In this document: positions 1 through 64,000 of the stretch, piece by piece
Layout of the letters: each line of letters starts with the position of its first letter
Position numbering within the stretch: position 1 is the first letter of the stretch
Virus record (IMG/VR): IMGVR_UViG_3300036398_002581
Span: 1-64,000 of that record
Length of the DNA stretch: 64,000 bases
Reading direction: 5' to 3' (one strand)
From: a virus
Position numbers and translations under genes: made by a program
The notes under the pieces: generated by a model
What the model saw: the letters and a program-made list of their open reading frames with translations, nothing else
Databases searched by the model: none
What the model was told of the DNA's origin: nothing

Positions 1-276
1 CCACCAGTGTCACCGGCTGCGCCTGCCTGCACACGGGCAGGCCCGGCCGGAGGTGCTGACCACCAGTGTCACCGGCTGCGCCTGCCTGCACACGGGCAGG
101 CCCGGCCGGAGGTGCTGACCACCAGTGTCACCGGCTGCGCCTGCCTGCACACGGGCAGGCCCGGCCGGAGGTGCTGACCACCAGTGCCACCGGCTGCGCC
201 TGCCTGCACACGGGCAGGCCCGGCCGGAGGTGCTGACCACCAGTGCCACCGGCTGCGCCTGCCTGCACACGGGCAG
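1..276. repeat. 59-bp tandem direct repeat array
   Basis: Units start at 1, 60, 119, 178 and 237; the last is cut at about 276. Copies 1-3 carry CACCAGTGTCACC and copies 4-5 CACCAGTGCCACC. Each unit holds an imperfect palindrome (GCCTGCC, short loop, GGCAGGC) and CCGGCCGG. The array begins at the window edge, so it may continue to the left. No gene with its own ribosome-binding site is seen. It could be an iteron-type origin, a recombination or packaging-related repeat, or a regulatory region; the sequence does not decide between these. Confidence 0.9.
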
Positions 277-285
277 ACTCGACAG

Positions 286-395
286 CCCCGACCGTGGAAA
301 CGCTACGATATCCCCGACCGTGGAAACCTATACCCCGACCGTGGAAACGGCACGATATCCCCGACCGTGGAAACCTACACCCCGACCGTGGAAAC
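286..395 (+). repeat. Five copies of CCCCGACCGTGGAAAC leader motif
   Basis: Copies start at 286, 312, 333, 359 and 380, with spacings of 26, 21, 26 and 21 bp, so the array is a 47-bp higher-order repeat plus one half. The last copy ends 7 bp before the first start codon of the early operon. The same motif in degenerate form precedes most genes up to 10.2 kb. CGTGGAAACG can fold as a three-pair stem with a GGAA tetraloop. This is likely a regulatory leader (RNA-binding or operator sites) and is not a CRISPR array. Confidence 0.85.
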
Positions 396-402
396 CTAAA
401 AA

Positions 403-684
403 ATGAAAATCGATACCGATGAATGGATCGCGCTCGCGGATGCCTGCAAGCTTGCCGGCATACCGCAGCCGACCGGATACCGTATGGCGAAACGGCTGGG
501 GATCGTGGAAAACTTTTTCGGCGTGAATGTCGTGCGCAAAGCCGACGTTTCCACGCTCGAAAAAAACCGCCGAACCCCTGGAAATCCGAACTGGATCGAA
601 AGCTGGGAGGGAGCCGCGGCCGATGGTGCAAGGGGCACGCCGGCCCGTATGGCGAAACGATCCCCCCGTACCGGGAAACGATAA
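403..684 (+). CDS. Small HTH DNA-binding protein, first early gene
   Basis: 93 aa. Residues about 7-50 read as a MerR/excisionase-like winged helix: an alternating hydrophobic helix (WIALADACKLAGIP), a second helix (TGYRMAKRLGI) and a short beta segment. The C-terminus is basic and low in complexity. The start follows directly on the five-copy leader array, so this gene is best placed to read or be controlled by those repeats. It resembles the HTH protein at 10632-10925 in size and layout. A regulator of the early operon is likely, but no family was recognised with certainty. Confidence 0.65.
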   Translation: MKIDTDEWIALADACKLAGIPQPTGYRMAKRLGIVENFFGVNVVRKADVSTLEKNRRTPGNPNWIESWEGAAADGARGTPARMAKRSPRTGKR

Positions 685-752
685 GTTTTTCTCACGCCCC
701 CAAGTGTCCAACAAACAAAAACCCCGAGATACTCGCAGAAAATATTCTAGAC

Positions 753-780
753 TTGACCGACCCAGTGACGATGCTACCCT
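753..780 (+). promoter_or_regulatory. Candidate promoter TTGACC-16-TACCCT
   Basis: The -35 TTGACC (753-758) and -10 TACCCT (775-780) lie in the 160-base gap before the gene at 844. This gap is more AT-rich than the surrounding DNA and otherwise holds only variants of the GGAAACGA leader motif. The same TTGACC -35 occurs at 5507, 16781 and 46066. Confidence 0.45.
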
Positions 781-843
781 TACCACATGCGGCCGGGTGA
801 TCCCGACCGGCGAAACGATAACCCCCTGAGAGGAAACGCGACG

Positions 844-1110
844 ATGAAAACACTCGACTACATGCAGGCCCGCCGCGGAAACGATGGCCGATACCGCATC
901 TACTACCGTGGCACCTCAAACGAGGCTGCCCCCGGCCATTCGTTCACTACAGCCGCGGCGGCCCGCCGGCATGCGGCGGCCCGCGCCGCCGTGATCGACG
1001 GCCACCGGGAAATCGGTGCCGATGCGGCCCTGGAAGTGGAAAACTTCGACCGCCTCTCGACCGCCGAACTTCACGACCAGTTGGCCTACCTTGCAGACTT
1101 CCAGGGCTAA
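844..1110 (+). CDS. Hypothetical early protein, 88 aa
   Basis: Start chosen at 844 because GAGAGGAAACGCGACG lies just upstream; an upstream in-frame ATG at 787 has no such site. The N-terminus is basic with a tyrosine-rich strand (YRIYYRG), the middle is Ala/Arg-rich helical (about 35-55) and the C-terminus is acidic (ADAALEVENFDRL). No family recognised. Small basic/acidic early phage proteins often bind host factors or nucleic acid, but nothing in the sequence proves that here. Confidence 0.6.
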   Translation: MKTLDYMQARRGNDGRYRIYYRGTSNEAAPGHSFTTAAAARRHAAARAAVIDGHREIGADAALEVENFDRLSTAELHDQLAYLADFQG

Positions 1111-1132
1111 ACCCTACAAAAAGAGACAATTG

Positions 1133-1155
1133 ACCGCCGGCACGTTGCCGGCGGT
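1133..1155. repeat. Intergenic palindrome (ccgccggca-cgt-tgccggcgg)
   Basis: A perfect 9-bp stem (10 with the flanking A-T) with loop CGT, 23 bases after a stop codon and followed by the leader motif of the next gene. The same palindrome recurs at 2335, 3990, 4360, 5895 and 6260. No U-tract follows, so it is not a standard intrinsic terminator. RNA processing or stabilisation, or a protein-binding site, are alternatives. Confidence 0.85.
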
Positions 1156-1202
1156 GCCCCGACCGAGGAAACGACACGACCCCCTAGAAGGAAACGATCC
1201 CA

Positions 1203-2311
1203 TGACCACGACCGCCACCATGCACCCCCTCGCGAAGATTGCCGCCGCCGGCCTGGGCCGGAAGGCCGGCACCATGACCGACACCCGCCACGGCACAACG
1301 TTTGCCGATGCCACCAGCGGCGAAGTGTGGGTGTCGGTCGTGGCCGCCGCCGCCGCCGATGCCCCCGAGGGTATCGCCGGATCGATCACGCCGGCCCCCG
1401 AGTGTGGGGAAGTCGCCGCGGCGGCGATGATCTCCGGCCGCGATCTGCGGCGGATCATCGAGGGGGTGGTGCCTGCCTGCGACACCGAGACGAGCCGGTA
1501 CGCTCTCGGCGGTACGCTGGTCGAGATTGCCGAGGGGTCGATGCTCAACGTCATCGGCACCGATGGCCGCCGGCTGCATGCCGGCCACGTTCAGCCCGCG
1601 TCGATCAGTGGGCAGGCCGCCCCCATCGTCCATGCCGATCACTGGCATGCCCTGGAGGCATCCATCCGCTCTCTCGTCAAGAGTGTCTGCGGTGCTTCCG
1701 GCCGCCGCCTGGAGGCCGTGATCGACCGTGGCACGGTCGGAATCACGGTTACCGTCCACAAGGCCACGGGAGGCCATGTGGTGGCAATCAAGTGGCAGAG
1801 CGATGCCGCCGATAGCCACGGCCGCACGATCAGCGTAACGGCCACGGCCGTGGCCCTCGCCGGCCGTTTCCCGAGGTGGCGGGATGTGATGACCGAGGGT
1901 GGGCGGCGGCTGACGATTGACGCCGCCGCGGTGGCCGCCGCCGCCGCGGAATTCTCCACGCTCCACCGTGCCGAGGAGAAGGTCGGCAAGGCCGCCCACA
2001 AGGCCGAGCAGGCCGAGAAGAAAACCCGCCGGCAACCGACCGGCCCCGACTACCGACTCGACCGCGGCATCGACTGCGGCCCCGCCGGGATGGCAGGGTG
2101 CGGCATCGTGTGGGCCGAGACGATTCCGGCCGCCCCGGTATCGGTGAGGCTCGACCAGCGGTACATCGTCGATGCCCTGGCCGCCGCGGCGGCCTGGAAT
2201 GCGGCGAGCGTGGAGGTGATCGGCACCGACAAGCATTCCGCGGTGACGATCACCACGGGCGAGCATGGCCCGCGGCTGGTGGCCGTGATCATGCCGCTGT
2301 TCCGCGACTGA
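1203..2311 (+). CDS. DnaN-like DNA sliding clamp, shortened domain I
   Basis: 369 aa. Residues about 79-225 match domain II of the DNA polymerase III beta clamp, with the hallmark VIGTDGRRL (DnaN: vATDGHRLA) and GRFPRWRDVM (DnaN: GRFPDYRRV). Residues about 230-369 match domain III, ending in the typical YIVDALAAAAAW block and IMPLFRD (DnaN: vMPMRl). Only about 75 residues precede domain II, too few for a complete domain I. A Lys/Glu-rich insert (EEKVGKAAHKAEQAEKK) interrupts domain III. The product should encircle DNA and tether the replicase. Start 1203 follows AGAAGGAAACGATCCC. Confidence 0.75.
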
Positions 2312-2333
2312 AACCCTACAGATGCAAACAATC

Positions 2334-2358
2334 CCCCGCCGGCACGTTGCCGGCGGGG
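2334..2358. repeat. Intergenic palindrome, longest copy
   Basis: CCCCGCCGGCA-CGT-TGCCGGCGGGG, an 11-bp perfect stem with a 3-base loop, 23 bases after the clamp gene stop. Same family as 1133-1155. It is followed by the CCGACTGAGGAAACGAGACG leader of the next gene. Confidence 0.85.
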
Positions 2359-2401
2359 TGGCCCCCCCGAGCGTAACAACCCCGACTGAGGAAACGAGAC
2401 G

Positions 2402-3427
2402 ATGACCACGACAGTCAAGGATTTCGGAAAGAAGATCGGCGGCGCGGCCAAGGATCGCGCCGCGGCCCGGTGCAGCGAAACGAGCGGAGAGGCTGCGACC
2501 GCCACTGTCACCCGCCGCCGCCGGCAGCCCCGCCCGCCGCGGTTCGGGTGCTATTGGATCAACCCGCAGGCGGGCTATGTGCTGCTGCGTCAGGGCGACA
2601 AGGCGCGGAGGGTGCTGAAGACGTTCGCCACGGTGGGCGAGGCCCGCGGATGGTGGGCTGAAGCGACCGCCACCCCCGACCACGGCCTCGCGACGTTTCT
2701 GGAATTGTGGGAGGCCGCAAAGGCCCGCGAAAACGTCACTGACGAATGCCTGCGACGGCCGGTCAACCGAGCCCGCGCCGGCGTCGATCACCGGGCCGGC
2801 GGCAACGTCACGCCCGAGACGTTCCTCGCGACGTTCGGAGCCTACGGGGTCGAGTTTGGTAACTGGCAGACCGACCGCCACTCCTGCCTCAATCGCACCA
2901 CCGATGCCCTGCTCGACCTCGCCCAGGTCATCCGGTGGCAGCCGGCCGCGATCACGTTCCACGGCCGGCTGGCTCTCGCGTTCGGAGCCCGCGGTCATGG
3001 CAAGGCGGCGGCACATTACGAGCCGGGGCGGCGGGTGATCAACCTGACCAAAACCGCCGGCGCGGGCTGCCTCGCGCATGAGTGGTTCCACGCCTACGAT
3101 CACGCCGCGACGAGCCTGGACGGGGGCAGCGGCTACACCGGCACGGCTGGCCTGCGGCACCTCGCCGCGGTGCTGAACGGCCTGCCGATGGCTGCCCGGT
3201 CGCGCAAGGCCGACCAGACCCGCAGCCGCCCCTACTACTCCACGCCGGAGGAGATGGCGGCGCGGGCTTTCGAGGCATGGGTGCGGAGGCAGGCCGACAA
3301 CGACTACCTCGCGAACATCATCACGCCCGAGGAGTTCGTGAAGGCGAGCGACCGCTACCCGTACCCGACCGCCCCCGAGATGCAGGAGATCGATGCCGCC
3401 TTCCGGCGGCTGTTCGGAATCGCCTGA
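2402..3427 (+). CDS. LPD1-domain protein with HExxH-like metallopeptidase motif
   Basis: 341 aa. Residues about 148-235 match the large polyvalent protein-associated domain LPD1: GVEFGNW, LAFGARGHG, AHYEPGR, INLTKTAGAG and then LAHEWFHAYDH. HEWFH (226-230) with a downstream acidic residue fits a zinc peptidase-like site. The first 50 residues are basic and Arg/Pro-rich. LPD1 domains are usually parts of very large phage or plasmid polyvalent proteins, so a stand-alone copy in an early operon is notable. Substrate unknown; cleavage or binding of a host protein is an inference. Good ribosome-binding context (GAGGAAACGAGACG). Confidence 0.7.
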   Translation: MTTTVKDFGKKIGGAAKDRAAARCSETSGEAATATVTRRRRQPRPPRFGCYWINPQAGYVLLRQGDKARRVLKTFATVGEARGWWAEATATPDHGLATFLELWEAAKARENVTDECLRRPVNRARAGVDHRAGGNVTPETFLATFGAYGVEFGNWQTDRHSCLNRTTDALLDLAQVIRWQPAAITFHGRLALAFGARGHGKAAAHYEPGRRVINLTKTAGAGCLAHEWFHAYDHAATSLDGGSGYTGTAGLRHLAAVLNGLPMAARSRKADQTRSRPYYSTPEEMAARAFEAWVRRQADNDYLANIITPEEFVKASDRYPYPTAPEMQEIDAAFRRLFGIA

Positions 3428-3439
3428 CCTCCGGCACGG

Positions 3440-3460
3440 CCCCGCCGCCCGCGGGCGGGG
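3440..3460. repeat. Intergenic GC palindrome, variant
   Basis: CCCCGCC...GGCGGGG with an internal GCCCGCGGGC, 12 bases after the LPD1 gene stop. It occupies the same position relative to its gene as the CCGCCGGCA palindromes but has a different sequence. Confidence 0.65.
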
Positions 3461-3527
3461 TCGAGCCGGGTGCCATGTGGCCCCCGATTGTGGAAACGAC
3501 AACACCCCTGGAACGAGGAAACGAGAG

Positions 3528-3980
3528 ATGACCGAGCAAACAAAGATCACGCAGCGATTCGCCCTGGCAGACCAGACCCTCCGGCCAAGCCAGCGCAAGC
3601 CGGTGAACGTGACGGTGAGCAGCACCGGCACCGACTACATCTGGATCGAGGCCGAGGGATACGGGCACCCCGATAGCGGCGCGCAGATCGCCGTCGAGTT
3701 CTGGGGCGGCCGGCTGCGGGTGATGGTCTACAACCGCGGCGACAGCGACCCGACCGTGATCGACCTGGAGCATCTGCGGGCAATCAACCTGGGCGCGACT
3801 GTCGGCCGCGAGCAGGGGTGGGACGTTTTTGAACGCGGGCTTGGCTGGATGCAGGTGCAGCGGTGCGACGAGAGCGGCCTGCTCGACAGCGACGAGGAGG
3901 CGATCCGACTGGCGCGGGCCGCGGGCGTTTTGTGCGACGACGGCGGCACGCTGGGAGGCAAAGCCGTCGATGCGATCTGA
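3528..3980 (+). CDS. Hypothetical early protein, 150 aa
   Basis: Start 3528 follows GAACGAGGAAACGAG. Predicted beta-rich: the first half has alternating strands (NVTVSSTGTDYIWIEAEGY, then WGGRLRVMVYN). The C-terminal third is acidic helical (SDEEAIRLARAAGVL). No signal peptide, membrane segment or known motif. Function unknown; its place in the early operon suggests a host-takeover or regulatory role only by position. Confidence 0.6.
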   Translation: MTEQTKITQRFALADQTLRPSQRKPVNVTVSSTGTDYIWIEAEGYGHPDSGAQIAVEFWGGRLRVMVYNRGDSDPTVIDLEHLRAINLGATVGREQGWDVFERGLGWMQVQRCDESGLLDSDEEAIRLARAAGVLCDDGGTLGGKAVDAI

Positions 3981-3989
3981 AGACAAAGG

Positions 3990-4051
3990 CCGCCGGCACG
4001 TTGCCGGCAGTCCCCGACCGTGAGAACCCTAGAGACAAAGGAACCCCGACC
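3990..4051 (+). repeat. Duplicated palindrome-plus-leader, copy A
   Basis: The palindrome (gccggca-cgt-tgccggc) followed by TCCCCGACCGTGAGAACCCTAGAGACAAAGGAACCCCGACC and a start codon. It matches 4360-4420 at all but about four positions, so two successive genes have nearly identical 62-base leaders. AAAGGA is the probable Shine-Dalgarno sequence. Confidence 0.8.
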
Positions 4052-4345
4052 ATGAGAACCACAAACCTGACCCTCGATATCCCCGATTCCGCCTGGATGG
4101 AGAGCGGATGGAACGGCGGCGAGAACGCAGACCGACTCCTCGCCCAAGTCACGATCCTGGGGGCAGGGCATCACATTGAAGCGTACCGCATCGAGGACCG
4201 CGACGATGGGTACATCTGCCTCGCGAATCCCGAGATGGAAGAAGAGTTGATGCCGACGCTTCAGGAACTCTACAGCGGTGCCTACGAGACGGTGACGATC
4301 CGCGGCCATCGGTATGTGCTGTTCATGTTTCCCCATGCCAACTGA
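4052..4345 (+). CDS. Hypothetical early protein, 97 aa
   Basis: Acidic protein with one WxxxxWNGG segment near residue 15 and a Tyr-rich C-terminus ending in a beta strand (HRYVLFMFPH). No recognised family. It shares its whole leader with the next gene, which suggests matched expression. Confidence 0.6.
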   Translation: MRTTNLTLDIPDSAWMESGWNGGENADRLLAQVTILGAGHHIEAYRIEDRDDGYICLANPEMEEELMPTLQELYSGAYETVTIRGHRYVLFMFPHAN

Positions 4346-4359
4346 ACCCGTGACCCCGG

Positions 4360-4420
4360 CCGCCGGCACGTTGCCGGCAGTCCCCGACCGTGAAAACCCT
4401 AGAGACAAGGAACCCCGACT
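4360..4420 (+). repeat. Duplicated palindrome-plus-leader, copy B
   Basis: Second copy of the 3990-4051 leader, differing at about four positions (GTGAAAACC for GTGAGAACC, one A fewer in the Shine-Dalgarno run, GACT for GACC). Confidence 0.8.
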
Positions 4421-4858
4421 ATGGCAACGAAGGCAAAGAAGACCGCGAAGCGTGAGTTTCATGTTGTCCGCTACTGGCCCGTGGAATACCGCTCCATCGC
4501 CTATGTGCAGGCATCCAGCCCCGAGGAGGCCGCGAAACTCGCGATGGAGGATGACGACTTCGACGACCAGGAAGCGTGCGACGGGAGCGACGGCGATACC
4601 GAGATCGGCACCATCGTCGAGATCACGCCCGAGGGGCTGGAAATCGAACACACGGTGCCGAACATCGACGAGGAGATGGCGGGCGTGTCCTGGTGCGTGA
4701 GAGACATTCAGGAGCGGATGCCTGCCTGGACGGTCGATCAATGCATCGACTTCCTGAACGCCAACGAAGACGCGATCCAGGTTGCCATGATCGAGGCGGG
4801 CAACCGCCTGATCGACGATGAGATCAGGCGCGGTGGCGGCGAGCCGGCGAACGACTAA
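4421..4858 (+). CDS. Hypothetical acidic early protein, 145 aa
   Basis: A lysine-rich start (ATKAKKTAKR) is followed by a compact alpha/beta region (EFHVVRYWPVEYRSIAYVQA, then SPEEAAKLAMEDDDFDD) like small phage proteins that pair a beta sheet with an acidic helix. The second half is helical and acidic. The strongly acidic stretches could mimic DNA, but this is only a guess from composition. Confidence 0.6.
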   Translation: MATKAKKTAKREFHVVRYWPVEYRSIAYVQASSPEEAAKLAMEDDDFDDQEACDGSDGDTEIGTIVEITPEGLEIEHTVPNIDEEMAGVSWCVRDIQERMPAWTVDQCIDFLNANEDAIQVAMIEAGNRLIDDEIRRGGGEPAND

Positions 4859-4866
4859 GGCCGATC

Positions 4867-4895
4867 CCGGCCGGCGGCACGTTGCCCCCGGCCGG
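4867..4895. repeat. Intergenic palindrome, variant
   Basis: CCGGCCGG...CCGGCCGG with GGCGGCACGTTGCCCC between. It keeps the CACGTTGCC core of the main palindrome family inside longer arms and lies 8 bases after a stop codon. Confidence 0.7.
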
Positions 4896-4932
4896 CGGAA
4901 CGAGACGAACCCTGGAACGAGGAAACGAGACC

Positions 4933-5199
4933 ATGAGCGAATACATCGACCCCGGCGAGGCAACAAAAATCCGCGTTCACCATGAAGGCGGCGGTGCCTG
5001 GGCAATCGATGCCGCTGATGATGCCGGTCGATACACCGACTCCAACTGGAATCGCGACGGCGGCCCCGACAACAAGATGACCCGCGAGCGGGCGATTGAA
5101 CTCGTTCCCGAGTTCGTCGCCCACCTGGGCTTGCCTGCCGGCCTGCCCATCGAAGTTCGCGAATGTGATCCGCAGCGAGTAGTCGAGGTGATCCGATGA
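4933..5199 (+). CDS. Hypothetical early protein, 88 aa
   Basis: Start 4933 is chosen for GAACGAGGAAACGAGACC upstream. Contains YTDSNWNRDGGPDNKMTRERAI, a single Trp and a C-terminal helix. Its stop overlaps the next start (ATGA at 5196-5199), which indicates translational coupling. No family recognised. Confidence 0.6.
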   Translation: MSEYIDPGEATKIRVHHEGGGAWAIDAADDAGRYTDSNWNRDGGPDNKMTRERAIELVPEFVAHLGLPAGLPIEVRECDPQRVVEVIR

Positions 5200-5510
5200 C
5201 CGGCTACCAACTCTCCCCCAGGATCACGCTCCACCCCGGCGACCGCTTCCGCGTGGCCGGCGGCCCATACTACCGGCTGGCATCCGGCGAGAAGGTGCCG
5301 CTCGCCGCCCGCGGCGTGTTCACGCTGCTGGCGGTCGATGCCGGTCGGCGGGGCAGGGTGCAACTGCTGGCCTACGGTGCCGGTGGCTTCGCCGTGATCC
5401 ACGTTGCCGGCCGGCGGCGGTCGCGGGTGGCGGGGCTCGTCTGCCGTCCTTATCGGGTGCGGCGGGCGGGCGGGCAGAAAAAAATTCGGGCCGCGCGCAA
5501 GACGGCTTGA
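5196..5510 (+). CDS. Hypothetical basic beta-rich protein, 104 aa
   Basis: Overlaps the preceding stop by ATGA. The body looks like a small beta barrel (GDRFRVAGGPYYRL, GVFTLLAVDAG, GRVQLLAYGAGGFAVIHV) followed by a very basic tail (RRAGGQKKIRAARKTA). An SH3-like or nucleic-acid-binding fold is possible. The end of the gene overlaps the next promoter candidate. Confidence 0.6.
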   Translation: MTGYQLSPRITLHPGDRFRVAGGPYYRLASGEKVPLAARGVFTLLAVDAGRRGRVQLLAYGAGGFAVIHVAGRRRSRVAGLVCRPYRVRRAGGQKKIRAARKTA

Positions 5511-5536
5511 CCGCCGGCGTAATCATTGTGTAGGAT
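5507..5536 (+). promoter_or_regulatory. Candidate promoter TTGACC-18-TAGGAT
   Basis: The -35 TTGACC at 5507-5512 (sharing the stop codon of the previous gene) and -10 TAGGAT at 5531-5536. It lies 44 bases before the start at 5580. The gap is less GC-rich than its neighbours and has no palindrome, unlike most gaps in this region, which fits a transcription restart. Confidence 0.55.
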
Positions 5537-5579
5537 TGACCTAGAGCAAGACGATACTAAAAACACAAGGAGCGAGACG

Positions 5580-5891
5580 ATGACACAAGACCGAGCAAAA
5601 TACCTTCTGGTGAGCACGTTGATGGGCGGCGACCTGCGATATGCGTTCCGCCTGGGCAACGCAACGTACCGTCTCTATGGCGACGGCATGACCCGCAGCG
5701 AGTACGAGGCAGTGCGGGCACTGTGGATCACGATGCCGGGATCGGCATCTTTCTATTCGGCACTGTGCGAGGTGGCTGCCGGCCGCATGGTCTGCCCGCC
5801 GCGGCTGGCCTGCGAGGCATGCGGATGCACCGGGCAGCCGCACTACTTTGTCTGGACGGGCGGCGAAACGCTCTGTGTCGATTGCGGCTGA
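5580..5891 (+). CDS. Small zinc-ribbon protein, 103 aa
   Basis: The C-terminus has CEACGC (residues 85-90 region) and CVDCG at the very end, a CxxC...CxxC pair about 20 residues apart that should bind one zinc. The N-terminal 70 residues are helical with no known motif. Start 5580 follows ACAAGGAGCGAGACG, one of the best ribosome-binding sites in the region, and the gene is first behind its own promoter candidate. Zinc-ribbon phage proteins often contact RNA polymerase or DNA; the target here is unknown. Confidence 0.65.
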   Translation: MTQDRAKYLLVSTLMGGDLRYAFRLGNATYRLYGDGMTRSEYEAVRALWITMPGSASFYSALCEVAAGRMVCPPRLACEACGCTGQPHYFVWTGGETLCVDCG

Positions 5892-5894
5892 TTC

Positions 5895-5917
5895 CCCGCC
5901 GGCACGTTGCCGGCGGG
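5895..5917. repeat. Intergenic palindrome, perfect copy
   Basis: CCCGCCGGCA-CGT-TGCCGGCGGG, 10-bp stem, starting 4 bases after the preceding stop and running straight into a CGTGGAAACGAC leader motif. Confidence 0.85.
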
Positions 5918-5953
5918 CGTGGAAACGACGAAACCCCCTACGGGAGAACGACG

Positions 5954-6250
5954 ATGGGAATGATGAAAGAGTCGATCATGCTGATGGGCGAACGCGGGTA
6001 TGTGACCGTGAGCAAGAACGATCAGCACCGCTGGCAGGGCGCGCTCGCCCGCATACTGCCTGTGACAGAAGTGGCGATCGAGGTGCGTGGCCGGGAGATG
6101 ATCGAGAACGGCCTGCCCGCGGCCGAGGCTCGCGCTGTGGCGGCCGACCCGCGGATCGATGCGAGCGACCGGAGCAACCTCGCGTTCCTGCTTGAGGTCG
6201 CCGGCCTCGATGCGGATGGGGCCAGCGTTTCCTGGTGGATGCGACGGTGA
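5954..6250 (+). CDS. Hypothetical early protein, 98 aa
   Basis: Start 5954 follows CGGGAGAACGACG. The N-terminus is Met-rich (MGMMKESIMLM) and the rest is helical with Ala/Arg and a Trp pair at the end (VSWWMRR). No recognised family. Confidence 0.55.
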   Translation: MGMMKESIMLMGERGYVTVSKNDQHRWQGALARILPVTEVAIEVRGREMIENGLPAAEARAVAADPRIDASDRSNLAFLLEVAGLDADGASVSWWMRR

Positions 6251-6259
6251 CCGACATTC

Positions 6260-6282
6260 CCCGCCGGCACGTTGCCGGCGGG
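6260..6282. repeat. Intergenic palindrome, perfect copy
   Basis: CCCGCCGGCA-CGT-TGCCGGCGGG, identical to 5895-5917, 9 bases after a stop codon. Confidence 0.85.
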
Positions 6283-6306
6283 TGCGACAGATACGAAACT
6301 ACACTA

Positions 6307-6320
6307 CCCCCGGACGGGGG
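6307..6320 (+). promoter_or_regulatory. Leader hairpin CCCCC-GGAC-GGGGG
   Basis: A five-pair GC stem with GGAC as the loop, 22 bases upstream of the start at 6342. GGA in a hairpin loop is the known recognition form for CsrA, which this phage encodes. That link is an inference. Confidence 0.5.
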
Positions 6321-6341
6321 AAGCGATGCGAAAGGGAAACG

Positions 6342-6587
6342 ATGCAGACACTGACACTAGACCAGTTGGCAGGCAAGCGAATTCGGGAGGCGAGGCCGCT
6401 CACGCCCGCTGAATTGCACTGCGAGGGAAACGGAGCATACGCGGGCATCCTCCTCGACCTGGGCCGCGCCGGCGCGATCGTGATCGTTCAGAAAACGCTG
6501 GACGATGACGAGTGCCCGAGCGACGACTACTGGACGGAGGCCCGGTGGATGACGAACGACGGCCGCGACGTTGACCTGACAGCCTAG
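6342..6587 (+). CDS. Hypothetical early protein, 81 aa
   Basis: Start 6342 follows GAAAGGGAAACG. A small alpha/beta protein: strand AGAIVIVQK, acidic turn DDDECPSDDYW, then WMTNDGRDVDL. No family recognised. Confidence 0.6.
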   Translation: MQTLTLDQLAGKRIREARPLTPAELHCEGNGAYAGILLDLGRAGAIVIVQKTLDDDECPSDDYWTEARWMTNDGRDVDLTA

Positions 6588-6682
6588 CCGACCCCCCGCT
6601 ACCCCCGGCCGGCGAAATGCTGACCGGGGATTGCGGCGGGCCAGCGTGGCCCCGAACGTGGAAACCTCAGAGGAGAGCGACG

Positions 6683-7162
6683 ATGAACCTGGACAACCTG
6701 GATTTCGAGCAGATGCCCGCTGACGCGGGGCAGGCCGTGAGCGTGGAATACGCAGTCGATTGGGAGAGCGACACGCTCTACCGCCGCACGGCCGATCGCA
6801 GCCGGCCGCGCAGCGGCGTGGCGATTCACGCGGCCAGCATCACGGACGGCGAGTTCGACGCGCAGAACGGCATCCTGCCCGAACATGGCGAGTGGCGGCC
6901 TGCGGACGAGGCGACCGCCGCGGCGGATGGCCGCGGCCTGCACTATCGCTCTGCTGAGTGGCAGCGGCTGGCCGAACCCCTGCACTGGCAGGGCATCTGG
7001 CCCGTCATCGACGCCAGCGGCGAGCTGACCGGCGCGATCAGCGAGGGCGGCGAGGACGAGCTGAACGTGGACGACGAGGCGATGATCGACGCCGACGAGG
7101 CCCGCGACGGCGGCTGGCGGATCGACGCCGAGGATGGGTCTGCCTGCCAGCCGGCTGCCTGA
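6683..7162 (+). CDS. Hypothetical early protein, 159 aa
   Basis: Start 6683 follows CAGAGGAGAGCGACG. Acidic overall, with a beta-rich middle (GVAIHAASITDGEFDAQNG) and a very acidic C-terminal third (EDELNVDDEAMIDADEARD). No known motif. Confidence 0.6.
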   Translation: MNLDNLDFEQMPADAGQAVSVEYAVDWESDTLYRRTADRSRPRSGVAIHAASITDGEFDAQNGILPEHGEWRPADEATAAADGRGLHYRSAEWQRLAEPLHWQGIWPVIDASGELTGAISEGGEDELNVDDEAMIDADEARDGGWRIDAEDGSACQPAA

Positions 7163-7236
7163 CCCCCGGCCCGTGGAAACGAGAACCCGATTCACCCCCA
7201 TGCCGCCCCGTGCGGCGAAACACTAGGAGAGAGACG

Positions 7237-7815
7237 ATGACACTGAATGAAAACGAGATCGATGACCGCACTGCCTTCGCGCAGGGCGACGAGTTTGCGA
7301 CCGAGGCGGAGGTGCGGGATTACTTCACAGTCGAGTCGATGGTGGAGATGTTTGGTCGCGACCCTGAGTACGTCGCGCCTACTCAGGAGGAATTGACCGA
7401 GTGGGCGGATGCGGTCGTCGCCAACCGCTGGCACATGGAACCGCTGCCTGCCGTCGCAGTCGAATTCGCCATCGACAGCGAGACGATCTGCAACTGCGCA
7501 AACATTGACGAGTTCGCGGGATTGGGGCATCCGTACCAAAAAGATGCCACCGAGGCCTACCGCAGGGCGGCGATTCACTCCCTGCGAGATGATCCTCGCG
7601 CCAATCGCATGGATGACTGCCCGCCGAAGGGGCCGCGGTGCCTCCACTCCCAGTGGCGTGGAGCACACTGGGGCTATCACTCAGGTGCAATCGGCACGAT
7701 GGCGGCTGACCTGACAGATGCCGAGAAGGCAGCGATCTCCGCGGCCGACGATGCCGGCCGCGAGGCGGCAAGGAAGGTGATCGCGGAGGCTGATGCCGAC
7801 GCGGCGGCTGAGTAG
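7237..7815 (+). CDS. Hypothetical early protein, 192 aa
   Basis: Start 7237 follows CACTAGGAGAGAGACG. Acidic N-terminus, a central CNCANIDEF segment, CPPKGPRCLHSQW further on, and a long Ala-rich helical C-terminus (AEKAAISAADDAGREAARKV). The Cys/His pattern is too loose to call a zinc site. Function unknown. Confidence 0.6.
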   Translation: MTLNENEIDDRTAFAQGDEFATEAEVRDYFTVESMVEMFGRDPEYVAPTQEELTEWADAVVANRWHMEPLPAVAVEFAIDSETICNCANIDEFAGLGHPYQKDATEAYRRAAIHSLRDDPRANRMDDCPPKGPRCLHSQWRGAHWGYHSGAIGTMAADLTDAEKAAISAADDAGREAARKVIAEADADAAAE

Positions 7816-7844
7816 ACCCCAGGTCGTGGAAACGAGAACACACA

Positions 7845-7884
7845 CCCCAGCCGGCCCCGGCCGGCGAAACGAGAGGAAACGACG
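7845..7884 (+). repeat. Leader with CCGGCC-CC-GGCCGG palindrome, copy 1
   Basis: CCCAGCCGGCCCCGGCCGGCGAAACGAGAGG, palindrome 7851-7864, directly upstream of a start codon. The same block occurs at 8575-8612 before another gene. Confidence 0.75.
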
Positions 7885-8184
7885 ATGCTTGCTGAAACAT
7901 GGAATGAAACTGACGGATACGGGATCCCGAGGATGACCTCGCAGGTTGGATTGAAACGCCGCTACAGCTACGACGGCGGCCAGACATGGCGGCACAACGC
8001 ACGGCTGGCCCGCAAGGCCGCGGGGGTGCCGGAACCTTGGTACTGGCTTGATGGGGTGCCGTATTGCCCTGCCTGCGTCGAGGCCGATTCGCCGTGCATG
8101 GGAGGCGATGAGGCCGCCCGCGCTAATAGATCACCGGCTTCGCAATGGGATTGCCGCTGCGCCTGCTGCGGGGTGCAATCATGA
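7885..8184 (+). CDS. Cys-rich protein with two CxxC pairs, 99 aa
   Basis: The middle holds WYWLDGVPYCPACVEADSPC and the C-terminus DCRCACCGV, together a probable zinc-binding unit with CPAC and CACC. The N-terminus has RRYSYDGGQTWR. Its stop overlaps the next start (ATGA, 8181-8184), so it is probably coupled to the ASCH gene. Confidence 0.6.
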   Translation: MLAETWNETDGYGIPRMTSQVGLKRRYSYDGGQTWRHNARLARKAAGVPEPWYWLDGVPYCPACVEADSPCMGGDEAARANRSPASQWDCRCACCGVQS

Positions 8185-8540
8185 TGATGGGCATCAACAT
8201 CAACGACAAGACCCAAGACTTCACCGCTCAGATTCTGCGCGGCGAGAAGACGGTCGAGACCCGCCGCACCAACTCGCTCCGACCGTATGTGGGGCAGCGG
8301 GTAGGCATCGTCCGCACCGGCCGGGGGCGGGCGACACTGGTCGGTTACGCGACGATTGGCGAGCCGATCCGCTACGAGAACCAGAAGCAGTTTGCGAAAG
8401 ACCGCGCTCGCCACCGGGTGGCGGCGGGCTCCCCGCACGACTGCGGCCCCGAGGGCAAGTTTGGCTACCCCATGATCGACGTTGAAGCGACGACGCCCAG
8501 GGCGGTGACGAGCCGCGGGATTGTGGCGAGAAGAATCTGA
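8181..8540 (+). CDS. ASCH domain protein
   Basis: 119 aa. Shows the ASCH pattern: ILRGEKTVETRR, a turn to YVGQRVGIVRTGRG and strand ATLVGYATIGEP, then a helix and a C-terminal strand. ASCH domains are PUA-like folds that bind RNA or modified nucleotides; some bacterial members are N4-acetylcytidine amidohydrolases or ribonucleases. The first of three tandem ATGs (8181, 8184, 8187) overlaps the previous stop. Role in infection unknown; RNA processing or control is likely. Confidence 0.7.
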   Translation: MMMGININDKTQDFTAQILRGEKTVETRRTNSLRPYVGQRVGIVRTGRGRATLVGYATIGEPIRYENQKQFAKDRARHRVAAGSPHDCGPEGKFGYPMIDVEATTPRAVTSRGIVARRI

Positions 8541-8574
8541 CCGAGCACCCCGAACGACGAAACGATAGACCATA

Positions 8575-8612
8575 ACCCAGCCGGCCCCGGCCGGCGAAAC
8601 GAGAGGACGACG
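8575..8612 (+). repeat. Leader with CCGGCC-CC-GGCCGG palindrome, copy 2
   Basis: Second copy of the 7845-7884 leader block; palindrome at 8581-8594, followed by GCGAAACGAGAGGACGACG and the start at 8613. Confidence 0.75.
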
Positions 8613-8855
8613 ATGGCAAAGAAGAAAACAGCAAAGAAGCCGAGCCGAAGAAAAGCCGCCCCCAAGTTTGCCCGAGGAACGATGGTCTTCTGGCTTGAGG
8701 ATGCGAAGCCTTGGTGGATCGTCGAGTGGCAGCCCAACAACGGCCGCGACGGCTGCTACTGGATCACCGACTACATCGGCACCTGCGGCGGAGCCGGCGA
8801 GCGCGAGTTGAGCCTGTTCCCCGGCGAGGCACCAGTTCTGCGGACGGGATTCTGA
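8613..8855 (+). CDS. Hypothetical basic protein, 80 aa
   Basis: Lys/Arg-rich N-terminus (AKKKTAKKPSRRKAAPK), then a beta-rich core with several Trp (MVFWLEDAKPWWIVEWQP) and a Gly/Cys loop. It looks like a small nucleic-acid-binding beta protein with a basic tail. No family recognised. Confidence 0.6.
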   Translation: MAKKKTAKKPSRRKAAPKFARGTMVFWLEDAKPWWIVEWQPNNGRDGCYWITDYIGTCGGAGERELSLFPGEAPVLRTGF

Positions 8856-8932
8856 GACAACATCCACCCGCGCTCGAGGGCCGCCGCCACCCCCGAGCGC
8901 AACAACCCCGTGCGGCGAAAGCAGAGGAAACG

Positions 8933-9316
8933 ATGACGAAAGAAGGCTTCAAGATCGACAAGAAGAAGCGAATGTCGAAGAAGGCGGTCTGCGCCTACTT
9001 CGGCGATCGCGGGATGCCGGTATCGCCCGCAGAGGTGGCTTTCCACGCGGTCGGCACGTTCACAAGCAGGAAGTGGGATCACGAGCACGGCGGTCGCTTC
9101 ACCAACGAGCTGGAGACCATCCCGGCCCTGGCCGTGATCATCAAGGAACGGCCGGCTGGCATCTGCGACTGGGGCGACACCGACGAGGGCCGCATGGATG
9201 TCTACTCGCTCAGAGACATTTACGGCGAGTGCCAGGACGATGTCCCCGCCCCGAAGTACGCTATCGCCGCGGCGAAGCGGGCAGCCCGGCCGGCGAAACG
9301 AAAGGCAGCCCGATGA
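8933..9316 (+). CDS. Hypothetical basic early protein, 127 aa
   Basis: Start 8933 follows GCAGAGGAAACG. Lys-rich start (KIDKKKRMSKKAV), globular centre with GDTDEGRMDVYSLRDIYGE and a basic C-terminal tail (AAAKRAARPAKRKAAR). ATGA overlap with the next gene at 9313-9316. Function unknown. Confidence 0.6.
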   Translation: MTKEGFKIDKKKRMSKKAVCAYFGDRGMPVSPAEVAFHAVGTFTSRKWDHEHGGRFTNELETIPALAVIIKERPAGICDWGDTDEGRMDVYSLRDIYGECQDDVPAPKYAIAAAKRAARPAKRKAAR

Positions 9317-9501
9317 TCACCTACGGCCCGATCCCAGGCGAGATTCGGCGTGAGTGGCTACAGCTCATGTTCGACAACATGCGAATGCACCGCGAGCTGC
9401 GGCAACGCAAGCGTAGGAGCGCCGGCCTCCCCGCCGGCAATCTGGTCACCGGATCGTTCCGGCGGCCCGTCCGAGGAAACAACAGGAACCCCCGATCATG
9501 A
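9313..9501 (+). CDS. Hypothetical basic small protein, 62 aa
   Basis: ATGA overlap with the upstream stop. Helical N-terminal half (IRREWLQLMFDNMRMHRELRQ), then Arg/Gly-rich and probably unstructured. Coupled by overlap on both sides, which supports it as real. Confidence 0.5.
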   Translation: MITYGPIPGEIRREWLQLMFDNMRMHRELRQRKRRSAGLPAGNLVTGSFRRPVRGNNRNPRS

Positions 9502-9674
9502 AAAACCGAGTGACCCCCTACGAGGCCGGCTGGCTGACATTTCTGGTCAGCAGCGGCATCGCCAGCGAGGCTGCCTGCCGCGCCGCGATGAATCGCGTGG
9601 CCCAGGACGCCCTCGACGAGATCAACCGCCTGCGGGAAAAGAAGCGGGCTAGCAAAAAACGCAAGGATCAATAG
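9498..9674 (+). CDS. Small helical protein, 58 aa
   Basis: ATGA overlap with the preceding gene; CAACAGGAACCCCCGATC precedes the start. The sequence begins MKNRVTPYEAGWLTFLVSSG, continues as an amphipathic helix and ends in a basic tail (REKKRASKKRKDQ). It ends the block before the AT-richer gap at 9675. Confidence 0.55.
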   Translation: MKNRVTPYEAGWLTFLVSSGIASEAACRAAMNRVAQDALDEINRLREKKRASKKRKDQ

Positions 9675-9701
9675 GCTACTGGTCGATAGTTAATAGGCTA
9701 C
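9672..9701 (+). promoter_or_regulatory. Two TAGGCTAC boxes
   Basis: TAGGCTAC at 9672-9679 and 9694-9701, 22 bp apart, in the gap before 9735. The same octamer, read on the minus strand, lies upstream of csrA (25642-25649), a small membrane-protein gene (43502-43509) and the capsid gene (62696-62703). In two of those cases TAGGCT fits a -10 box; here no clear -35 is seen. Confidence 0.4.
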
Positions 9702-9734
9702 GAAACGATACTTCACTTCAAAAGGAGACTCAAC

Positions 9735-10040
9735 ATGAGTCACGCAGTAGGCGATAGGGTCTGGAGCGCATGGGTGTCGACGAGGAACATCGACGCGATT
9801 GAGTCGATGGTGACTTCGGTCGTCGTCGTGGCGGTGATCGAGGAGCGGCCCCTGTTCCGCCTGTATGGCGGCGGGGTCCGCGAGAAGTACGAGTTTGAGA
9901 CGATCTGCCTGACCGAGGCGGATGCCTGGGCTCACTGTGCCCAGGAGATCGCCGCAGTACGCGATCGCGTCGTGGCCTCCGCCGAAAACGCCATCGCCAA
10001 GGCGGCGTCGTTCCGCGTCGGGGAGGCTGTGCCCGTATGA
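9735..10040 (+). CDS. Hypothetical early protein, 101 aa
   Basis: Good Shine-Dalgarno AAAAGGAGACTCAAC. Small alpha/beta protein: strands MVTSVVVVAVI and PLFRLYGGGV, then an acidic helix (TEADAWAHCAQEIAAVRDRV). ATGA overlap with the following short frame. Confidence 0.6.
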   Translation: MSHAVGDRVWSAWVSTRNIDAIESMVTSVVVVAVIEERPLFRLYGGGVREKYEFETICLTEADAWAHCAQEIAAVRDRVVASAENAIAKAASFRVGEAVPV

Positions 10041-10186
10041 CTCCCCCCCGACCGTGGAAATGGGTCATGGATGACCTCGTCCGCACGCTCGTGCTGATCC
10101 GACTCGGGCAACTGCTCGGGTCGGACAGCACGGCGGCGAGGGCCGTCCACGATCTCGTCGAATCCCTGTTTAGCATTGTCCGATGA
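10037..10186 (+). CDS. Possible 49-aa protein
   Basis: ATGA overlap with the preceding gene. Residues 10-49 form a plausible amphipathic helical pair (DDLVRTLVLIRLGQLLG). The first codons coincide with a CCCCGACCGTGGAAA leader motif, so this could instead be an untranslated leader; the promoter candidate at 10176 begins inside it. Confidence 0.35.
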   Translation: MTPPRPWKWVMDDLVRTLVLIRLGQLLGSDSTAARAVHDLVESLFSIVR

Positions 10187-10203
10187 TTGTCCTGGCGTAT
10201 AGA
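10176..10203 (+). promoter_or_regulatory. Candidate promoter TTGTCC-16-TATAGA
   Basis: The -35 TTGTCC (10176-10181) and -10 TATAGAAT (10198-10205) lie 40 bases before the start at 10243, with a CGAATGTGGAAACGAG leader motif between. Confidence 0.5.
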
Positions 10204-10242
10204 ATGTCACCCCTACCCGAATGTGGAAACGAGAGGAAAACG

Positions 10243-10632
10243 ATGAAATATGTTCTGAGCGACATTGCCGGCGAAAACTTCCGGCTGGCCGATGGAATGT
10301 GGACCGACGAGGTTGACCTTGCCGAGCGGTTCTCATTCGACGCCGCCCAGGTGCGGATCGAGGAGCTGGCAGCCGAGGGCGTTCACGCCAAGGCTGTCGA
10401 GACGCATGGCAGGAAGCGGAAGACCTCCGAGTCGATCGTCAATCGCGTCACGAAGTCACTGGACAAGCTCGAGCGCCAGTGGGAGGGCAAGACGATCGGC
10501 ATCGGCTACGAGGTCGATGTCGAGGTAGGCCAGATCATCCTGACCCTCGAGCCGGACGGCGAGCCCGAGCTTTCCCTGAACATCAGCGTGGACATCTCCG
10601 GCGTGTTCGTCGGAGTAGGAGACGAAAACTAA
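10243..10632 (+). CDS. Hypothetical early protein, 129 aa
   Basis: Start 10243 follows ACGAGAGGAAAACG. A helical first half with basic KRKTSESIVNRV leads to a beta-rich acidic C-terminus (IGIGYEVDVEVGQIILTLEP, LNISVDISGVF). It overlaps the next gene by one base (TAATG). No family recognised. Confidence 0.6.
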   Translation: MKYVLSDIAGENFRLADGMWTDEVDLAERFSFDAAQVRIEELAAEGVHAKAVETHGRKRKTSESIVNRVTKSLDKLERQWEGKTIGIGYEVDVEVGQIILTLEPDGEPELSLNISVDISGVFVGVGDEN

Positions 10633-10925
10633 TGAAACCCATTGATATCAGCGAGTACCTGACGATCCAGCAGGCTATGGACGAGCTAGGCTGCCCGCGG
10701 AGGACACTCTCCAGGGCCGTTCAGCGGGCCGAGGCCGCCGGCAAAAAGATCGTCGTCGAAATCCTGGGCAAGCCGGCGATCCACAAGTCGAAGATCGCCG
10801 TGCTCAAGGAGTACTACTACCCCTACGGCTCAGCCGCTCACCAGAAGATGGTGAAGAAGTGGGGGGCGTCGGGCGGCACGCAGAAGCGAGTGAACCGCGA
10901 GAAGGCCGAGCGGGGTCGCCTTTAA
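10632..10925 (+). CDS. HTH DNA-binding protein, 97 aa
   Basis: Residues 7-60 match a MerR/excisionase-type helix-turn-helix with wing: YLTIQQAMDELGCPRRTLSRAVQ, then strand KIVVEILGKPAIH. A basic C-terminal tail follows. It closes the rightward early operon and meets the leftward HNH gene tail to tail, stops overlapping (10922-10925). Likely a transcription regulator. Confidence 0.65.
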   Translation: MKPIDISEYLTIQQAMDELGCPRRTLSRAVQRAEAAGKKIVVEILGKPAIHKSKIAVLKEYYYPYGSAAHQKMVKKWGASGGTQKRVNREKAERGRL

Positions 10926-11209
10926 CAAGAGTCGCGGGCGGTCCTCTTACTATGGCATGCCTTGCATAAGGTTCTCAGATTCCCCATCGACTCATCGCCG
11001 CCCTTCGCCTTCTCGACGATATGGTCGATGTCGGGGGAGCCGACCACCAGCAGCCCGCACAACTGGCAGATGCCCTGGTCGCGGGCGATGACGGCCAACC
11101 GGGTGCGCCGCCACGAGGCAGAGCAGTATCCGCGGGACGCCGCCGTCGGGCGGGCCTCCCCCCGTGGGGAGAAACGAGGCGGTCTAAACGTCGGGATTCT
11201 TTTGGGCAC
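10922..11209 (-). CDS. HNH endonuclease
   Basis: 95 aa. Typical HNH fold: VIARDQGICQLCG, then DIDHIVEKAKGGDESMGNLR and TLCKACHSKRTA. The metal-site His and Asp sit in DIDHI and the zinc Cys pairs are CxxC and CxxCH. Small HNH proteins in tailed phages assist terminase cutting or act as stand-alone nickases. Here it lies far from the structural genes, though a circular map could bring other genes near. Last gene of the leftward operon. Confidence 0.85.
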   Translation of the reverse strand: MPKRIPTFRPPRFSPRGEARPTAASRGYCSASWRRTRLAVIARDQGICQLCGLLVVGSPDIDHIVEKAKGGDESMGNLRTLCKACHSKRTARDSC

Positions 11210-11525
11210 GAGACTGTTCCTGCCACCCGTACATGAGAACCTTATGGGCGTGGTTCTTTTTCCACCACGCGATGATCGCCTTCACGATCAACTGAGCGAG
11301 CACGCTGATCAGGATCGCGGCGATTACTGATCCGTACTTGTCTCGAGCGCGGATGCGGAGGCGGGCGGCGAGCACCTCCTCCATTCGTTCAGCCGGCGCG
11401 TCGACTGGGAACTCCTCGACCGCCCATTCCACGAGTTGATCGCGGAGGGCCGGGTGCGTCGAAAGCCGGATGCCACCGGCTCGCGATACATACCGCTTTA
11501 GCGTGTCGTACTTGGCGTCGGGCAT
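11184..11525 (-). CDS. Membrane-anchored protein, 113 aa (holin-like)
   Basis: One transmembrane helix near residues 72-92 (VIAAILISVLAQLIVKAIIAWW) followed by a basic tail, N-terminus soluble. Start 11525 is chosen for the AAGGA 8 bases upstream. It overlaps the lipoprotein gene. Size and topology fit a single-span holin or spanin-like partner, but no family is certain. Confidence 0.55.
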   Translation of the reverse strand: MPDAKYDTLKRYVSRAGGIRLSTHPALRDQLVEWAVEEFPVDAPAERMEEVLAARLRIRARDKYGSVIAAILISVLAQLIVKAIIAWWKKNHAHKVLMYGWQEQSRAQKNPDV

Positions 11526-11791
11526 TTGCCGTCCTTGCATGGTGGTGCCAGGGCGGCGGATGTCGTTGCCTTGCCCGTACCCTTGCAGACGGGGCACTCG
11601 GAACGCACGCGACCGTCAGACAAATACCCGAGGCCGCGGCAATTGCTACAAACGCCAGACGGAGCAGGAGCCGGCTTGGACTGCGACATCAGCGAATACT
11701 TGCCGGCGACTGCGACGAACGGTCGGAGGTCTTCGGCGGCGCTCGAGCAGCCGCAGAGCAGGAGCAGGATCGCGAGAGCAACCTTAGACAT
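11498..11791 (-). CDS. Lipoprotein with DnaJ-type CxxCxGxG zinc motifs
   Basis: 97 aa. Signal peptide MSKVALAILLLLCGCSS with a lipobox-like LLCGC, so it is probably lipid-anchored after export. The mature part has CSNCRGLGY and CPVCKGTGK, a DnaJ-type cysteine-rich zinc finger. An exported zinc finger beside a peptidase and membrane proteins suggests a cell-envelope role such as lysis or superinfection exclusion (inference). Confidence 0.65.
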   Translation of the reverse strand: MSKVALAILLLLCGCSSAAEDLRPFVAVAGKYSLMSQSKPAPAPSGVCSNCRGLGYLSDGRVRSECPVCKGTGKATTSAALAPPCKDGKCPTPSTTR

Positions 11792-12782
11792 TGCCTTCGG
11801 CTCCGTAGGTTGTGTGACGACGACGCGGCCAGCCGGCCACGCTCGAGAGTGCGATGCACTGGCACTTGTCGATCGTGTCAGCGAGAGCCCAGAAGCAACC
11901 CTCTGGAATAAGGAGGTCGGTGCCGAGCACCTTGCGACTCCCTGAGTTCCATTTCGCCCAGGAGTTCACCCAAAGGACAAGGGCCTGCCCGTACTTCTTG
12001 TGAGTCTCAGGGCGATCGTCGTAGCCCGCCCAGGCTTGGCTGTGGGCCCATCGTCCAACCTGACGACTCACGCCGTCCTCGTTCCTCGTATTCTCGAATC
12101 CGAGAGAACTGCAATTGAAGACGCAGAAGCCGGACGCGAGGAAATCCCTCACCTGTTCTCTGCCCTTCAGAAATGTCGCCGTCCTCGCGACGTACTGCTT
12201 GCTCTCGCGCAGCCAGTTCTCGCCTGGGGGCGTCGCGCCGCCAAGGCGAATCGTCTTCTCGGTGTAGTGCGTGAGATCAATCTTCAGATCGGGGTATGGC
12301 TTGCGAATGAGGAAGCCCTTCTCGCAGGCGACCTTCGCTGCTTCAGAGCACACCCAGCCGTCCCCGTTGAATCCACGCCACGCGAAAAGCGATTCACTCG
12401 CGATGACTGATTCGCGGATACCGGCCGCTGGAAGTTCAGGCGCGCCCTCAAGTCGGCCGGTCACTTCGTCCGGCTTGTTGTCGTAGATTTCTGCGCTCAA
12501 GCTGCCGAGCAAGGCTCGCGAGCAGCCCCATCCGACACAATCTCCAAAAAGTTGGCTCGGCCCCGGCAGCGAGCCAGGAAACACGGCTTCGATCGTTCGC
12601 CAGAGCGTCGACAGCTTGCCAGCCCCAGCCTGCTCGAGCCCCCAGTCATAGGCGACGTTCGCACCATTCGGATCACCACCGTATCGCAGAACATAGTCAG
12701 CGAAGACCTCGTCGGCGCGCGGGTCTTTGCGACAGCCGATGAAACCCTTCGCGTACTTCTCAGCGGGGTCGAAGTCACTCAT
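11784..12782 (-). CDS. Papain-like (C1-type) cysteine peptidase
   Basis: 332 aa. The catalytic triad is readable: QLFGDCVGWG with Cys82 and Gln77, WAHSQAWAGYDD with His247, and LWVNSWAKWNSG with Asn273 (papain NSWG). No signal peptide is seen. It sits among membrane and lipoprotein genes, so it may serve as an endolysin-like envelope hydrolase, or in virion or host protein processing; the context does not decide. Overlaps both neighbours slightly. Confidence 0.65.
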   Translation of the reverse strand: MSDFDPAEKYAKGFIGCRKDPRADEVFADYVLRYGGDPNGANVAYDWGLEQAGAGKLSTLWRTIEAVFPGSLPGPSQLFGDCVGWGCSRALLGSLSAEIYDNKPDEVTGRLEGAPELPAAGIRESVIASESLFAWRGFNGDGWVCSEAAKVACEKGFLIRKPYPDLKIDLTHYTEKTIRLGGATPPGENWLRESKQYVARTATFLKGREQVRDFLASGFCVFNCSSLGFENTRNEDGVSRQVGRWAHSQAWAGYDDRPETHKKYGQALVLWVNSWAKWNSGSRKVLGTDLLIPEGCFWALADTIDKCQCIALSSVAGWPRRRHTTYGAEGNV

Positions 12783-13260
12783 TTCCGTTCACCTTGAAGC
12801 TCCACCGCAGCACACCGCAGGCGTCCATGAGCTGCTGCCGTTTCACGGCATCGACCATTGCTGTGTCGGCACCCGCCGCAGAGAAGAAAACAGCGTCGAT
12901 GGCCTTGTCCAGGCCGGGATACTTGCCGACGTTCTTCTTCTGGATCGCAAGGTTCAGGCTGCCGGCGTGAAACACCGTGAACTTTTCGGTATCGCCGATG
13001 ATCGGAGTCGACCTCTCGCCGTCCTGCTTGAGGATGTACTCCATCGCGTCGTAGAAGTTGCTCAGATACTCCCGATCGGCGGGCAGCATCCGGGGCAGGA
13101 TAGTTTTAAGCTCGCCGGCCCACTTGATCTGATCGTCGGCCGGCTTCCCGGCGACGACGGTTGTCTGCGGCGGCAGAGGCCACTTCACGTCCAGCGAGCC
13201 GCCTCTCCAGGCGAATGCGAGCAGTGCGACTGCCACGATGTACCTCGCTGTGTTGTTCAC
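12775..13260 (-). CDS. Membrane-anchored or exported protein, 161 aa
   Basis: GTG start overlapping the upstream TAG. Hydrophobic N-terminus (YIVAVALLAFAW) reads as a signal anchor. The rest is soluble and mixed helical, with no known motif. It lies between a holin-like gene and the papain-like peptidase, which suggests a part in the same envelope process. Confidence 0.55.
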   Translation of the reverse strand: MNNTARYIVAVALLAFAWRGGSLDVKWPLPPQTTVVAGKPADDQIKWAGELKTILPRMLPADREYLSNFYDAMEYILKQDGERSTPIIGDTEKFTVFHAGSLNLAIQKKNVGKYPGLDKAIDAVFFSAAGADTAMVDAVKRQQLMDACGVLRWSFKVNGNE

Positions 13261-13535
13261 TACTTGTCGCTCCCGGCCACCAGGGCCAGCGTTAGAGTGT
13301 CGATGGCCGCCCGCTGTGGGCTCTTCTCTTCGCCCAGGTGACCCGTGGTGTTCAGGCGGGCTCGCACTCGGGCGAGGTTGTGAATGGCGTCCTCGTAGCC
13401 CACAGGGGCCACGCTGGGGGCTGGCAGGGGCGTCGATGGCAGCTTGCCCAGCACGAACTTGCCGACGGCGGCGATCTTAGGCCACGCCACCACTGCCGCC
13501 GCAATAATCCCGGCCCCAATCTGCTCGTATGTCAT
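13260..13535 (-). CDS. Small membrane protein, 91 aa (holin-like)
   Basis: Start 13535 (ATGA overlap with the upstream stop). Residues 5-30 are strongly hydrophobic (IGAGIIAAAVVAWPKIAAVG), the C-terminal half is soluble with a predicted helix. Similar in form to small holins and phage membrane anchors. Confidence 0.55.
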   Translation of the reverse strand: MTYEQIGAGIIAAAVVAWPKIAAVGKFVLGKLPSTPLPAPSVAPVGYEDAIHNLARVRARLNTTGHLGEEKSPQRAAIDTLTLALVAGSDK

Positions 13536-13825
13536 GTGATCTCCTGTGCGACGAGAGCGAACCATTCGACCAGTGCCTGACCCTCGGGCGTCTTCAAAAC
13601 AGCCTCGATCCGGTCGAGCACGTTGTTGTCCTTGTCAGTCTTTGTCTTGTCTGCCGCCAGCCGGAGGGCGGCGACGAGTGCAAGAGCCTTCTCGGCTGGG
13701 GTCTTCGCCAAAGCGACGGCCTCGAGCTTCGCCAAGAGCGGTGCCCAGGCCGCCAGCAGACGGACCTTGTCGATGATCGAAAGACCACCGTACATCTGGC
13801 CGAACTGCTCGTCACTTTCGTCCAT
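13532..13825 (-). CDS. Hypothetical helical protein, 97 aa
   Basis: Ala/Leu-rich amphipathic helices (LLAAWAPLLAKLEAVALA, then ALALVAALRLAAD), acidic ends, no clear membrane segment. Its stop overlaps the next start by ATGA, placing it in the lysis-like cluster. Confidence 0.5.
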   Translation of the reverse strand: MDESDEQFGQMYGGLSIIDKVRLLAAWAPLLAKLEAVALAKTPAEKALALVAALRLAADKTKTDKDNNVLDRIEAVLKTPEGQALVEWFALVAQEIT

Positions 13826-13997
13826 CGCGATTCCTCTTGAGAAATGCCTGATACTCGCGGCTGGCAGTGCGGCCCTCGCTGGTCAGTTTCCCCCGCACAT
13901 ACGGCTGATCTCGGACAAGCGCCATCAGCGGCGTCGAGTCGTCGCCGCGGCGGCTCTCGAACTCGCGGCGATCGATGTCGGCGTCCTCAATCACCAT
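13812..13997 (-). CDS. Hypothetical small protein, 61 aa
   Basis: Charged protein (IEDADIDRREFESRRGDD) with no recognised motif. Overlaps both neighbours, which supports translation as part of the operon. Confidence 0.45.
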   Translation of the reverse strand: MVIEDADIDRREFESRRGDDSTPLMALVRDQPYVRGKLTSEGRTASREYQAFLKRNRDGRK

Positions 13998-14178
13998 GCA
14001 CCATAAAATTCATGCCGTCGTAAGCGTCATCGAACACGGCCCTGGCGAACTCGGCGGCCTCGCTTTTTCCGATCGTTCGCCCGAACGACCACACTTCGTC
14101 CTCGACGATGTCGTCGCCTTTGCGGATCGTCAGCCGCGCCTCTTTTGGAGCGATCACCAATTCGACTTTCGCCAGCAT
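13987..14178 (-). CDS. Hypothetical small protein, 63 aa
   Basis: Good Shine-Dalgarno (CTGGAGCAGACAACA). Beta-rich start (KVELVIAPKEARLTIRKGDD) then a short helix. It lies out of frame inside the end of the HTH gene that runs to 14027. Confidence 0.5.
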   Translation of the reverse strand: MLAKVELVIAPKEARLTIRKGDDIVEDEVWSFGRTIGKSEAAEFARAVFDDAYDGMNFMVHGD

Positions 14179-14452
14179 TGTTGTCTGCTCCAGTAGCTAC
14201 ACTCATCTTACCAAGTCGGGCCTCCCTCTCGGCGGGACTCCAAGTAGCGCGAATCTTGGCGCATTCCAGGCGTATCTGAGCCGGGGTCGGCAGGTAGAAA
14301 TCCGGCTCGGGGCGATCCGGTAGGCCAAGAAGGCCGGCGGCCACCGCCAGCTCGTCGACCGTGAACTCCAACTCGACGCAGATTTCCTCTGTCGTTGAGT
14401 CGCCCTTCCAGAGCCGTCGCAAAGCACGCTTCTGGTTGGCCGAGAGGATCAT
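14027..14452 (-). CDS. GcrA-like HTH protein, C-terminus overlapping next gene
   Basis: 141 aa as read. The first 80 residues resemble GcrA-type regulators: LRRLWKGDSTTEEICVELEF then a helix, ending IRATWSPAEREARLG. A paralogue with the same IRATWTPEERRSRLVG block is at 16778-17113. The last 50 residues (Arg-rich) overlap the next gene for 152 bases in another frame and look like shadow coding. A frameshift near 14180 or a true long overlap are both possible. Confidence 0.55.
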   Translation of the reverse strand: MILSANQKRALRRLWKGDSTTEEICVELEFTVDELAVAAGLLGLPDRPEPDFYLPTPAQIRLECAKIRATWSPAEREARLGKMSVATGADNNAGESRIGDRSKRGAADDPQRRRHRRGRSVVVRANDRKKRGRRVRQGRVR

Positions 14453-15321
14453 GGCAGGATTGCGACGTACCTCGATCCGGGGTTCAGAAAGAGCTGGTAG
14501 CCGGCCCGCTGCATCGAGCGGTGCAGGAAGACATGCTCGCAGTCGCCGCCCTCGTAGGTGCCTGCCAGGAAAGCCTCCCGGCGATAGAGGCACAGGCCGC
14601 CGAACGCCGAGTTCATCGGGATCGGCGGAGTGCCGACGGGCGGCATGAACAGGTGGAACCACGCATGAAGCCGAAGGTCTTCCCAAAAATTCGGCCTCGC
14701 TGCCCAGGCGTCGTACTGGGCCGCTCCGTAGACCCCCGGCGACTCCTCCCGCATGAATAGCGAGCAGCTCGCCATCGCCCCCGGCTCGCGAAGACGGAGC
14801 GACGAACCGAGCATCTCGCAGAACCATCCGAGGCTATTCAAAACGCCGTCCACGCTGAAACCGCCGTGCGGGTCGGTGTCGAGCACCATGACATACCCGG
14901 CGTCGGACGCATGTCGCCGCACCCACTCCTGGCACTTGGTGCGGCACTTCGCCAGCCGAACCGTCCGCTCTGGCTCAAACCCTCGGGCGTCCTCGCCCCC
15001 CAGGCGGTCGTGCTCGACGGTGACCCACTGGCGTATCGCGAAGTCGTCGAGCACGTCGCCGGTCCCGTCGGTCGAGTCATTCTCGTAAACGTAGTAGACG
15101 CAGTCCCGCCACAGCCCCGCCAGCTCGTCCACGAGCCGCAGCGTGTTCTTCAAATGCGGCATCGAGTTCCTGGCGATGCTGACGATCGCCAGCTTCTGCC
15201 TGCGGGCCTCCACCCGACCGAATTCGATGTGCTCGCGGTAGCTGGCGAGGTAGTTGTCGCTAACAGACCACATGTCCTCGGGGCGTCTGATCGTCATGCT
15301 CGGGCTGTACTGGAGATTCAT
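14449..15321 (-). CDS. Glycosyltransferase (GT69/CAP59-like)
   Basis: 290 aa. IVSIARNSMPHLKNTLRLV, YYVYENDSTDGTGDVLDDF and VMVLDTDPHGGFSVDGV give the nucleotide-sugar fold with a DxD metal site (DTD). YENDSTDG is typical of CAP59-like mannosyltransferases. ATGA overlap with the next glycosyltransferase gene upstream. Together with neighbours it probably modifies virion or host surface glycans. Confidence 0.7.
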   Translation of the reverse strand: MNLQYSPSMTIRRPEDMWSVSDNYLASYREHIEFGRVEARRQKLAIVSIARNSMPHLKNTLRLVDELAGLWRDCVYYVYENDSTDGTGDVLDDFAIRQWVTVEHDRLGGEDARGFEPERTVRLAKCRTKCQEWVRRHASDAGYVMVLDTDPHGGFSVDGVLNSLGWFCEMLGSSLRLREPGAMASCSLFMREESPGVYGAAQYDAWAARPNFWEDLRLHAWFHLFMPPVGTPPIPMNSAFGGLCLYRREAFLAGTYEGGDCEHVFLHRSMQRAGYQLFLNPGSRYVAILP

Positions 15322-15938
15322 CGCAGAATTGCCTCCATGAGTGAGGCGCGGCGGTCGGGGAGCGTGGTGGCGTGAAAGAAGCGACAGCCGGCGAAACCCC
15401 TGGGGTCTCTGGCGTGCGGATTCCACTCATACGGCAACTCCGCCCAGGCCCGGCCCGCGGGAACCGACACGGGCGTGGCGTCGGGGTCGCCGCCGAGGGC
15501 CGCGATCAGCGCCGCCTGCTCCCACCAGCCGGAGGATCGGCGAAAGCTGTCAAGCGGCCAGAGGCTCTCGAGCAGTTTAACGGCCTCGGGCCGCGCGAGC
15601 CATACGCCGCAGTTCGGGACGGCTCCGTCTGCGGTGTGATGCACTACCAGCCCCATCGGAGCGTCGGCGGGCAGGTCGTCGAGGATGTCCTTGTCGTACT
15701 CGACCACGCCGACATCGGCGTCCAGCCAGAGCACGGCGTCGTAGCCGCCCTTCAGGAGCGACAGGATCAGCGGAATCTTGCCCCACGACACGGGCCGGCT
15801 CATGCTGCGGAACTGCTCGCCAGAAGGTACGAACAGATCGTACCCGTGCTCCTGGGCATACCTCGCAAACGTCGGCAGCACTGCGTCGAGTAGTTCGGCC
15901 ATCGGCCCCAGCCCGAATGTGGTGAGCGCCTTCTTCAT
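15318..15938 (-). CDS. Glycosyltransferase (GT34/GMA12-like)
   Basis: 206 aa. SWGKIPLILSLLKGGYDAVLWLDADVGVV is the GT34-type core with a WLDAD metal motif, and WWEQAALIAAL the acceptor helix. Start 15938 (ATGA overlap with the methyltransferase stop) is preferred to a GTG two codons earlier. Confidence 0.75.
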   Translation of the reverse strand: MKKALTTFGLGPMAELLDAVLPTFARYAQEHGYDLFVPSGEQFRSMSRPVSWGKIPLILSLLKGGYDAVLWLDADVGVVEYDKDILDDLPADAPMGLVVHHTADGAVPNCGVWLARPEAVKLLESLWPLDSFRRSSGWWEQAALIAALGGDPDATPVSVPAGRAWAELPYEWNPHARDPRGFAGCRFFHATTLPDRRASLMEAILR

Positions 15939-16456
15939 CTCCACCCCACGAACAGGGCGCGACCCTTGGAGTCAGTATCAATCCCGGTCGTGCTGAACTT
16001 CGCCGCCACCGCCGCCTGCATGGCGTCGTCAAGCTGCTCGAAGTCGTGGATCGCCAGGATGCTGCTCGTAATCTCGACGCAGCCCAGGTACTCGAGGAAC
16101 GCCGCCGGCCCGTGGACCGCGTCATGAAACACAAGGTCGAATTGCCCCGGATGACACTGAGCCAGATAGGACGCGGCGTCCACGGTAACCGGGCTGATGT
16201 TCGTGATCCCGAGGCTCGCCCAGTAGGTCGATCGCATCGCCTCGGCCACGGTGTCTGACAGGTCAACCGCCGTGATCGCAGACTCCGGCGAAGCCAGGGC
16301 CATCGCCGCGGCCGACAGCCCCCTATGGCTGCCCAGCTCGAGGATTCGCCACTGCTTGCCTTCGACGGCCTCGCACAGCATGCGGATATGCCGCCGGTCG
16401 GTGGTCATCGGGTGCGAGTCATCGATGGACTCGACGAATTCACGCCAATCGCTCAC
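15935..16456 (-). CDS. Class I SAM methyltransferase (Methyltransf_24-like)
   Basis: 173 aa. GTG start overlapping the VRR-NUC stop (GTGA). SAM motif I is RILELGSHRGLSAAAMA, motif II ITAVDLS, then FDLVFHDAVHG and ILAIHDFEQLDDAM. Resembles sugar or peptide O-methyltransferases often clustered with glycosyltransferases. Likely decorates a glycan made by the neighbours. Confidence 0.75.
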   Translation of the reverse strand: MSDWREFVESIDDSHPMTTDRRHIRMLCEAVEGKQWRILELGSHRGLSAAAMALASPESAITAVDLSDTVAEAMRSTYWASLGITNISPVTVDAASYLAQCHPGQFDLVFHDAVHGPAAFLEYLGCVEITSSILAIHDFEQLDDAMQAAVAAKFSTTGIDTDSKGRALFVGWR

Positions 16457-16746
16457 GATACGTTCTCCAGAAAATGCCTCGCCTCGGCCGCCGAGGTCAC
16501 GACGGCCACCGGGCATCCTGCCGCCGAGAGTTCACGCATTCTGTGGAGCTGGATTTTCGTCGGCTCTTCGCCTGGGCGTTTGCACTCAAGCCAGAACGCG
16601 CGGCCGTTCTTGACCATGAGCACGTCAGGGACGCCGGCCATCGAATAGGCGTTCCCGTGGAACTTCGTCGCCCAGAAGCCCAAGGCTCTTCCTTGAGCCA
16701 TGACATTTGCAACGATGGTTTTCTCCAGGGGAGCTTTCCGTTGCAT
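16453..16746 (-). CDS. VRR-NUC domain nuclease
   Basis: 97 aa. Motif order fits VRR-NUC: an N-terminal helix, GVPDVLMVKNGRAFWLECK (active-site Asp, Glu, Lys), Q-R-Mxxxx-GxPVAVV. These PD-(D/E)XK enzymes cut branched or flap DNA. Begins directly below a promoter whose -10 box is six bases from the ATG. Confidence 0.85.
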   Translation of the reverse strand: MQRKAPLEKTIVANVMAQGRALGFWATKFHGNAYSMAGVPDVLMVKNGRAFWLECKRPGEEPTKIQLHRMRELSAAGCPVAVVTSAAEARHFLENVS

Positions 16747-16752
16747 CCCCTG

Positions 16753-16781
16753 ATTGTCTGCTACAGAAGCCTTACGGTCAA
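16753..16781 (-). promoter_or_regulatory. Promoter TTGACC-17-GACAAT, leaderless placement
   Basis: On the minus strand -35 TTGACC (16781-16776), 17-base spacer, -10 GACAAT (16758-16753), then six bases (CAGGGG) and ATG. Transcription starting about seven bases after the -10 would begin at the start codon. It overlaps the end of the upstream HTH gene. Confidence 0.6.
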
Positions 16782-17113
16782 GACGAAAACATGTACTGTT
16801 CGCGGTGGAAGTAGAAGTGCGGCACCTCGACGGGGTTGCTGCGATAGCCGACGAGCCGAGACCTACGCTCCTCGGGCGTCCACGTTGCGCGGATGGCGGC
16901 GGATCGCTCGGCTATCTCCTCGGGGGTCGGGTCCGGGGTCTCTGTGCTCCTGGCGGCAGTGAACTGCGGCGGTCGTAGCCCCAGGCGATGCTTGCGGACG
17001 AGGTTGTAGAGGTGTCCGCGGGTGCAGCCGAGCTGCTCGCAAATCTGGTCGCTCTTCATCTCGCTCTTCCAGAGATGCGTCAGGTACTTGAGATCGATGG
17101 GCGGGCAGTGCAT
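16778..17113 (-). CDS. GcrA-like HTH protein, 111 aa
   Basis: Start 17113 with AAGGAGGATTCC upstream. N-terminal HTH (YLTHLWKSEMKSDQICEQLGCTRGHLYNLVRKHRLG) spans residues about 9-45 and resembles GcrA: a short helix, 'S-xQI-xxxLG' recognition helix, then a linker and IRATWTPEERRSRLVG. Paralogue of 14027-14452. Likely a transcription regulator. Confidence 0.65.
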   Translation of the reverse strand: MHCPPIDLKYLTHLWKSEMKSDQICEQLGCTRGHLYNLVRKHRLGLRPPQFTAARSTETPDPTPEEIAERSAAIRATWTPEERRSRLVGYRSNPVEVPHFYFHREQYMFSS

Positions 17114-17150
17114 GGAATCCTCCTTGAAGTGATGAGTAAAACAGCCAGCA

Positions 17151-17855
17151 TCATTGCTCGACCCATGCCAGGGTCCACCGCGACGTGCTGGAATCGTCGC
17201 CGGCCCAGAGTTCGTTGTATTGTTCTCGCTCCCATATTTCTGGCGTGTTGTGTTCGCCCATGTCGCGGCCGATGTTTTGCGTGCGGGCCAGCGTTGGGCG
17301 AATTTCATAGCGGTCGCCTCGCGTCTGCGTGTTCTGGATGACATCCCATGTAACTTCGCCCCCGACGGGCCACGCCTCGCGCATCTCGGCCCACCTGTCG
17401 GCCCATGTCGCCCAGCCCCAGGGCGTGAACCATCTGTGAGCGTCGGCACCGTCTGGCAATCCGTTGGCGGTGTTATACGCGGTCACAGAGAAGACGCGGT
17501 CGTTGTTGCCGAACTGCCTCGCCCACTCAAACCACAGGAGGCAATCCCTGGCTGGCGGCGTGTCGTCCTCGAGGTGGATGTGGTAGTCGCTCTGCGAGAA
17601 ACCGATGTCCAAGGCTGCGAATATCGCCCCGTTGCAGCCGAGCTTGGCTGCCGGGAATCCGATGCTCCACCCCTCGCTCGCATACTCCGACGCCACTGCC
17701 AGCGTCTCGTCGCACCCCAGGTCTACTATGACAGTGACGACGTACTCTTCGACGCCGTGGCACCGCTTCAGGGATTCAAGCGTTCGTCGCGTATACGCTG
17801 GCCTGCGGCAGGCGGTGACCGTGACTGTTTTTGTGTGCCTCTGCCGCTCGCTCAC
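17151..17855 (-). CDS. Glycosyltransferase (GT13/GT2-like)
   Basis: 234 aa. GTG start overlapping the upstream stop. VTVTACRRPAYTRRTLESL and YHIHLEDDTPPARDCLLWF give the fold and an EDD metal motif as in GNT-I-like transferases. The third glycosyltransferase in this block. TPWGWATWADRW may be the acceptor-binding part. Confidence 0.65.
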   Translation of the reverse strand: MSERQRHTKTVTVTACRRPAYTRRTLESLKRCHGVEEYVVTVIVDLGCDETLAVASEYASEGWSIGFPAAKLGCNGAIFAALDIGFSQSDYHIHLEDDTPPARDCLLWFEWARQFGNNDRVFSVTAYNTANGLPDGADAHRWFTPWGWATWADRWAEMREAWPVGGEVTWDVIQNTQTRGDRYEIRPTLARTQNIGRDMGEHNTPEIWEREQYNELWAGDDSSTSRWTLAWVEQ

Positions 17856-18139
17856 TTCAGTCGCTCCAACAGCTTGCGGAGCGTGGCGGCTGTCTGGTCG
17901 TCTGGCACATAAGCCGTCCGCAGCCGCGCCTCGGCGCGATAGATCGCCTCCCGCTCCTCGTCCGTTAGCCGCAGGCGGGCGATCTCGTCGCGGGCAGCGG
18001 ACGTGCAGGCGCGCTGCACCTCAATCTCGGTCGCCGCCGCCTCGAACGTCGTGCCGCAGTGAGCGAGGTGCAGGCCACGCCAATGGCGGAGGCGGGAAAC
18101 AATGTCGCCCTCGTAGGCGGCTGGATCGATGGTGTTCAC
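17852..18139 (-). CDS. Hypothetical protein with EEREA/LLERLK module
   Basis: 95 aa. GTG start overlapping the upstream TGA. Residues about 55-95 (IARLRLTDEEREAIYRAE ... LRKLLERLK) repeat the C-terminal module of the next protein upstream (18136-19038). Helical, function unknown. Confidence 0.55.
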   Translation of the reverse strand: MNTIDPAAYEGDIVSRLRHWRGLHLAHCGTTFEAAATEIEVQRACTSAARDEIARLRLTDEEREAIYRAEARLRTAYVPDDQTAATLRKLLERLK

Positions 18140-19038
18140 TTCAGCCTCTCCAGCAGCGAGCGGAGCTTGGCTAGGCTTTTGTCCAATAGCTCGTGAGCTG
18201 CTGTTTCTTCTGGGTGGTGCTGGGCTCTTTGGGCCTGTACGCACTGAGTGGCTACCTCCACCGCCTCCCGCTCCTCGGCGGTGAGCGTGGGCGAGCGGAG
18301 CCGCATAATCTCATCCGCCATCGCATTCGCATACTTCACGCCGCACCCAGCCTCGTCTGCGGGCCACGTTGGCGTCAGCCCCGTGCGTTCCCATGCTGCT
18401 TCAATTGCGATCTCGTCTTCAGCCCGCAGCACTGGGAGCGCATAGAGCGGGGCGACAAACCAACCCCACTCTCTGGCGGCAGCTTCGGCATGTTCCTTCA
18501 GCAAGTAGACCGCAGAACTTTCGCTGCCATCAGCGGCAACGGCGAGCCATGCGGCTGGAGCAACCGTACCCTCGCCCTGCACACTACCCTCGCCGGGTGT
18601 AGCGTCCCGACTCATAGTAGTGTTCGTGCGTTTTTCGTCGCTTTCCTCGTATGACTGGTTCTCCCATTCAGGTCGCAGTCTGATCAGCAACGACCGCAGG
18701 ATGCCGTAGTCGTCCATGCTGGCGATGCGTCCCTCCTCGACGACGAACTCCAAGGCGTCGATCTCTGCCTTGCTGGGTGTACTGCCGGTGCCATCTGCGT
18801 CCTTCGGGGTTCCCCCGTCGTTTGTGGCTTTCGCTTTCGGCGCAGCGTCATGATTTGTTCGCTCCCGCTCGCGGAGCATGGCGTCGGCATAGGTCGCTGC
18901 TATGCGAACGTATTGGCTCATCGCCTGTTCTGGCGCGATGGAGCGTGAAAGCAGCCCCGTCAGCGCCGCAGCGGCGAACGTGTCGCGGAGATCAACACGA
19001 TCCGGCGATATGTCGCTTTTTGTGCGTTGTTGCGTCAT
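18136..19038 (-). CDS. Hypothetical protein, 300 aa
   Basis: N-terminus SPDRVDLRDTFAAAALTGLL matches a short module common in phage proteins of unknown role, then a long acidic/Ser-rich region and a C-terminal LTAEEREAVEVATQC ... LRSLLERLK helix shared with the neighbour. Possibly a multi-module regulatory or scaffold protein. Confidence 0.5.
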   Translation of the reverse strand: MTQQRTKSDISPDRVDLRDTFAAAALTGLLSRSIAPEQAMSQYVRIAATYADAMLRERERTNHDAAPKAKATNDGGTPKDADGTGSTPSKAEIDALEFVVEEGRIASMDDYGILRSLLIRLRPEWENQSYEESDEKRTNTTMSRDATPGEGSVQGEGTVAPAAWLAVAADGSESSAVYLLKEHAEAAAREWGWFVAPLYALPVLRAEDEIAIEAAWERTGLTPTWPADEAGCGVKYANAMADEIMRLRSPTLTAEEREAVEVATQCVQAQRAQHHPEETAAHELLDKSLAKLRSLLERLK

Positions 19039-19463
19039 GTCACCTCCGGTGGCTCGGGAAGTGGCATCCAGTGCGTAATCTGCGAGAGCGTTGGGTTGAG
19101 TCTTGGCAAGCCTGAGTCAGGCTCTGTGATCCAACTGACAACGTCAACGTAACGGCGACCATTGACCTCGCGAGCGGCCAGTACCCGCGACATAGTCGGC
19201 TCTCCGTCGGCGATTGATCGCCAGCCCCCACGCTCTGTCTCGTCGCCCTCGTTCATGGCGCGGTCTGCCTCGTCTGGGCAGAACGACTCCTTCGCGTATT
19301 TAAGGTCGACGACGTTGGGGTAGTGCCGCAAGAGTCTCCTCGCCTCGTCGCGAACGGCCGCCGGGATTCGCTTGATCCCGTTCGCGATGTACGGCGTCGA
19401 CAGACGATAGAGAAACTCTCTCACGTTGAGGACGGCTCGAGTACGCTCGCAAGGGAGAGTCAT
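19035..19463 (-). CDS. BPSL0761-like plus DUF551 protein
   Basis: 142 aa, start 19463 by ATGA overlap. N-terminal half (RTRAVLNVREFLYRL ... RRLLRHYPNV) matches the BPSL0761 family. The C-terminus (VLAAREVNGRRYVDVV ... ITHWMPLPEPP) is DUF551. Both are phage-associated domains of unknown function, fused here. Confidence 0.65.
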   Translation of the reverse strand: MTLPCERTRAVLNVREFLYRLSTPYIANGIKRIPAAVRDEARRLLRHYPNVVDLKYAKESFCPDEADRAMNEGDETERGGWRSIADGEPTMSRVLAAREVNGRRYVDVVSWITEPDSGLPRLNPTLSQITHWMPLPEPPEVT

Positions 19464-19828
19464 TTGCGGCACCCATCGCACAGCGTCGAAATCCACCCGC
19501 GATCATTCGGCCGCCCCGGCCTGCCGCACCGCTCGCAGGTCATGGCAGACATGGCCTCGGCCATCGAGACAACGCCGTTGCAGAACGAGTCGCCTCCGCA
19601 GTGATAGAGTCGCAGGGTGCCGTACTTCTCCTTTACCTGCGTGAAGGAGAATGTCTGCTCGCCAGCGTATTCCTCGTGGGCCGCGATTCGGTTGCACGCG
19701 GCCCGCAGAATGTCATACCACCCGTCGCCGCACTCGCAGCCGAATGCCATGCAACTCCCCTTCTGTTCGCGATTCGCGAACAGCGAACGGAAGTCTTCGT
19801 AGAGCTTCTGCTCAAGCTCGGGGCTCAC
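19460..19828 (-). CDS. Conserved phage Cys-rich protein, 122 aa
   Basis: GTG start overlapping the upstream stop (GTGA). CECGDGWYDILRAAC, FSFTQVKEKYGTLRLY and a C-terminal CERCGRP ... CDGC pair. The QVKEKYGTLR block recurs in many phage proteins of unknown function. Probably binds zinc. Confidence 0.6.
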   Translation of the reverse strand: MSPELEQKLYEDFRSLFANREQKGSCMAFGCECGDGWYDILRAACNRIAAHEEYAGEQTFSFTQVKEKYGTLRLYHCGGDSFCNGVVSMAEAMSAMTCERCGRPGRPNDRGWISTLCDGCRK

Positions 19829-20028
19829 TGCCTCTTCTCCATCTCATTGCACCGAGTGTCCAGAGTCGCGTTCACGTCGCGGAGCGCGGTAATGAGCAGC
19901 CGCTGCTGCTGGTTTTCGATGTAACAGGACTTACACAGGCTCTCGAGGTGAGCGGCCTCTCGCTTTGCCTGGGCCAGCTTGGCCTCAATCGCACGAATTC
20001 GTTGTCTTCCGAACAACCAGTCGAACAT
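19825..20028 (-). CDS. Coiled-coil protein, 67 aa
   Basis: Mostly one long charged helix (RAIEAKLAQAKREAAHLESL). Starts with MFDWLFGR. Start overlaps the upstream TAA by one base. Confidence 0.5.
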   Translation of the reverse strand: MFDWLFGRQRIRAIEAKLAQAKREAAHLESLCKSCYIENQQQRLLITALRDVNATLDTRCNEMEKRQ

Positions 20029-20246
20029 TACTTCCCCTTTCTCTTCATAGGTTGAAACCGCAGCGGCGCGGGATACGTTCTCGTGCCGATGACGATGTCG
20101 CCGTTGACGAACTTGAGACTGCCGTTCTCCTTGATGTACTGTCGCACCTCGCCCGTCTCAGTGTCGGCCCAGATGCCGCACAGAATCTCGCCGCCGTCGG
20201 CGTCAAAAAGTTTTCCAGGGCCGTGTGTCTTTACGTCGAGGATCAC
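20028..20246 (-). CDS. Hypothetical protein, 72 aa
   Basis: GTG start in a GTGA overlap with the MazG-like gene. Beta-rich (VILDVKTHGPGKLFDADGGE, then a strand at IVIGTRTYP), ends in a basic tail. No family recognised. Confidence 0.5.
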   Translation of the reverse strand: MILDVKTHGPGKLFDADGGEILCGIWADTETGEVRQYIKENGSLKFVNGDIVIGTRTYPAPLRFQPMKRKGK

Positions 20247-20704
20247 GACTGCTCCTCCTTGCAAAACACGCCCTCGGGCGTCAGCGTGCCCCTGCGATCC
20301 TTGATCTCGCCGTAGGCCGACTCCAGGCAGCCGTAGAGGCTCACGCCCTGCAAGGCCGAGTAGATGACGAGCGTCACGATCACGTCGCCGACGCCGTCCA
20401 CGATGCCCTCGCGGTCGTTCTTGAGCGTGGCGTCAGCAAGCTCGCCAAGCTCGCTCACGGTCTTCATGAGCTGGGCCTGCGGCGTGCTGTTGGGGATGAT
20501 CTGGCGGTCCCTGGCCCACTGCTCGACCTTGCCGATCAAGTCGGCGTAAGAGCCGAAATTCAGGCGGTCGACCTCGTCGGCCGCCCGCAGGAGAGCCGCG
20601 GCCTGCTGCCGCTGGGTCTCGTCGGCGGCCTTGAGCCGATCGGCCAAGTCCTCGCCGACCTTGTAGGCCGCAATGACGCGAAGCTCGTCTGAAAAACTAC
20701 CCAT
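20243..20704 (-). CDS. MazG-like nucleotide pyrophosphohydrolase
   Basis: 153 aa. VEQWARDRQIIPNSTP, QLMKTVSELGELADATLK (ExxE metal helix) and DGVGDVIVTLVIYSALQG (second acidic helix, ExxD-type) match the phage MazG-like family. Such enzymes hydrolyse NTPs/dNTPs or alarmone-related nucleotides and can shift the host nucleotide pool. Confidence 0.85.
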   Translation of the reverse strand: MGSFSDELRVIAAYKVGEDLADRLKAADETQRQQAAALLRAADEVDRLNFGSYADLIGKVEQWARDRQIIPNSTPQAQLMKTVSELGELADATLKNDREGIVDGVGDVIVTLVIYSALQGVSLYGCLESAYGEIKDRRGTLTPEGVFCKEEQS

Positions 20705-20897
20705 GTGTCCATGCCTGAATGACGTGGTGATGTCTCATGATCTGACGCACGCTGTACCCGTCGAATACCTCGTCTCGCACATAGAGATGAATCACTGCGC
20801 CGGCCGCCAGCGGCATCGCCTCACAGGTCTCCTGCACCGGACGGATCGCGCCGTCCAGAGGGCCGCCGACAAACTCGACTCGGATGAATTCCGTCAT
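20697..20897 (-). CDS. Small phage protein, 66 aa
   Basis: Start 20897. VEFVGGPLDGAIRPV is a block common in small phage proteins of unknown function. Overlaps the MazG-like start. Preceded by a strong inverted repeat. Confidence 0.55.
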   Translation of the reverse strand: MTEFIRVEFVGGPLDGAIRPVQETCEAMPLAAGAVIHLYVRDEVFDGYSVRQIMRHHHVIQAWTHG

Positions 20898-20910
20898 CTC
20901 TGGTCTCCAG

Positions 20911-20950
20911 GCCATCGGGGGCGGCGGAAGGAGTCGCCGCCCCCGATGGC
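20911..20950. repeat. 16-bp perfect inverted repeat, 8-base loop
   Basis: GCCATCGGGGGCGGCG and its exact reverse complement around GAAGGAGT. It lies between the secreted-protein gene ending at 20965 and the gene starting at 20897. On the minus strand the loop is ACTCCTTC, complementary to a Shine-Dalgarno sequence. No U-tract follows. It may terminate, process or protect the transcript. Confidence 0.75.
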
Positions 20951-20964
20951 ACCGGCTGGGAGTA

Positions 20965-21288
20965 TCAGTTGCTATACCGGAGGACGGCGAACCAGCCGCG
21001 GCGAGCCGGCGACCATGCAACGCCTCGCTCAACGATCCGATAGCGGCCACGCATGGCCTCGTTGTAGAAACATGCCGACTTCTCTGCCTCGAGCGGGCTG
21101 ACGGTCGAGAAGCCTATGCCCTCTCGACGGCCCCCGAGCACGCGGCAGTGTTTCAGCAAGCCCGTGCGTGCGCATTCGTCGGCCGTCTGCTGGGCACTGA
21201 CCACGGTCGTCGTGGTAACGACCACGTTCTGGGCGCTGGCGATAGTGGTCACGCACGCCAGAGCGAAAGCAAACAAAAACAGTCTCAT
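20965..21288 (-). CDS. Secreted protein, 107 aa
   Basis: Sec signal peptide MRLFLFAFALACVTTIASA followed by QN. The mature part has a Thr/Val stretch, two Cys, and WFAVLRYS at the end. It has its own strong promoter (21327-21355), and the CGGAGGATTCGAC site. Exported to the periplasm or medium; function unknown. Confidence 0.65.
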   Translation of the reverse strand: MRLFLFAFALACVTTIASAQNVVVTTTTVVSAQQTADECARTGLLKHCRVLGGRREGIGFSTVSPLEAEKSACFYNEAMRGRYRIVERGVAWSPARRGWFAVLRYSN

Positions 21289-21326
21289 GTCGAATCCTCC
21301 GTGAAAAAAGAAACTGAACCGGCCGC

Positions 21327-21355
21327 ATTGTCTGGACCGGGAGCCTATGTGTCAA
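21327..21355 (-). promoter_or_regulatory. Promoter TTGACA-17-GACAAT
   Basis: A full consensus -35 TTGACA (21355-21350), 17-base spacer, -10 GACAAT (21332-21327), 39 bases before the ATG of the secreted protein at 21288. The -35 lies inside the end of the preceding gene. Confidence 0.7.
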
Positions 21356-21563
21356 GATCGTCTTCCATCCCGCCCAGAAACTTACGCATCTCGTGAGCGT
21401 AGACCTCCATAGACTCTTTGAGAAGAAACGCGGCGGTCGCCAGCCCGTGGGCGTTGACGGCCTTCGCGGCCCTCCCGAGAGTCTCGATCATGGGCATCGT
21501 CGCGACCAGCTTGTCTACCTGCACCGTCGCAGCGGCAACCATGATTCGCTCCTCGGGAGTCAT
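21345..21563 (-). CDS. Hypothetical helical protein, 72 aa
   Basis: Helical and Ala-rich (IETLGRAAKAVNAHGLATAA). Start just after the XF1762-like stop. No family recognised. Confidence 0.5.
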   Translation of the reverse strand: MTPEERIMVAAATVQVDKLVATMPMIETLGRAAKAVNAHGLATAAFLLKESMEVYAHEMRKFLGGMEDDLDT

Positions 21564-22019
21564 TCAACTAGCCTCCCAGAGAAACTTCTTTTGAAGGGGG
21601 TGCTTGTCGACGCGAGGACGAGACGGCATATTCCAGCTCCCCCCCCCCCTCTTACCAATTAGCTTCCATCCGCTCGCCTTGAGCGTCGTACCAGACTCCG
21701 ACTCAAGGATGTAGGTGATGAGCTTCCCGTACCCCAGAGCCTTCGCGGCCCTCCAGGCAGCTCCATAGAGGCAACTGCAAGCATTCGGGCAGCCGTCGCT
21801 AGCGAGCCGCGTGACTTCCAGCGTCAGCCCGTTGTCAAGATGCCGTGACACAGGTCTTCCTACCATGCACACAGCGCGAACAGAGCCACCCTCGTCTGCG
21901 ACGGCCAGAGAGAACTTGTGCCCTACTGGCGGCTTGTGATGTCGATGATGTCTCGCGACGAAAGCACACGCCTCGTCGAAGTCGCATGGCACAACGGTAA
22001 GGCGAGGCTGAGATGTCAT
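21564..22019 (-). CDS. XF1762-like (GNAT-related) protein
   Basis: 151 aa, start 22019 by ATGA overlap. VARHHRHHKPPVGHKFSL, AVCMVGRPVSRHLDNG, LEVTRLASDGCPNACS and LITYILESESGTTLKASGW match the XF1762/Mom-related family. Members resemble Mu Mom, a DNA-modifying acetyltransferase fold. DNA modification against host restriction is a possible role (inference). Preceded by a GNAT gene. Confidence 0.75.
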   Translation of the reverse strand: MTSQPRLTVVPCDFDEACAFVARHHRHHKPPVGHKFSLAVADEGGSVRAVCMVGRPVSRHLDNGLTLEVTRLASDGCPNACSCLYGAAWRAAKALGYGKLITYILESESGTTLKASGWKLIGKRGGGSWNMPSRPRVDKHPLQKKFLWEAS

Positions 22020-22420
22020 GCCCCAGCCTCTTTCCATGTCCCGTCGGGCTTCAGGTCGAATAGCGAATACTGGATGTCCAGGCGTCTCGCCAGCTTTGCC
22101 ATCGTCGGGCTGAAAACAGCAACCTTGTCGTGATCTCGGTAGACCCCCTCGGTCAGGAGGCCGGCAACACACAGGGTCGCCACGCCGCGGCGGCGGTAGG
22201 CCGTCGCCACGAACGCCTCGATCGTCGGACGCTCCTGCCAAATCTCAGACCTCGCCCAGCCGATGACCTCGCCTTGATCCAGGCAGATGGCGATCGTGCC
22301 GGCAGGCTCGCCTTCAAGCAGGGCTCGCTGGAAGTCGCTCCCAGGCCGCGTCAGGTGGTCGGCGATGAACCGCTTCTCGGAGCGGCGCAGACGGGAGGTC
22401 TTGAGGATGAAGAGTTCCAT
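22016..22420 (-). CDS. GNAT-family acetyltransferase
   Basis: 134 aa. VIGWARSEIWQERPTIEAFVATAYRRRGVATLC gives the acetyl-CoA binding R/Q-x-x-G-x-A loop (YRRRGVA). One-base TAATG overlap. Next to XF1762-like; the pair could act on one substrate. Confidence 0.75.
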   Translation of the reverse strand: MELFILKTSRLRRSEKRFIADHLTRPGSDFQRALLEGEPAGTIAICLDQGEVIGWARSEIWQERPTIEAFVATAYRRRGVATLCVAGLLTEGVYRDHDKVAVFSPTMAKLARRLDIQYSLFDLKPDGTWKEAGA

Positions 22421-22677
22421 TAACCAAGCCTCACATACAGCGGGCCGTTCTCGCCGACGTAGGCTCCGAGCGTGTTGAACTCGAGGAACTCGTCGGCCTC
22501 TTCGTGCGTCATCCCGTCGCGGTCAACGAGAGCCTGAACGCACTTGTCGTAGTCGTAGACGGCGACGACGGCGTGATGATGATTCGCCGTGTAGCCGATG
22601 AACGCCGACTCGAGGCCGTCGGCCAGGAGCGCTTCGGGGTTGATCTCTGTAAGCTCTTCAAGTCGTTCGGCGCTCAT
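22420..22677 (-). CDS. Conserved phage protein, 85 aa
   Basis: Start 22677 by ATGA overlap. YDKCVQALVDRDGMTHEEA and EFLEFNTLGAYVGENGPLYV match a family frequent in phages and of unknown function (the fNTxGAyvGe block). Confidence 0.6.
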   Translation of the reverse strand: MSAERLEELTEINPEALLADGLESAFIGYTANHHHAVVAVYDYDKCVQALVDRDGMTHEEADEFLEFNTLGAYVGENGPLYVRLG

Positions 22678-23408
22678 TCTCCGGTTACCTCCTTGATCCA
22701 CTCCCGATACAAACTCACCCGCGTGTGCGCCGTCTCCTCGCCCTGGCGGCTCTTCAGCGGCCCCCTCGGGGCCATCGTGAAGCTGTTGACCCCGGCCAGC
22801 TTGCCTCCGGCGAAAAGCGGGCCTCCTGAGTCCCCAGGCGAGATGCAGAACTCGAGCGTGCTCGTCCCACACTGAGCGTGGCAGACGATGACCGACCGCT
22901 CGAACCGCTCGATCGTCTGCGTCCCCGCACGCAGCTTGCCGTCGTAACCCTCGTGGCCCGCAGTCAGCTTCCCGTAGAGTCCGTAGCCGACGATGCTGAC
23001 CGTCTGCCCGACCTTCTCGTCGCCGTCGCTAAGTGGTGGGTAGTAGGCAATGCCAGCGGGCTTGTCACAGTGCAGCAGGGCCAGATCGTGAAATCCGTTC
23101 TTGTCGTCGTCCCAGTCCGGGTGGATGACAACTCGGTCAACCAGACGGTTCGACAGCGTGATCCCGCTGACTCCGACTGCAACGTGCGCCGCCGTGATCG
23201 CCCAGTGCGGGGACAACAGAGTTGCCGTCGCCTCCGAGTATTTGCCGTCATCGTCGCGGCCGGAGAAGCGAACTGCGTAATCGCGGAATCGAGAACCGTA
23301 CTCGATGTACCTCGCGTCCGGCACGGCGTCGTCGGTCGTGCCTGCCATCGCGGCGGGAACGCCCAGCAGGAAGGCGGCGAGAGCTTTGTCTTCGATGGGT
23401 GGGGTCAT
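22674..23408 (-). CDS. Secreted trypsin-like serine protease (S1)
   Basis: 244 aa. The catalytic triad is WAITAAHV (His75), HDLALLH (Asp108) and SPGDSGGPLF (Ser194). The N-terminus has a signal-peptide-like ALAAFLLGVPAAMAG, so it is probably exported. Four Cys after residue 110 could form disulfides. Start 23408 is by ATGA overlap. A full S1 protease is unusual in a phage; it could attack envelope or extracellular proteins, or be a lysogenic-conversion factor (inference). Confidence 0.8.
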   Translation of the reverse strand: MTPPIEDKALAAFLLGVPAAMAGTTDDAVPDARYIEYGSRFRDYAVRFSGRDDDGKYSEATATLLSPHWAITAAHVAVGVSGITLSNRLVDRVVIHPDWDDDKNGFHDLALLHCDKPAGIAYYPPLSDGDEKVGQTVSIVGYGLYGKLTAGHEGYDGKLRAGTQTIERFERSVIVCHAQCGTSTLEFCISPGDSGGPLFAGGKLAGVNSFTMAPRGPLKSRQGEETAHTRVSLYREWIKEVTGE

Positions 23409-23506
23409 TGTTTTACAATCCTGAATTCTGAACACCCGCACTTCGGGCACGGGCCATTCGACTGCTTCGGCTCGTTGCAGCGGTTGCAGAGGCGGGTCGA
23501 AGTCAT
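23405..23506 (-). CDS. 33-aa zinc-ribbon protein
   Basis: Reads MTSTRLCNRCNEPKQSNG then PCPKCGCSEF, a CxxC...CxxC knuckle. ATGA overlaps at both ends support translation despite the size. Confidence 0.55.
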   Translation of the reverse strand: MTSTRLCNRCNEPKQSNGPCPKCGCSEFRIVKQ

Positions 23507-23880
23507 CTCTCAACTCCAGCGACCGTTGTTCCTCGCAACTGACAGCCACCTGCGCTGATCACCAAAACCAACTCGCGCTCGTCGCTGAAGTATTCGCCCA
23601 TCAGCCCAGCAATAGTCGCTTTCGCCGCAGGCCACGCGACACGCAGAAAGTTAGCAAGGAACTCCCTGTCGATGGCCGCGGCCCATGCTTTCCCGTCTTC
23701 GGAGATGACGTATTCCAAATAAGAAAACGCAGACGAGAAGTTGCGTCCGCTCTCATCCTCAAGGTCGGCGAAAACGACGACTTCGCTGCGAAAGTAAACG
23801 GCGTCCAGCAAAAGCATCAAGTCGACGTGCCTTCGCAGAAAGTCTTCGCGATCCTGAAAGGTGTTCATCGACCCTGTCAT
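23503..23880 (-). CDS. Hypothetical protein, 125 aa
   Basis: Acidic alpha/beta protein (LMLLLDAVYFRSEVVVFADL). Overlaps both neighbours. No family recognised. Confidence 0.5.
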   Translation of the reverse strand: MTGSMNTFQDREDFLRRHVDLMLLLDAVYFRSEVVVFADLEDESGRNFSSAFSYLEYVISEDGKAWAAAIDREFLANFLRVAWPAAKATIAGLMGEYFSDERELVLVISAGGCQLRGTTVAGVER

Positions 23881-24752
23881 CAGATCGACTCCGCGAGAGC
23901 TTCGTAGTCCAGGCCGTCGATCGTCGGGAACGCCTCGCCCGAGCAGAACTTCAGCATCTTCGGTCGCGCGCCGGATCGCTCTGCGTTGAACGCCTTGATC
24001 GCCTTGGCCGCGCGGCTCTGCCGAAGATCAACCCTATGCCCCTGCGAGATCAGAGTCTCCCGCAGGATGACAAACGGTCGGCTGACATCTTCGTGCGGAC
24101 CAGACAGGCAGTCGGCGAAATCCTTCGCCAGCCTGCGGCTCACGGTGCTAAACAGATAATGCAGCAGGTAGCCGTACTGGTTGTCGTAGAGCTTCGACTT
24201 TCGCATCGCCAACATCGAAGTACGGAGGCCGGGGTGAGCCCGCAGGACGCGATCGACCATCTGCGGCGTCACTTTGGTCGCCCCGGAGGTTGACACTCGA
24301 ATGACGCCGCCGAAATCGACGAACGCGACGAACGCCTGGGCCGCAGCAGCAAGATTCGTCGAGTGTGCCTCGCCTTGCATCGACAGCGCGTCGGCCACCG
24401 AACGCTTCTTTCCGCCGTCGATCGTCTTGAACGCCTCGATGTCGACCCCTCTGACCAGCAAGCTATCGAACGGGACGCCGCTCTGCACGCAGGCAGTAAG
24501 GCGATGCTGGCCGTTAAGGACACCGTCGTCTGCGTCAAGGATGATCGTCTCGCCGTTCATGATCATCTCGCCGCGCCGCATGATCTCGCAAAAATGCTTG
24601 ATATGGGCCTTGTTGATCGGGCGGTTGTTTGTGTTGCGGGTCAGCATTTCTGCTGCCACCTCCGGCGTGACGCGGACGATCGCAACCGTAACGCCGCCGT
24701 AGATGTCAGCCAACTCTTCACTCACCGAGACATCAAGACCCAATGCACACAT
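23880..24752 (-). CDS. ParB/Srx-like nuclease-fold protein
   Basis: 290 aa, start 24752. EMIMNGETIILDADDGVLNGQHRLTA with GQHR is the ParB/sulfiredoxin-like core. The following helical part is like phage ParB-related proteins. May act as DNA-binding or CTP/ATP-dependent regulator or nuclease in phage replication or host interference; no closer function is visible. Confidence 0.7.
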   Translation of the reverse strand: MCALGLDVSVSEELADIYGGVTVAIVRVTPEVAAEMLTRNTNNRPINKAHIKHFCEIMRRGEMIMNGETIILDADDGVLNGQHRLTACVQSGVPFDSLLVRGVDIEAFKTIDGGKKRSVADALSMQGEAHSTNLAAAAQAFVAFVDFGGVIRVSTSGATKVTPQMVDRVLRAHPGLRTSMLAMRKSKLYDNQYGYLLHYLFSTVSRRLAKDFADCLSGPHEDVSRPFVILRETLISQGHRVDLRQSRAAKAIKAFNAERSGARPKMLKFCSGEAFPTIDGLDYEALAESI

Positions 24753-24784
24753 CGAATTCTCCTTTTGTGGAAGTCCCCAAAACC

Positions 24785-25003
24785 TCATCGCCCCTGCTCC
24801 TTCTCGAGCCAATCGGCTGCCTTCACCAGCCACGCCGCGACCTTCCGCAGCGCGTCTGGATTCTCCGAATAGTCGGGATCGTCGTTCGTCGGCGGGACGC
24901 TGTCGAAGCGACAGTCGACATACGCCGCCGCCCCGTCCTCTGACGGCCTGCACACCATGCAGAACAACTCGTCGTCGATGTCGATCGGTGCAGGGGGTTT
25001 CAC
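24785..25003 (-). CDS. Hypothetical acidic protein, 72 aa
   Basis: GTG start overlapping the small membrane-protein stop. Ends in an amphipathic helix (LRKVAAWLVKAADWLEKEQG). No family recognised. Confidence 0.5.
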   Translation of the reverse strand: MKPPAPIDIDDELFCMVCRPSEDGAAAYVDCRFDSVPPTNDDPDYSENPDALRKVAAWLVKAADWLEKEQGR

Positions 25004-25113
25004 TTGTCCCTCGTCATGTACGGGATGAGGCTGATGTACACGACCGCCCCAACGAACACGAGGAGCGTCGCGACGTTCAGCCAGACGCTGATCGACTGTT
25101 CGATTTCGTTCAT
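25000..25113 (-). CDS. 37-aa single-span membrane protein
   Basis: MNEIEQSISVWLNVATLLVF... with one hydrophobic helix from residue 10 to 30, and a short basic end (TRDK). GTGA overlap with the next gene. Confidence 0.5.
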   Translation of the reverse strand: MNEIEQSISVWLNVATLLVFVGAVVYISLIPYMTRDK

Positions 25114-25124
25114 GCCCAAGAGCA

Positions 25125-25367
25125 TCACTCACCGTTGAGAAATTGGAACCACGTTCGGGCCGGTTTCTTGAGCTGCTCGACATCGAACAGCACCGAGGCC
25201 CACGACTTCTCCAGAGCCTCGACGCGGGCAGTCAGGGCGGCGAGCCCCCTGCTAGTGACAACCACCATGCGGTCTGTCGACTCGCCCTCCTCGCGTAGCT
25301 CGTGGACCGTCTTCGCGATACCGGCGAGAGACTGCTCGACGCTGAAAGCTGGCTTCTTCTTGCTCAC
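25125..25367 (-). CDS. Hypothetical helical protein, 80 aa
   Basis: Lys-rich start (SKKKPAF), then a predicted coiled coil (LAALTARVEALEKSWASVL). The gap to csrA (25368-25430) shows only weak dyads. Confidence 0.5.
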   Translation of the reverse strand: MSKKKPAFSVEQSLAGIAKTVHELREEGESTDRMVVVTSRGLAALTARVEALEKSWASVLFDVEQLKKPARTWFQFLNGE

Positions 25368-25430
25368 GACTTCACCCCTTCTTCGATTTAAACACGACGA
25401 TGCCTTACACCACTCACGCGGTGACGTTGA

Positions 25431-25613
25431 TCACGACGCCGTCTCCTTCGGCGGAGCCCGATAGATCAGCTCCTCACGCACGATCTTGACGTGCTTGGGT
25501 GCGTCGATGACCAGACGCACCGTCTTGCCGACCACGGATTCCACCGTGATCTCGATATGCGGTCGATCCAGAATCAGCTTCTGACCGGGGCGACGTGTTA
25601 AGCAGAGTGGCAT
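25431..25613 (-). CDS. csrA: Phage-encoded CsrA translational regulator
   Basis: 60 aa. Clear CsrA: LTRRPGQKLILD, IEITVESVVGKTVRLVIDAP, HVKIVREELI, with the RNA-binding R6 and R44-type residues kept (RRPG and VREE). CsrA dimers bind GGA in RNA hairpin loops and block or stabilise mRNAs. The gene has its own promoter and a GGA-loop hairpin over its ribosome-binding site (25614-25630), the usual arrangement for self-control. Extra C-terminus of about six residues. Confidence 0.92.
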   Translation of the reverse strand: MPLCLTRRPGQKLILDRPHIEITVESVVGKTVRLVIDAPKHVKIVREELIYRAPPKETAS

Positions 25614-25630
25614 ACGGGAATCCTTTCCGT
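25614..25630 (-). promoter_or_regulatory. GGA-loop hairpin over the csrA ribosome-binding site
   Basis: Minus strand ACGGAA-AGGA-TTCCCGT, ending directly before the ATG. The six-pair stem (one bulged C) presents AGGA, which is also the Shine-Dalgarno sequence, as the loop. This is the known form of CsrA binding sites at repressed genes. Confidence 0.6.
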
Positions 25631-25643
25631 TGTGTGCGGCAGT

Positions 25644-25672
25644 AGCCTACCGGGTACCAAGTGTCCTGTCCA
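25644..25672 (-). promoter_or_regulatory. csrA promoter TGGACA-17-TAGGCT
   Basis: -35 TGGACA (25672-25667), 17-base spacer, -10 TAGGCT (25649-25644) within the TAGGCTAC box; 31 bases to the start. Confidence 0.6.
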
Positions 25673-26126
25673 GATGTCTTTTGCACTCGTCCTTCACCAT
25701 CGATCGCGGGTGGCTTTCAGCCGCCCACTTCAGGTAGTCCATGCCGCGAGGCTGCTTCTCGACCTCGGCGAGAGTCAGGCCAGCGAAGCGACCGTCTCGC
25801 AGGACGAACTCCTGCTCGCGCGGCTTTAGATGCCCCTTGATCGCCTTGACCCACTGGCCGGTGCCGCAGAACACGCACGCCAGATACCACTCGCCGTGAT
25901 CCTCGTGCAGGATGTCGTGGCACTGCGTGCCGCAGCGGCCGTCGGCGCAGTCGTAGGTGTGGTCGATCATCCCGATGGGGAGGATCGCCCTAGTGGGCAA
26001 TTCCCCTATATAAATAGGCGTTTTTTCGGGTTCCTGTTCTGGAACCGTCTGCGGCGCGCTTGGCCGTTTTGCCGACCCCCTCCGTCTGGTCGGCTCATCG
26101 GGAGAAACGTCGAAGAGCAGGCTCAT
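25647..26126 (-). CDS. Zinc-containing DUF3820/exonuclease-X-tail-like protein
   Basis: 159 aa. Middle: CADGRCGTQCHDIL ... CVFCGTG, a zinc site. C-terminus: FVLRDGRFAGLTLAEVEKQP then DYLKWAAES matches the DUF3820-type domain found in exonuclease X-like proteins. It lies next to helicase and primase genes, so a DNA-processing role is likely. The csrA promoter overlaps its end. Confidence 0.6.
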   Translation of the reverse strand: MSLLFDVSPDEPTRRRGSAKRPSAPQTVPEQEPEKTPIYIGELPTRAILPIGMIDHTYDCADGRCGTQCHDILHEDHGEWYLACVFCGTGQWVKAIKGHLKPREQEFVLRDGRFAGLTLAEVEKQPRGMDYLKWAAESHPRSMVKDECKRHLDRTLGTR

Positions 26127-27775
26127 ATTGGCATCTCCATCCGGTACTTTTCGCGGGGGTCATGGGCCACGATCAACTTGCGCTTGGCTCTGGTGACGGC
26201 GACGTACTCGATCCGCCGTTCCTCGTCGTGACGCTCCTGGCTGTTTTCCTCGCTTTCTCGGATTCGGCGGCCAATGCTCGATAGCACGATTACCTTGGAC
26301 GCCTCTTGTCCCTTGACCGCATGGATAGTGCCTACTTTGACCTTCGGGTTCGTCACATGCTCCAGGCCATACCGCTTGGCCGCCGAGGCCCACTTCGACC
26401 CGCCGTCTGGCAGGCCGCTCCAGGCTCCGCTAGCAATGGCATCACGCAGTTGGTCAGTGGCCCCGACCGCCGGCAAATCCTCGGGGAAGAGGATGTCGAA
26501 GCGATCCTTGAGCCCCTTGTTCCATTGGCTCTTCGATCCCCGCATCAGCCACGTTCGCCCGTCCGAAGTCTTGCTAGGTAGGATATCGATCGCCTGAGAC
26601 CATTCGTCTGCGGTCGCACCCATGCCATGCTGGAGCTTCCATAGGCCCGCCATGCCGATGTCGCGATTGTAGGAGCCCTGCTTGGCCTTCACACGGCGAA
26701 ACGGCACACCAACGTCGTCAAGGATGGCAGCGATCCGGCCGACGTGCCGGTTTGTCCTAGCGATCACCAGCGTCTCCTCCCGCGGGTCGATGTCGGCGAG
26801 GTCGTCCTCGAAGTTCTCGCTCTCCTCAACGCAGCCGTCATGATCGGCCGGGGCGATCCCGCGGTCCCAGTAGTCGTGCAGACGCTGGAGGCAACGCTCG
26901 CCCAGCTCGAGGATCGGCTTCGCACAGCGGTAGCTCTTCGGCATGATCTTCTGGTTCTTCCCGACATCCCATGCCATGAAATACTTGCTCGATGCCCCCG
27001 CCCACGAGTACAGAACTTGGTATGGATCGCCAACCGCCCAAGCCCACCGGCATGCGTCCCCCGTCAGCAGCCTCTGGCAGGCCATGTCCAGCAGCCGGCT
27101 GGCATCCTGGGCCTCGTCGAAAATCCATCCCACGACGGTATCCGGCACCAGACCCTCTGGCGCGATCATCTCCGGCCCCGTCTTCGGGTCGTTCCTGACC
27201 CCCGCGAACCGGCAGAGCATGTCTGTGAAGTCGGTCCTCCCATCCAGACGCTTCGCTGCTTCGTACATCTCGACTCTCTGGATCACCTCGTCGGCCCCCG
27301 GAGCGTCGGGCGACTGATCGGCATCGACGATCTGCCGCAGGGGCACGACCATGCTCCGGGCGAACGACCAGTAATTGAGCGCAGCAGCCGCCACAGGGTC
27401 GCCAATGTAGAGAGCGACCCCGCCGTCATCCTCGTCGATGGAGCACTGCACGTCGCTCCCCAGGGCCTCAGAGACCCATTTGTCGTCCTCCTTGCCTCCG
27501 CCCAGTGTTTCCCCCTTCTGGATGCCAAGCTGCTTGTAGGCGACGCTGTGTGCCGTCCTGAACCAGCCGTGGCGTTCAAGGTCGCCCTGCTTCATCCCCC
27601 AGGCCGACGCCGCGCGACTCGCGGCCTCCGACCTTGCAGCCCGCGTGAAGCTGGAGAAGCCAATAGCGAATGGGTTACCTGCGACCTCTGGGCGATCCAT
27701 CGCTTTCTCGGCGATGTCCAACATCATCCTCGTTTTGCCAGTTCCAGCCCCTCCGATGACCCTTGCGACTTGCAT
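26123..27775 (-). CDS. UvrD/Rep-like SF1 DNA helicase
   Basis: 550 aa. Walker A GGAGTGKT (8-15), FSSFTRAA (motif Ia), motif II FDEAQDA, motif III GDPYQVLYSW, motif V VGTIHAVKGQEASKV, motif VI EYVAVTRAK. 3'-5' translocase expected. Follows the primase gene; likely replicative or recombinational unwinding. Confidence 0.88.
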   Translation of the reverse strand: MQVARVIGGAGTGKTRMMLDIAEKAMDRPEVAGNPFAIGFSSFTRAARSEAASRAASAWGMKQGDLERHGWFRTAHSVAYKQLGIQKGETLGGGKEDDKWVSEALGSDVQCSIDEDDGGVALYIGDPVAAAALNYWSFARSMVVPLRQIVDADQSPDAPGADEVIQRVEMYEAAKRLDGRTDFTDMLCRFAGVRNDPKTGPEMIAPEGLVPDTVVGWIFDEAQDASRLLDMACQRLLTGDACRWAWAVGDPYQVLYSWAGASSKYFMAWDVGKNQKIMPKSYRCAKPILELGERCLQRLHDYWDRGIAPADHDGCVEESENFEDDLADIDPREETLVIARTNRHVGRIAAILDDVGVPFRRVKAKQGSYNRDIGMAGLWKLQHGMGATADEWSQAIDILPSKTSDGRTWLMRGSKSQWNKGLKDRFDILFPEDLPAVGATDQLRDAIASGAWSGLPDGGSKWASAAKRYGLEHVTNPKVKVGTIHAVKGQEASKVIVLSSIGRRIRESEENSQERHDEERRIEYVAVTRAKRKLIVAHDPREKYRMEMPI

Positions 27776-27829
27776 GACGGAAAACCTCCTTGTTGTAAGT
27801 CCCTGAAAACAAACACTTTACGAACACTG

Positions 27830-27851
27830 ACGCCGAATCGGCGTCTTTTTC
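27830..27851 (+). terminator. Hairpin with U-tract on the plus strand
   Basis: GACGCCGAATCGGCGTC then TTTTTC, a rho-independent form reading rightward. The surrounding genes are all leftward. It overlaps the end of the primase gene. It may stop antisense transcription. On the minus strand the same hairpin has no U-tract. Confidence 0.55.
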
Positions 27852-29706
27852 AAAATTCCGCGTCAGTCGTAAGTCCTTGCGCAGCAACGAGTTGCGACCC
27901 AGGACGCGGAATACGGGGTTCCTGAGCAGTTTTTTCACCCTCGACCCCTATCGGAACCCCCGTATTAAGGGCGAATTCCCCGTCAGTCGCCGTTGCCCCC
28001 TCGGCAAGAGACTGAACAGCCTCGATCCACTCTGGAGAAAAGACCGTGAACGAGTGCCGAACAGTCCCGAATGAGTGCCGCCGCTCGGGGATGTCGGCCG
28101 CCTGCATCCTCGTGCAGATCAAATGCCGCATCCTGATCCGTTCCCCAGCCTGAACGTCGTGCGTTCGACCGATGTCTTCCCAAACCTTTGTCCACTTGAA
28201 CCAGAGTTCATCCGGCTTCACCCAGCATGGGCGACCAGACACGTTCGGCTCCGGCTTATCCTCGTCTCGCGGCTGCGTCGCCTTGCCGAATGTCTCGAGC
28301 AAGTAAGCCGCCAGGGTGGCGAATCGCAGGCTTGAGGCTCCAACGTGAATGTCGGCTTCCTTGTCTGCCTGCTTCTTGTCCACCAGCTTCTCGACGAGTC
28401 CACGAATCTTGGGCTTGGTCTTGCTGCCCTCCTGGCCCCGCCAGACCCGTTCCCACTCGCCGCGGTCGCCGTCAAGGATCACCCGCCGAGTCGCCGAGAA
28501 GACCTTGTTCGCCACCTTCGTTGCCGACCGGAATTCGTCGAACGCGAACGTCACCTTGCCCTTGCAAGGCGTGTCCTTCCACTGGTTGACGCACAGGACG
28601 ATCTCGGGCGGGTCAGACTGAATCATCTGAATCTCCCAGCAGCCTGGGAGCCACTCGCCTTCCGACCAACCATCGACTGGCTTCCACTCAAGCCCCTGCA
28701 TGGCGTATCCGCTCACCGACTTCTTCACATCACCTGCGGCAGCCTTTTCGCCGATCTTCTTGGCGGTCTCCTCGATGTCCGCTTTTTTCTTAGGCACCAT
28801 CTCGCCGGCCTGCTCAAGGTCGCGTCGATGCGACACGCACGAATGAACAATGCTCCATATCTCTTCGCGAGACTTTGGAGGCTTGCATCGTTGCAGGTTC
28901 GTGTTCCATACAAGCCCGAAGATGTCCTCCTGTTCGTCGTCGTCCTCGTAGAAGTCATTCCTCATCACAAGCTTGGTTGCGAGTGCCAATAGCGTTGGGT
29001 GCCTTGAGCCTTCGTTCACGTCGCCGTGTATGACCTGACGAGAAGACTTTGCTTTTGCGTTCGGCCTCCCGTTCACGCGGCCACTAACGATCGCACGCGC
29101 CAGCTCTTCTGGAACCTTTGCAAGCTCAACCTCGTCGATGCGAAGTGTCGGCTTCCACTTGTATTGCACGCCCTTCCAGTGCCACGAGCACGGGATCACG
29201 CTCTGGGAAGCCTTCTTGCCGACGCCTAGCCGAACCTCGAGGCCGTTCGGATACACGACCGCCTTGTCGGTCTGGCTGAACCGATCGTCCCAGAGGAAGA
29301 GCCGGTGCTCAGACCGACCAGACGAATATGTCGGCGTGGCGATCCTTGTCAGCCCGATCTGTTCGGCGTACTGCTGACCCGCTGGATCATCCCACTCAAT
29401 ATCGATGATCCCCGTGGTTGGCCCTAGAACGACGCCGATGTTGAACGGCACGCCGTCTCGCTCGTACTCTTCAAGCCAAGCCTCAACATCGTCTTCAGTC
29501 CGCGCCACCCGGTGCTGCCAGCCATCGCCACCGGAAGGGTGCTTGCCGCACTGCTTCTTGACGGAGCCGTCGATATGATGCCCGTCCTTGCCGCAGGTGC
29601 AGAAACCGTCAGGCGTGATGCCGTGAAGCTTCGCCACGCGGCCGCCGACGGCGATCATCGCGCAGGCTTCCCTGAAGACCGCGTTCACGTCGAATTCAAA
29701 GACCAT
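27850..29706 (-). CDS. Prim-pol type DNA primase/polymerase
   Basis: 618 aa, start 29706 with GGAGGTACATC upstream. The N-terminus matches the bifunctional primase/polymerase domain: KHPSGGDGWQHRVART, GVVLGPTTGIIDIEWDD (catalytic D102-I-E104) and SSGRSEHRLF. Then a PriCT-1-like part near NEGSRHPTLLALATKLV. No Walker A, so no fused helicase; the separate UvrD-like and SNF2-type helicases may supply it. C-terminal 250 residues have no call. Confidence 0.82.
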   Translation of the reverse strand: MVFEFDVNAVFREACAMIAVGGRVAKLHGITPDGFCTCGKDGHHIDGSVKKQCGKHPSGGDGWQHRVARTEDDVEAWLEEYERDGVPFNIGVVLGPTTGIIDIEWDDPAGQQYAEQIGLTRIATPTYSSGRSEHRLFLWDDRFSQTDKAVVYPNGLEVRLGVGKKASQSVIPCSWHWKGVQYKWKPTLRIDEVELAKVPEELARAIVSGRVNGRPNAKAKSSRQVIHGDVNEGSRHPTLLALATKLVMRNDFYEDDDEQEDIFGLVWNTNLQRCKPPKSREEIWSIVHSCVSHRRDLEQAGEMVPKKKADIEETAKKIGEKAAAGDVKKSVSGYAMQGLEWKPVDGWSEGEWLPGCWEIQMIQSDPPEIVLCVNQWKDTPCKGKVTFAFDEFRSATKVANKVFSATRRVILDGDRGEWERVWRGQEGSKTKPKIRGLVEKLVDKKQADKEADIHVGASSLRFATLAAYLLETFGKATQPRDEDKPEPNVSGRPCWVKPDELWFKWTKVWEDIGRTHDVQAGERIRMRHLICTRMQAADIPERRHSFGTVRHSFTVFSPEWIEAVQSLAEGATATDGEFALNTGVPIGVEGEKTAQEPRIPRPGSQLVAAQGLTTDAEF

Positions 29707-29751
29707 GATGTACCTCCATGTATTGCCAAGAAAAAAGCCCTCCCCTCCCAC

Positions 29752-30582
29752 TCACGTCCCAATCCTCCACTCCGGGCAGACCCACTTAGACCGCCAGTTC
29801 AAAGGCTCGCTCATCGCAAAAACCTTCGACCACTCATTCAGATAAAAGCTGCCGATGGCTTCGTCTTCGACGATGATGGCGTTTTCGCGGCTCCTAGTCC
29901 CGTTGGCTGTGGGGTTGAACGAGCCTGTCCACACGCTTTTCGGCGAGAAAATTGGATAATCTTCGCCGGACACGTTGCATTTCCCGAAGGACACGCGGCA
30001 GCTAACGGCAAACTTGTGGTGCATCCTCGGAGAAGCTGCTCTTCGATCAGTGTTTGCCACACCAGCGCATCGAACGGCCTCAACTCTTGGGTCTGAGCAA
30101 ACGGATAAATCGCGTGCGTAGAACGGAAGACTCATACGTCCGAAAGGGCATTTGAGCGCCGCGTATTTTCGACGAAGCGTTGCGTTTGAGCTTCTTGCGT
30201 GTCCAGCGTCAGGCCGAAGGAAATCCTCCTTCTGGACGACGACTTGGCACCCGTGCTCGACAGACGCGAGAGCGTCAAGGACTTTGTAATTGGTAAGCCA
30301 TGCGAAGCATGCAAAGACGAAGTCGCTGCCTTCAATGAAGTTCGCCAGCGACTTCTCGAGGTTCCCTGCCAAGGCGACAACAAGGCCAAAAAATTTGCCA
30401 TTGCCCGGCGATGAAAACTCATTCATCCGACACAAGTGGTAATCGCAATGTCCCGCCTCTGACAGCCTGCTAGGAAGACCGTATTGATCAACCACCACCT
30501 TGCTGACAAGCGGCACATCCTCGCCGTCCGCGTGCTCGACGCGAAGTTCGTTCCAGTTGACTTGGCCGCCGTTCATTTCCAT
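29752..30582 (-). CDS. Phospholipase D-like nuclease-fold protein
   Basis: 276 aa. MHHKFAVS supplies the HxK of a PLD site, and VWTGSFNPTANGTRSRENAII matches the PLD nuclease strand-turn after it. The usual Asp four residues after Lys is replaced here (HHKFAVSC). Only one motif copy, so a dimer would be needed. Located next to prim-pol; DNA end processing or defence nuclease are possible. ACAAGGAGAAACC upstream. Confidence 0.6.
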   Translation of the reverse strand: MEMNGGQVNWNELRVEHADGEDVPLVSKVVVDQYGLPSRLSEAGHCDYHLCRMNEFSSPGNGKFFGLVVALAGNLEKSLANFIEGSDFVFACFAWLTNYKVLDALASVEHGCQVVVQKEDFLRPDAGHARSSNATLRRKYAALKCPFGRMSLPFYARDLSVCSDPRVEAVRCAGVANTDRRAASPRMHHKFAVSCRVSFGKCNVSGEDYPIFSPKSVWTGSFNPTANGTRSRENAIIVEDEAIGSFYLNEWSKVFAMSEPLNWRSKWVCPEWRIGT

Positions 30583-30610
30583 TGCTTGGTTTCTCCTTGT
30601 TGTTGTTGGT

Positions 30611-30657
30611 TAAAAGACCCCCCTGCGGAGCCGCCATCACTGGCGACCCCGCAGGGG
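30611..30657 (-). terminator. Rho-independent terminator (minus strand)
   Basis: On the minus strand CCCCTGCGG ... CCGCAGGGG with an inner GCCAGTGATGGC hairpin, then GGTCTTTTA. It follows the gene ending at 30804. The 221-base gap (30583-30803) otherwise holds no gene that I can support. Confidence 0.75.
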
Positions 30658-30803
30658 TATGAGTCCCGCCCGTCCAGGCCCGCGGGAAAGGTGACGCGGG
30701 TTATCTGGACCGACTTCCGGCGTTACGACGCCACTAACCGGCTAGGCGACCGGGCGGTCGGACGATGAGCCAACCGCTATGGCCGCCGGCCCAGCCGGCT
30801 GAA

Positions 30804-31589
30804 TCACTCGTCGTCGCCGATGTCCGCGGCCGACACCGTCGCCCCGGCGGGGGGCGTGTTGAACATCTGCGTCAGCGGGGTGTGGTAGACCTTCTCGGCC
30901 ACCGCCCCCTGCTCCTCGGAGATCGTGCCGACGGTGCGGAACACGATCTGCGAGTACGGCTGACCCCCAGAGTTCTTGATCTTCTGGAGCTTCAGCCCGA
31001 TCACGCACTCGTAGGAGAAGCTGGGCAGACGCTTCCGAAACGGCAGCCAGCTCGCAAGCGACCCAGGCCCGACGGTCACGAGGATCGGCCACGTCTCGCC
31101 CTCACGCAGGATGGCGAGCACGCGGGATTCCTTGACCTTCCGCGACCGGCCGCCGGCCTTGCCGGACCCCCAGCCAAACTCTGGTCCGGTGGACAATGCC
31201 GCCCAATCGAAACGACGGTCGCCGATCCGATACTTCTCCAGAGCCTTGGGGTCACAGTCTCCCAGGTCATCACTCACACGGTAGCCGACGATCAGATCGT
31301 GCGTCACGATCACGGGCCTCATGTCCGACGGGTCATCCTTCGGCCACAGGGTTCCGCGGCGGCCCTCGGCGACGAGCAGGCCGACGATCTCCTCGGTCGT
31401 CTCGACATTTCCCTGGTTGTCGATCGCCCAGACGGTCCCGCCGCCTGCCGGCGTCGGAACCTTGATGAGGTCTTGCTCCCTCATCGGCTCACCCTCGAGG
31501 TTCGACTGGATGATCCTCGCCTGCCGGCTGGTCGGCGAGAGCGAGGGGTAGTCGATCGTCTTCACGTTCGTCGAAATCGCAGTGCTCAT
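30804..31589 (-). CDS. Hypothetical replication-module protein, 261 aa
   Basis: Start 31589. Contains SLSPTSRQARIIQSNLEGE, a WLPFRKRLPSFSYECV block and a C-terminus of alternating Gly/Ala/Asp (PPAGATVSAADIGDDE) with an acidic tip. An acidic C-terminal tip is typical of single-stranded DNA-binding proteins, so an SSB-like role is possible but not shown. Followed by a terminator. Confidence 0.5.
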   Translation of the reverse strand: MSTAISTNVKTIDYPSLSPTSRQARIIQSNLEGEPMREQDLIKVPTPAGGGTVWAIDNQGNVETTEEIVGLLVAEGRRGTLWPKDDPSDMRPVIVTHDLIVGYRVSDDLGDCDPKALEKYRIGDRRFDWAALSTGPEFGWGSGKAGGRSRKVKESRVLAILREGETWPILVTVGPGSLASWLPFRKRLPSFSYECVIGLKLQKIKNSGGQPYSQIVFRTVGTISEEQGAVAEKVYHTPLTQMFNTPPAGATVSAADIGDDE

Positions 31590-31663
31590 GATTTGCTCCT
31601 TGAGCTTTCCTATCGATCCATCAACACACGCCAGCGAGGCAACACACCCCGCTGGCAATCAAC

Positions 31664-32143
31664 TCAGAACGGGGCTGCCTCGTTGGTCGTTGCCCCCGGA
31701 ATCGTCAGGTGCCGAAGTTCAGGACGGACGTACTCGCTGACGATGCCAGCGAACGGAGTCCCCTCGGCCCAGGGCTGGCGGGCGTCCCTGCCCGCAGCCT
31801 GCGACATCTCTTTGAGCAGGCTCTTCAGTCGGGTCGTGTTGACGCCGACCAACTGGGCCTCCATCCCCGCTGCTCGTGCCGCGGCCAGAATCGCGTCCTG
31901 CTTTTCTGCCGTGGCGGTCACCGAGTGAACCCACTCGATCCGCCAACTCCGTCCGGCGACTCGCACTCCGTCGAGTCTTCCTGCCGTCATTTCCTCCACG
32001 GCAATGCTCGCGAGCTTGTCGCGGCGCTTCTTCAGTTCCTTGACAGCCATTTCCGCCGAGTCGATCTCTCGGTCGATTCTGGAGATCGCCTCAAGCGCGC
32101 TCGACAGCGGTGTGTCTTGCTCTGTAGCCTTCGCAGATGACAT
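31664..32143 (-). CDS. Hypothetical coiled-coil protein, 159 aa
   Basis: Start 32143 (ATG). N-terminal coiled coil (AISRIDREIDSAEMAVKELKKRRDKLASI), then GRSWRIEWVHSVTATAEKQDAIL and a C-terminal region. Overlaps the helicase end by 53 bases. In phage replication modules such proteins are often host-nuclease inhibitors or recombination accessories; unproven. Confidence 0.5.
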   Translation of the reverse strand: MSSAKATEQDTPLSSALEAISRIDREIDSAEMAVKELKKRRDKLASIAVEEMTAGRLDGVRVAGRSWRIEWVHSVTATAEKQDAILAAARAAGMEAQLVGVNTTRLKSLLKEMSQAAGRDARQPWAEGTPFAGIVSEYVRPELRHLTIPGATTNEAAPF

Positions 32144-33479
32144 CAATCACTTCCTTTCTTTCAGACAGGGCTTGATACACGCGGCCGTCGGCCGTTGTCT
32201 TGCCTTGTAGGGTTGCGACCAAACTGAAAAACCGCGTGTTTCGTTCCTGCCCCGGCCGGTGGAGGCGGGCGATTGCCTGGAGCCATTCGGAGAGGCTGTG
32301 GCCGAGGCTGTAGAAGACGCCGACGGCGGCCCTGGTCAAGTCGATGCCGATTCCGCCGCTTTGGATTTGAGCGACCAGTACGGCGGTCTCACCGGCCTGC
32401 CACTTGGCAAGGTCATCGATTCTACCCGATAGCTCGCTGACGCTGCGCCCAAGCGACTGACAGGCATGCAGCACAGAGTCGATGTCGCTGCGGAACCGGC
32501 AGAACACCACCAGCGGCTCGTCGGCCGGCATGTCCTCGAGCATATCGGAGAAGGCGGCCCGCTTGGACGGCACGTCGTCTATCTGCCTCGCGACCGCCGC
32601 GTCATCAAGTTTCATGAACCCGCTCGTTGCCTGGAGCATGCGGAGCAGGCCGACCATAGCGTTGGCAGGCGTGATGTAACCGCCGTCGACCTGCGCGCAG
32701 AACTCGCGCTCGAGTTGGGTGTAGACGCGGCCCTCCTTGGCCGACATCTCCACCGGCACCTCGACATGCAGGATCGGGGGCAGGTCAAGCACGTCCTCGC
32801 TGCGCCGCTGAAACGTCGTGGCGGCAACTTTCGCGGCGAATTGTTCTTTGTTCCGCCAGCCGATGACCATGCCGGGGACGTTCGGATTCACGATCGCGTA
32901 CAGACCCTTGAACAGGCCGTAGAACGGCCCAAACGTCGGGCATTCGGGGCTTTCGACAGCCCGCCACGTCCCGTATGCGTCGAGCGGGCTCTGCGAGAGC
33001 AGGGTGCCGGACAGCCCGAGACGCTTGGCCTTCGGGTTTTTCTTGCACATCTTGGCCGCCCATTTGCTGGCGGCCCCCGACGGCGACTTGAGCCGATGAA
33101 CCTCGTCCCAGACGAAGCAGTCCCAGGCGAGCTTTTCAACTTCTTTGATTCGCCAGAGCGACTCGTAGTTGCAGACGATGATGACCGGCGAGGTGTCGGC
33201 CATCGCGGCCGTGAGCTGCCGGCCTTTGTCGGCCGAGGTGCCGCGGTCGAGCAGGATGATCCGCAGCTCGGGCATCCACAGCGAGACTTGCTTCGCCCAG
33301 GCCGGCATGACGGCTTTGGGGCAGCCGACCAGAATGCGTCTGATGCTGCCCGCGATCATCCCACGCTTGATGATCTCCAGGGCGACGCGGGTCTTGCCGC
33401 AGCCCATTCCAAGCCAGAGCAGGGCGTCGCGACGCCCGTCGGCCCATTCGATTGCTTCCTGCTGATGCGTCCAGAGCAT
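32091..33479 (-). CDS. SNF2-type DEAD/DEVH SF2 helicase
   Basis: 462 aa. Walker A LGMGCGKT, motif II DEVH, motif III GLSGTLLSQSPLDAYG, motif V QSGGIGIDLTRA, motif VI AIARLHRPGQ. Dimensions and motifs match the phage SNF2-like SF2 proteins. First gene behind the strong promoter at 33505. Confidence 0.9.
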   Translation of the reverse strand: MLWTHQQEAIEWADGRRDALLWLGMGCGKTRVALEIIKRGMIAGSIRRILVGCPKAVMPAWAKQVSLWMPELRIILLDRGTSADKGRQLTAAMADTSPVIIVCNYESLWRIKEVEKLAWDCFVWDEVHRLKSPSGAASKWAAKMCKKNPKAKRLGLSGTLLSQSPLDAYGTWRAVESPECPTFGPFYGLFKGLYAIVNPNVPGMVIGWRNKEQFAAKVAATTFQRRSEDVLDLPPILHVEVPVEMSAKEGRVYTQLEREFCAQVDGGYITPANAMVGLLRMLQATSGFMKLDDAAVARQIDDVPSKRAAFSDMLEDMPADEPLVVFCRFRSDIDSVLHACQSLGRSVSELSGRIDDLAKWQAGETAVLVAQIQSGGIGIDLTRAAVGVFYSLGHSLSEWLQAIARLHRPGQERNTRFFSLVATLQGKTTADGRVYQALSERKEVIDVICEGYRARHTAVERA

Positions 33480-33504
33480 GCCTGCACTCCCTTGCGTGGA
33501 GGGC

Positions 33505-33533
33505 AGGATAGAAGGCTACTGAAAAAGAGTCAA
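33505..33533 (-). promoter_or_regulatory. Promoter TTGACT-17-TATCCT
   Basis: -35 TTGACT (33533-33528), 17-base spacer, -10 TATCCT (33510-33505), 26 bases before the helicase start. Probably drives the leftward replication operon. Confidence 0.7.
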
Positions 33534-34066
33534 GACGGCTTCCGCTTTCGGCCGCGTTTCGTTCCGTTCGCCTCGAGCCGACGAGCAAGAGACACGTTCG
33601 CCTCGCAGCTCGCTCGCGAAAAAACCCAGCAACGACTGTTTCTGTTCCGTCCGTTGGCGAGGACTCGCCCCACAATTTTTCCGGCGAGAGCCAGCCGCGG
33701 GGGGAACGTCCAGTGAACACCTAGTATTTCGCCGGCCTCCCCGGTGGAGACGGCATCGCCGAACGTGATCTGATTGGTGACAGCGGCGAGTTTCTTGAGC
33801 ATTGCCGGACGCTCCTCGACCGCCGTGCGTGCTCGCTTGCCTGTCCCCCCCGACTCCATCGCGGCCTCGTACTCAGCGAAATTCTCTTCACACTCGAGCA
33901 TGGAGTACACGCTGAAGACCCGCTCGGGGTCTGAGACGATCGGCGACCGCAGCGTCCTGGCCGTGAGCAGCCCCTTCTCCGACATCCTCTTGGGCTGCGT
34001 CCAGTGGACGCCCAGGAGGCAGGCGGCCTCCCAGCTTCCCAGGGCCATGTCAGTCTTCTTTGCCAT
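33530..34066 (-). CDS. Double-HTH regulator next to attP
   Basis: 178 aa, start 34066 with GGAGGGTTTGCG upstream. Two similar DNA-binding units: WEAACLLGVHWTQPKRMSEKG (about residues 9-35) and STGEAGEILGVHWTFPPRLAL (about 108-135). The repeated LGVHWTxPxR block points to an internal duplication. Placed between the leftward replication promoter and attP/integrase, so a repressor, Cro-like or excision regulator is likely. Its ribosome-binding site lies in a hairpin (34074-34104). Confidence 0.6.
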   Translation of the reverse strand: MAKKTDMALGSWEAACLLGVHWTQPKRMSEKGLLTARTLRSPIVSDPERVFSVYSMLECEENFAEYEAAMESGGTGKRARTAVEERPAMLKKLAAVTNQITFGDAVSTGEAGEILGVHWTFPPRLALAGKIVGRVLANGRNRNSRCWVFSRASCEANVSLARRLEANGTKRGRKRKPS

Positions 34067-34073
34067 CGCAAAC

Positions 34074-34104
34074 CCTCCAGGCGGAAATGTCTCTCCGCTG
34101 GAGG
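34074..34104 (-). promoter_or_regulatory. Hairpin covering the regulator ribosome-binding site
   Basis: Minus strand CCTCCAGCGGA ... TCCGCCTGGAGG, an 11-pair stem with one bulge. The 3' arm contains GGAGG, the Shine-Dalgarno sequence of the gene starting at 34066. Translation would need opening of this hairpin. Confidence 0.6.
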
Positions 34105-34169
34105 ATACTCCCGAGGCAGGCGTAAAAGCCAATCCGACCCCGCCACGGCTCCCACTTGACATCCGTAAG

Positions 34170-34191
34170 TGGAGGATAGAGGATTTGAACC
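34170..34191 (-). other. Putative attP core: tRNA 3'-end-like sequence
   Basis: Minus strand GGTTCAAATCC TCTATCCTCCA. GGTTCAAATCC is the T-arm consensus and ATCCTCCA would be the acceptor strand plus discriminator of a tRNA. The 5' T-stem half in front (AGCGG) mismatches CCTCT at one position, and no acceptor 5' arm (GGAGGAT) follows upstream, so it is not a complete tRNA gene. Beside an integrase this is what an attP identity core looks like when the phage integrates at a tRNA 3' end. Confidence 0.55.
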
Positions 34192-34260
34192 GCTGGCCCA
34201 CCAATGGTGCCAGACCGGCCAGCAGAAAGCCAGCCGCCACGGATACATGGAGGTTTCCGC

Positions 34261-34464
34261 ATGCGAAAGCGTACCGTCATCGTCGAGTGGGCTGATTCCG
34301 GGGTCGAGGACGCCGACGAGGTCGTCGTCTACTCGGACACACCCGCCCAGGCGGTCGACAAGGCGAAGAAAAAATGGCGTATGACCATCGGTGCCGAGTT
34401 CCCCGGCTGCCGGATATCCAGGGCGTTTATCCTAACGCCGGAAAACTTTGCCGAATTCCTATAG
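34261..34464 (+). CDS. Small protein upstream of the integrase, 67 aa
   Basis: Start 34261 with TGGAGGTTTCCGC. Beta-rich start (KRTVIVEWADSGVEDADEVVVYSD), then an amphipathic helix (AQAVDKAKKKWRM). Possibly an excision or directionality factor by position only; no known family. Confidence 0.5.
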   Translation: MRKRTVIVEWADSGVEDADEVVVYSDTPAQAVDKAKKKWRMTIGAEFPGCRISRAFILTPENFAEFL

Positions 34465-34561
34465 GCAAAAGAGTTGCAACAGCGGCACCACCCAAGTGGG
34501 CGGTAGATACCTCTTGCTCCATAAGGGCGGCGTGGTACTCCTTTGGCGGGAGGCTTGCACC

Positions 34562-35416
34562 ATGACGCTGCAACAGATACTGATCGATCTGTACGCGCCG
34601 ATGACCGGCATATGCGATCGGACGATCACGCTCTACGGATACACGCTCCGGTCCTGGGGGGAGCAGCTCGGCAGGCCGCCGGAGACGACAGACCTTGAGG
34701 AGTTGGCGGTTGCCCGCTTCCTTGCCCACCGCGTCCGGTCGATGTCCGCGGCGACCGCCGCCAAGGATAAGGCCCAGCTCACGGCCCTCTGGGGCTTCTG
34801 TAGTCGGCGAAAACTCTGCGACACTTGGCCGCAGACGCCCAGGATCATCGTGCCCGAAAGAATTCCAGAGGCGTGGCTGGCTGATGAGTTTCAGCGGCTC
34901 ATCGACTCGTCCAGGCAGGAGCCACTCTCGTACTGCGGATTCCCTGGCTCGCTCGTTTTCCCCGCGATGCTGCTCACTGCGTACTCAACGGGCGAGCGTA
35001 TCGGCGCGATCATGTCGCTCCGTTGCCGCGACGTTCGCGGGTGTGCGGTCATTTTTCGTGCAGAGGATCGGAAGGGACGCAGGCGTGACATTTTCCGCGA
35101 CATCAGCGTAGCCTGCGCGGACGCGCTCCTGGCGATTCGCCGTGGGCCGGAGGACACCGCGATCCCGTGGGACAAGCACCCAACCTACGTTTACAACCGA
35201 CTCAAGATCATCTTGAAGCGTGCCGGCCTGCCCCACGGCCGGCAGGACAAGTTCCACAGAGTCAGGAAAACCACCGCCAGTTATTACGAGGCTGCTGGCG
35301 GGTCGGCGCAGCGTCTGCTCGATCACTCGAGCCCCGCCGTCACGAGGCGATACCTCGACCCTCGGATAGTCACGCCTGGGGAGCCCGCGCCGAGCGTGCT
35401 GCCGGAGGTTATTTAG
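34562..35416 (+). CDS. int: Tyrosine recombinase (integrase)
   Basis: 284 aa, start 34562 after GGGAGGCTTGCACC. Catalytic residues: Arg146 (TGERIGAIMSL), Lys near 171 (EDRKGRRR), His232-x-x-Arg235 (FHRVRK), His255 (LLDHSS) and Tyr264 (TRRYLDP). N-terminal SAM-like core-binding domain in residues 1-95. Rightward, divergent from the regulator; it meets the fibre operon tail to tail. Mediates integration at the attB matching 34170-34191. Confidence 0.92.
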   Translation: MTLQQILIDLYAPMTGICDRTITLYGYTLRSWGEQLGRPPETTDLEELAVARFLAHRVRSMSAATAAKDKAQLTALWGFCSRRKLCDTWPQTPRIIVPERIPEAWLADEFQRLIDSSRQEPLSYCGFPGSLVFPAMLLTAYSTGERIGAIMSLRCRDVRGCAVIFRAEDRKGRRRDIFRDISVACADALLAIRRGPEDTAIPWDKHPTYVYNRLKIILKRAGLPHGRQDKFHRVRKTTASYYEAAGGSAQRLLDHSSPAVTRRYLDPRIVTPGEPAPSVLPEVI

Positions 35417-35776
35417 CTACAGCGTCGCTGCTTCGACGAACGCCTGATCGACCTGTGCTTCCGTCAGCCCGAGAGCCGCCGCGAGCGGCACAAGCATCGG
35501 GTGCGACCGCTCGACGTAAGGTGCATATTCCCACTCGACGCGGACGCTGTCCCGCTGGAGAGCGTCAGGAATTGCGTCGATAGCTGCCTCGACCGCAGCG
35601 AGCGACACGCCGTGAGCGACCAGCCACAGGCGTATCTGGCGGGCGGAGACGCTGGCGGGCACGGCTGGCGACTCAGGCTCTACTGCCTGCTGATTGAGGC
35701 CGATGACGTTGCCCGCCTCGTCGCGGACTTCCCAGACACGCAGGCCGTCAATGATGCCGATGTAGGTGGTGGTCAT
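35417..35776 (-). CDS. Tail-fibre-associated phage protein, 119 aa
   Basis: ATGA overlap with the fibre gene. SARQIRLWLVAHGVSLAAVE and VRVEWEYAPYVERSHPML are typical of small proteins that close phage fibre operons (fibre chaperone or accessory). Last gene of the late operon, stop abutting that of the integrase. Confidence 0.65.
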   Translation of the reverse strand: MTTTYIGIIDGLRVWEVRDEAGNVIGLNQQAVEPESPAVPASVSARQIRLWLVAHGVSLAAVEAAIDAIPDALQRDSVRVEWEYAPYVERSHPMLVPLAAALGLTEAQVDQAFVEAATL

Positions 35777-36972
35777 GACAGCCTCGCAAACGGTGCTTGG
35801 CTGTTTTGGTTGGGCGTGAACGACGCGGGCAGATCGCTAAGACCTGTCGTAGAACCGCCAGACAATCGCGGAGGCAAGACGCCCACGGCCGTCAGCACCG
35901 TGCGACCAATCAACTGCGGCTGCGTCGTTCCAACACAGATATACGCCACGCCGTAACGAGTCCCTGCATTGAGCGTGTAGGTAGACGGGTATCCGCCAGC
36001 AGTGTCCAGCGACCGCGTGTAGGTGGTGTTGGTTGCCGCGAATAGGCTTGTGTCTGATGCTGTGCGTGCCACTAGCGTTGCAGTGCCGCCCTCCGTCGGG
36101 TAGGTGTAGATGCCCATACGCGCGAGCGTCAGCCCAGCAGCAACCGCACCAGTGCCGTTCGACATCGCGATTTGCGAAACCGTGATAGTTGTCACGGGCG
36201 TGAAGAAGGCCATTATCGCCTGCCCAGCACCAGCAGTCACGCCAGCGGCTGCTGTAGCTCGCGGGACTGAATCAATCACACCAGACGCCTGCCCTAGCGT
36301 GGTGTTGATCTGTGAGTGCAGTGCCACGGCTGTACTCAGTCTCGCATCCGCGAGCGTGCCCGACAGATCCGCTGCCGATCCGCTCGTCGCCACAGTCGCC
36401 AGCCCGCTCACCTGCGCCGCCGACAGCGTCAGCGGATCGCTGCCTGCTGCGGCGTGACTGCTGGCGTGGCTGGTGGGAGTCCGGCTGTTGGTTAGCCTCG
36501 CGTCATCCCCCGCGCAGTAGTTCGCCGACCCCGTGCCAGCCGTAGGCAGACCACTCACGTCGGCCGATGAGATCACCACCGCCCCGGTGCGGCCAGCCAC
36601 GCTGACTACATTTGCCGATACAGTGCCGCTGGCGACACTCAATCCCGTCCCGACCACCACGCCACCCAGGGACGAGGTCGTGGCGGCTGGCAAATCAAAT
36701 CCAGACGCTACTCCGACCTCGACATAAACCCCGCTCCACTGGTAGACGCGGGAGCTATCCTGCGCTAGATAGAGGACATTTGCGGCCCCGACTGCGGGGA
36801 AGCTCCCGATCGTGGCGAACGACGCAACCGGAGAAAAAGCCGTCACTGCTCCAGCCGCAGAGCGGTAGAAGAACCGGCCGTCCGCTTCGTTCACGGCGAT
36901 CTGGCCGCTGACGAGCGATGACGGCACATTGCCTGCGGTCGTGCTTCTCAGAATGCGGACAGTGTTTGACAC
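35773..36972 (-). CDS. Tail fibre protein, 399 aa
   Basis: GTG start. GQIAVNEADGRFFYRSAAGA near the N-terminus and GVVVGTGLSVASGT, VAGRTGAVVISSADVSGL, ADLSGTLADARLS in the shaft are fibre building blocks found in other proteins of this operon (see 40203). C-terminal 150 residues form a beta-rich tip ending in a short tail. Binds the host surface as part of the baseplate fibres. Confidence 0.75.
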   Translation of the reverse strand: MSNTVRILRSTTAGNVPSSLVSGQIAVNEADGRFFYRSAAGAVTAFSPVASFATIGSFPAVGAANVLYLAQDSSRVYQWSGVYVEVGVASGFDLPAATTSSLGGVVVGTGLSVASGTVSANVVSVAGRTGAVVISSADVSGLPTAGTGSANYCAGDDARLTNSRTPTSHASSHAAAGSDPLTLSAAQVSGLATVATSGSAADLSGTLADARLSTAVALHSQINTTLGQASGVIDSVPRATAAAGVTAGAGQAIMAFFTPVTTITVSQIAMSNGTGAVAAGLTLARMGIYTYPTEGGTATLVARTASDTSLFAATNTTYTRSLDTAGGYPSTYTLNAGTRYGVAYICVGTTQPQLIGRTVLTAVGVLPPRLSGGSTTGLSDLPASFTPNQNSQAPFARLS

Positions 36973-36973
36973 G

Positions 36974-37681
36974 TCAGAACGTCCCGCCGTTCAAGTCGAT
37001 GCCTGCAATCGAGCCGCCCGTGATCGCCACGTTGCTCGCGGCCTGAGTCGCCATCGACCCCAGCCCGAGGTTCGTGCGAGCAGTCGCAGCGTCCGCCAAG
37101 TCACCGAGATTCGACGCCTTCGCCAGCTTGCCGCCGATGCTGTTGCTGATCGTCGTGGAGAAGCTGGCGTCGTTTCCTAAAGCCGTAGCCAACTCGTTGA
37201 GTGTGTTCAACGCCTCTGGAGCACTCGCCACCAGATTTGCGACAGCGGTCATCACGAACGAGGTGTTCGCTATCTTGGTCGAAGAGTCGCCAGCACTCAC
37301 GTTTGGTGCCGTCGGCGACCCTGACAGTGCAGGCGACGCCAGAGGCGCGTAGGTGCTGCTCGCAGAAGACTGCGTGAGGTAAGTGCTGCTCGCTGACGAG
37401 ATCGTGAGATAGGTCGTCGCCGCGTTCGCGGCGGTCAGGTAGTTTGCGAGTTGCGAGCTAACGTCAACGGCAGCGACCGCAGAGGTGACATAGGACTTGG
37501 TCGCAAACACGCCGTCGCCACCGATCGCGATCACGCTTGTCGCGTTGCCATCCTGCCCCAAGCCCTTGCCGTACCAAACGACATTGTCCACCTCGTTCAC
37601 GGCGCACTCGCCGTTCAGGAGCGTTGCAGGCGCGCCCGCGTTTCCCGAGACTCGACGCTTCAGCCTGAGACGATTTGCCAT
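36974..37681 (-). CDS. Tail fibre protein with phage fibre repeats, 235 aa
   Basis: N-terminus MANRLRLKRRVSGNAGAPATLLNGECAVNEV is like other fibre N-termini. APLASPALSGSPTAPNVS and TSFVMTAVANLVASAPEALNTLNELATAL match the phage fibre repeat (Phage_fiber_2-like). The shaft is Ser/Ala-rich. Confidence 0.75.
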   Translation of the reverse strand: MANRLRLKRRVSGNAGAPATLLNGECAVNEVDNVVWYGKGLGQDGNATSVIAIGGDGVFATKSYVTSAVAAVDVSSQLANYLTAANAATTYLTISSASSTYLTQSSASSTYAPLASPALSGSPTAPNVSAGDSSTKIANTSFVMTAVANLVASAPEALNTLNELATALGNDASFSTTISNSIGGKLAKASNLGDLADAATARTNLGLGSMATQAASNVAITGGSIAGIDLNGGTF

Positions 37682-37690
37682 GACTCCTCC

Positions 37691-37978
37691 TTAAAAATTC
37701 TGCCCGTCGATCACGATGTCGCTTTCGGGATAGTTTCGCCATTTGCTGTTCGAGTACCGCAGCACATCGCCATCTGCCACGCCGCTTAACTGCACATCGC
37801 TCGCCGCCGACAGAGCGGTCCCCGGAGGCCCGAGGGGGCCTGCCGGCCCTTGCGGCCCGATACCGCCGCCGATACTTGCCGCGACGACCGACGACCCTAC
37901 GCTCGCGGAGATGTTTCCTGAACCGCTGACGGTCGCCGTGATCGGCTGCGATGAAACAGTCGCTGTGATCTGACTCAT
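37691..37978 (-). CDS. Small fibre protein with collagen-like segment
   Basis: 95 aa. Beta repeats (ITATVSSQPITATVSGSGNI) followed by GPQGPAGPLGPPG, a short collagen-like triplet run that can trimerise, then a compact end. ATGA overlap with the upstream gene. Confidence 0.65.
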   Translation of the reverse strand: MSQITATVSSQPITATVSGSGNISASVGSSVVAASIGGGIGPQGPAGPLGPPGTALSAASDVQLSGVADGDVLRYSNSKWRNYPESDIVIDGQNF

Positions 37979-38295
37979 GCGTAGACCTCCACGGTGCCAG
38001 ACAGTGCCGTCCTCTGCACGCCGCCGGGTGCGGTCCAGTCAAGCTGCCATCCGTAGGTGCCAGCGGCGAGAGCGGCGGTCTGCGTGTCAGTGAGGCTTAC
38101 GGAGACTTGCCCCGCCGAAGCGTCGGCAATCGTCGTGGTGAAAGGCACGACGGTCGCACCGGTGACGAGGCTCGTCAGGTTCGCTGTTACGGTGTAGCCG
38201 ACGAGGTCGGTGCCGTTGAAGTCGACGACGGCCGCAAAATCGTTTGCGCGTTTAAATGCGAGCGGGAGTTGGCCGGGAAGTACGGAATAGGTCAT
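37975..38295 (-). CDS. Baseplate/fibre-associated Ig-like protein, 106 aa
   Basis: Beta-sandwich look (LVGYTVTANLTSLVTG, QVSVSLTDTQTAALAAGTYGWQLDW). Paralogue of the protein at 42791-43156 with the shared SLTDTQTAxL and WxLxW blocks. Resembles BppU-like N-terminal domains of phage baseplates. Confidence 0.6.
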   Translation of the reverse strand: MTYSVLPGQLPLAFKRANDFAAVVDFNGTDLVGYTVTANLTSLVTGATVVPFTTTIADASAGQVSVSLTDTQTAALAAGTYGWQLDWTAPGGVQRTALSGTVEVYA

Positions 38296-38298
38296 GTG

Positions 38299-38427
38299 TC
38301 ACCAGTAGGAGAGGATTGCCCTGCCAATTGCCCACCGCATCGCCGCCGCCGAGGTGCGCGCTGCGACCACGCCACACGCTGCTGCGGCTGTCAGGATCGC
38401 GGCGAGATAGAGCGGGAGGCGGATCAT
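38299..38427 (-). CDS. 42-aa hydrophobic protein
   Basis: ATGA overlap with the large fibre gene. MIRLPLYLAAILTAAAACGV is one membrane helix; the rest is Ala/Arg-rich. Possibly a small membrane or antiholin-like protein. The size makes this uncertain. Confidence 0.4.
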   Translation of the reverse strand: MIRLPLYLAAILTAAAACGVVAARTSAAAMRWAIGRAILSYW

Positions 38428-40193
38428 TCGAGTAGCTGGGCTGTGGCAATCAGGATGGAATCGCCAAGGTCGGAGACGTCCTGAAAAACCCAGCGGTAGG
38501 CTGTGTAGTTCGCGGGGCTTGCCAGCGTAAAATTGCTGGAGGGAGAACCGGACGAAAAGCTCTGACCGCTGCGCGAGTCCAACAGCGTCCAATCTGTCAG
38601 GTTGTCGCTGCCAAAAAACTTCCATTGAGTTGGCGATTCGCCATAGCCCGGAAATGCTACTCTCAGCATGTAGCCCGTAGTTCTGGATTTCTGCCCTTCT
38701 GGGAACGCATATTGCAATGTCCGAGCGGGGTTGTTGGAGCCAGCACGCTGAAACTGCGCCCACGTTGACGAGTCGCCGTCAAAAGCCATCCATCGCGGCT
38801 GAAAGGTGGGGCTTTCAATGTTATTGACGCCCGACACTTCGCCGCTGGGCGATGTGAGCGAAGTCATCGTCGGAATCGCACGGAACACGTCGCCCGGCGT
38901 CACGCTGCTCGTCGCGCTGGTGTACGCCCCTTGCCCAACGCCATTCACTGCCGCCACGCGGAAGACATAGCCCGTGCCGTTCGTCAGCCCGGTGACCGTC
39001 GCTGAAGTCGCGGTCGAGGTGCCGTCGCTGAACGTCGTCCACTCGCCCGGACCCGAAACAGAGCCAGCCCCGACGGGGTGCGCGGCGGTTGGCGCAGTGA
39101 ATGTAGTACCGCTGGGGTATCTCGCCGCCAGCGTCAGCCGAACGTCATCGATGTATCCCGGTGGTGCAAAAAAACTAGAGTTCCCATTGTTGTGTTCGCG
39201 GCCAAACGACACGTTTCCGCCCAGCAGATTGAGTGCCCCTGACACTCCCGTGGCTGACGTGCCCGGCGCGTTTTCGGCAGCGTTGGCGGCTTGCACCCCG
39301 TTCACATACACGCGCCATGTGCCGCTCTGTCGAACAATAGCGATATGCGACCATCCAGATGGGTTGTCAAACAATAGTTGCGTTACATCGTTTCGCTCTT
39401 CTATGTTGTCATACCGCACCGCCTCGACCGCCCACTGCGTGCCGTTGCGTCGCATCCGCAAATACGCAGTGTTGAAGTTGGGGGTATTCCACGACAGGAG
39501 CGTTTGATTGTCAGAGGTGCCAACTGACGCGAACGACTGCCACCACTCAAGCGTGAAATCACCAGTGCCTATCGCGGGTGCATTTGTCGTCGAAATACCC
39601 TGGACTGAGCCGCCGACCGGCAAACCACCCGCGCCAAACTTCTTGTTTGCAGTGTCGATTGTCGTGCTGCCGATTGCAGTGAACGTCGTGTTTGTGGTTG
39701 ATGCGTCCGCGAAGCTTGAGTCCAGCGGCAGCAGCAGTTTGACGCTTGACCATTGATTGTCGCCGGGGATTGACGACCCCTGCGACTGATACTGCACGAC
39801 ATAGTCGGTGATCGGCGTCTGAGCCAGCACGGTCGGTGCAGTCCACGAGAGAGAGACTTGTGCGTTGGCAGCGGATGTCGTCAGGCTCGTAGGAGCAGGC
39901 GGCACGAAGAACGCTCGCAGCGTCGTGTCTTCGCCGCCACCGCCGCTAGCCGCCAGCACACCACTTGTAATGGTCAGGCCGTTGCCGACAATCACCGCAC
40001 CCGCCGCAGTGGTTGTCGCAAGCGGGAGCCGCGCCGACGCCACCGTGCCAGACGTGAGCGACGATGCGTCCGTAGAGCCGCCGCCGCTCACAGGCGTCAA
40101 CTGCCAGACACCGAGGCCAGCGTAGGTATACGAACGCCCATTCTGGACGGATTGCTGCCCTATCGACGGACTGGATGGAAAGGAGAACGGCAT
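38424..40193 (-). CDS. Receptor-binding fibre with Fn3, LamG and F5/8C-like domains
   Basis: 589 aa. After an N-terminal fibre attachment segment, residues about 95-140 begin an Fn3 domain (PTSLTTSAANAQVSLSWTAP). This is interrupted by a LamG/concanavalin-like domain (about 145-365, with FTLEWWQSFAS, WRVYVNGVQ and GYIDDVRLTLAARYPSG). The Fn3 then resumes (SATVTGLTNGTGYVFRVAAVN). The C-terminus (RWMAFDGDSSTWAQFQ ... WTLLDSRSGQ) is F5/8 type C-like. All three bind glycans in other proteins. Confidence 0.78.
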   Translation of the reverse strand: MPFSFPSSPSIGQQSVQNGRSYTYAGLGVWQLTPVSGGGSTDASSLTSGTVASARLPLATTTAAGAVIVGNGLTITSGVLAASGGGGEDTTLRAFFVPPAPTSLTTSAANAQVSLSWTAPTVLAQTPITDYVVQYQSQGSSIPGDNQWSSVKLLLPLDSSFADASTTNTTFTAIGSTTIDTANKKFGAGGLPVGGSVQGISTTNAPAIGTGDFTLEWWQSFASVGTSDNQTLLSWNTPNFNTAYLRMRRNGTQWAVEAVRYDNIEERNDVTQLLFDNPSGWSHIAIVRQSGTWRVYVNGVQAANAAENAPGTSATGVSGALNLLGGNVSFGREHNNGNSSFFAPPGYIDDVRLTLAARYPSGTTFTAPTAAHPVGAGSVSGPGEWTTFSDGTSTATSATVTGLTNGTGYVFRVAAVNGVGQGAYTSATSSVTPGDVFRAIPTMTSLTSPSGEVSGVNNIESPTFQPRWMAFDGDSSTWAQFQRAGSNNPARTLQYAFPEGQKSRTTGYMLRVAFPGYGESPTQWKFFGSDNLTDWTLLDSRSGQSFSSGSPSSNFTLASPANYTAYRWVFQDVSDLGDSILIATAQLLE

Positions 40194-40202
40194 GTGGATA
40201 CC

Positions 40203-42794
40203 CTAAAACGTAATGCTTCCAGACTGCGTGAACGTGTAGACTGTTTGACCGCCAACGATTGTGACGGTCGGCGATCCGGTGGTAGCAGCGGCCGTAAGAC
40301 TCGTGCGAATGATGAAAATTCCACTGCCGCCGTTTCCACCAACCCAATCGCTGGTACCGCTAAATGCGCCGCCGCCGCCGCCTGAGCCAGTGTTGGGCAG
40401 CGCGGCCTGACCGTTGCCCGAGATGCCGCCGCTATTTATCAGGTTGCCATTGCCGCCACCGGCAACGCCAAGCCCGGCGGTGTGTGTCGGGCAGTTGAAA
40501 AGTGGGCCGTCCATCGCACCGCCCCCACCGCCGCCAGCAACCAACAACGTCGCGCCACCGATGTCGCTTGATGTTCCGTTGCCGCCGCTGCCCGCAACGT
40601 AACCGTCAGCGTTACCGCCTGCGGACGTTGACCCGCCGCCGCCGCCGCCAGTGCGGACGCAACTAGATGGCGACGATCCGCTATTGCCGCCAGAAAAACC
40701 CGCACCAGAAGTGCCTGCGCCGCCCTGAATTTGTCCTGCACCGTCAGGATGCCCACCACCAGCACCGCCGCCAGACGGCCCCGCTGCACCCTGCGCCTCG
40801 CTGCTTCTCACACCGCCACCACCGCCGCCACCGGCCGCAATCAGCGTCACGCCGCCGCCAGAAAAGCTCGAAGCCGCACCGTTTCCGCCGTTGCCGGTCG
40901 TGCCCACGCCGCCGCTGCCAATCACGACCGAATACGTTACGTTGCGTGTCAGGGACAGGTCTGTGGCAGTGGCGACCCGGCCTGCGCCGCCGCCGCCGCC
41001 TGCACAACCACCGCCTGCGCCGCCGCCTCCGACGAGTAGGTATCTCGCCACTATGCCATAATAAGTCGAGTCGTCCTCGCCCTCTGGCCCAAGCTCGATG
41101 TATACGGCGGCGTCAGTGTCCCAGCGATAGAACCGGCTAGAGTTGATCGCAAGGTACACGACGTTTGCTGCACCCGTGGCAGGCAGGGCGGCAATACTGG
41201 CGAACGTGACCACGCCACCGCTACCGCCGCTACCGCTCGCCGCCAGCACGCCGTCGGTGACCGACAGACCGTTGCCGACAATCACCGCGCCCGCCGCCGT
41301 GGTCGTCGCAAGCGGGAGCCGCGCCGCTGCAAGAGTTCCAGAGGTGATGTCGCCTGCGTTTGTCGAGCCAGCAGCAGCCCACGCCCCGTCGCCTCGCAGA
41401 AACGTCGTAGACGACGCCGTGCCCGAACTGCCGAGATGGGCGAGCGTTATCGTGCCCGTGCGACCCGCCACGCTCTGCACGGGTGCCGACGCAAGCTCGA
41501 CGTATGCCGAGCCGCTCCATCTGTATATTTTCCGCGTATCAACGGCCACATAGACCACGCCCGCGTCGCCAGTGCCTGGAAACGCAGAGAGGCTTGCCGC
41601 CTCTCGAACGTCGTCTAAGAACGTCGGCAGTTGGCTGCTGGGAACCAAGCCCCCAACGAGTGTTGCATAGCTGCCGGCAGCCTGCTTGCCGTCGAGTGCC
41701 GCTTGCAGCCCCGTCACGTCGCTGACGGCGTGCTGGTGGGCTGCGGGTGCGAATGTCAGCGGGACATTCGTGAGGTTTGTGTAGCTGATCACTGGCACAG
41801 AATGCACATGGTCAGCCCGCGCAGCGGTGAGCGCCGACCCTGCCGACGCTACCCCCAGCGGTTGCGGCGTCTCGTCGGCGAGGCTCGACGTTCCGTCAGC
41901 GCCCCTCGGTATGGTGAAGTTCAGGGTCACGGTGCCACCGCTGGTCACGGTGTCGATCTTCGCGCTCGAGCCCGCGGCCCCCGTCGCAACCGAGCCCACC
42001 TGGACGGTCGTGTACGGCCCGCCGTCACCTTGCGGGCCTTGTGGCCCCTGCGGGATGACAAACGAAATCTGCTGCGACGGGGCGTTGCCAGTGATGCTCA
42101 CCGCAGCCGTCGCGGCCGTCGTGACGCTGACGCTGCCGACAGAGAGCGAGTTCGCTGGCCCCACTTCCCCCTGAATTCCTTGAATCCCTTGAGCCCCAGT
42201 CGCGCCCTGGGGCAGGACAAGATTCAAGGTCTGCGTCAGCCCGGTGCCGGTCAGGGTGGCCGCCGCGTCTACACCCGTGACTACGGTGCCGATTTGGAGC
42301 GTTGTCGCCGGCCCCTGCGGCCCCTGCGGCAGCACGAACGAGAGCGATTGCGACGGTGCGGTGCCGCTGATGCTGACAGCCGCCGTCGTGCCTGTGCTGA
42401 CGCTGCCGATCGACAGAGAGTTCGCTGGGCCGGTTGGCCCTGGCTGGAGCACGAACGAAAGTGACTGCGACGGTGCGGTGCCGCTGATGCTGACGGCAGC
42501 CGTTGTGCCGGTGCTCACGCTGCCGATCGACAGGGAGTTCGCTGGGCCGGCGACTCCGGTGAACCCGCGAGGCAGGGCGAAATTGAACTTGGCAGCGTAG
42601 GCTGTGCCGACATTCGTGATGCTGGCCGTCTGCGTCGAGTCGAGGATTGTGATCGACCCCGCCTCGATCGTCGCCGCCGCCCCGTTACCGCCGCCAATCG
42701 TCTGATTGCCGACGTTGACTTTGACGGTGTCGCCGTTGCCGACGACGCTGTTGATGCTCGTCGAACCGACGACAACGACGCTGATTTCGCTCAT
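40203..42794 (-). CDS. Large tail fibre with collagen-like repeats and Gly-rich tip
   Basis: 863 aa, start 42794 (ATGA overlap). Residues 60-300 hold about six repeats of roughly 38 aa built on GPANSLSIGSVSTGTTAAVS...; two adjacent copies are nearly identical. The shaft has ADHVH and LQAALDGKQ segments typical of fibres. The last 270 residues are Gly-rich (LLVGGGGAGGG ... GSGGVG), a Gly_rich_2-type receptor-binding tip as in some phage adhesins. Confidence 0.8.
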   Translation of the reverse strand: MSEISVVVVGSTSINSVVGNGDTVKVNVGNQTIGGGNGAAATIEAGSITILDSTQTASITNVGTAYAAKFNFALPRGFTGVAGPANSLSIGSVSTGTTAAVSISGTAPSQSLSFVLQPGPTGPANSLSIGSVSTGTTAAVSISGTAPSQSLSFVLPQGPQGPATTLQIGTVVTGVDAAATLTGTGLTQTLNLVLPQGATGAQGIQGIQGEVGPANSLSVGSVSVTTAATAAVSITGNAPSQQISFVIPQGPQGPQGDGGPYTTVQVGSVATGAAGSSAKIDTVTSGGTVTLNFTIPRGADGTSSLADETPQPLGVASAGSALTAARADHVHSVPVISYTNLTNVPLTFAPAAHQHAVSDVTGLQAALDGKQAAGSYATLVGGLVPSSQLPTFLDDVREAASLSAFPGTGDAGVVYVAVDTRKIYRWSGSAYVELASAPVQSVAGRTGTITLAHLGSSGTASSTTFLRGDGAWAAAGSTNAGDITSGTLAAARLPLATTTAAGAVIVGNGLSVTDGVLAASGSGGSGGVVTFASIAALPATGAANVVYLAINSSRFYRWDTDAAVYIELGPEGEDDSTYYGIVARYLLVGGGGAGGGCAGGGGGAGRVATATDLSLTRNVTYSVVIGSGGVGTTGNGGNGAASSFSGGGVTLIAAGGGGGGGVRSSEAQGAAGPSGGGAGGGHPDGAGQIQGGAGTSGAGFSGGNSGSSPSSCVRTGGGGGGSTSAGGNADGYVAGSGGNGTSSDIGGATLLVAGGGGGGAMDGPLFNCPTHTAGLGVAGGGNGNLINSGGISGNGQAALPNTGSGGGGGAFSGTSDWVGGNGGSGIFIIRTSLTAAATTGSPTVTIVGGQTVYTFTQSGSITF

Positions 42795-43156
42795 GGTGCC
42801 ACCGCCGTCACGCTGCCGCTGACGATGGTGCGAGTGATCTCGCCAGGGGCCACCCACCGGAGAAACCAGCGGTAGTTGTTGTTCGGGGAAAGCATGGCTG
42901 TCTGGGTTTCCGAGAGGCCCAGAATCATGGTCCCGGTCGCGGTGTCAGTGATGCCTATCGTCGGGGCCGTTACCGTCTGCCCGAAGCTGTTGATCGTCCC
43001 CACGCCACCGCCACCACTGGTGATGTCCGTCTGGTAGATGAACGACGTGAATGTGTAGCCGGAAACCGACCTTTGCAGGTTGAGTGCGACGTTGACCTCG
43101 TCAGAAGGGACAAATCGCAGGTCTAAAACGCCTGGAAGCTGCTCGAAGGTAGCGAT
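42791..43156 (-). CDS. Baseplate Ig-like protein with probable AUC start
   Basis: About 121 aa. Homologous to 37975-38295 along its whole length: ATFEQLPGVLDLRF matches the start of that protein, GYTFTSFIYQTDIT its second strand, and LSETQTAMLSPNNNYRWFLRW its end. The open frame between the upstream stop and the homologous N-terminus has no ATG, GTG or TTG. AAAGAGGTGACGCC precedes an AUC at 43156. Either AUC is the start, or there is a sequence error. Confidence 0.6.
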   Translation of the reverse strand: MATFEQLPGVLDLRFVPSDEVNVALNLQRSVSGYTFTSFIYQTDITSGGGGVGTINSFGQTVTAPTIGITDTATGTMILGLSETQTAMLSPNNNYRWFLRWVAPGEITRTIVSGSVTAVAP

Positions 43157-43168
43157 GGCGTCACCTCT

Positions 43169-43468
43169 TTAATTGTGTGGCGCTTCGCCGGTCTTCTTGA
43201 CTACGGCCTGCCGAATTTCCTGCTGGCCGGCGGCGATCTCTTGGAGGGTCTCAGCTTGTTTGAATTGGGTCTTCCCGATCTCGTCGAGCGTCTCTCTCGT
43301 GGAATCAAGGAACTCGGTGTGCGATTTCACGATCGGAACGACCACGGTTCCATGCAGGGTCACGGCCGCGTCCCGCAGAAACCAGACCAGGACAACCAAA
43401 AGCACGACGGGAACGCCGAACCTCTCGGCCACGCGGAACGCGGCCTCAACGAACGATTCGCTGCTCAT
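43169..43468 (-). CDS. Membrane-anchored coiled-coil protein, holin-like
   Basis: 99 aa. One transmembrane helix (VPVVLLVVLVWFL, residues 19-32), then a coiled coil (HTEFLDSTRETLDEIGKTQFKQ). Resembles XhlA-like or T4-T-like small holins. Placed at the end of the baseplate genes. A TAGGCTAC box (43502-43509) lies 36 bases upstream. Confidence 0.6.
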   Translation of the reverse strand: MSSESFVEAAFRVAERFGVPVVLLVVLVWFLRDAAVTLHGTVVVPIVKSHTEFLDSTRETLDEIGKTQFKQAETLQEIAAGQQEIRQAVVKKTGEAPHN

Positions 43469-43510
43469 CTGGAACTCCGCGAAGCCACAAAATGTAGGCC
43501 GGTAGCCTAT

Positions 43511-44038
43511 CTAAATTGTAGCAGCGGGCAGTTGCGTTCTGAGATCATCCAGGGAGCCTGAGTTGTCGATAGTTCTGGCGATCAGGTGGTCGCTCACCCC
43601 GGCTTCGCTCTGGTGCGCCGCTGTGTCGCCAGAGAGGCACCTCCACCCCAGCCGGACGACCCTCCACACCTCGCCCCCGGCGGCGACGATCGCCTGGGCC
43701 TCGTTGTCGAACCGCACGTCGGTGATCACGACGCCGCGGCCCGCAGCCAGCTCGGCCTTGGCCCGCTCCATTGCGATGCGAATCCAGATTTCTGAATGAA
43801 TGGTGTCCCGCCCCCATTCAGTCCCAAGACTCTGGAGCATCTGCCTGGGGGACTTGCCGAGCCAGGGGAGGACGGCTTCCTTCACGTCCCGGTCTTGCAG
43901 CCTGCTGACCGGGATGCCAGTAATCGTCGAGACGCACTCGTAGAGCGGGTCGGCGAAGGCGATCTGCCGGCAATCCGTAAGAAATTCTGCCACGGTATTC
44001 TTCCCGGCCCCCGCGGGGCCGCAGAGTCCAATTAGCAC
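43511..44038 (-). CDS. Deoxynucleoside monophosphate kinase
   Basis: 175 aa. GTG start four bases before the deaminase stop. LIGLCGPAGAGKNTVAEFL (Walker A), IAFADPLYE, LGKSPRQMLQSLGTEWGRD (T4 gp1-type signature) and VVITDVRFDNEA. Makes dNDPs for phage DNA synthesis. Confidence 0.87.
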   Translation of the reverse strand: MLIGLCGPAGAGKNTVAEFLTDCRQIAFADPLYECVSTITGIPVSRLQDRDVKEAVLPWLGKSPRQMLQSLGTEWGRDTIHSEIWIRIAMERAKAELAAGRGVVITDVRFDNEAQAIVAAGGEVWRVVRLGWRCLSGDTAAHQSEAGVSDHLIARTIDNSGSLDDLRTQLPAATI

Positions 44039-44511
44039 TGGAAATCCCTCCCATCGAAGCGGATCGTGACCCCTACGCTGCCTGCCAGGAGCCTCTGGCT
44101 GACGCCGGCCTCCTCGAGCATCTTCTCGGCCATCTCCACGTTGAGCAGCCATCGGGCCGGCGTGGCGTTGCGGAGGGAGATGAGCCCGACGACCTCTGTG
44201 ATGCCTGCCTGGATGATCGCCCTGGCACAGTCGGTGCAGGCGAACCACGGGCAGTAGAGCGTCGCGCCGGCCGTCGCCACTCCCATCTCAGCGGCCTTGT
44301 AGATCGCCGCGCGTTCGGCGTGCTCGACGAAGTCGTACTTGAGGAGGCGAGCCAGCCTGTGTTCATGCCGAGCCACCCCCGGCGGAAAGCAGTTGGCTGC
44401 GTAGATGGTTCCAGACGCCGCCACCAGCACAGCCCCATTCTGCGTGTCAGGGTCGTGGGAGTGCTGCGCGGCGTAGCGGCAGGCATCGTGGAGCCGGTCG
44501 AGGTCGCTCAT
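44032..44511 (-). CDS. dCMP deaminase
   Basis: 159 aa, start 44511 (ATGA overlap). HAERAAIYKAAEMG (zinc His, catalytic Glu) and LYCPWFACTDCARAI (zinc Cys pair). Converts dCMP to dUMP for dTMP synthesis. Coupled with the dNMP kinase. Confidence 0.88.
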   Translation of the reverse strand: MSDLDRLHDACRYAAQHSHDPDTQNGAVLVAASGTIYAANCFPPGVARHEHRLARLLKYDFVEHAERAAIYKAAEMGVATAGATLYCPWFACTDCARAIIQAGITEVVGLISLRNATPARWLLNVEMAEKMLEEAGVSQRLLAGSVGVTIRFDGRDFQC

Positions 44512-45683
44512 CGGGTCGGCCCCGCGATGTGCATGGCTGTGAGGCCGCCTTCGGGGAGGTAGATAAATGTTTCCATGCACTGGCGCGAGCAAATGTAGCC
44601 GCTCCCCGAATGCCACTCATCCGGCGGAGTGATCGAGGGGGCGGTTCTAAGCACCACTGAATCCACAGACTCGATCGACCGTTCGGCGGCCTGGGCGTGG
44701 TAGTGGCCGGTGTGGAACTCTCGATACCAGCACCGCGACCACTCGGCCGATGCTTCCATCGCCATGATCTGCGGCAGCCGCTTCTTCGCTTTGTCGCCGT
44801 GGGCCGCGCCGATCAAGTTGCTGCCATGCGTGACGTATTGCCGCCGCGTGTAGCGAGGGGATACTGCGACCCTGCCATCGTTTCGGAAACGCTCTTGCAG
44901 GATGCGCCGAAACGCAGCCGTCAAGGTCTCGTCGTGATTCCCGTTGACGACAAGCACGTCTGTTGGGACGGTGGTAGCAGACCGCTCGACAAGACCGATG
45001 AGCGTGTCGCAGCCGACTTGGATCATCTTCTGAAACCGCCCGTCGTTGTCCTGCGGCGTCCCCGCCGTCGTGTTCCCGGCAGGCCCGTCGGCGTTGAAAA
45101 GGTCACCAAGGAACAGGATCGTGCGGCGGGCCGGCTGATAAGAGTCGCCTATATCGATCAGGGACATCCCCGCCTCGCCGACCATCTTCTCGGCAATCGA
45201 CAGATCGTAGTCATCGTGGCCGGTCGACTTCGCCCAGGCGTATTTTCCGAAATGGGTGTCAGCAATGACGACAACCTGCCACAGGTCGCCTCGCCCCTTG
45301 GGCTTGTTTGGCTTCTGCTTCGTCCTGGGCAAGTTCGCCCCGGCGATCATCGCCTCGACGATTTCCTTGACTCCTGGGCCTGCCTTGGGCTTGAGCCTCA
45401 CCCACACGCGATGAAGTTCGGTAACCGTCGGTTCGCCGCTTGCGTCGGCGGTCGCGACCTCCCATTTGGTGGCTTCAGATGCGGCTACATCGTATTTGGA
45501 TAAGTCAGCCTCGATGTGCTCGAGGAGATCGGCGACCGTTTTGATTCGACGGCTCGTCGACCTCGCCTCGAGTACGTCGCCGTCGCGCCGCTGCGTCACC
45601 TGCTCGGCGTCTTGGGCCGGCTTCGGGGTGGACGCCGCTGCTGCGGCCGAGAGGATGTCGCCGGTTAGCCCTGTGTCAGCCAT
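44508..45683 (-). CDS. Calcineurin-like metallophosphoesterase
   Basis: 391 aa. VVIADTHFGK, LFLGDLFNADG, VNGNHDE and FHTGHYHA give the dimetal site. N-terminal 110 residues: an acidic linker then a small alpha/beta domain, as in other phage members. Could be a DNA exonuclease (SbcD-like) or a nucleotide phosphatase. Confidence 0.83.
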   Translation of the reverse strand: MADTGLTGDILSAAAAASTPKPAQDAEQVTQRRDGDVLEARSTSRRIKTVADLLEHIEADLSKYDVAASEATKWEVATADASGEPTVTELHRVWVRLKPKAGPGVKEIVEAMIAGANLPRTKQKPNKPKGRGDLWQVVVIADTHFGKYAWAKSTGHDDYDLSIAEKMVGEAGMSLIDIGDSYQPARRTILFLGDLFNADGPAGNTTAGTPQDNDGRFQKMIQVGCDTLIGLVERSATTVPTDVLVVNGNHDETLTAAFRRILQERFRNDGRVAVSPRYTRRQYVTHGSNLIGAAHGDKAKKRLPQIMAMEASAEWSRCWYREFHTGHYHAQAAERSIESVDSVVLRTAPSITPPDEWHSGSGYICSRQCMETFIYLPEGGLTAMHIAGPTR

Positions 45684-45910
45684 CGTTGCACCTGTCGGTA
45701 TTTGACGACCTCGTAGCCGCGTGCCGCGAGCTTGTCGACGATCGTCTTCGCCATCTGGCTGGCCGAGACTCCGCTGGCCTTGGCCGTCTTTCGCCAGGAG
45801 TCGCGGACCTCAAGGATTGCGCTTTGGTGCTCTTCGGACAGAGCGCTGAACCAGCTTTGGTTTCCTGCCGACGGCTTTGCGCTTTCCAGAATCTCCTTCG
45901 CCAAGTCCAT
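45665..45910 (-). CDS. Small HTH-like protein, 81 aa
   Basis: Start 45910. The C-terminal half (SASQMAKTIVDKLAARGYEV then VQRWLTQ) resembles a small HTH. It overlaps 45810-46031 by 101 bases in another frame. Confidence 0.5.
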   Translation of the reverse strand: MDLAKEILESAKPSAGNQSWFSALSEEHQSAILEVRDSWRKTAKASGVSASQMAKTIVDKLAARGYEVVKYRQVQRWLTQG

Positions 45911-46031
45911 CCGTTTTGCCCTTGAGGTGAATCCACCCGTCTTCGTCGGGGACGCCGCCGCCCGTAATCTCGTCGTCGTCGTCATCCGAGAAGACGAACC
46001 CCTTCGCGTCAGGTGGAGGTGCCTTGCCCAT
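45810..46031 (-). CDS. Acidic-to-basic small protein, 73 aa
   Basis: Acidic first half (KGFVFSDDDDDEITGGG) and basic last third. It begins at an ATG six bases below a promoter -10 box. The last third overlaps the next gene, so its true end is uncertain. Confidence 0.45.
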   Translation of the reverse strand: MGKAPPPDAKGFVFSDDDDDEITGGGVPDEDGWIHLKGKTDGLGEGDSGKRKAVGRKPKLVQRSVRRAPKRNP

Positions 46032-46037
46032 AGGGAT

Positions 46038-46066
46038 AGTGTCGCCTAGTAGGCTTTAGGGGTCAA
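46038..46066 (-). promoter_or_regulatory. Promoter TTGACC-17-GACACT, leaderless placement
   Basis: -35 TTGACC (46066-46061), 17-base spacer, -10 GACACT (46043-46038), six bases, ATG at 46031. Same layout as the promoter at 16753-16781. Confidence 0.55.
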
Positions 46067-46541
46067 TGCTGTTTTTGGTTGCAGGCGTGCTAGCAGCGAC
46101 CGGCCCCCACTTGCCAGCCGGGCAGGATTGGTCGGCCCACGAGAGCTTGCTGACATAACCCGCAGCCCTCGACACCGAGCATCCGCAGAGGTTGCAGGCG
46201 TTGTTTTGGAGGTGCTCGCAGTCCAGGCATATGTCGTGCCTTCTGATGATCTCCTCATCGCTGCATGTCGGCATCCCCGCAGCGACGTGCGAGACAGCGG
46301 CAATAGCGAAGTTCCTTACCTTGGCGAGGAACGAGGGCGCGTCGGTGCGGGCGAGGTCGGTCATGGGTTCTAGCCGCAACGGCTCGTATCCCGCCCTGGG
46401 CGTCCTTGGGAACGCCGGATGCTCCACGTCAATCGTCCAATCGTCGCCGTCCTGCGAGACTACACATGGCAGAACCTCGTCAAGCGTGTAGCCTCGCTCG
46501 GCGCAACGGGCTTCAAGGTGCGAACGGTGGCATGTGATCAT
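46056..46541 (-). CDS. Cys-rich tail-module protein, 161 aa
   Basis: Start 46541 (ATGA overlap). N-terminal CHRSHLEARCAERGYTLDEV; C-terminal CLDCEHLQNNACNLCGCSV and SWADQSCPAGKW, a CxxC...CxxCxC zinc pattern. Often found near phage tail tip genes. Function unknown. Confidence 0.55.
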   Translation of the reverse strand: MITCHRSHLEARCAERGYTLDEVLPCVVSQDGDDWTIDVEHPAFPRTPRAGYEPLRLEPMTDLARTDAPSFLAKVRNFAIAAVSHVAAGMPTCSDEEIIRRHDICLDCEHLQNNACNLCGCSVSRAAGYVSKLSWADQSCPAGKWGPVAASTPATKNSIDP

Positions 46542-47191
46542 GGGAGCGGGTTTCCGCAGGAAGCCAAGCACTGCACGTTAGTGCCGTAAGGCCCGCTCAC
46601 GGCAGGAAAGCCGCCCAGAAACTCCGACCTGTCACAAAAATCCGGCGGGTTGCCCGTCACGATTAGCTCTATCTCTGGCGGCTCTTGAAAGAAATCCTGC
46701 CAGAGCGCCTCGCCGCAGGGCGTTGTGCCTCCTACGTCATTCACACCGAACTGCGTCACCACTGCGGCGGCGTCGAGCGACGCAAACGAAAAACGATAGG
46801 AGCGTTGTCGCCCAAATAAATACAGTGGCCCATGATCTATCAGGCAGCCTATCCCGCCTCCAAAAATCTCTGCGGTTCGCTGCCCAGTACGTCGACAGCA
46901 GGATGGCAAGGCGTAACGACCATCGGCGTTTTGGGACCAGCCGATCTGAATGCTGGCGGTTGCGTCATAGTGTGGATTTTGGCCCGTGTCAGTGCATCGC
47001 CCTAAGAATGAAGAAAACCGCCCAGTGCCAGAAAGACCGCCCGAGGTTGTCCCGCATGCACCGTTAGCGCCTTGGGGGGCCAGCACTAGCGTCGACACGC
47101 CCGTGACTGGTCCCCAGGTCGCGCGAATGCGGATTTCTTTTTGGCAAGGGCTTGGTGCGTGGCAGTATTTTACGCAGCACGGGCAAACCAT
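46538..47191 (-). CDS. Cys-rich hypothetical tail-module protein, 217 aa
   Basis: Start 47191, four bases after the previous stop. MVCPCCVKYCHAPSPCQ at the N-terminus and Cys throughout (GCLIDH, TPCGEALW, CDRSEF, CLASCGN). Predicted beta-rich. May be a disulfide- or zinc-stabilised tail tip component. Confidence 0.5.
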   Translation of the reverse strand: MVCPCCVKYCHAPSPCQKEIRIRATWGPVTGVSTLVLAPQGANGACGTTSGGLSGTGRFSSFLGRCTDTGQNPHYDATASIQIGWSQNADGRYALPSCCRRTGQRTAEIFGGGIGCLIDHGPLYLFGRQRSYRFSFASLDAAAVVTQFGVNDVGGTTPCGEALWQDFFQEPPEIELIVTGNPPDFCDRSEFLGGFPAVSGPYGTNVQCLASCGNPLP

Positions 47192-47192
47192 G

Positions 47193-47963
47193 TCACAGCT
47201 CCAGCGTGATGTATGTTGCCGTGAACGTGCCGGCAAATACAGTGGCGGTCTGCGTGCCGGACATGGACATGATCGTGGCTGTTTGCGTGCCTGCCATGTT
47301 GACCACCGTGGCCGTTTGCGTGCCCGCTATATTGACCACAGTGGCTGACTGCATGCTTCCAACAGTCTGCACGCTCCTCGTAGTTTTGTTGACCGTGATG
47401 GTGCAGTTGTTGGTGTTGAGAACGGCAGAAACGTCCACCAGCGCGTTTACCGTCGGCCCGAGCGTGGGGTAAGAAATCGTCTCCGTCGCCGCTCTTCCCA
47501 CAAACGAAATCGTCTGCGTCGATGCTGCTCCGACGAACGTAATCGCCTGCGTCGAACCCGTGCCGACAAACGTCATGGTTTGCGTGGCTGTAGCAAACAC
47601 TGCGGTTTGCGTCCCCATCTGAAAGCTGATCAGATACCACTGCGTGCCGTCTTTCGCCACGTTGACGATGCGGCTGGTCGCCGTGCTCCTAGGGGCGGGT
47701 AGGCTGACGATCTGATTGACAACGTCGACCGTGTTCGGCGTGGACGTGACACCGTAGAAAGTCACGGTCTTTGACGAATTTATCGGCCATGCACCTGTTG
47801 CGGTGCAAACGCGAAAGACCTTGGGCACATAGGTCGGCCCGTCGCTGCTGGCGATCGTCGGTATCCGGCTCACCGGCCCGCCAAAGGGGATAGAGTCCAC
47901 CTTCGCGATCGTGCTTTTCAGCTTCTCGCGGAGACTCTCGCCGATGAGGTATTTGCCAGACAT
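47193..47963 (-). CDS. Tail protein with short beta-solenoid-like repeats, 256 aa
   Basis: From residue 115 on, short repeats of about 11-13 aa: MTFVGTGSTQAITFVGAAST and MAGTQTATIMSMSGTQTATV. Each ends near T-x-T/TIxFVG. This could be a beta-solenoid stalk. N-terminal part globular. Confidence 0.6.
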   Translation of the reverse strand: MSGKYLIGESLREKLKSTIAKVDSIPFGGPVSRIPTIASSDGPTYVPKVFRVCTATGAWPINSSKTVTFYGVTSTPNTVDVVNQIVSLPAPRSTATSRIVNVAKDGTQWYLISFQMGTQTAVFATATQTMTFVGTGSTQAITFVGAASTQTISFVGRAATETISYPTLGPTVNALVDVSAVLNTNNCTITVNKTTRSVQTVGSMQSATVVNIAGTQTATVVNMAGTQTATIMSMSGTQTATVFAGTFTATYITLEL

Positions 47964-47972
47964 GAAGTAGCC

Positions 47973-48584
47973 TTATGCGATCTCTACGGAGCACACCGTG
48001 GGCGGAGTCACTGGCGTGACAGGGGCGGGCTGCCCCAAGTCGATCTCCACGACGATCGAGCCAACGCCGACCGCCAGAGAGCCGCCTGCGTACTGAGAGC
48101 CAGCGACGGAGATGTAATAATAGTAATTCATCGGGTCGTTTCCGATGAATGTGTCCTCTAAATCCATCGCATTGTTATCGAGCAGTCTGCGTGTAAACGT
48201 CGCGCCGAACGGAATCGTGACAGACAGCAGGCCGCCGCCTATGCTCACCGGCAGATCGACGGCTGTGACAACCTTCGTGTAGACGTTGTAATCCCTCGTG
48301 GCGGAGAACTGGCTTTCTTTTCCGCTTCGAGTTCCTGTCTGTCGCCAGAGCATGTCGCCGGTCCCAAAGGTGCGGCGGCTGGCGTAGGTCGCGTAGGGGC
48401 TCGAGGTGGTTTCTTGCCAAAAGCCGACATCGGAAAGAAAACCCTGAAATCGCGGCAGCGCTTTCGCGAGTATCTGGCTGCCTGACGCTGGGACGTTGGT
48501 GAAATCGCAGAAACTGTAGGTCAGCGTGTAGTTGCGCCGCTCGCTTACGGTCACGCGACGGTTGATGGGCAGTGTCAGAGACAT
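47973..48584 (-). CDS. Hypothetical tail-module protein, 203 aa
   Basis: Beta-rich with Arg-rich N-terminus (TLPINRRVTVSERRNYTLTY), a YYYYIS strand and a Pro/Thr C-terminal stalk (APVTPVTPPT). In the tail-tip block, so a distal tail component is likely. Confidence 0.5.
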   Translation of the reverse strand: MSLTLPINRRVTVSERRNYTLTYSFCDFTNVPASGSQILAKALPRFQGFLSDVGFWQETTSSPYATYASRRTFGTGDMLWRQTGTRSGKESQFSATRDYNVYTKVVTAVDLPVSIGGGLLSVTIPFGATFTRRLLDNNAMDLEDTFIGNDPMNYYYYISVAGSQYAGGSLAVGVGSIVVEIDLGQPAPVTPVTPPTVCSVEIA

Positions 48585-48598
48585 TATTCACCTTCGGC

Positions 48599-49651
48599 CT
48601 ATGCGAACCAGCGGATGCCAAAGTTCGAGAAGTTGGTGCCAAACGCCATCTCAGGCTGGATGCAGATGCGGTTGATAAGGACCGGCGGCGAGGCGCTCGG
48701 CGACCGCGGCGTGCCGTCATCGTTCAGGGCCACGGGCCTCGACGCTGGCCGCTGCGCCCAGCTCCCGTTACCGGCAGCGATTGTGACCTGTGCGGGGACT
48801 CGTTGGCCGGGCTTCACCAAGACCAGAGGCATTTTGACCTTGCCGTCGTCCATCTCCCACATAAGAGTCTCTTGGTCTGCGCCGCCGCTGTTGGAGTTTT
48901 TGATATTAAACCCCGTTTGCGGCACGGCCATGTCCCACCCGATGGCCTGGAAGCCATTTCGCGTGAGGGTCCAGTGCGCCCTGACGGCGAAACCAAAGGA
49001 CACTTTGAAGCCACGAAATGTCACGTCGCCGAACTGCTCGACCACCGCGTTCGACGAGATGCTCTGGAGCATGCAGCAGTGGACGCCGATCGAGAGGTTC
49101 GAGAACGTGAATCCGTCGCTGTTGACGTACCCGCAGTAGGCGAGCAACTGGCTCATGTCGCTGTATGAGTATTGGTCAACATTGATGTTCACGACGGGCT
49201 CGAGCCGCGTGATCCCATCGACCAAGTCTCCTACTGGGTTGATCATGGGCGACCAATCGCCGGACGCCCCCCCAGACACGAGCGACCCGCCCCAGGCCGC
49301 GATTTCCGTCAGCGACGTGGTCATCGAGTACATCGCAGGCCGGACGGCGGGCTCTTGGAGCCCAGGGTCTGTGCCGCCGATGCTCGGGCTGCTTCGGTAC
49401 TCAGCAGTGACGATCCGCACCAGCCGGCTTTCGCCGTCAGCCTTCACGTCCAGGCTGACGCACGGAATCGGATTCGCGCTCCCCAACGGGTCGCCGATGT
49501 TAACGCCGACAGCCTGCGCGATGTTGAACGACTCATTCGGCGTGTTGAGCAGAATCTTCCACGTTCGCGTCGCCCGATCTGCGAGCGTGCCGCCTTCGGC
49601 GCTGCGGCTGAATGATTTGCCCTGCGCGAGTTCTGATACGAGCTTCGGCAT
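48599..49651 (-). CDS. Distal tail-like protein, 350 aa
   Basis: Directly downstream of the tape measure (one-base overlap), the usual place of the distal tail protein. Starts MPKLVSELAQGKSFSRSAEG, with beta-rich body and no strong family signature. Called by position and length. Confidence 0.6.
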   Translation of the reverse strand: MPKLVSELAQGKSFSRSAEGGTLADRATRTWKILLNTPNESFNIAQAVGVNIGDPLGSANPIPCVSLDVKADGESRLVRIVTAEYRSSPSIGGTDPGLQEPAVRPAMYSMTTSLTEIAAWGGSLVSGGASGDWSPMINPVGDLVDGITRLEPVVNINVDQYSYSDMSQLLAYCGYVNSDGFTFSNLSIGVHCCMLQSISSNAVVEQFGDVTFRGFKVSFGFAVRAHWTLTRNGFQAIGWDMAVPQTGFNIKNSNSGGADQETLMWEMDDGKVKMPLVLVKPGQRVPAQVTIAAGNGSWAQRPASRPVALNDDGTPRSPSASPPVLINRICIQPEMAFGTNFSNFGIRWFA

Positions 49652-52600
49652 TACAGCAGGACTCCGGGGTTTGCGTCCTTGAGTGTGTTCTTGATGTCCT
49701 CGAGCGCCTGAGTCTGCCTCTGTAGCTCGGCGAGGTTCACGTCCTTCGCCGGGTCGTCGCCTCGCAGAAGCCTAGTGAGTTCGCTCTGCCCCTGACTCGT
49801 CGACACGTCGGAGACGTTGAGGGCGGCGCGGGATGGGCCTTGGAGCAGGGCGTTCTGCCGTTCGTCTTGGAATGACTGAAGCATTGGAGCTACTTGCTTC
49901 ATCTGGTTGGAGATAGCTTGGCGGAGGAAGTCGGTCGGGTCTTGGCCGCCATCGCGAAGCTGCTTGGCGCGGGCGTTGATGTCGGCACCTGCGCCTTCGG
50001 CGAAGTCGCGACGGAATCGCTCGCGGTCGGTCATGCCGAGATCGCGACCTCGGCCTTCGGCAGTCGCCGTGCGCGCTTCCTTCTCGCGTTCCCTGCGGAA
50101 GCGTTCCTCGGAGGCGGCCTGGGCCTCGGCGTCGCCGACTGGCCGAAGGCCGCGGTTCTCGTCGATACGCCGCTGGAAGTAAGCCTGAATATCTGCCAGC
50201 CCCCTATTGGTCTGTTCTGCAAACTTCCCTGATGGCGTCCTAGCAAGATCGAGACCGCGGGCAGCAGACTTACGCTGCTCCTCTTCTCGCGAACTAGCGT
50301 CAAGCCCTGCCTTGTCGACTTTGTCCTGAAACTCAAGAGCCCTGGCCTCCAGCTTTGCCGAGAGCGCGGCACGCTCGCGGATAAGCTCCTCACGACCATC
50401 GCCCGCTGGCACGGCCGCGATCTTCGCGTCCATTTCGGCAAGTCGTGCGGTGCCTTCGTTGACGACTTCGGCTCGGCGAGCCGTGGCGGCCGCGAGTTCC
50501 TCGCCCGCCTGCGTGATGGCGTCCCAGAGCCCTGATCCAGCCTCTTCCGCGGCGAATCCGGCATTGAGCATTTCGTCAAAAGTCGCATCACTTCGTTTTG
50601 CAAGCTTGTCGGCAACATCTCCACGGCCTGCACCTCGAATTGCTTCCCTGACGGCACCAAGTTGCATGCCTGTTGTGTCAATTCCCAGGTCTTTTGCGGC
50701 TTTGAATTCGTCAAGAACAGCCAGCCTGCGTGCCTTCGCGGCCTCACTCCTCTTTCTCGCCTGCTCGGCATCGGAGGTGGCCGCCGAGTTGCTGCCGCTG
50801 ACCTTCGCCTCCACTGCCGCACGCTCTTCGGCAAGTTGAGCCCTGGCCTTGTCGGCTGGTTTTCCGCCGCCCTTCAACTCTTCGTCAATCTGCCTTATCC
50901 GGTCGGCGTCTGTTTTCTGTAGCTTCTCCAATTGATCTCGCGCGACTGCGACCTCGACCTGCACTTTTTGCTCGGCCTCGCGCTGCCGTTGAAGGTCTGC
51001 CTCTGCTCGCTGGCGGGCCTCTCGCGTCTGCGGCGTGCTGTTGCCCAGATCGGCCCTGCGTGCCTCGTCGGCGGCCTGCTGCGCGGCGTTTAGATTGCTC
51101 TTTGATTCCTGCGATGCCTGATCAAGGGCGGCGGCGAATGCCTTGATCGCGATCGTCGCAGCCTCGATGGCGGCGGCTTCCGCGTTTAGTGCCTGCTCTC
51201 GCTTCTGCAAGGCTCCCTGCGCTAGAGGATTCTGGAACTCAGGCAATGTCGACTGTCGCTGGATGGTCGCCCGCTCGTTCTCAATCTCCCGCATACGACG
51301 GGCGATGCGGCCGTCCTCGAGGCCGGCGGCCCCCAGGTTGCTGCGGGCGCGGGCCATCCTCGCATCAATCTGCCGCTGCGGATCAACAGTGCGTTCGTAG
51401 CGGAAGGCGTCGGCCTGGGCGGCGATGCGGACGCGTTCGGCGTTGAGGCCGTCGATTTCGCCTTGCGCCTGCCTGGTGCGGGCTTCCTTCTCGTCGACTG
51501 TCAGCTCCCTGCCGCTGGCGTCTTTGCCGGAAACGACCTCTCTCAGCTTCTTGTATGCTTCCGACAGCCTGCCGCCGATTTTGTCCAGCTCCGCGCCGAA
51601 TACGCGGGCTCCTGGCAAGCCAGCTTCGACGGCCTTGGCAACCTCTTCCTGCGCTTGACGGATTTGCTCGGCGGGACCGCGAGAGGAGTCTGCGATCTCA
51701 ACGGCGGCGTCATCGATGGCTTTTGCGAGCGGTTGCTCAAGACTTCTGAGAAGCTGCTCAAGCTTCAGTATTTCCTTGGCTGCTACTTCCGATGTCGCAA
51801 ACCCCAGCGGACTCGGCTTGGCGGCGGCGGCCTTCGCGTCTTCGATTTGCTGGTTCACGCCCGCCATCTGGGCTCGGATGTCCTCGGGCCGAGCGCCTAC
51901 GGGTATCGCTTCCGCCCTGGCGGCCGCTCGCTCTCGTACTTGCTGCTCTCTTGCCCCTCTCGTTGGGTCATCGCCACGGTTCGGGCCTAGCTCTGAGAGA
52001 CCTATGCGAATCATTGACTCGCGAACCCTGACCCTTGCCTCATCCTCGGCTGGCAGTCTTGCAACGGCGGCGGCGCTTGCGTCCCGCTCGCGGCGTTGCG
52101 AATCTGCCATCTCGCGAGTTATAGCGATTCGTCTGCCGGGGTCCGTCTCCTTTTCCAACTGGCCCTTAAGCTTGTTTTGCTCGGCTCTCTCTTTTTGAAC
52201 TTCTGGATCAAGGTCCGCGACTCTGCTTTTGCGAACCTCCGCTTGCTTCTTCTGGATTTCTTCGACCTGACGAGCGAAATCAGCGGCCTGCTCACCCACG
52301 GCAGAAAGCGTTCCGCGAGACATGGATTCCCCAAGCGACTTGAACGCCTCTGCCAACTCCTCGACCAAGCTCTTCTGTCGTGCCAACGCCTCGTTGAGCG
52401 CTTTTGTCTGGTCTTCTGCCGAACGGCCGTTGTTGATCCATTTGATGAGCCCAACGGCCGCCTGCCCCGCGATGACGGCGCCGAGACCGACGAACAGTCC
52501 CGTCGTGCCTCCAAGTACGAAGCCCATCTGCGTGATGTTGTTGCTGACTGCGCGAAGCTTGAACTCAAGTCCGCCGGTCGACGACATGAAGTCGTCCACA

Positions 52601-55512
52601 GCAAAGGCAGCCTGGTTAAGAAAAAGGGCAAACTTGTCGGCCCCTGCTCGCCCAACGTCGCCGACGCTCTTGCTGAACGCCTTGCCCTGCGCCGCAGTGA
52701 GCTTACCCTCGGCGACTAGGGCTTCGCCGATCTTGGCGATCAGGCCGTCAAGCTGTTTTGTTGTGGCGGCGGTTCCAGAAACACCGGCGTTCGCGGCGGC
52801 GGCGGCAGCGGCCGAGTATGCGTTGAACGCAGCGGCCACTGGACCGCTCGCAGTCGCACCAACCTCGAGTAGCTTTGACCGGATGAAACCGAGCTGCTTC
52901 TCAGTCTTCGTGATCGCCGCTGCGTTGAGTGCTTCGCCGAGCGTGCCGCCGAACTCGGCAGCCTGACCAGCCCTGGCGAACGCTCGCTCAAGGCCGGCGG
53001 CCTTCTTTGTGACGGCATCGATCTCAGCAGCCGTGGACGATGGGGTGAGCTCCTGGAACGCATCGCGAACTTTGTTGATCGCCGGAATGAACTGCGCCTG
53101 CATCGGCACCGGCAGCTTCTCTAGGCTGCTCTGAAGCGACATCACGGTCGACTGAAGGGAGGCGACTTGCCTCTCAGCCGTGCCGAAGTCTGCCCCCAGC
53201 GGGTTCGATGCGGCCTTCGCTGGCGTGCCGGCTACAGCAGCGGCTGCGATGGCGTTCGCCCTGCCAGCAGCGGCATCGATGTTAACTGGGATCGGCGGCG
53301 GCGCACTAGGGCGGGCCATCGCCTCGATCCGAATCTTCTCTGAGTTGAGGTCGCCCTCAAGCTTTGTCTTAAGCGCTCCAGCCGGCATCTTGGCGATCGC
53401 CGCATTCGCGGCGTCAACGGCCTTGCGAAGCCTGTCGACCGGCTCGCTCGGGTCGCCGATCCTGTCTGCAATCGAACCGAGTGAGTCCTTCAGGGAGTCG
53501 ACGCTCTTCTTTGCCTCGTCAGCCTTGACCTTGATAACAAGTTCGTTTTCGGCTGCGTCGCTCAAGTCTTTGACGGCCGCCGACATGGCTGCGATGTCGG
53601 GGAGGCCGGTCTTGGCGTCCTTCGCACCGAGAGACGATATGGCAGCGTCGACCTTCGGCTGCAAAGCCTGTCTTTGACCTGCGTCAAGCTGCTCCATGCT
53701 CCCGACGATTCGCTTAATCTCAGCCTCGGCCTGCCCTGCATTCTGCACCTTCGCGGAGATGACGAAGTTCGACTCGTCCCTCAACGAGTCCATCGTGGCC
53801 TTGAGGTCGTTCAAGTCCTTCTTGGCCTGGGCGGTCTTGACGTTGAATGCCTTGTCTGTTGCCACCTTGAATGCAATCTGGTCAAGAACGTCATTAACCT
53901 TGTCCAAGTCGCCCATCAGGCGGGCCAGCGAGGCGTCCTCCAAGAGGGGCTTGTAGTTCTGACGCTGCGAGCGGTCCAGGCCGCTGATGTCGCCTTCAAG
54001 CTGGCCGCGACGGGCGTCGGCCTGCTCCATGTTCTGGGGGCGGCCAGTGATGACGAAGGCGTTTCTCTCGCGCATCGCCGCGGCCTTGGCGGTCAGTTCG
54101 TCGAAATCCTTCTTCGCCTGCTCGGTGTCGACGTGTATCTGGTATGTCCTGTCGAACTCGTCGAAAAGCACCTCGAGCTTTGCCCGGAGCGCATCCACTT
54201 GCTTCTGCGAGCTGCTTGTGTCGAGTCCCCTCGCTGCGCGGGACTCAAGTTTCGCAAACGCAGCGACGGCTTTGTTCGCTAGACCGTCGATCTCGGTCAG
54301 CATTTCAGCGATGCGAGGATTCGCTTGAATCACCGACGAAGGAAGAGATGCAGCCCTATTGCCGACCTCTTCCCCGCGTCCAAGCGTGGCGGCAAGTTGC
54401 GGTGCCGCGAACGCAAGCTCACGACCTGTTTTTAGTCGGGCTGTCTTCTGCTCTGCCTCCGCGAGGCGGCCGACGGCCCCCGCGGCTGCCAGAGCACGTT
54501 TCTCAACCTCGTCGAACTGCTGCGCTATCGCGGTCGCGGGCAGAACGCCACTCTCTATATTCGACTTTAGCGACTCAACTTGGGCTTGGACTCGCTTGAA
54601 CGCCGGCAGCAGTCCGGCCTGGGTCTCGATTGACATCGCCTGGAGCTTGCCCACCGCCTCGCCGAACGGCTTATTGATCTGCTCGGCCACAGAGCGGAGT
54701 CGCTGGCTCTGGGTGACCGCCTCTTTGACGGCGGCTTCGCCGAGAACGTCCAGCACGACGGGGAGGCGGATTGCATCTGCACGCTCGGCCGCCTGGAGGA
54801 TTCGGTCAACGTCTGCGTCCTTCTGCACGTTGACGCCGAGCGTCGTCTTGATCGACTGCCGCCCAAGCTCCTGAAGGCGTCGGACTTCCGCAGTCGCCTC
54901 GCGGTACTCGCTAGCAAGGCCGCCGACGCCGCCTTCCGGCACAGTCCCGCCGTCCCTGACGGAGGCCACCGCGGCCTTTAGCTCCTGCACCTTTGACTTC
55001 GCATCAGCAAGCTTCCTGCCGAGACCAGAGTCGATCAGGTTTATCGCGAAATCGACTCGCTTCTCGGCCGAGAGCGCCCGAAGCTCCCTGACCTTCTCGA
55101 TGCCGCCGACCTTGGCGACGATCTGGAGGTCTTTTGCACGCAGCCCAACAAGTGCTTCTCGCACCTCTGTGATGTTCTTCAGCCCGCTGGCTTTGAGAAC
55201 CAGCGAAATCTGCGAGTCCTTCATTGACCCCAGCCGCTGCCGCAGGACATCCACGTCCTTGACGGCACCGGCGAAGCCCTTGAACGACAGCTTCATCGAA
55301 GCCGCGGCCTGGAGCGACCGCTCAAACTTCTGGAGCGGCGTGTAGATGCTCTCGAATGACCTCGCGGCGTCTCGCGACGCAGAAGTCAGGTTGCTCTGCA
55401 CGCTGCGAGCGAAAGACTGCACGTCCTTCGCAGAGGCGTTCAGCTTGCTCTGGAAGTCGGCCGTATTCGCCGAGACAATCGCACTGATTTTGCCGAGATA
55501 GCCGCTCGCCAT
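49651..55512 (-). CDS. Tape measure protein
   Basis: 1953 aa, the longest gene. N-terminus (ISAIVSANTADFQSKLNASAKDVQ) is typical. The first half has repeated modules built on QAKKDFDELTAKAAAMRERNAFVI / QAKKDLNDLKATMDSLRDESNFVI. Around residue 1000 a hydrophobic stretch (LFVGLGAVIAGQAAVGLI) could enter the host membrane. The rest is Ala/Glu/Lys/Arg-rich coiled coil. Sets tail length (roughly 290 nm at 0.15 nm per residue). Confidence 0.92.
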   Translation of the reverse strand: MASGYLGKISAIVSANTADFQSKLNASAKDVQSFARSVQSNLTSASRDAARSFESIYTPLQKFERSLQAAASMKLSFKGFAGAVKDVDVLRQRLGSMKDSQISLVLKASGLKNITEVREALVGLRAKDLQIVAKVGGIEKVRELRALSAEKRVDFAINLIDSGLGRKLADAKSKVQELKAAVASVRDGGTVPEGGVGGLASEYREATAEVRRLQELGRQSIKTTLGVNVQKDADVDRILQAAERADAIRLPVVLDVLGEAAVKEAVTQSQRLRSVAEQINKPFGEAVGKLQAMSIETQAGLLPAFKRVQAQVESLKSNIESGVLPATAIAQQFDEVEKRALAAAGAVGRLAEAEQKTARLKTGRELAFAAPQLAATLGRGEEVGNRAASLPSSVIQANPRIAEMLTEIDGLANKAVAAFAKLESRAARGLDTSSSQKQVDALRAKLEVLFDEFDRTYQIHVDTEQAKKDFDELTAKAAAMRERNAFVITGRPQNMEQADARRGQLEGDISGLDRSQRQNYKPLLEDASLARLMGDLDKVNDVLDQIAFKVATDKAFNVKTAQAKKDLNDLKATMDSLRDESNFVISAKVQNAGQAEAEIKRIVGSMEQLDAGQRQALQPKVDAAISSLGAKDAKTGLPDIAAMSAAVKDLSDAAENELVIKVKADEAKKSVDSLKDSLGSIADRIGDPSEPVDRLRKAVDAANAAIAKMPAGALKTKLEGDLNSEKIRIEAMARPSAPPPIPVNIDAAAGRANAIAAAAVAGTPAKAASNPLGADFGTAERQVASLQSTVMSLQSSLEKLPVPMQAQFIPAINKVRDAFQELTPSSTAAEIDAVTKKAAGLERAFARAGQAAEFGGTLGEALNAAAITKTEKQLGFIRSKLLEVGATASGPVAAAFNAYSAAAAAAANAGVSGTAATTKQLDGLIAKIGEALVAEGKLTAAQGKAFSKSVGDVGRAGADKFALFLNQAAFAVDDFMSSTGGLEFKLRAVSNNITQMGFVLGGTTGLFVGLGAVIAGQAAVGLIKWINNGRSAEDQTKALNEALARQKSLVEELAEAFKSLGESMSRGTLSAVGEQAADFARQVEEIQKKQAEVRKSRVADLDPEVQKERAEQNKLKGQLEKETDPGRRIAITREMADSQRRERDASAAAVARLPAEDEARVRVRESMIRIGLSELGPNRGDDPTRGAREQQVRERAAARAEAIPVGARPEDIRAQMAGVNQQIEDAKAAAAKPSPLGFATSEVAAKEILKLEQLLRSLEQPLAKAIDDAAVEIADSSRGPAEQIRQAQEEVAKAVEAGLPGARVFGAELDKIGGRLSEAYKKLREVVSGKDASGRELTVDEKEARTRQAQGEIDGLNAERVRIAAQADAFRYERTVDPQRQIDARMARARSNLGAAGLEDGRIARRMREIENERATIQRQSTLPEFQNPLAQGALQKREQALNAEAAAIEAATIAIKAFAAALDQASQESKSNLNAAQQAADEARRADLGNSTPQTREARQRAEADLQRQREAEQKVQVEVAVARDQLEKLQKTDADRIRQIDEELKGGGKPADKARAQLAEERAAVEAKVSGSNSAATSDAEQARKRSEAAKARRLAVLDEFKAAKDLGIDTTGMQLGAVREAIRGAGRGDVADKLAKRSDATFDEMLNAGFAAEEAGSGLWDAITQAGEELAAATARRAEVVNEGTARLAEMDAKIAAVPAGDGREELIRERAALSAKLEARALEFQDKVDKAGLDASSREEEQRKSAARGLDLARTPSGKFAEQTNRGLADIQAYFQRRIDENRGLRPVGDAEAQAASEERFRREREKEARTATAEGRGRDLGMTDRERFRRDFAEGAGADINARAKQLRDGGQDPTDFLRQAISNQMKQVAPMLQSFQDERQNALLQGPSRAALNVSDVSTSQGQSELTRLLRGDDPAKDVNLAELQRQTQALEDIKNTLKDANPGVLL

Positions 55513-55516
55513 CGCC

Positions 55517-55777
55517 TTACTCCCGCTTCAGCGCGTTTAGCTTGTTCAACTCGGCCAAAATCCTCGCCTGCGAATGCTCTGGCCTGACAACAGCAGGAAT
55601 GAACGCGGACTCATCAGGCAGGTCGTTTCTCTTGTAGTTGCCTGATGCTGCCATGATCACCCTGCATATCCTCGCCGTTTGCGCCCAAGGGTCAGGCAGC
55701 GGCCACCGCTGGTCGTATGCGTACCACTCAGCGATTTCCTTACTGTCGACCTCCTTGAGCAAACGCTTGACGCTCAT
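55517..55777 (-). CDS. Tail assembly chaperone, T-like part
   Basis: 86 aa from its ATG. VKRLLKEVDSKEIAEWYAY matches the DUF4035/lambda T family. Upstream in the same frame lie RPERRFYFRLAATLGMSV without a stop up to the run of Gs in the preceding gene. This is the expected extension if it is made mainly as a -1 frameshift fusion (G-T type). Confidence 0.75.
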   Translation of the reverse strand: MSVKRLLKEVDSKEIAEWYAYDQRWPLPDPWAQTARICRVIMAASGNYKRNDLPDESAFIPAVVRPEHSQARILAELNKLNALKRE

Positions 55778-55791
55778 GCCAAGCGTTGCCG

Positions 55792-56163
55792 CTAGGCGGA
55801 AGTAGAATCGTCTTTCTGGTCGGAGGGCGAACCTTCCCCCAAGGCATCAACTGCCTCCTGGGTGAAGGCGTTCAGCTTCCAGCCAGCCTCGAACAAGCGA
55901 TTAATGACCACCGACGACTTCCTGCCGAGAATGTCGGCCTCTTCGTCGGAGAACAACCGCTCGCCGTCCTCGTCGCACAGGGCCAGCAGGAGGAAGCGGA
56001 TGCGGAACGCCTTCATCTTCTGGTCGGCGTAGCTCTCCTCGAACCTGTCGCGGTCGGTGCCCGTCAGCACCCGCAGGAACACGTCGCCCTTCCACTCTGG
56101 GACGTGTACCTTCTCTTTGCGAACGTCGTCAGCGGCCAGGATGCTTTTCTTATCAAGAGGCAT
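55792..56163 (-). CDS. Tail assembly chaperone, G-like part
   Basis: 123 aa. VPEWKGDVFLRVLTGTDRDRFE and FSDEEADILGRKSSVVINRLF match the phage tail assembly chaperone family. Near its end the run GGGGG (55840-55836) in TTG-GGG-GAA is a candidate -1 slip site. Confidence 0.78.
   Translation of the reverse strand: MPLDKKSILAADDVRKEKVHVPEWKGDVFLRVLTGTDRDRFEESYADQKMKAFRIRFLLLALCDEDGERLFSDEEADILGRKSSVVINRLFEAGWKLNAFTQEAVDALGEGSPSDQKDDSTSA
55836..55840 (-). other. Candidate -1 frameshift site (G run)
   Basis: Minus strand codons TTG GGG GAA. A slip of one base back reads CTT GGG GGA and enters the T-like frame, open through RFYFRLAATLG to MSVKRLL. Lambda uses GGGAAAG at the same place. Confidence 0.6.
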
Positions 56164-56208
56164 GAGTAATGCTCCAAGTCTTTTTTGGTTGATGCGGCAT
56201 CCTGCCGT

Positions 56209-56568
56209 CTAGCTGCCCATGTAGTCAGTAATACGGAATCGAAGCGTGCCGCGAACCGCGTCTCCGATTTGCGCCGAAGACGACGCCGACTCGCAGACAG
56301 CTCTTCGAGACACCGACAGGCCCGGCGACGAGAAAGCAAGCGGCGCGACCGCGCCTACCAGCCCCTGAGCATCACCTCCCATGTATTCCACGGTGATCAC
56401 GCCGCCCGTCCAGGCTCCGGTCGGCGCGGCAATGATCATTCGCGATCCATGCGAGAGCGATGTCATGTCGACAATCTCGGCGGCAGGCGAGTCGAACGAA
56501 AGTCCCGTAACGACGCCCGAGAACGCCCCGAACGAGAATGTAGCGCCGTGAGCGGTTGCGCCTGGCAT
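56209..56568 (-). CDS. Tail tube-like protein, 119 aa
   Basis: Shares with the next two genes the layout of a small beta-barrel tail tube domain: FSFGAFSGVVTGLSFDSPAAEIVDMTSL, then GGVITVEYMGG. One of three adjacent paralogue-like genes. Confidence 0.6.
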   Translation of the reverse strand: MPGATAHGATFSFGAFSGVVTGLSFDSPAAEIVDMTSLSHGSRMIIAAPTGAWTGGVITVEYMGGDAQGLVGAVAPLAFSSPGLSVSRRAVCESASSSAQIGDAVRGTLRFRITDYMGS

Positions 56569-56603
56569 GAGTCACCTCTGCGACGACGCACCTCTCATGA
56601 AGC

Positions 56604-56924
56604 TCACCTCGAGAACTGAATGGTCGCCTGCGACCGAATCGGTTCGTTGAGATTGAACGTCACGCTGCTGGACACCACGGTGCCGCTGATGCCGCTTACG
56701 CCGGGGGCCGTCAGTGCGCCCGACACTCCAGCCCGAGGGCCGTAGCCGACGAACTCGACCTGGGCCTCTGCGGCATTGAAGAGCGGGGACACCTGATACT
56801 GCCGCTGCGTGTCGTCCAGCGCGGTCACGTCGATCTGGTCCCGCATGTCGCGGACGGTGACCGAAGTGGCCGTGTAGTTGGTGCTTCCAAAGGAAATCGT
56901 CGTGTTGGAAAGTGCGGCTGGCAC
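56604..56924 (-). CDS. Tail tube-like protein, 106 aa
   Basis: TTISFGSTNYTATSVTVRD, IDVTALDD and AEAQVEFVGYG match the tail tube pattern. Ends with FNLNEPIRSQATIQF. Second of three. Confidence 0.65.
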   Translation of the reverse strand: MPAALSNTTISFGSTNYTATSVTVRDMRDQIDVTALDDTQRQYQVSPLFNAAEAQVEFVGYGPRAGVSGALTAPGVSGISGTVVSSSVTFNLNEPIRSQATIQFSR

Positions 56925-56957
56925 TGTTGTGCTCCTTGTGTTACTGGGTAGCCAATG

Positions 56958-57293
56958 CTAGTTTGAGGCCCGAATCGTGGTTGTGTACGCAACGAGTTCG
57001 CCGACTCGGTACGCAACTTCGCTGGACATCACAGTGGCACCGGCGAACGAGATGCTTCCGGCCGTCAGGCCGCCCACCTTGTCGCCGACGCTGATGGGGT
57101 CGCCGATGTGGTTCATTGTCACCTCGGCCGCGTCCTTGAGGCCCGCAATGAACGTCCGGTACGCACCGTTCGCCAGACCGAGGTGGGACGTGTCGACGTT
57201 CGGCGCGTTCTCGCTGACAGTGACCTGCGTCACACTCGGCACGGCCGCTCCGCCGAGCGTGAGCGTGATACCCTGCGAAACTGCATATGCCAT
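56958..57293 (-). CDS. Major tail (tube) protein candidate, 111 aa
   Basis: ITLTLGGAAVPSVTQVTVSE, VDTSHLGLANGAYRTFIAGL and AEVTMNHIGDP are typical of major tail proteins. Third of three, the nearest to the connector genes as expected of the main tube protein. Confidence 0.72.
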   Translation of the reverse strand: MAYAVSQGITLTLGGAAVPSVTQVTVSENAPNVDTSHLGLANGAYRTFIAGLKDAAEVTMNHIGDPISVGDKVGGLTAGSISFAGATVMSSEVAYRVGELVAYTTTIRASN

Positions 57294-57296
57294 GAG

Positions 57297-57722
57297 CTAC
57301 TCCTGTGATTCGCTCCAACGAATTTGATAAAGCTGCCGCACTTCGTAGGCCGGGGGGAGCTGTGCGCCCACGGCGGCCGGGTCGAGGTAGTCGTCTGTTT
57401 CAGAGACGAGCCTCATATCATGTATTGTAACGCCCGCCAGAATCCCAGTGTGACCATCCAGAGTGATCCGTACCTCATCCGCTAGCTCTCTCGCCGTGTC
57501 GTAAGAGAGCCCCCACGAGGCGATCTGAAGGTTCACCACAGGTAAGAACAGCGGACCAGACAGCGACGACTCCCTCGATATGTTGTTGCGCTTGTAGATG
57601 CAGAACGGCAGGACGGCGTTTTTCGGCACGGCGATCGGATACACCTGAAAGCCGACCAACCTCGCCACCTTCGGCGTGGTCACGAGCCTCTGGAAGACGT
57701 GTTTTTCTGGGGAGATGATCAC
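57297..57722 (-). CDS. Tail terminator-like (DUF3168)
   Basis: 141 aa. GTG start in GTGA overlap. GFQVYPIAVPKNAVLPFCIY, LQIASWGLSYDTARELADEV and YEVRQLYQIRW match DUF3168 tail completion proteins, which cap the tail tube. Confidence 0.8.
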   Translation of the reverse strand: MIISPEKHVFQRLVTTPKVARLVGFQVYPIAVPKNAVLPFCIYKRNNISRESSLSGPLFLPVVNLQIASWGLSYDTARELADEVRITLDGHTGILAGVTIHDMRLVSETDDYLDPAAVGAQLPPAYEVRQLYQIRWSESQE

Positions 57723-58456
57723 TGAGTCAGCCTTAATAGCGTGTTTTCGATTGCCGTCTTGAGCGTGTTAAACACGGCCTCTTGCTGCTCGTCGATGGTT
57801 TTCTGCATGGCGTGAGACGCAGGCATGGCCCCATACGTCTCGCCTGGGTGTAGCGTGACTGGGTGCATCTTTCCGTTCGTATGCCCAAAGTCGTGCGGAT
57901 ATCCTTTCCCCATGCCGGCTTGCCGCGTGACCTCGTTTATGCTGCCCATGAGGAAGTAGTGCCCCTTCGACATATTTGCGAACTGCTGGTCATTCGCAGA
58001 CGAGTGCCTACGCATCTTCCCGTTGATCATCTGATGCACGTTGACGTAGGTGCGACGCCCTTTTGTCCCCGGTTTTCTGCGGTCGCTGCCGAACTCCACC
58101 AACCACGCTGCATTCCCAGATTCTGCGCCCTCGCGACTGCCGGACGTGCCTGACTGCCACGGGCCGACAATGGCTACCGTCGCGGCTTCGTAAGACTTGG
58201 TCTTGATCCTGACGGACTTCTTTAAGTTGCCTGTGACGTTGCGGACTTTGGACTGGTAGCCCTTCCTGATGTGCTCTGCCGCCTTCCTGACGGCGACCTC
58301 GAGCGCTCTGGGCTCGCCCATCTTCGCGGCGAGCGACTGCAATTCCTCGGCCAGCTCGCGAATGCCGGCTGTTTTGACCGTTACGAACCCCTCGGCTAGC
58401 GACTTCGCCGTGCTGCCGCCAAACGTCCTCGGCGATCCTTGACCCTGCGTAATCAT
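57719..58456 (-). CDS. HK97 gp10-type tail connector protein
   Basis: 245 aa. LAEELQSLAAKMGEPRALEV, AAEHIRKGYQSKVRNVTGNLKKS and AAWLVEFGSDRR match gp10 family. Longer than usual because of a basic insert (KPGTKGRRTYVNVHQ). ATGA overlap. Confidence 0.85.
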   Translation of the reverse strand: MITQGQGSPRTFGGSTAKSLAEGFVTVKTAGIRELAEELQSLAAKMGEPRALEVAVRKAAEHIRKGYQSKVRNVTGNLKKSVRIKTKSYEAATVAIVGPWQSGTSGSREGAESGNAAWLVEFGSDRRKPGTKGRRTYVNVHQMINGKMRRHSSANDQQFANMSKGHYFLMGSINEVTRQAGMGKGYPHDFGHTNGKMHPVTLHPGETYGAMPASHAMQKTIDEQQEAVFNTLKTAIENTLLRLTQ

Positions 58457-58773
58457 GTCGCGGCCTCCCTCGCTAGTATCTCGTGGATCGAGCGGTTCTC
58501 CCGCTCAAGGACACTGGAAATCTCCATCACGCGGCCTCGCCAGAGCAGGCGATGCTGGTGAGTGAGGCTGGGGAAGAACCGAATGCGAATGCGGTGAGTG
58601 ACCAGAGCGCCTGCCTGCTGGGCGGCGAAGTAGTCGCTGGCCCTGACGCCCATGATGCTGGCGTAGACCGTGGACTCGTCCACCCAGGTCAGCGTCGTCT
58701 CGCCGAACGAACTCTGCTGCTCGACCGGCTTCTGGATCGTCACCTGCTCACGCATGCTGCCGGAGTTGATCAT
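58453..58773 (-). CDS. Head closure / head-tail adaptor protein
   Basis: 106 aa. MREQVTIQKPVEQQSSFGETTLTWVD and HRIRIRFFPSLTHQHRLLWRGRVMEI are the signatures of the phage head closure family (SPP1 gp16-like). Located between gp6- and gp10-type genes. Confidence 0.85.
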   Translation of the reverse strand: MINSGSMREQVTIQKPVEQQSSFGETTLTWVDESTVYASIMGVRASDYFAAQQAGALVTHRIRIRFFPSLTHQHRLLWRGRVMEISSVLERENRSIHEILAREAAT

Positions 58774-58774
58774 T

Positions 58775-59104
58775 TCAGCCCATCCAGAGAGCGGTATAGG
58801 AACCCGACCCAGAGGGAGCCGACACTGTGATCGTCGTCGTCACCGGCAGAACCGCCACGCGGCCCGCAGCCACGTTAATGGCACCTGCCAGCCGCAGTAC
58901 GCTTGAGCCCGTATTCTTGACCACCAGCGTCGACAAAGGCGTCGCCCCGACGATCTGCACAGCGGCTGTGCCGACGCTCCCATTGATCGTCTGGGCCGTC
59001 GTCAGCGACGGGGCGATGTGTTCCGAGATCACGCCGACCGTCAGCGATGAGTCGCCTGCGTCGTGGTAGACGGCGTCAACGTCGATCCTAGCTCGTACAG
59101 TCAT
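58775..59104 (-). CDS. Hypothetical connector-region protein, 109 aa
   Basis: Beta-rich (VVKNTGSSVLRLAGAINVAAG), no family recognised. Two bases from the next gene, ATGA overlap with the upstream one. May be a decoration or connector accessory. Confidence 0.55.
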   Translation of the reverse strand: MTVRARIDVDAVYHDAGDSSLTVGVISEHIAPSLTTAQTINGSVGTAAVQIVGATPLSTLVVKNTGSSVLRLAGAINVAAGRVAVLPVTTTITVSAPSGSGSYTALWMG

Positions 59105-59742
59105 CGATATACCCCCATGCTGGCCGCGGCCAGGAGCGTTTCAAACGTCTGTGGCACCGAGACGGGTGCCCCGGTGACCGCCGGCTGGCGAGTGTCGTAC
59201 CAGTGGGCAACAAGCAGGCAGATGAGGTGCTTCACGATGGGAGGCGCACTCTGCCCGTCGTCGCCGTAGCCCGCCGAATACCGAACGACCACCGAGTTCT
59301 CGTCACCTCGAGTCGACGGCCACGAGCGAGCCCATTGCGGGTAAACCCGCCCAGGCATCACGCTCGCATCAACCTGAAAGTCGCCGTTTGCGCTCGAGAT
59401 CGTGCCGAAAGTTCCGTCGCCGTTCCGATAGGTGACTGTGACCGCCGCATCTCGCATCGGGAGTCTGGGCAGAACAATCGCCCACACGGGGAAAAGGTCG
59501 TACTTCGCCTCCCACACCGTCGTGCAGATCGTGATGTCCAGCACGTCCTCGACGTACTGCCGCGCCACCGCGATCAAGCCTTGGATGTAGAGATCGTCGA
59601 CCTCAGTGTCCACGCGGCAGTGCTGCTTCGCCGTCGACAGGCTGACCGGCTCCACGGCCGGGTTTGTGACGCGCCGCAGACTGCGATACGGCGTAATCGT
59701 CGCTGTCGGCCTCTGCGGCGTACCGAAGACAATCGTGTCCAT
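59101..59742 (-). CDS. Head-tail connector (gp6 / phiE125 gp8-like)
   Basis: 213 aa. VEPVSLSTAKQHCRVDTEVDDLYIQGLIAVARQYVE is the gp6 family core. ICLLVAHWYDTR near the C-terminus is its second helix. Forms the ring below the portal. Confidence 0.85.
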   Translation of the reverse strand: MDTIVFGTPQRPTATITPYRSLRRVTNPAVEPVSLSTAKQHCRVDTEVDDLYIQGLIAVARQYVEDVLDITICTTVWEAKYDLFPVWAIVLPRLPMRDAAVTVTYRNGDGTFGTISSANGDFQVDASVMPGRVYPQWARSWPSTRGDENSVVVRYSAGYGDDGQSAPPIVKHLICLLVAHWYDTRQPAVTGAPVSVPQTFETLLAAASMGVYR

Positions 59743-59934
59743 TTACCGCCTCTTCTTCGGTGTGTGCTTCACGGCCACTTCAGCCCGCTCAATGGTCTCG
59801 GGAACCAACTCGGCAGTCTCGGCCTCCTCGATCAGCCCGCGGCGGATGAGGATGTCGCACATGCCAGCGGCCCAGTCCTCGAAGACTTGGCCTTTCTCGT
59901 AGCAGTCGAAGTTCTGGAGGATGCGAATCTTCAA
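59743..59934 (-). CDS. Small connector-region protein, 63 aa, TTG start
   Basis: TTG start overlapping the upstream stop (TTGA). KIRILQNFDCYEKGQVFEDW and a basic end. Such short proteins with this N-terminus often follow capsid-region genes. Start choice is uncertain. Confidence 0.5.
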   Translation of the reverse strand: MKIRILQNFDCYEKGQVFEDWAAGMCDILIRRGLIEEAETAELVPETIERAEVAVKHTPKKRR

Positions 59935-60659
59935 TTGACCTGCCCCCAGGCGTTTTCCGGTGCCTTCTGGCCGTTCGTCCAATACTCGGTCGTGTGCTGC
60001 TGCACCTTGCCGCCATCGGCGCTCCTTGAGGGCCACGTCACCATCAACTCGGCGTGCCCGACGCTGACGTGCGTAGCCAGCCCCAGCGTGTTTCCACAGG
60101 CCGCCCAGGACTTCCAAAAGGCGATGTCTTCGTCGGTATGCCCGCCGTTCCACTCGCCCTGGTCATTCGCACGAGCGATGAACCAGGGCTTCTTCATCTT
60201 CTTCAGGGCGGCGGTTCGCAGGAACGTCAGCCCGAAGTGTGCCGTCTCGACCGGCTGCACCACCTTGCCAAAGAATTCGCCGTCGACCGTCGTCCTCTCG
60301 TCAGCGTCGCTTCCTGCCAGGGCGAACATCACGGCGTTCGCCTCCCGCTTCGTCTGGAGCGGCGCGATTGCGTCGAAACCAGAGTGCATCAGCAGCGTCA
60401 GCAACGCCTCGACCGTCTTCGCGTTGAAGACCGTGTCGTAGTCGACGGTCAGGATCACGTCGTGTGAGTCGATGACCTGTTCCATCGCTCGCTGAAGGCA
60501 CTGGCCCCAGAAAGCACCCGTCACCTTGATGGGACTGATGCCATGCGGGGCCAGTGCCGACGAGACGCAGAAAAAGTTGTCGGTGAATCCCAGTCGCGGG
60601 GTCGACATGACCGCCGCGACTTTGATTTCCGCTTCGACGTTGCCTACTCGCATCAGCAT
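59931..60659 (-). CDS. Glycosyltransferase-like protein in the head module
   Basis: 242 aa. ILTVDYDTVFNAKTVEALLTLL carries a DxD (DYD) after a Rossmann-type first half, and GHTDEDIAFWKSW a second acidic site, as in GT2-like enzymes. ATAAGGAGCGATCC precedes the start. Located between the decoration and connector genes; may glycosylate virion proteins. Confidence 0.65.
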   Translation of the reverse strand: MLMRVGNVEAEIKVAAVMSTPRLGFTDNFFCVSSALAPHGISPIKVTGAFWGQCLQRAMEQVIDSHDVILTVDYDTVFNAKTVEALLTLLMHSGFDAIAPLQTKREANAVMFALAGSDADERTTVDGEFFGKVVQPVETAHFGLTFLRTAALKKMKKPWFIARANDQGEWNGGHTDEDIAFWKSWAACGNTLGLATHVSVGHAELMVTWPSRSADGGKVQQHTTEYWTNGQKAPENAWGQVN

Positions 60660-60684
60660 GGATCGCTCCTTATGTGGAGCGGGC

Positions 60685-60698
60685 GCGCATCCATGCGC
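60685..60698 (-). promoter_or_regulatory. Small hairpin GCGCA-TGGA-TGCGC
   Basis: Minus strand, 26 bases before the glycosyltransferase start. The five-pair stem leaves TGGA in the loop. Compare other GGA-loop hairpins. The 76-base gap also has the direct repeat ACGGCC-ATG-ACGGCC. Confidence 0.35.
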
Positions 60699-60735
60699 CT
60701 TTGTCGGCCGTCATGGCCGTCCCGCAAGTCGGGAA

Positions 60736-61161
60736 TCAGCCCTTAACCCAGCCGAGCACGCCAGCATCAGCCGCCGTCACCGGAGCCTCTTCGCCACGCG
60801 ACAGACGAGCCGTCACCACAGTGTTCACGCTGACCGCGGGGGTCGCCGTGACCTTGAGGTAACGCTTCTTCGCCTTGGTGTCGACATCGAGCTTCACGAT
60901 CGATGCCACGGCCGTGTCTGACACGGTCGGAATCGTGAAGTCGGTGCCGCCGACGAGACCGGGCACGTTCGAGTAGGACACGTTGTCGTCCGACTCTTCG
61001 ACCTTCAGCACGCTGGCGAAAACCGTCGAGGCGTTGCTCGCCCGCATCACGGTCACGCTCGCGTGATCGTAGCCGCGGGTGTCGATCGTCAGGGTCACTG
61101 CGCTGGTGCCGACGGCCGCTGGGACGGAGCCGACAACCTTGTCGTTCTGAGAATGGATCAT
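60736..61161 (-). CDS. Capsid decoration-like protein, 141 aa
   Basis: Beta-rich with VTVMRASNASTVFASVLKVEES and YLKVTATPAVSVNTVVTARL. Directly downstream of the capsid gene, the usual place of head decoration proteins. No sure family. Confidence 0.55.
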   Translation of the reverse strand: MIHSQNDKVVGSVPAAVGTSAVTLTIDTRGYDHASVTVMRASNASTVFASVLKVEESDDNVSYSNVPGLVGGTDFTIPTVSDTAVASIVKLDVDTKAKKRYLKVTATPAVSVNTVVTARLSRGEEAPVTAADAGVLGWVKG

Positions 61162-61199
61162 GGTTCTAGGGTTCTCCTTCTAGAGGGGTGTTGTCAGGC

Positions 61200-62552
61200 T
61201 CACGACGCCGCGGACTTGAGAGCAACCACGGGGCCGGCGGTCGTGTTGTCGCCGAGCGAGTGATGAACCACGTCGAACCGCATCGTGCCTTGGAGCAAGA
61301 GCTGATCGGTCGTGGCGTAGACTTGGTCGTACATCCGCACTGCGAAGTCGCGGCGACGAGCGTAGATGCTGGACAGACCCAGGTTCGCGAAGAGAACCTT
61401 GACCTTGCCCGGATCGGCACCGAGCGTGCCGTCGAGGACGTGAACGTAGTTCACAGGAAATCCCATGAACTGCTCGGTCACGCCACCGCCGACCTGCTCG
61501 ACGGTGTTGCCACCGGCCGCGTAGCGGAGGCGGGCCATCGAGGCAGCAAAGCCGGCCGGCGAGATGTACCACGCTGCACCCTGGCGGGCGTAGAGAGGCA
61601 TCTTGCCGATGACCTTGATGAAGTCGGTCACGGTCAGGGTCTCGAAGCCCGTGGCACCAGCACCGGCAGTCACGACGCCCGCGTTGTGCGTGCCGTCATT
61701 GACCTTCGGCACCACGCCGTAGATTCCGCCCGAAGCAGAGTCGCCCGCGCCGAGCCAGCCGACCAAGTCGGTCTTGTAGGCCAAGCTCGTCGCGAACTCC
61801 GTAGCCACGGCATCAGCGATCGACACAAGAGCGTCTTCCACCACCTCGCTCGACATGCGGGTTCCCACGGCCAATTTCTTGGCAATGAGCTGCACGTTCG
61901 AGTAGGTCGGCTCGCTCTCGCTCACCGCGGTGCCTTCGCCGACGAAGTAGGCCGTGGTGCCCGTGACACGCTTCGGGATGATCATCGTGTCGCGGGTCAT
62001 CGTCACCTTCTCGACATTGCTCGCTGCGAAGGTGCCGAAATTTTCCACCAACCTGATCACGCGAGAAGCGAACTCCTCTGGGACGAGAGCACCGCCAGAA
62101 GCGTTGCTGTTCTCGCCCATCGCGCGGTTCTCGACGCCGTGATCCTTGCACCACCGGAGGTCTTCGGCGTTCTTGAAGATGTGAGCCCGGAGCCACCTGC
62201 CGCAGCGGTAGGCACTCTCGACAGCCTCGGGGCCGTCGTTGAATGCACGCAGGCTGGTGTGGTGAGGCTGGATCGAACGAATCTCGACCTTCTTCTCCTC
62301 GACCTTCGCGGCGACTTCAGCAGCCGGAGCCGGGGCAGGGGCGGCCTTCTCGACCACGGCCCGCAGTTCGGCTTCCTTCGCGGCGATCCGCTCCTCGAAG
62401 TCCAGGGAGGTCTTCAGGTCGTCGGCCTGAGTGCCGAGCGAGATGAGTTCCTTGGTCTGCTCGGCCGAGCGATCCTCGATACCGGACAGTTCGGTCATCC
62501 GAGCGGCGACAGCCGCTGCACGTTCCTGAAGACGCTTGAGATTCGACGCCAT
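61200..62552 (-). CDS. Major capsid protein (HK97 family)
   Basis: 450 aa, start 62552 with AAGGAGCAGGCC upstream. N-terminal delta-like coiled coil (LKRLQERAAAVAARMTELSG) to residue about 110, then GGALVPEEFASRVIRLVENF, IAKKLAVGTRMSSEVVEDAL, FATSLAYKTDLVG and FMGFPVNYVHVLDG typical of the HK97 fold. The coiled-coil part is probably removed by the protease. Confidence 0.93.
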   Translation of the reverse strand: MASNLKRLQERAAAVAARMTELSGIEDRSAEQTKELISLGTQADDLKTSLDFEERIAAKEAELRAVVEKAAPAPAPAAEVAAKVEEKKVEIRSIQPHHTSLRAFNDGPEAVESAYRCGRWLRAHIFKNAEDLRWCKDHGVENRAMGENSNASGGALVPEEFASRVIRLVENFGTFAASNVEKVTMTRDTMIIPKRVTGTTAYFVGEGTAVSESEPTYSNVQLIAKKLAVGTRMSSEVVEDALVSIADAVATEFATSLAYKTDLVGWLGAGDSASGGIYGVVPKVNDGTHNAGVVTAGAGATGFETLTVTDFIKVIGKMPLYARQGAAWYISPAGFAASMARLRYAAGGNTVEQVGGGVTEQFMGFPVNYVHVLDGTLGADPGKVKVLFANLGLSSIYARRRDFAVRMYDQVYATTDQLLLQGTMRFDVVHHSLGDNTTAGPVVALKSAAS

Positions 62553-62659
62553 TTTGGCCTGCTCCTTGGTTTGAGCCGGCCAAACGCACAATCGCGGCGG
62601 CCGGCGGGTGATCCCGCTAGCGCGCCGCGTGCTTGAATCCTCAAGTCGCTCGCACTGCC

Positions 62660-62681
62660 CCTCACGACATCCGTCGTGAGG
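62660..62681 (-). promoter_or_regulatory. Capsid-leader hairpin with GGAT loop
   Basis: Minus strand CCTCACGAC-GGAT-GTCGTGAGG, nine perfect pairs, about 17 bases below the -10 box. GGATGT matches the 3' half of the published CsrA consensus, and GGA is in the loop. A CsrA site in the leader of the capsid mRNA is an inference. Confidence 0.6.
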
Positions 62682-62697
62682 CAATGTCTCTCTATGT

Positions 62698-62727
62698 AGC
62701 CTAGCGACCTTGACTTGCGCCGTGCAA
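62698..62727 (-). promoter_or_regulatory. Capsid promoter candidate TTGCAC-18-TAGGCT
   Basis: -35 TTGCAC (62727-62722) and -10 TAGGCT (62703-62698), within TAGGCTAC, overlapping the protease stop. The gap 62553-62700 is a leader of about 140 bases with the GGAT hairpin. Confidence 0.5.
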
Positions 62728-64000
62728 CTGAGTCCGAAGAATTGTCGCCTTCAGGTTCGCGAGCTTGACGGCGATGTCGATGTTCTCCTGCTCCGCACGC
62801 ATGTCCTCGGCGGGCTTGTCATCAACCGGCTCCGGCTTCTTCTCTTCTGCGCTCATACGTTCCTCGGGGATGATCCACAGCTTGCACACGGCGTCGGCCG
62901 CAATTTCTCCACTCACGATGTAGCATCTGCCTTCCTCGGACTCGAAGAAGACGCAGTTGCTGCACTTCAATCCGTCATTTGCGAACGGGTTCTCGGTCAT
63001 GTAGTGAGCGTCATCCGGGCTCCAGGGACCGTACTCCTCGGCGATGCCCTCGTAGCACTCCGCAAGCGCGAGGTTCACCGCCGACAGCGTGTCCGCATAC
63101 TCACCTTCGACGCCGTCTTCGCCGATGTCACGTTTGCCGCTCGCCCGCTCGATCTGCGAGACCTTGGCCTCACTCCACCGCCACGCTGGATCGCCGCCCC
63201 ACAGCATCCAGGCGGTGTACCCTGGCGTTTCCTCGCCCTTATTCGACCAGCCGGGTCTCTTGTCGACCTTGTGGCGTCGGAACCACGCTCGCATCTCGCG
63301 AACGTGCTCGGGCGTCAGTTCTTCGCGTGCGGCGATCTTGCCGGCACGGGCCACCGTCTCAGGCTTCAGCCCGTCGCCCGATCGGCCCTCCTCGTGCAGG
63401 GCCAGACCGCGCTTCGCGGCGGCTGCCATGCCCGCGGTGGGCTTCAGATTTACGTCGGAGGCGGCGCGGGTCTCATCTGAGGCAGCCTCGGGGGTGGTTT
63501 CAGCAGAAGAGTCCACCGACGGGGCTGCCTCCGCGGGCGCGGAAGCAGCACGCCGATCCACCCACTTCTCGCCAGCGTCGCCGCCGGCCAGTTGCCACTC
63601 GATCCAGGCTGGCGAGCCTGACCAGCCCGTCACTTTCGCCGCCAAACACCGCTCGTAGACGCCGGAGAGGTACGAAACCTCCTCGACACTGACGATTTCG
63701 CGGTTCGCGACTCGTTCGGCGATGCAAAGAAGGCGAGAATCGATGCTTTCGTGCCTCTGGGCCAGCTTCAGGCCGCGCTTCGACGCATTCGCCATCGTCT
63801 GGATGGGCCGGAATGACTCACCCAGGGCCATTTCGATGGCTCGACGGCTCACAACCACGCTGGAAGAGTCGTATGCGGGCCGAACCACGGGCCCAACGTC
63901 CTCGAGCAGCCCGATCGCACGCACCTCACGCCTGCGAAGACCACGCTGACTGTCCGTCGACCACGAATCACCGCCTTCTCGCTTGATCGCGAAGGCGAAA
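62701..64000 (-). CDS. Prohead protease with long C-terminal extension (N-terminus outside window)
   Basis: Partial; the frame is open to base 64000 and continues. It begins in the window with a HK97 protease end (EVRAIGLLEDVGPVVRPAYDSSSVVVSRRA). Then two copies of a phage domain: ASKRGLKLAQRHESID ... WIEWQLAGGDAGEKW and AAKRGLALHEEGRSGDG ... YTAWMLWGGDPAWRW. Then CSNCVFFESEEGRC ... CKLWIIPEE, a Cys-rich module. The protease processes the capsid; the extension may be a scaffold. Confidence 0.8.
   Translation of the reverse strand, partial: FAFAIKREGGDSWSTDSQRGLRRREVRAIGLLEDVGPVVRPAYDSSSVVVSRRAIEMALGESFRPIQTMANASKRGLKLAQRHESIDSRLLCIAERVANREIVSVEEVSYLSGVYERCLAAKVTGWSGSPAWIEWQLAGGDAGEKWVDRRAASAPAEAAPSVDSSAETTPEAASDETRAASDVNLKPTAGMAAAAKRGLALHEEGRSGDGLKPETVARAGKIAAREELTPEHVREMRAWFRRHKVDKRPGWSNKGEETPGYTAWMLWGGDPAWRWSEAKVSQIERASGKRDIGEDGVEGEYADTLSAVNLALAECYEGIAEEYGPWSPDDAHYMTENPFANDGLKCSNCVFFESEEGRCYIVSGEIAADAVCKLWIIPEERMSAEEKKPEPVDDKPAEDMRAEQENIDIAVKLANLKATILRTQLHGASQGR

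Follow-up and report, generated by a model that had tools for sequence, protein, structure and literature searches.

Clamps are textbook rings, and a DnaN-like gene at the left end of a tailed-phage genome raises the question of whether a subunit with a reduced first domain can still close one. We analyzed the first 64 kb (the window) of a 69,569-base IMG/VR virus record, in which an earlier note had described a bacterial-type clamp with a shortened domain I and only two recognizable domains, whose subunits would trimerize like PCNA. The gene, P0001, is a DnaN-derived clamp-like gene at 1202..2311 on the + strand, stop included, and encodes 369 aa. The start at 1203 given previously is wrong because 1203..2311 is not divisible by three; the open frame begins at the ATG at 1202. 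We also tried a GTG at 1016 as an upstream start and rejected it, as it overlaps another gene and an intergenic hairpin and the relatives of P0001 begin at ATG.

Sequence profiles see only the beginning of domain II in P0001. PHROG 947 matched residues 69-125 (3e-6) and TIGR00663 residues 76-126 (2e-6, at 26.9 bits, under the curated NCBIfam cut-off of 137.65), while Pfam PF02767 gave 0.03. Domain III is weak by sequence (an HMM of host domain III gave a domain E-value of 0.0017) but clear in the AF2 model, which was computed from a 45-sequence alignment (all of our models come from alignments of modest depth) and reached a pLDDT of 89 and a pTM of 0.88. The model has a DnaN fold, with a DALI-scale Z of ~25 to many solved beta clamps over 285-294 residues (2.6-3.5 A), and the best 50 fold matches listed were all DnaN entries, with no PCNA among the matches listed.

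One departure from a standard beta clamp lies at the N-terminus, where ~66 residues precede domain II, compared with ~125 in E. coli beta. Residues 9-60 (1226..1381, + strand) were modeled as one helix and three to four strands (H9-14, E23-29, E32-38, E42-49 and E57-60), corresponding to a single one of domain I's two beta-alpha-beta3 halves, and a profile comparison assigned this N-terminus to the first half, with P = 0.0026 as against 0.39 for the second. Domain II is complete (residues 67-231; 1400..1894, + strand), as judged from profile matches and the model. In domain III (residues 232-369; 1895..2308, + strand), the model and alignment indicate that the first half has been rebuilt, and an extended 35-residue helix (residues 241-275; 1922..2026, + strand; H241-275 in the model) runs where the canonical helix ends in I272/L273. 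This helix is conserved in three relatives (L105, L160 and P0003) as an Ala/Lys/Arg-rich stretch. By model and profile comparison, then, P0001 does not have three complete domains per subunit, since it retains half of domain I, and that same half, standing besides domains II and III, sets it apart from the two-domain subunits of PCNA and gp45. The DnaN affiliation is borne out by the DnaN structures that head the fold matches, as are the reduced domain I, no complete version of which appears in the monomer prediction, and the view of this protein as an unusual bacterial-type clamp.

Could the short domain I be an artefact? Between the upstream stop (1110) and the ATG there are 91 bases, and the missing piece amounts to ~50 residues. 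The same N-terminal plan recurs in four further members, P0002, L105, L160 and P0003, which together with P0001 form one clade (support 95/90 in a domain II tree) with the same domain plan, P0002 being cut by a contig end after domain II. Since 91 bases are too few and the plan recurs in four members, neither an assembly error nor a misplaced start codon accounts for it. A split clamp with domain I encoded elsewhere was also considered and rejected: six-frame translation of the entire 69.6 kb record yielded neither a second clamp nor a separate domain I. The loss of conserved parts, together with the full-length clamps of related phages, might suggest a decaying, non-functional remnant. However, the gene is under purifying selection, with a dN/dS of 0.18 relative to its closest relative (90% identical) and of 0.185 over residues 1-66, and five clade members share the same plan and a conserved pocket, so that we regard decay as very improbable.

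We then considered what the missing half means for ring closure. In the E. coli beta dimer, I78 and F106 of one subunit pack on I272 and L273 of the other, and ion pairs form between K74 and E298/E300, R96 and E300, R103 and E304, and R105 and E301/E303 (PMC11139829). The half of domain I absent from P0001 holds all of the domain I residues of this interface (K74, I78, R96, R103, R105 and F106). On the opposite face, alignment and model place Q/A at 272/273, within the 35-residue helix, and show a poorly formed edge strand around E298-E304. Read from an alignment at ~30% identity, as is the pocket described below, the conserved dimer interface (I78, F106, I272, L273 and the ion pairs) is thus deleted or replaced. 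Among the full-length host and phage clamps aligned, almost all are hydrophobic at 78 (mostly I), with F/W at 106 and I/V at 272. For P0003, the aligner puts a few residues at 103-108, a placement that is uncertain.

This loss bears on two readings in which P0001 would still join a ring. In one, it would act as a poison subunit, forming a mixed dimer with host DnaN and breaking its ring; P0001 does derive from a host-type clamp and the two have their fold in common, but no canonical face is left for either host domain I or host domain III, and we consider this highly unlikely. In the other, a functional ring would form through a new interface, as a trimer or other oligomer held together by the free edges and the long helix. 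The model does contain domains II and III, the two-domain clamps PCNA and gp45 form trimers, and the long helix, being conserved, has a role. PCNA and T4 gp45 are built from the same domain unit as P0001, but their subunits each consist of two entire domains with the trimer interface intact, whereas P0001 has two and a half and no apparent trimer interface. The PCNA-like trimer put forward in the earlier note is therefore disfavored, because half of domain I plus domains II and III make five half-domains, which cannot tile the twelve of a six-domain ring. In addition, on established clamp geometry, the domain II edge needed by a two-domain trimer should be covered by what remains of domain I, the domain III edge has been rebuilt with its strand poorly formed, and a related full-length clamp, P0004, has Ala-Ala at 272/273. 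A ring closed in a new way seems to us unlikely, though less so than the poison subunit.

Loss of the ring-closing contacts contrasts with the state of the hydrophobic pocket between domains II and III, which grips clamp-binding motifs. Using the pocket residue list of PMC11139829, we found the equivalents of R152, L155, T172, G174, R176, L177, P242, V247, Y323, V360, M362 and P363 kept in P0001. It differs from E. coli at R246 and N320, where it has D, as do planctomycete host clamps. Three + strand pocket motifs were located in the alignment: TDGRRL (residues 120-125; 1559..1576; E. coli T172-L177), which every aligned clamp has, L160 with K in place of the first R; GRFPRWRDV (residues 221-229; 1862..1888), which includes the positions of E. 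coli P242 and V247; and VIMPL (residues 362-366; 2285..2299; E. coli V360-M364). Clamp geometry, as given by the E. coli interface residues and by established PCNA/beta structure, explains the pattern. Across the subunit boundary, domain I presents its second half to the first half of the neighbor's domain III; pseudosymmetry then pairs the other half of domain I with the second half of domain II, and the first half of domain II with the second half of domain III, the site of the pocket. The inter-subunit contact has thus been deleted or rebuilt and the pocket contact kept, which argues against a PCNA-like trimer as well as against the canonical dimer. P0001 is more likely to be a ringless binder or decoy than to form a PCNA-like three-part ring.

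With moderate confidence, we infer that P0001 is a ringless, DnaN-derived pocket-binding protein. Loss of the second half of domain I and rebuilding of the first half of domain III around the long helix would have removed both canonical dimer faces, and the retained pocket would allow P0001, as a monomer, to bind host clamp-binding proteins (Pol III alpha, clamp-loader delta and others) off the ring. It could then serve as a decoy or adaptor while the phage takes over host replication. We propose this role because of an analogous mutant: the I272A/L273A form of E. coli beta, whose dimer is weakened or lost, has an affinity for delta ~50 times that of the dimer and is unable to tether Pol III (PMC11139829). 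That mutant shares with P0001 a clamp fold and pocket and a broken dimer interface, but it is an engineered two-residue change, whereas P0001 would be a natural deletion and rebuilding. For P0001 in particular, the decoy or adaptor role is a tentative suggestion, held with less assurance than ringlessness and pocket binding themselves.

The partners of such a protein are probably host proteins, as no canonical clamp-binding motif was found in the phage's own proteins, where two five-residue and four six-residue matches, none of them canonical, compare with ~1.5 of each expected by chance. The host itself is likely a planctomycete, since L160 was found in a metagenome-assembled genome (bin72), and the DnaN of that genome itself, L187, clusters with those of planctomycetes. 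No replicative polymerase was recognized in the window phage, which encodes a PrimPol, and the phage may therefore depend on host Pol III. A decoy would then hinder host Pol III unless its expression were timed. Set against DnaN of planctomycete hosts and full-length phage clamps, P0001 shares the domain II/III fold and the pocket residues at ~30% identity, and differs in its deleted second half of domain I, rebuilt first half of domain III, missing interface residues and near-neutral charge.

That charge brings in the main rival, a non-ring processivity factor resembling herpesvirus UL42, which is described as a clamp that is monomeric, forms no ring and binds DNA directly (PMC9690074). P0001 would on this account be a monomer that lies on DNA through basic surfaces and tethers a polymerase through its pocket, with no need of a clamp loader. 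The four full-length proteins of the short clade have net charges of -2 to +1 (pI 6.6-7.8), the full-length clamps compared are more acidic (-2 to -23; pI 4.6-6.1), and a separate short form, L159, has a net charge of +1. The long helix has a basic end (EEKKRRRQ in L105), monomeric E. coli beta retains DNA binding (PMC11139829), and no clamp-loader gene was recognized among the proteins scanned. However, the net charge is merely neutral rather than strongly positive, and most related records that share the PrimPol lack the gene, which is also located outside the cluster of replication genes. UL42 resembles P0001 in idea, both being clamp-fold proteins conceived as monomeric and non-ring, but it serves a eukaryotic virus as processivity factor and binds both DNA and the viral polymerase, activities that are hypothetical for P0001. 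We hold a DNA-binding tether to be improbable, if the most serious competitor to the ringless pocket binder.

The genomic setting of the gene was examined as well. P0001 belongs to a group of small, rightward-oriented genes at the left end of the record, adjoined by a gene for an LPD1/LPD5 protein (2402-3427, + strand), and the leftward replication genes are far off. The phage further encodes a UvrD-type helicase (26123-27775), the PrimPol (27850-29751), an SNF2-type helicase (32091-33479), an integrase (34448-35416), tail genes (~36-43 kb) and a major head protein (61200-62684, - strand). A search with P0001 found the clamp in 3 of 50 related records, many of which are fragments, so that single absences are weak. 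A profile search found it in 7 of 41 records, 72-74 kb relatives included; five of these seven (G052-G056) had been chosen because they were already known to carry clamps. One related record, G004, has the LPD-domain gene and no clamp. Since distribution among related records is patchy while PrimPol is present in 10 of the 12 tested, the clamp looks like an accessory gene rather than part of the core replication set.

Reduced or altered clamps also occur outside the short clade. P0004 (L103:1180-2382) is a full-length phage clamp with Ala-Ala at the I272/L273 positions, a placement anchored by NEQCRGV next to it in the alignment (SEQSKGV in the host), and with V at the F106 position, making it a natural counterpart of the monomerizing I272A/L273A change; its record encodes a head protein 86% identical and a PrimPol 93% identical to those of the window phage. 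We do not claim a stepwise loss leading from such a clamp to P0001, because the domain II tree places P0004 insecurely relative to the short clade. Elsewhere, L159, which forms a long branch of its own, likewise has a short domain I, domain I of L157 is unrecognizable, and of L155 and L156 there remain just domain II and, from domain III, the second half. The L156 protein (L156:2627-3229; 201 aa; model pLDDT 78) is DnaN-like, with a Z of ~15 over residues 1-178, and has independently lost both interface halves while retaining the pocket side. Several BFVD phage proteins of 160-280 aa, labeled 'DnaN' or uncharacterized, match its model, including gp20 of Burkholderia phage AH2 (L287:8499-9125; 209 aa), which is annotated as DNA polymerase III beta subunit and whose gene is located apart from AH2's own polymerase gene. 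Short phage proteins of this type (PHROG 3007, AH2 gp20, L155/L156) comprise domain II and part of domain III in ~190-210 aa with no domain I, whereas in P0001 half of domain I survives and domain III, though rebuilt, is present. It is conceivable, though we would not press it, that phages have repeatedly made ringless beta clamps by removing the ring-closing halves and keeping the pocket, and that the products interfere with host Pol III and the clamp loader as dominant-negative decoys, being natural versions of I272A/L273A.

Phage-encoded DnaN and short phage DnaN-like proteins are already present in databases; in the open-access literature we found no study of a ringless phage DnaN-type clamp. 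A tblastn search of annotated phages and plasmids with P0001 returned no phage and one weak partial plasmid match (E 0.7). A genome scan with P0001 alone as query recovered no relative, one with an alignment recovered L160 and host DnaNs, and a second viral-contig scan with the short-clade alignment added no further short-clade member. If the ringless reading is true, a bacterial-type clamp without a ring but with the client pocket would separate two functions that are normally joined, could be used as a naturally occurring inhibitor of, or probe for, bacterial clamp-binding proteins, and would imply that many short phage 'DnaN' database entries are not sliding clamps.

Some further observations were made along the way. 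PHROG 3007 matches L156 (7e-10), L105 (4e-5), P0003 (2e-3) and L160 (3e-3), with P0001 not among the matches listed, and carries the label RusA-like Holliday junction resolvase. Because the L156 residues that match it are those matching PHROG 947 and the Pfam DnaN central domain, and because AH2 gp20 is a strong PHROG 3007 member yet annotated as a Pol III beta subunit, the label appears to be wrong and the family to consist of mini-clamps. The sequence GGCACGTTGCC occurs seven times, each time on the + strand (starts 1139, 2341, 3995, 4365, 4876, 5901 and 6266) and between small genes of the early region (positions 1139-6276), against 0.07 expected in the window. The repeat is mostly the tip of a longer hairpin whose stem varies between copies and related phages; Rfam gave no match in window 1-10000, these hairpins included, and the repeat is possibly an intergenic regulatory or termination element. 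Finally, positions 15935-17855 (- strand) hold a methyltransferase-like gene (3e-7) and a GNT-I-family glycosyltransferase-like gene (2e-9), which perhaps serve surface or DNA modification.

Follow-up and report, generated by a model that had tools for sequence, protein, structure and literature searches.

Phage csrA and its genomic context

The DNA analysed here (the window, 64,000 nucleotides) covers most of an IMG/VR virus record of 69,569 bases. At 25431–25613, on the minus strand, it carries a csrA gene coding for a protein of 60 aa that matches Pfam PF02599 and PHROG 9500 (CsrA-like regulator). The Pfam match (E 2.1e-15, 56.8 bits against a cut-off of 27) places the product in the CsrA/RsmA family, and solved CsrA/RsmE chains match it at E about 1e-9 to 1e-8. 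In the alignment to solved CsrA chains, residues L4, R6, R7, and R44 of Escherichia coli CsrA correspond to L5, R7, R8, and R46 of the phage protein and are all kept; the residues through which strands 1 and 5 contact RNA (E. coli L4 and R44) are thus present, and L5 and R46 are invariant among the relatives. An earlier note on this DNA had called the product a clear CsrA, and these matches, together with the retained RNA-contact leucine and arginine, bear this out. A monomer model (pLDDT 78) holds the central strands only, the interlocked beta dimer swap not being visible in a monomer.

The gene is flanked by a conserved 159-aa gene on one side and by an 80-aa gene on the other, with Prim-Pol and UvrD-type helicase genes upstream. 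A search of bacterial genomes for a host by means of csrA returned distant matches only, and a tyrosine integrase gene (34448–35416, plus strand; Pfam E 5e-7) suggests a temperate phage. Elsewhere, the window codes for a phage-encoded trypsin-like serine protease (22674–23549, minus strand; Pfam Trypsin E 6e-17), a cluster of glycosyltransferase-like and methyltransferase genes (14449–17855, minus strand; GNT-I family, Methyltransf_24) and a protein with the LPD1 and LPD5 domains of large polyvalent proteins (2402–3427, plus strand). In the left arm (1000–10700, plus strand), gene leaders have in common a repeated ...GAGGAAACGA...ATG pattern that sets them apart from the remaining genome and may mark another class of ribosome-binding sites, or of promoters.

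That phages can carry csrA and that CsrA can regulate itself was already known. The cataloguing of csrA genes in phages and plasmids goes back to 2020 (Sobrero and Valverde, PMC7366521), phage JC1 carries csrA as a moron (PMC9144972), and knock-down of csrA in PTXU04 has been reported to lower plaquing, its role being previously untried according to the authors (PMC11879866). In the available text of these three papers, phage csrA is viewed either as a moron or as a means of manipulating the host, and target sites within the phage are not described. No report of a phage-wide set of CsrA operators was found in the literature searched, outside which most subscription papers and preprints fell.

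The csrA leader hairpin

The csrA leader reads ACACAACGGAAAGGATTCCCGT, followed by ATG, and within it GGAAAGGATTCC (25617–25628) occurs as the sole exact copy in the window. The earlier note had drawn a 6-bp stem closed by an AGGA tetraloop doubling as the Shine-Dalgarno (SD) sequence. The hairpin with an SD loop stands, confirmed by conservation among relatives and not by fold energy, but the form drawn there overlooked a bulged C. Better supported is a core GGA[AAGGAU]UCC (25617..25628, minus strand; conserved in eight relatives), in which GGA pairs with UCC around the hexaloop AAGGAU; beyond the bulge the stem goes on with C:G and A:U pairs (full hairpin 25614..25631, minus strand). These outer pairs vary, most relatives retaining them; in relatives with AAGGAC the inner A-U pair is gone and the hexaloop is retained. 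The CsrA/RsmE site has been described as an ANGGAN hexaloop on a short stem (PMC7652899), and this is the structure found over the SD. When the leader was folded, as the earlier note had proposed, its energy lay at the level of shuffles (z -0.18), and the stem reached a probability of about 0.74–0.86 in a short mRNA from the window. Given the SD, about 2–3% of leader shuffles produce the exact hexaloop on a stem of 3 bp or more. The hairpin is judged real because it is conserved; the energy does not show it to be so. Many CsrA targets contain two or more sites 10–63 nt apart, although single-site targets exist (PMC7652899); the csrA leader, with one hairpin and a second GGA 5 nt off, below the published dual-site spacing, lacks this common but not obligatory feature.

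A promoter-like TGGACA-N17-TAGGCT (25644..25672, minus strand) precedes the hairpin, its position being conserved in the eight relatives. In the form TGGACR-N17-TARRYT, it is separated from the core by 15 nt in the window and in most relatives; the most distant relative (L026) has a weaker version 16 nt upstream. A strict sigma-70 consensus scan gave no match. The fixed position of the box implies that the csrA 5′ leader is probably about 24 nt long and contains little beyond the hairpin. A TAGGCTA-like motif (TAG[GC]CTA; 25644–25649, minus strand, in the window) also recurs about 15–65 nt upstream of same-strand genes in G000 and its relatives, at 7–10 times the genome density, and is probably the −10 region of phage promoters.

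All eight close relatives keep CGGAAAGGAYTCC at the csrA leader. In these IMG/VR records, with CsrA 70–97% identical, CGGAAAGGA[T/C]TCC stands a short way 5′ of ATG in every one, the distance from TCC to ATG being 2 to 6 nt. Four-fold sites of csrA are near saturation (about 40–50% identical in most pairs, with 2 of 18 columns invariant), and the 13-nt leader core is identical at 12 or 13 of 13 positions in every pair. SD complementarity accounts for GAAAGGA in this core, but not for the CG before it or the UCC after it, which are five invariant positions. The lone variable base, a pyrimidine, is the last position of the hexaloop, which is free in the ANGGAN hexaloop of CsrA/RsmE (PMC7652899).

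A second lineage was found through a search with the SNF2-type helicase, which is 54–55% identical. This lineage also has a csrA (protein 49% identical over 47 aa), with the leader ACAACGGAAGGAGCCGTTT, in which a perfect 5-bp stem, AACGG[AAGGAG]CCGUU, again places a hexaloop over the SD; the same site has a different stem, the sequence being altered and the structure retained. The ANGGAN hairpin over the SD is present in 12 of 12 csrA leaders across both lineages. Among 72 distinct other viral csrA leaders the CGGAAAGGAYTCC element occurs in none, and about four have any 3-bp hexaloop stem. The comparison of related phages that the earlier note had called for thus turned out in its favour, with the GGA hairpin in every close relative and rebuilt on another stem in the diverged lineage. 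Self-repression by the phage CsrA, also put forward there, would fit a hairpin both conserved and rebuilt, although that reading had overlooked similar sites at many other genes.

ANGGAN hairpins at ribosome-binding sites across the genome

The distribution of such sites has been analysed in lineage 1, comprising eight records (that of the window and those of seven relatives), all of them metagenomic contigs with self-predicted genes. An SD containing ANGGAN was scored when a stem of 3 bp or more closed it at the exact hexaloop, against shuffles that keep the loop and the coding sequence. Such a stem was found in 54 of 209 ANGGAN leaders against 8.5 expected; in the BNGGAN control the count was 8 of 294 leaders against 13.3. 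Each of the eight records is enriched singly (5–9 against about 1), as is each of four lineage-2 records (5–7 against 0.5–0.8). In a scan of loop registers over 666 distinct lineage-1 leaders, 44 stems against 6.6 expected place 2 nt before GGA and 1 nt after it, and lineage 2 gives 14 against 1.6 at the same register, which makes exact-hexaloop stems on SDs about 6–9-fold enriched over the 12 records. The excess is seen only with A as the first loop base (−2) and is by far strongest at the exact ANGGAN register, smaller excesses at neighbouring registers being for the most part what these stems would yield when longer or when paired further inside the loop. When one random member per ortholog group is taken, the excess is smaller, about 11 against 3.2.

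Other phages do not share this pattern. Seven of them, two with csrA, gave 3 hairpins against 4.8 expected, and the csrA-carrying F116, P54, and PTXU04 gave 1, 2, and 1 against 0.5–1.0; none of these 10 phages is thus enriched, although five have csrA (F116, P54, PTXU04, VvAW1, and D65). Throughout the window, regardless of gene starts, ANGGAN hairpins are not in excess (24 against 22.9), which confines the signal to ribosome-binding sites. As for a CsrB-like sponge, the window contains no cluster of four ANGGAN hairpins in 400 nt and no Rfam match.

Individual sites and covariation

Several of these hairpins lie over the SDs of replication genes. At the SNF2-type helicase gene (32091–33479) the site is GCA[AGGGAG]UGC (33484..33495, minus strand), present in 7 of 8 orthologs with two-sided changes at all three pairs, the stems being GCA/UGC, GCU/AGC, and CAC/GUG. 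The UvrD-type helicase gene (26123–27775) has AAC[AAGGAG]GUU (27783..27794, minus strand), found in 3 of 7 orthologs, a fully replaced stem among them (AAC/GUU by GGA/UCC), and the Prim-Pol gene (start 29706) has UAC[AUGGAG]GUA (29711..29722, minus strand), with a similar hairpin in two other records. Viewed singly, the UvrD and Prim-Pol hairpins had seemed unconserved, an impression reversed by the genome-wide test. A 67-aa gene (34261–34464) carries AC[AUGGAG]GU (34245..34254, plus strand), which GGA/UCC pairs prolong beyond a 1x1 mismatch; 5 of 8 orthologs have 3 bp or more there, with a C-G to A-U change, and stems in this group of 67–73-aa genes are CAC/GUG, AAC/GUU, and UCAC/GUGA. The site of a 111-aa gene (16778–17113), UC[AAGGAG]GA (17118..17127, minus strand), has 2 bp in the window and 3–7 bp in 7 of 9 orthologs from both lineages. 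Weaker hairpins are those of the dNMP kinase gene (43511–44038; PHROG 139), GGG[AGGGAU]UUC (44041..44052, minus strand), which is G-U rich and kept in 4 of 7 orthologs, and of a tail-fibre-like gene, UUU[AAGGAG]GAG (37684..37695, minus strand), with two G-U pairs and shared with the closest relative only; both may have arisen by chance. A 109-aa gene (stems GCGC/GCGC and GCGU/ACGC) and a probable tape measure gene have some of the relatives' best sites, and these sites are missing from the window record. A TTG start at 16453–16683 with a 5-bp hairpin was not counted, as it probably lies within a longer gene. In two lineage-2 records (L159 and L160) the helicase leader AUUCCUCC-ACGCUCAU-GGAGGAAU has an 8-bp hairpin in which the SD is hidden, a rival fold to the small AUGGAG loop; CsrA might hence act there as an activator.

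Pairs were counted on loop-anchored pieces, the MAFFT alignment of the helicase leaders being wrong. Over ten ortholog groups, 119 of 135 cells are paired, against 46–80 with the partner slid by one or two bases, a fraction biased upward because leaders were picked for a hairpin in some members. Two-sided compensatory types, found at 10 of 30 positions against 2–4 when slid, are stronger evidence of covariation than this fraction. The gene, its sites, their conservation, their geometry, and their restriction to this clade are in silico observations; against the reading of a phage-wide CsrA circuit count the differing membership of the hairpin-bearing gene set among relatives, the single clear site per leader where many CsrA targets have more, and the five csrA-carrying phages that are not enriched.

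Readers of the sites

Translational repression by the phage's own CsrA, acting on csrA and on other phage mRNAs through covered ribosome-binding sites, is probably what this sequence pattern reflects. It might be argued instead that the host CsrA is the main reader of the sites, the phage protein supplementing it, competing with it, or acting mostly on host mRNAs. The sites themselves cannot separate the two proteins, since the ANGGAN rule is common to CsrA proteins generally (PMC7652899). Yet each of the eight lineage-1 relatives has csrA, as does each of the four longest lineage-2 records tested, and the three records that carry the helicase but no csrA are fragments (14–32 kb). The best-kept site, moreover, is that of the csrA leader, as autoregulation by a phage protein predicts; we consider the host protein an unlikely main reader.

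Quite improbable is a structural device independent of CsrA, which would display the SD in a loop for tuning translation or for guiding an RNase such as T4 RegB. This enzyme cuts GGAG/U in initiation regions (PMC3014915), and many loops here are AAGGAG. For a generic device, however, neither the exact spacing around GGA (2 nt on its 5′ side, 1 nt on its 3′ side) nor the A at the first position would be needed, loops without this A have no excess in the ANGGAN register, the lineage-1 csrA loop is GGAU or GGAC, and other phages are without the pattern. It is more doubtful still, to the point of being hardly credible, that a transcription factor binds the csrA element as a DNA operator, with GGAA-N4-TTCC as an inverted repeat shortly after the start site. 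Its constant 15–16 nt from the −10-like box in all relatives would suit such an operator; two relatives, however, break the symmetry exactly at the position that is free for CsrA, lineage 2 has another sequence with equal RNA structure, and other genes carry the same structure with other sequences.

A proposed translational switch

The preferred reading, repression by phage CsrA, has a close precedent in E. coli, whose CsrA represses its own translation via a site on its SD (PMC7652899). Both systems share the protein family, the RNA-contact residues, and the ANGGAN hexaloop over the SD, and presumably self-repression; they differ in that the E. coli leader has four sites and the phage leader one clear site, and in that the target set of the phage is its own genome, with no CsrB-like sponge seen in the window. 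Going by what CsrA is known to do where its site overlaps an SD, the phage protein would be expected to occupy the loop and act as a repressor. In the sequence, the csrA leader amounts to a promoter and a small hairpin that offers the SD as an ANGGAN hexaloop, the structure bound by CsrA/RsmE, and like hairpins, kept through covariation, cover the ribosome-binding sites of a set of further phage genes, among them the helicase and others of replication, the probable tape measure gene, and small uncharacterised genes. In the proposed mechanism, the CsrA dimer would bind these hexaloops in competition with the 30S subunit, so that accumulating CsrA would shut down its own synthesis and repress the helicase and the other genes of the set in a coordinated manner. 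We infer in this way the binding by phage CsrA, repression rather than activation, its timing, and any action on the host.

The outcome would be a translational switch, in the programme of infection or of lysogeny, resembling that of T4 RegA, a small repressor that binds RNA and vies with ribosomes for about 30 initiation regions of the phage (PMC3014915). The parallel would be functional only, both being phage RNA-binding repressors that rival ribosomes: RegA sites are unstructured and A+U rich (PMC3014915), whereas those described here are structured ANGGAN hairpins, and the phage protein, which matches CsrA or CsrA-like regulators in Pfam and PHROG, is unrelated to RegA. We hold it probable that this phage clade has turned CsrA into a dedicated translational repressor, with an autoregulated csrA and covarying operators over the ribosome-binding sites of replication, structural, and uncharacterised genes. 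With predicted target sites within the phage genomes themselves, the question can be reduced to simple leader-binding and reporter tests, and the clade would supply, beside T4, another case of a translational programme of the RegA type in phages, unrelated to the first.
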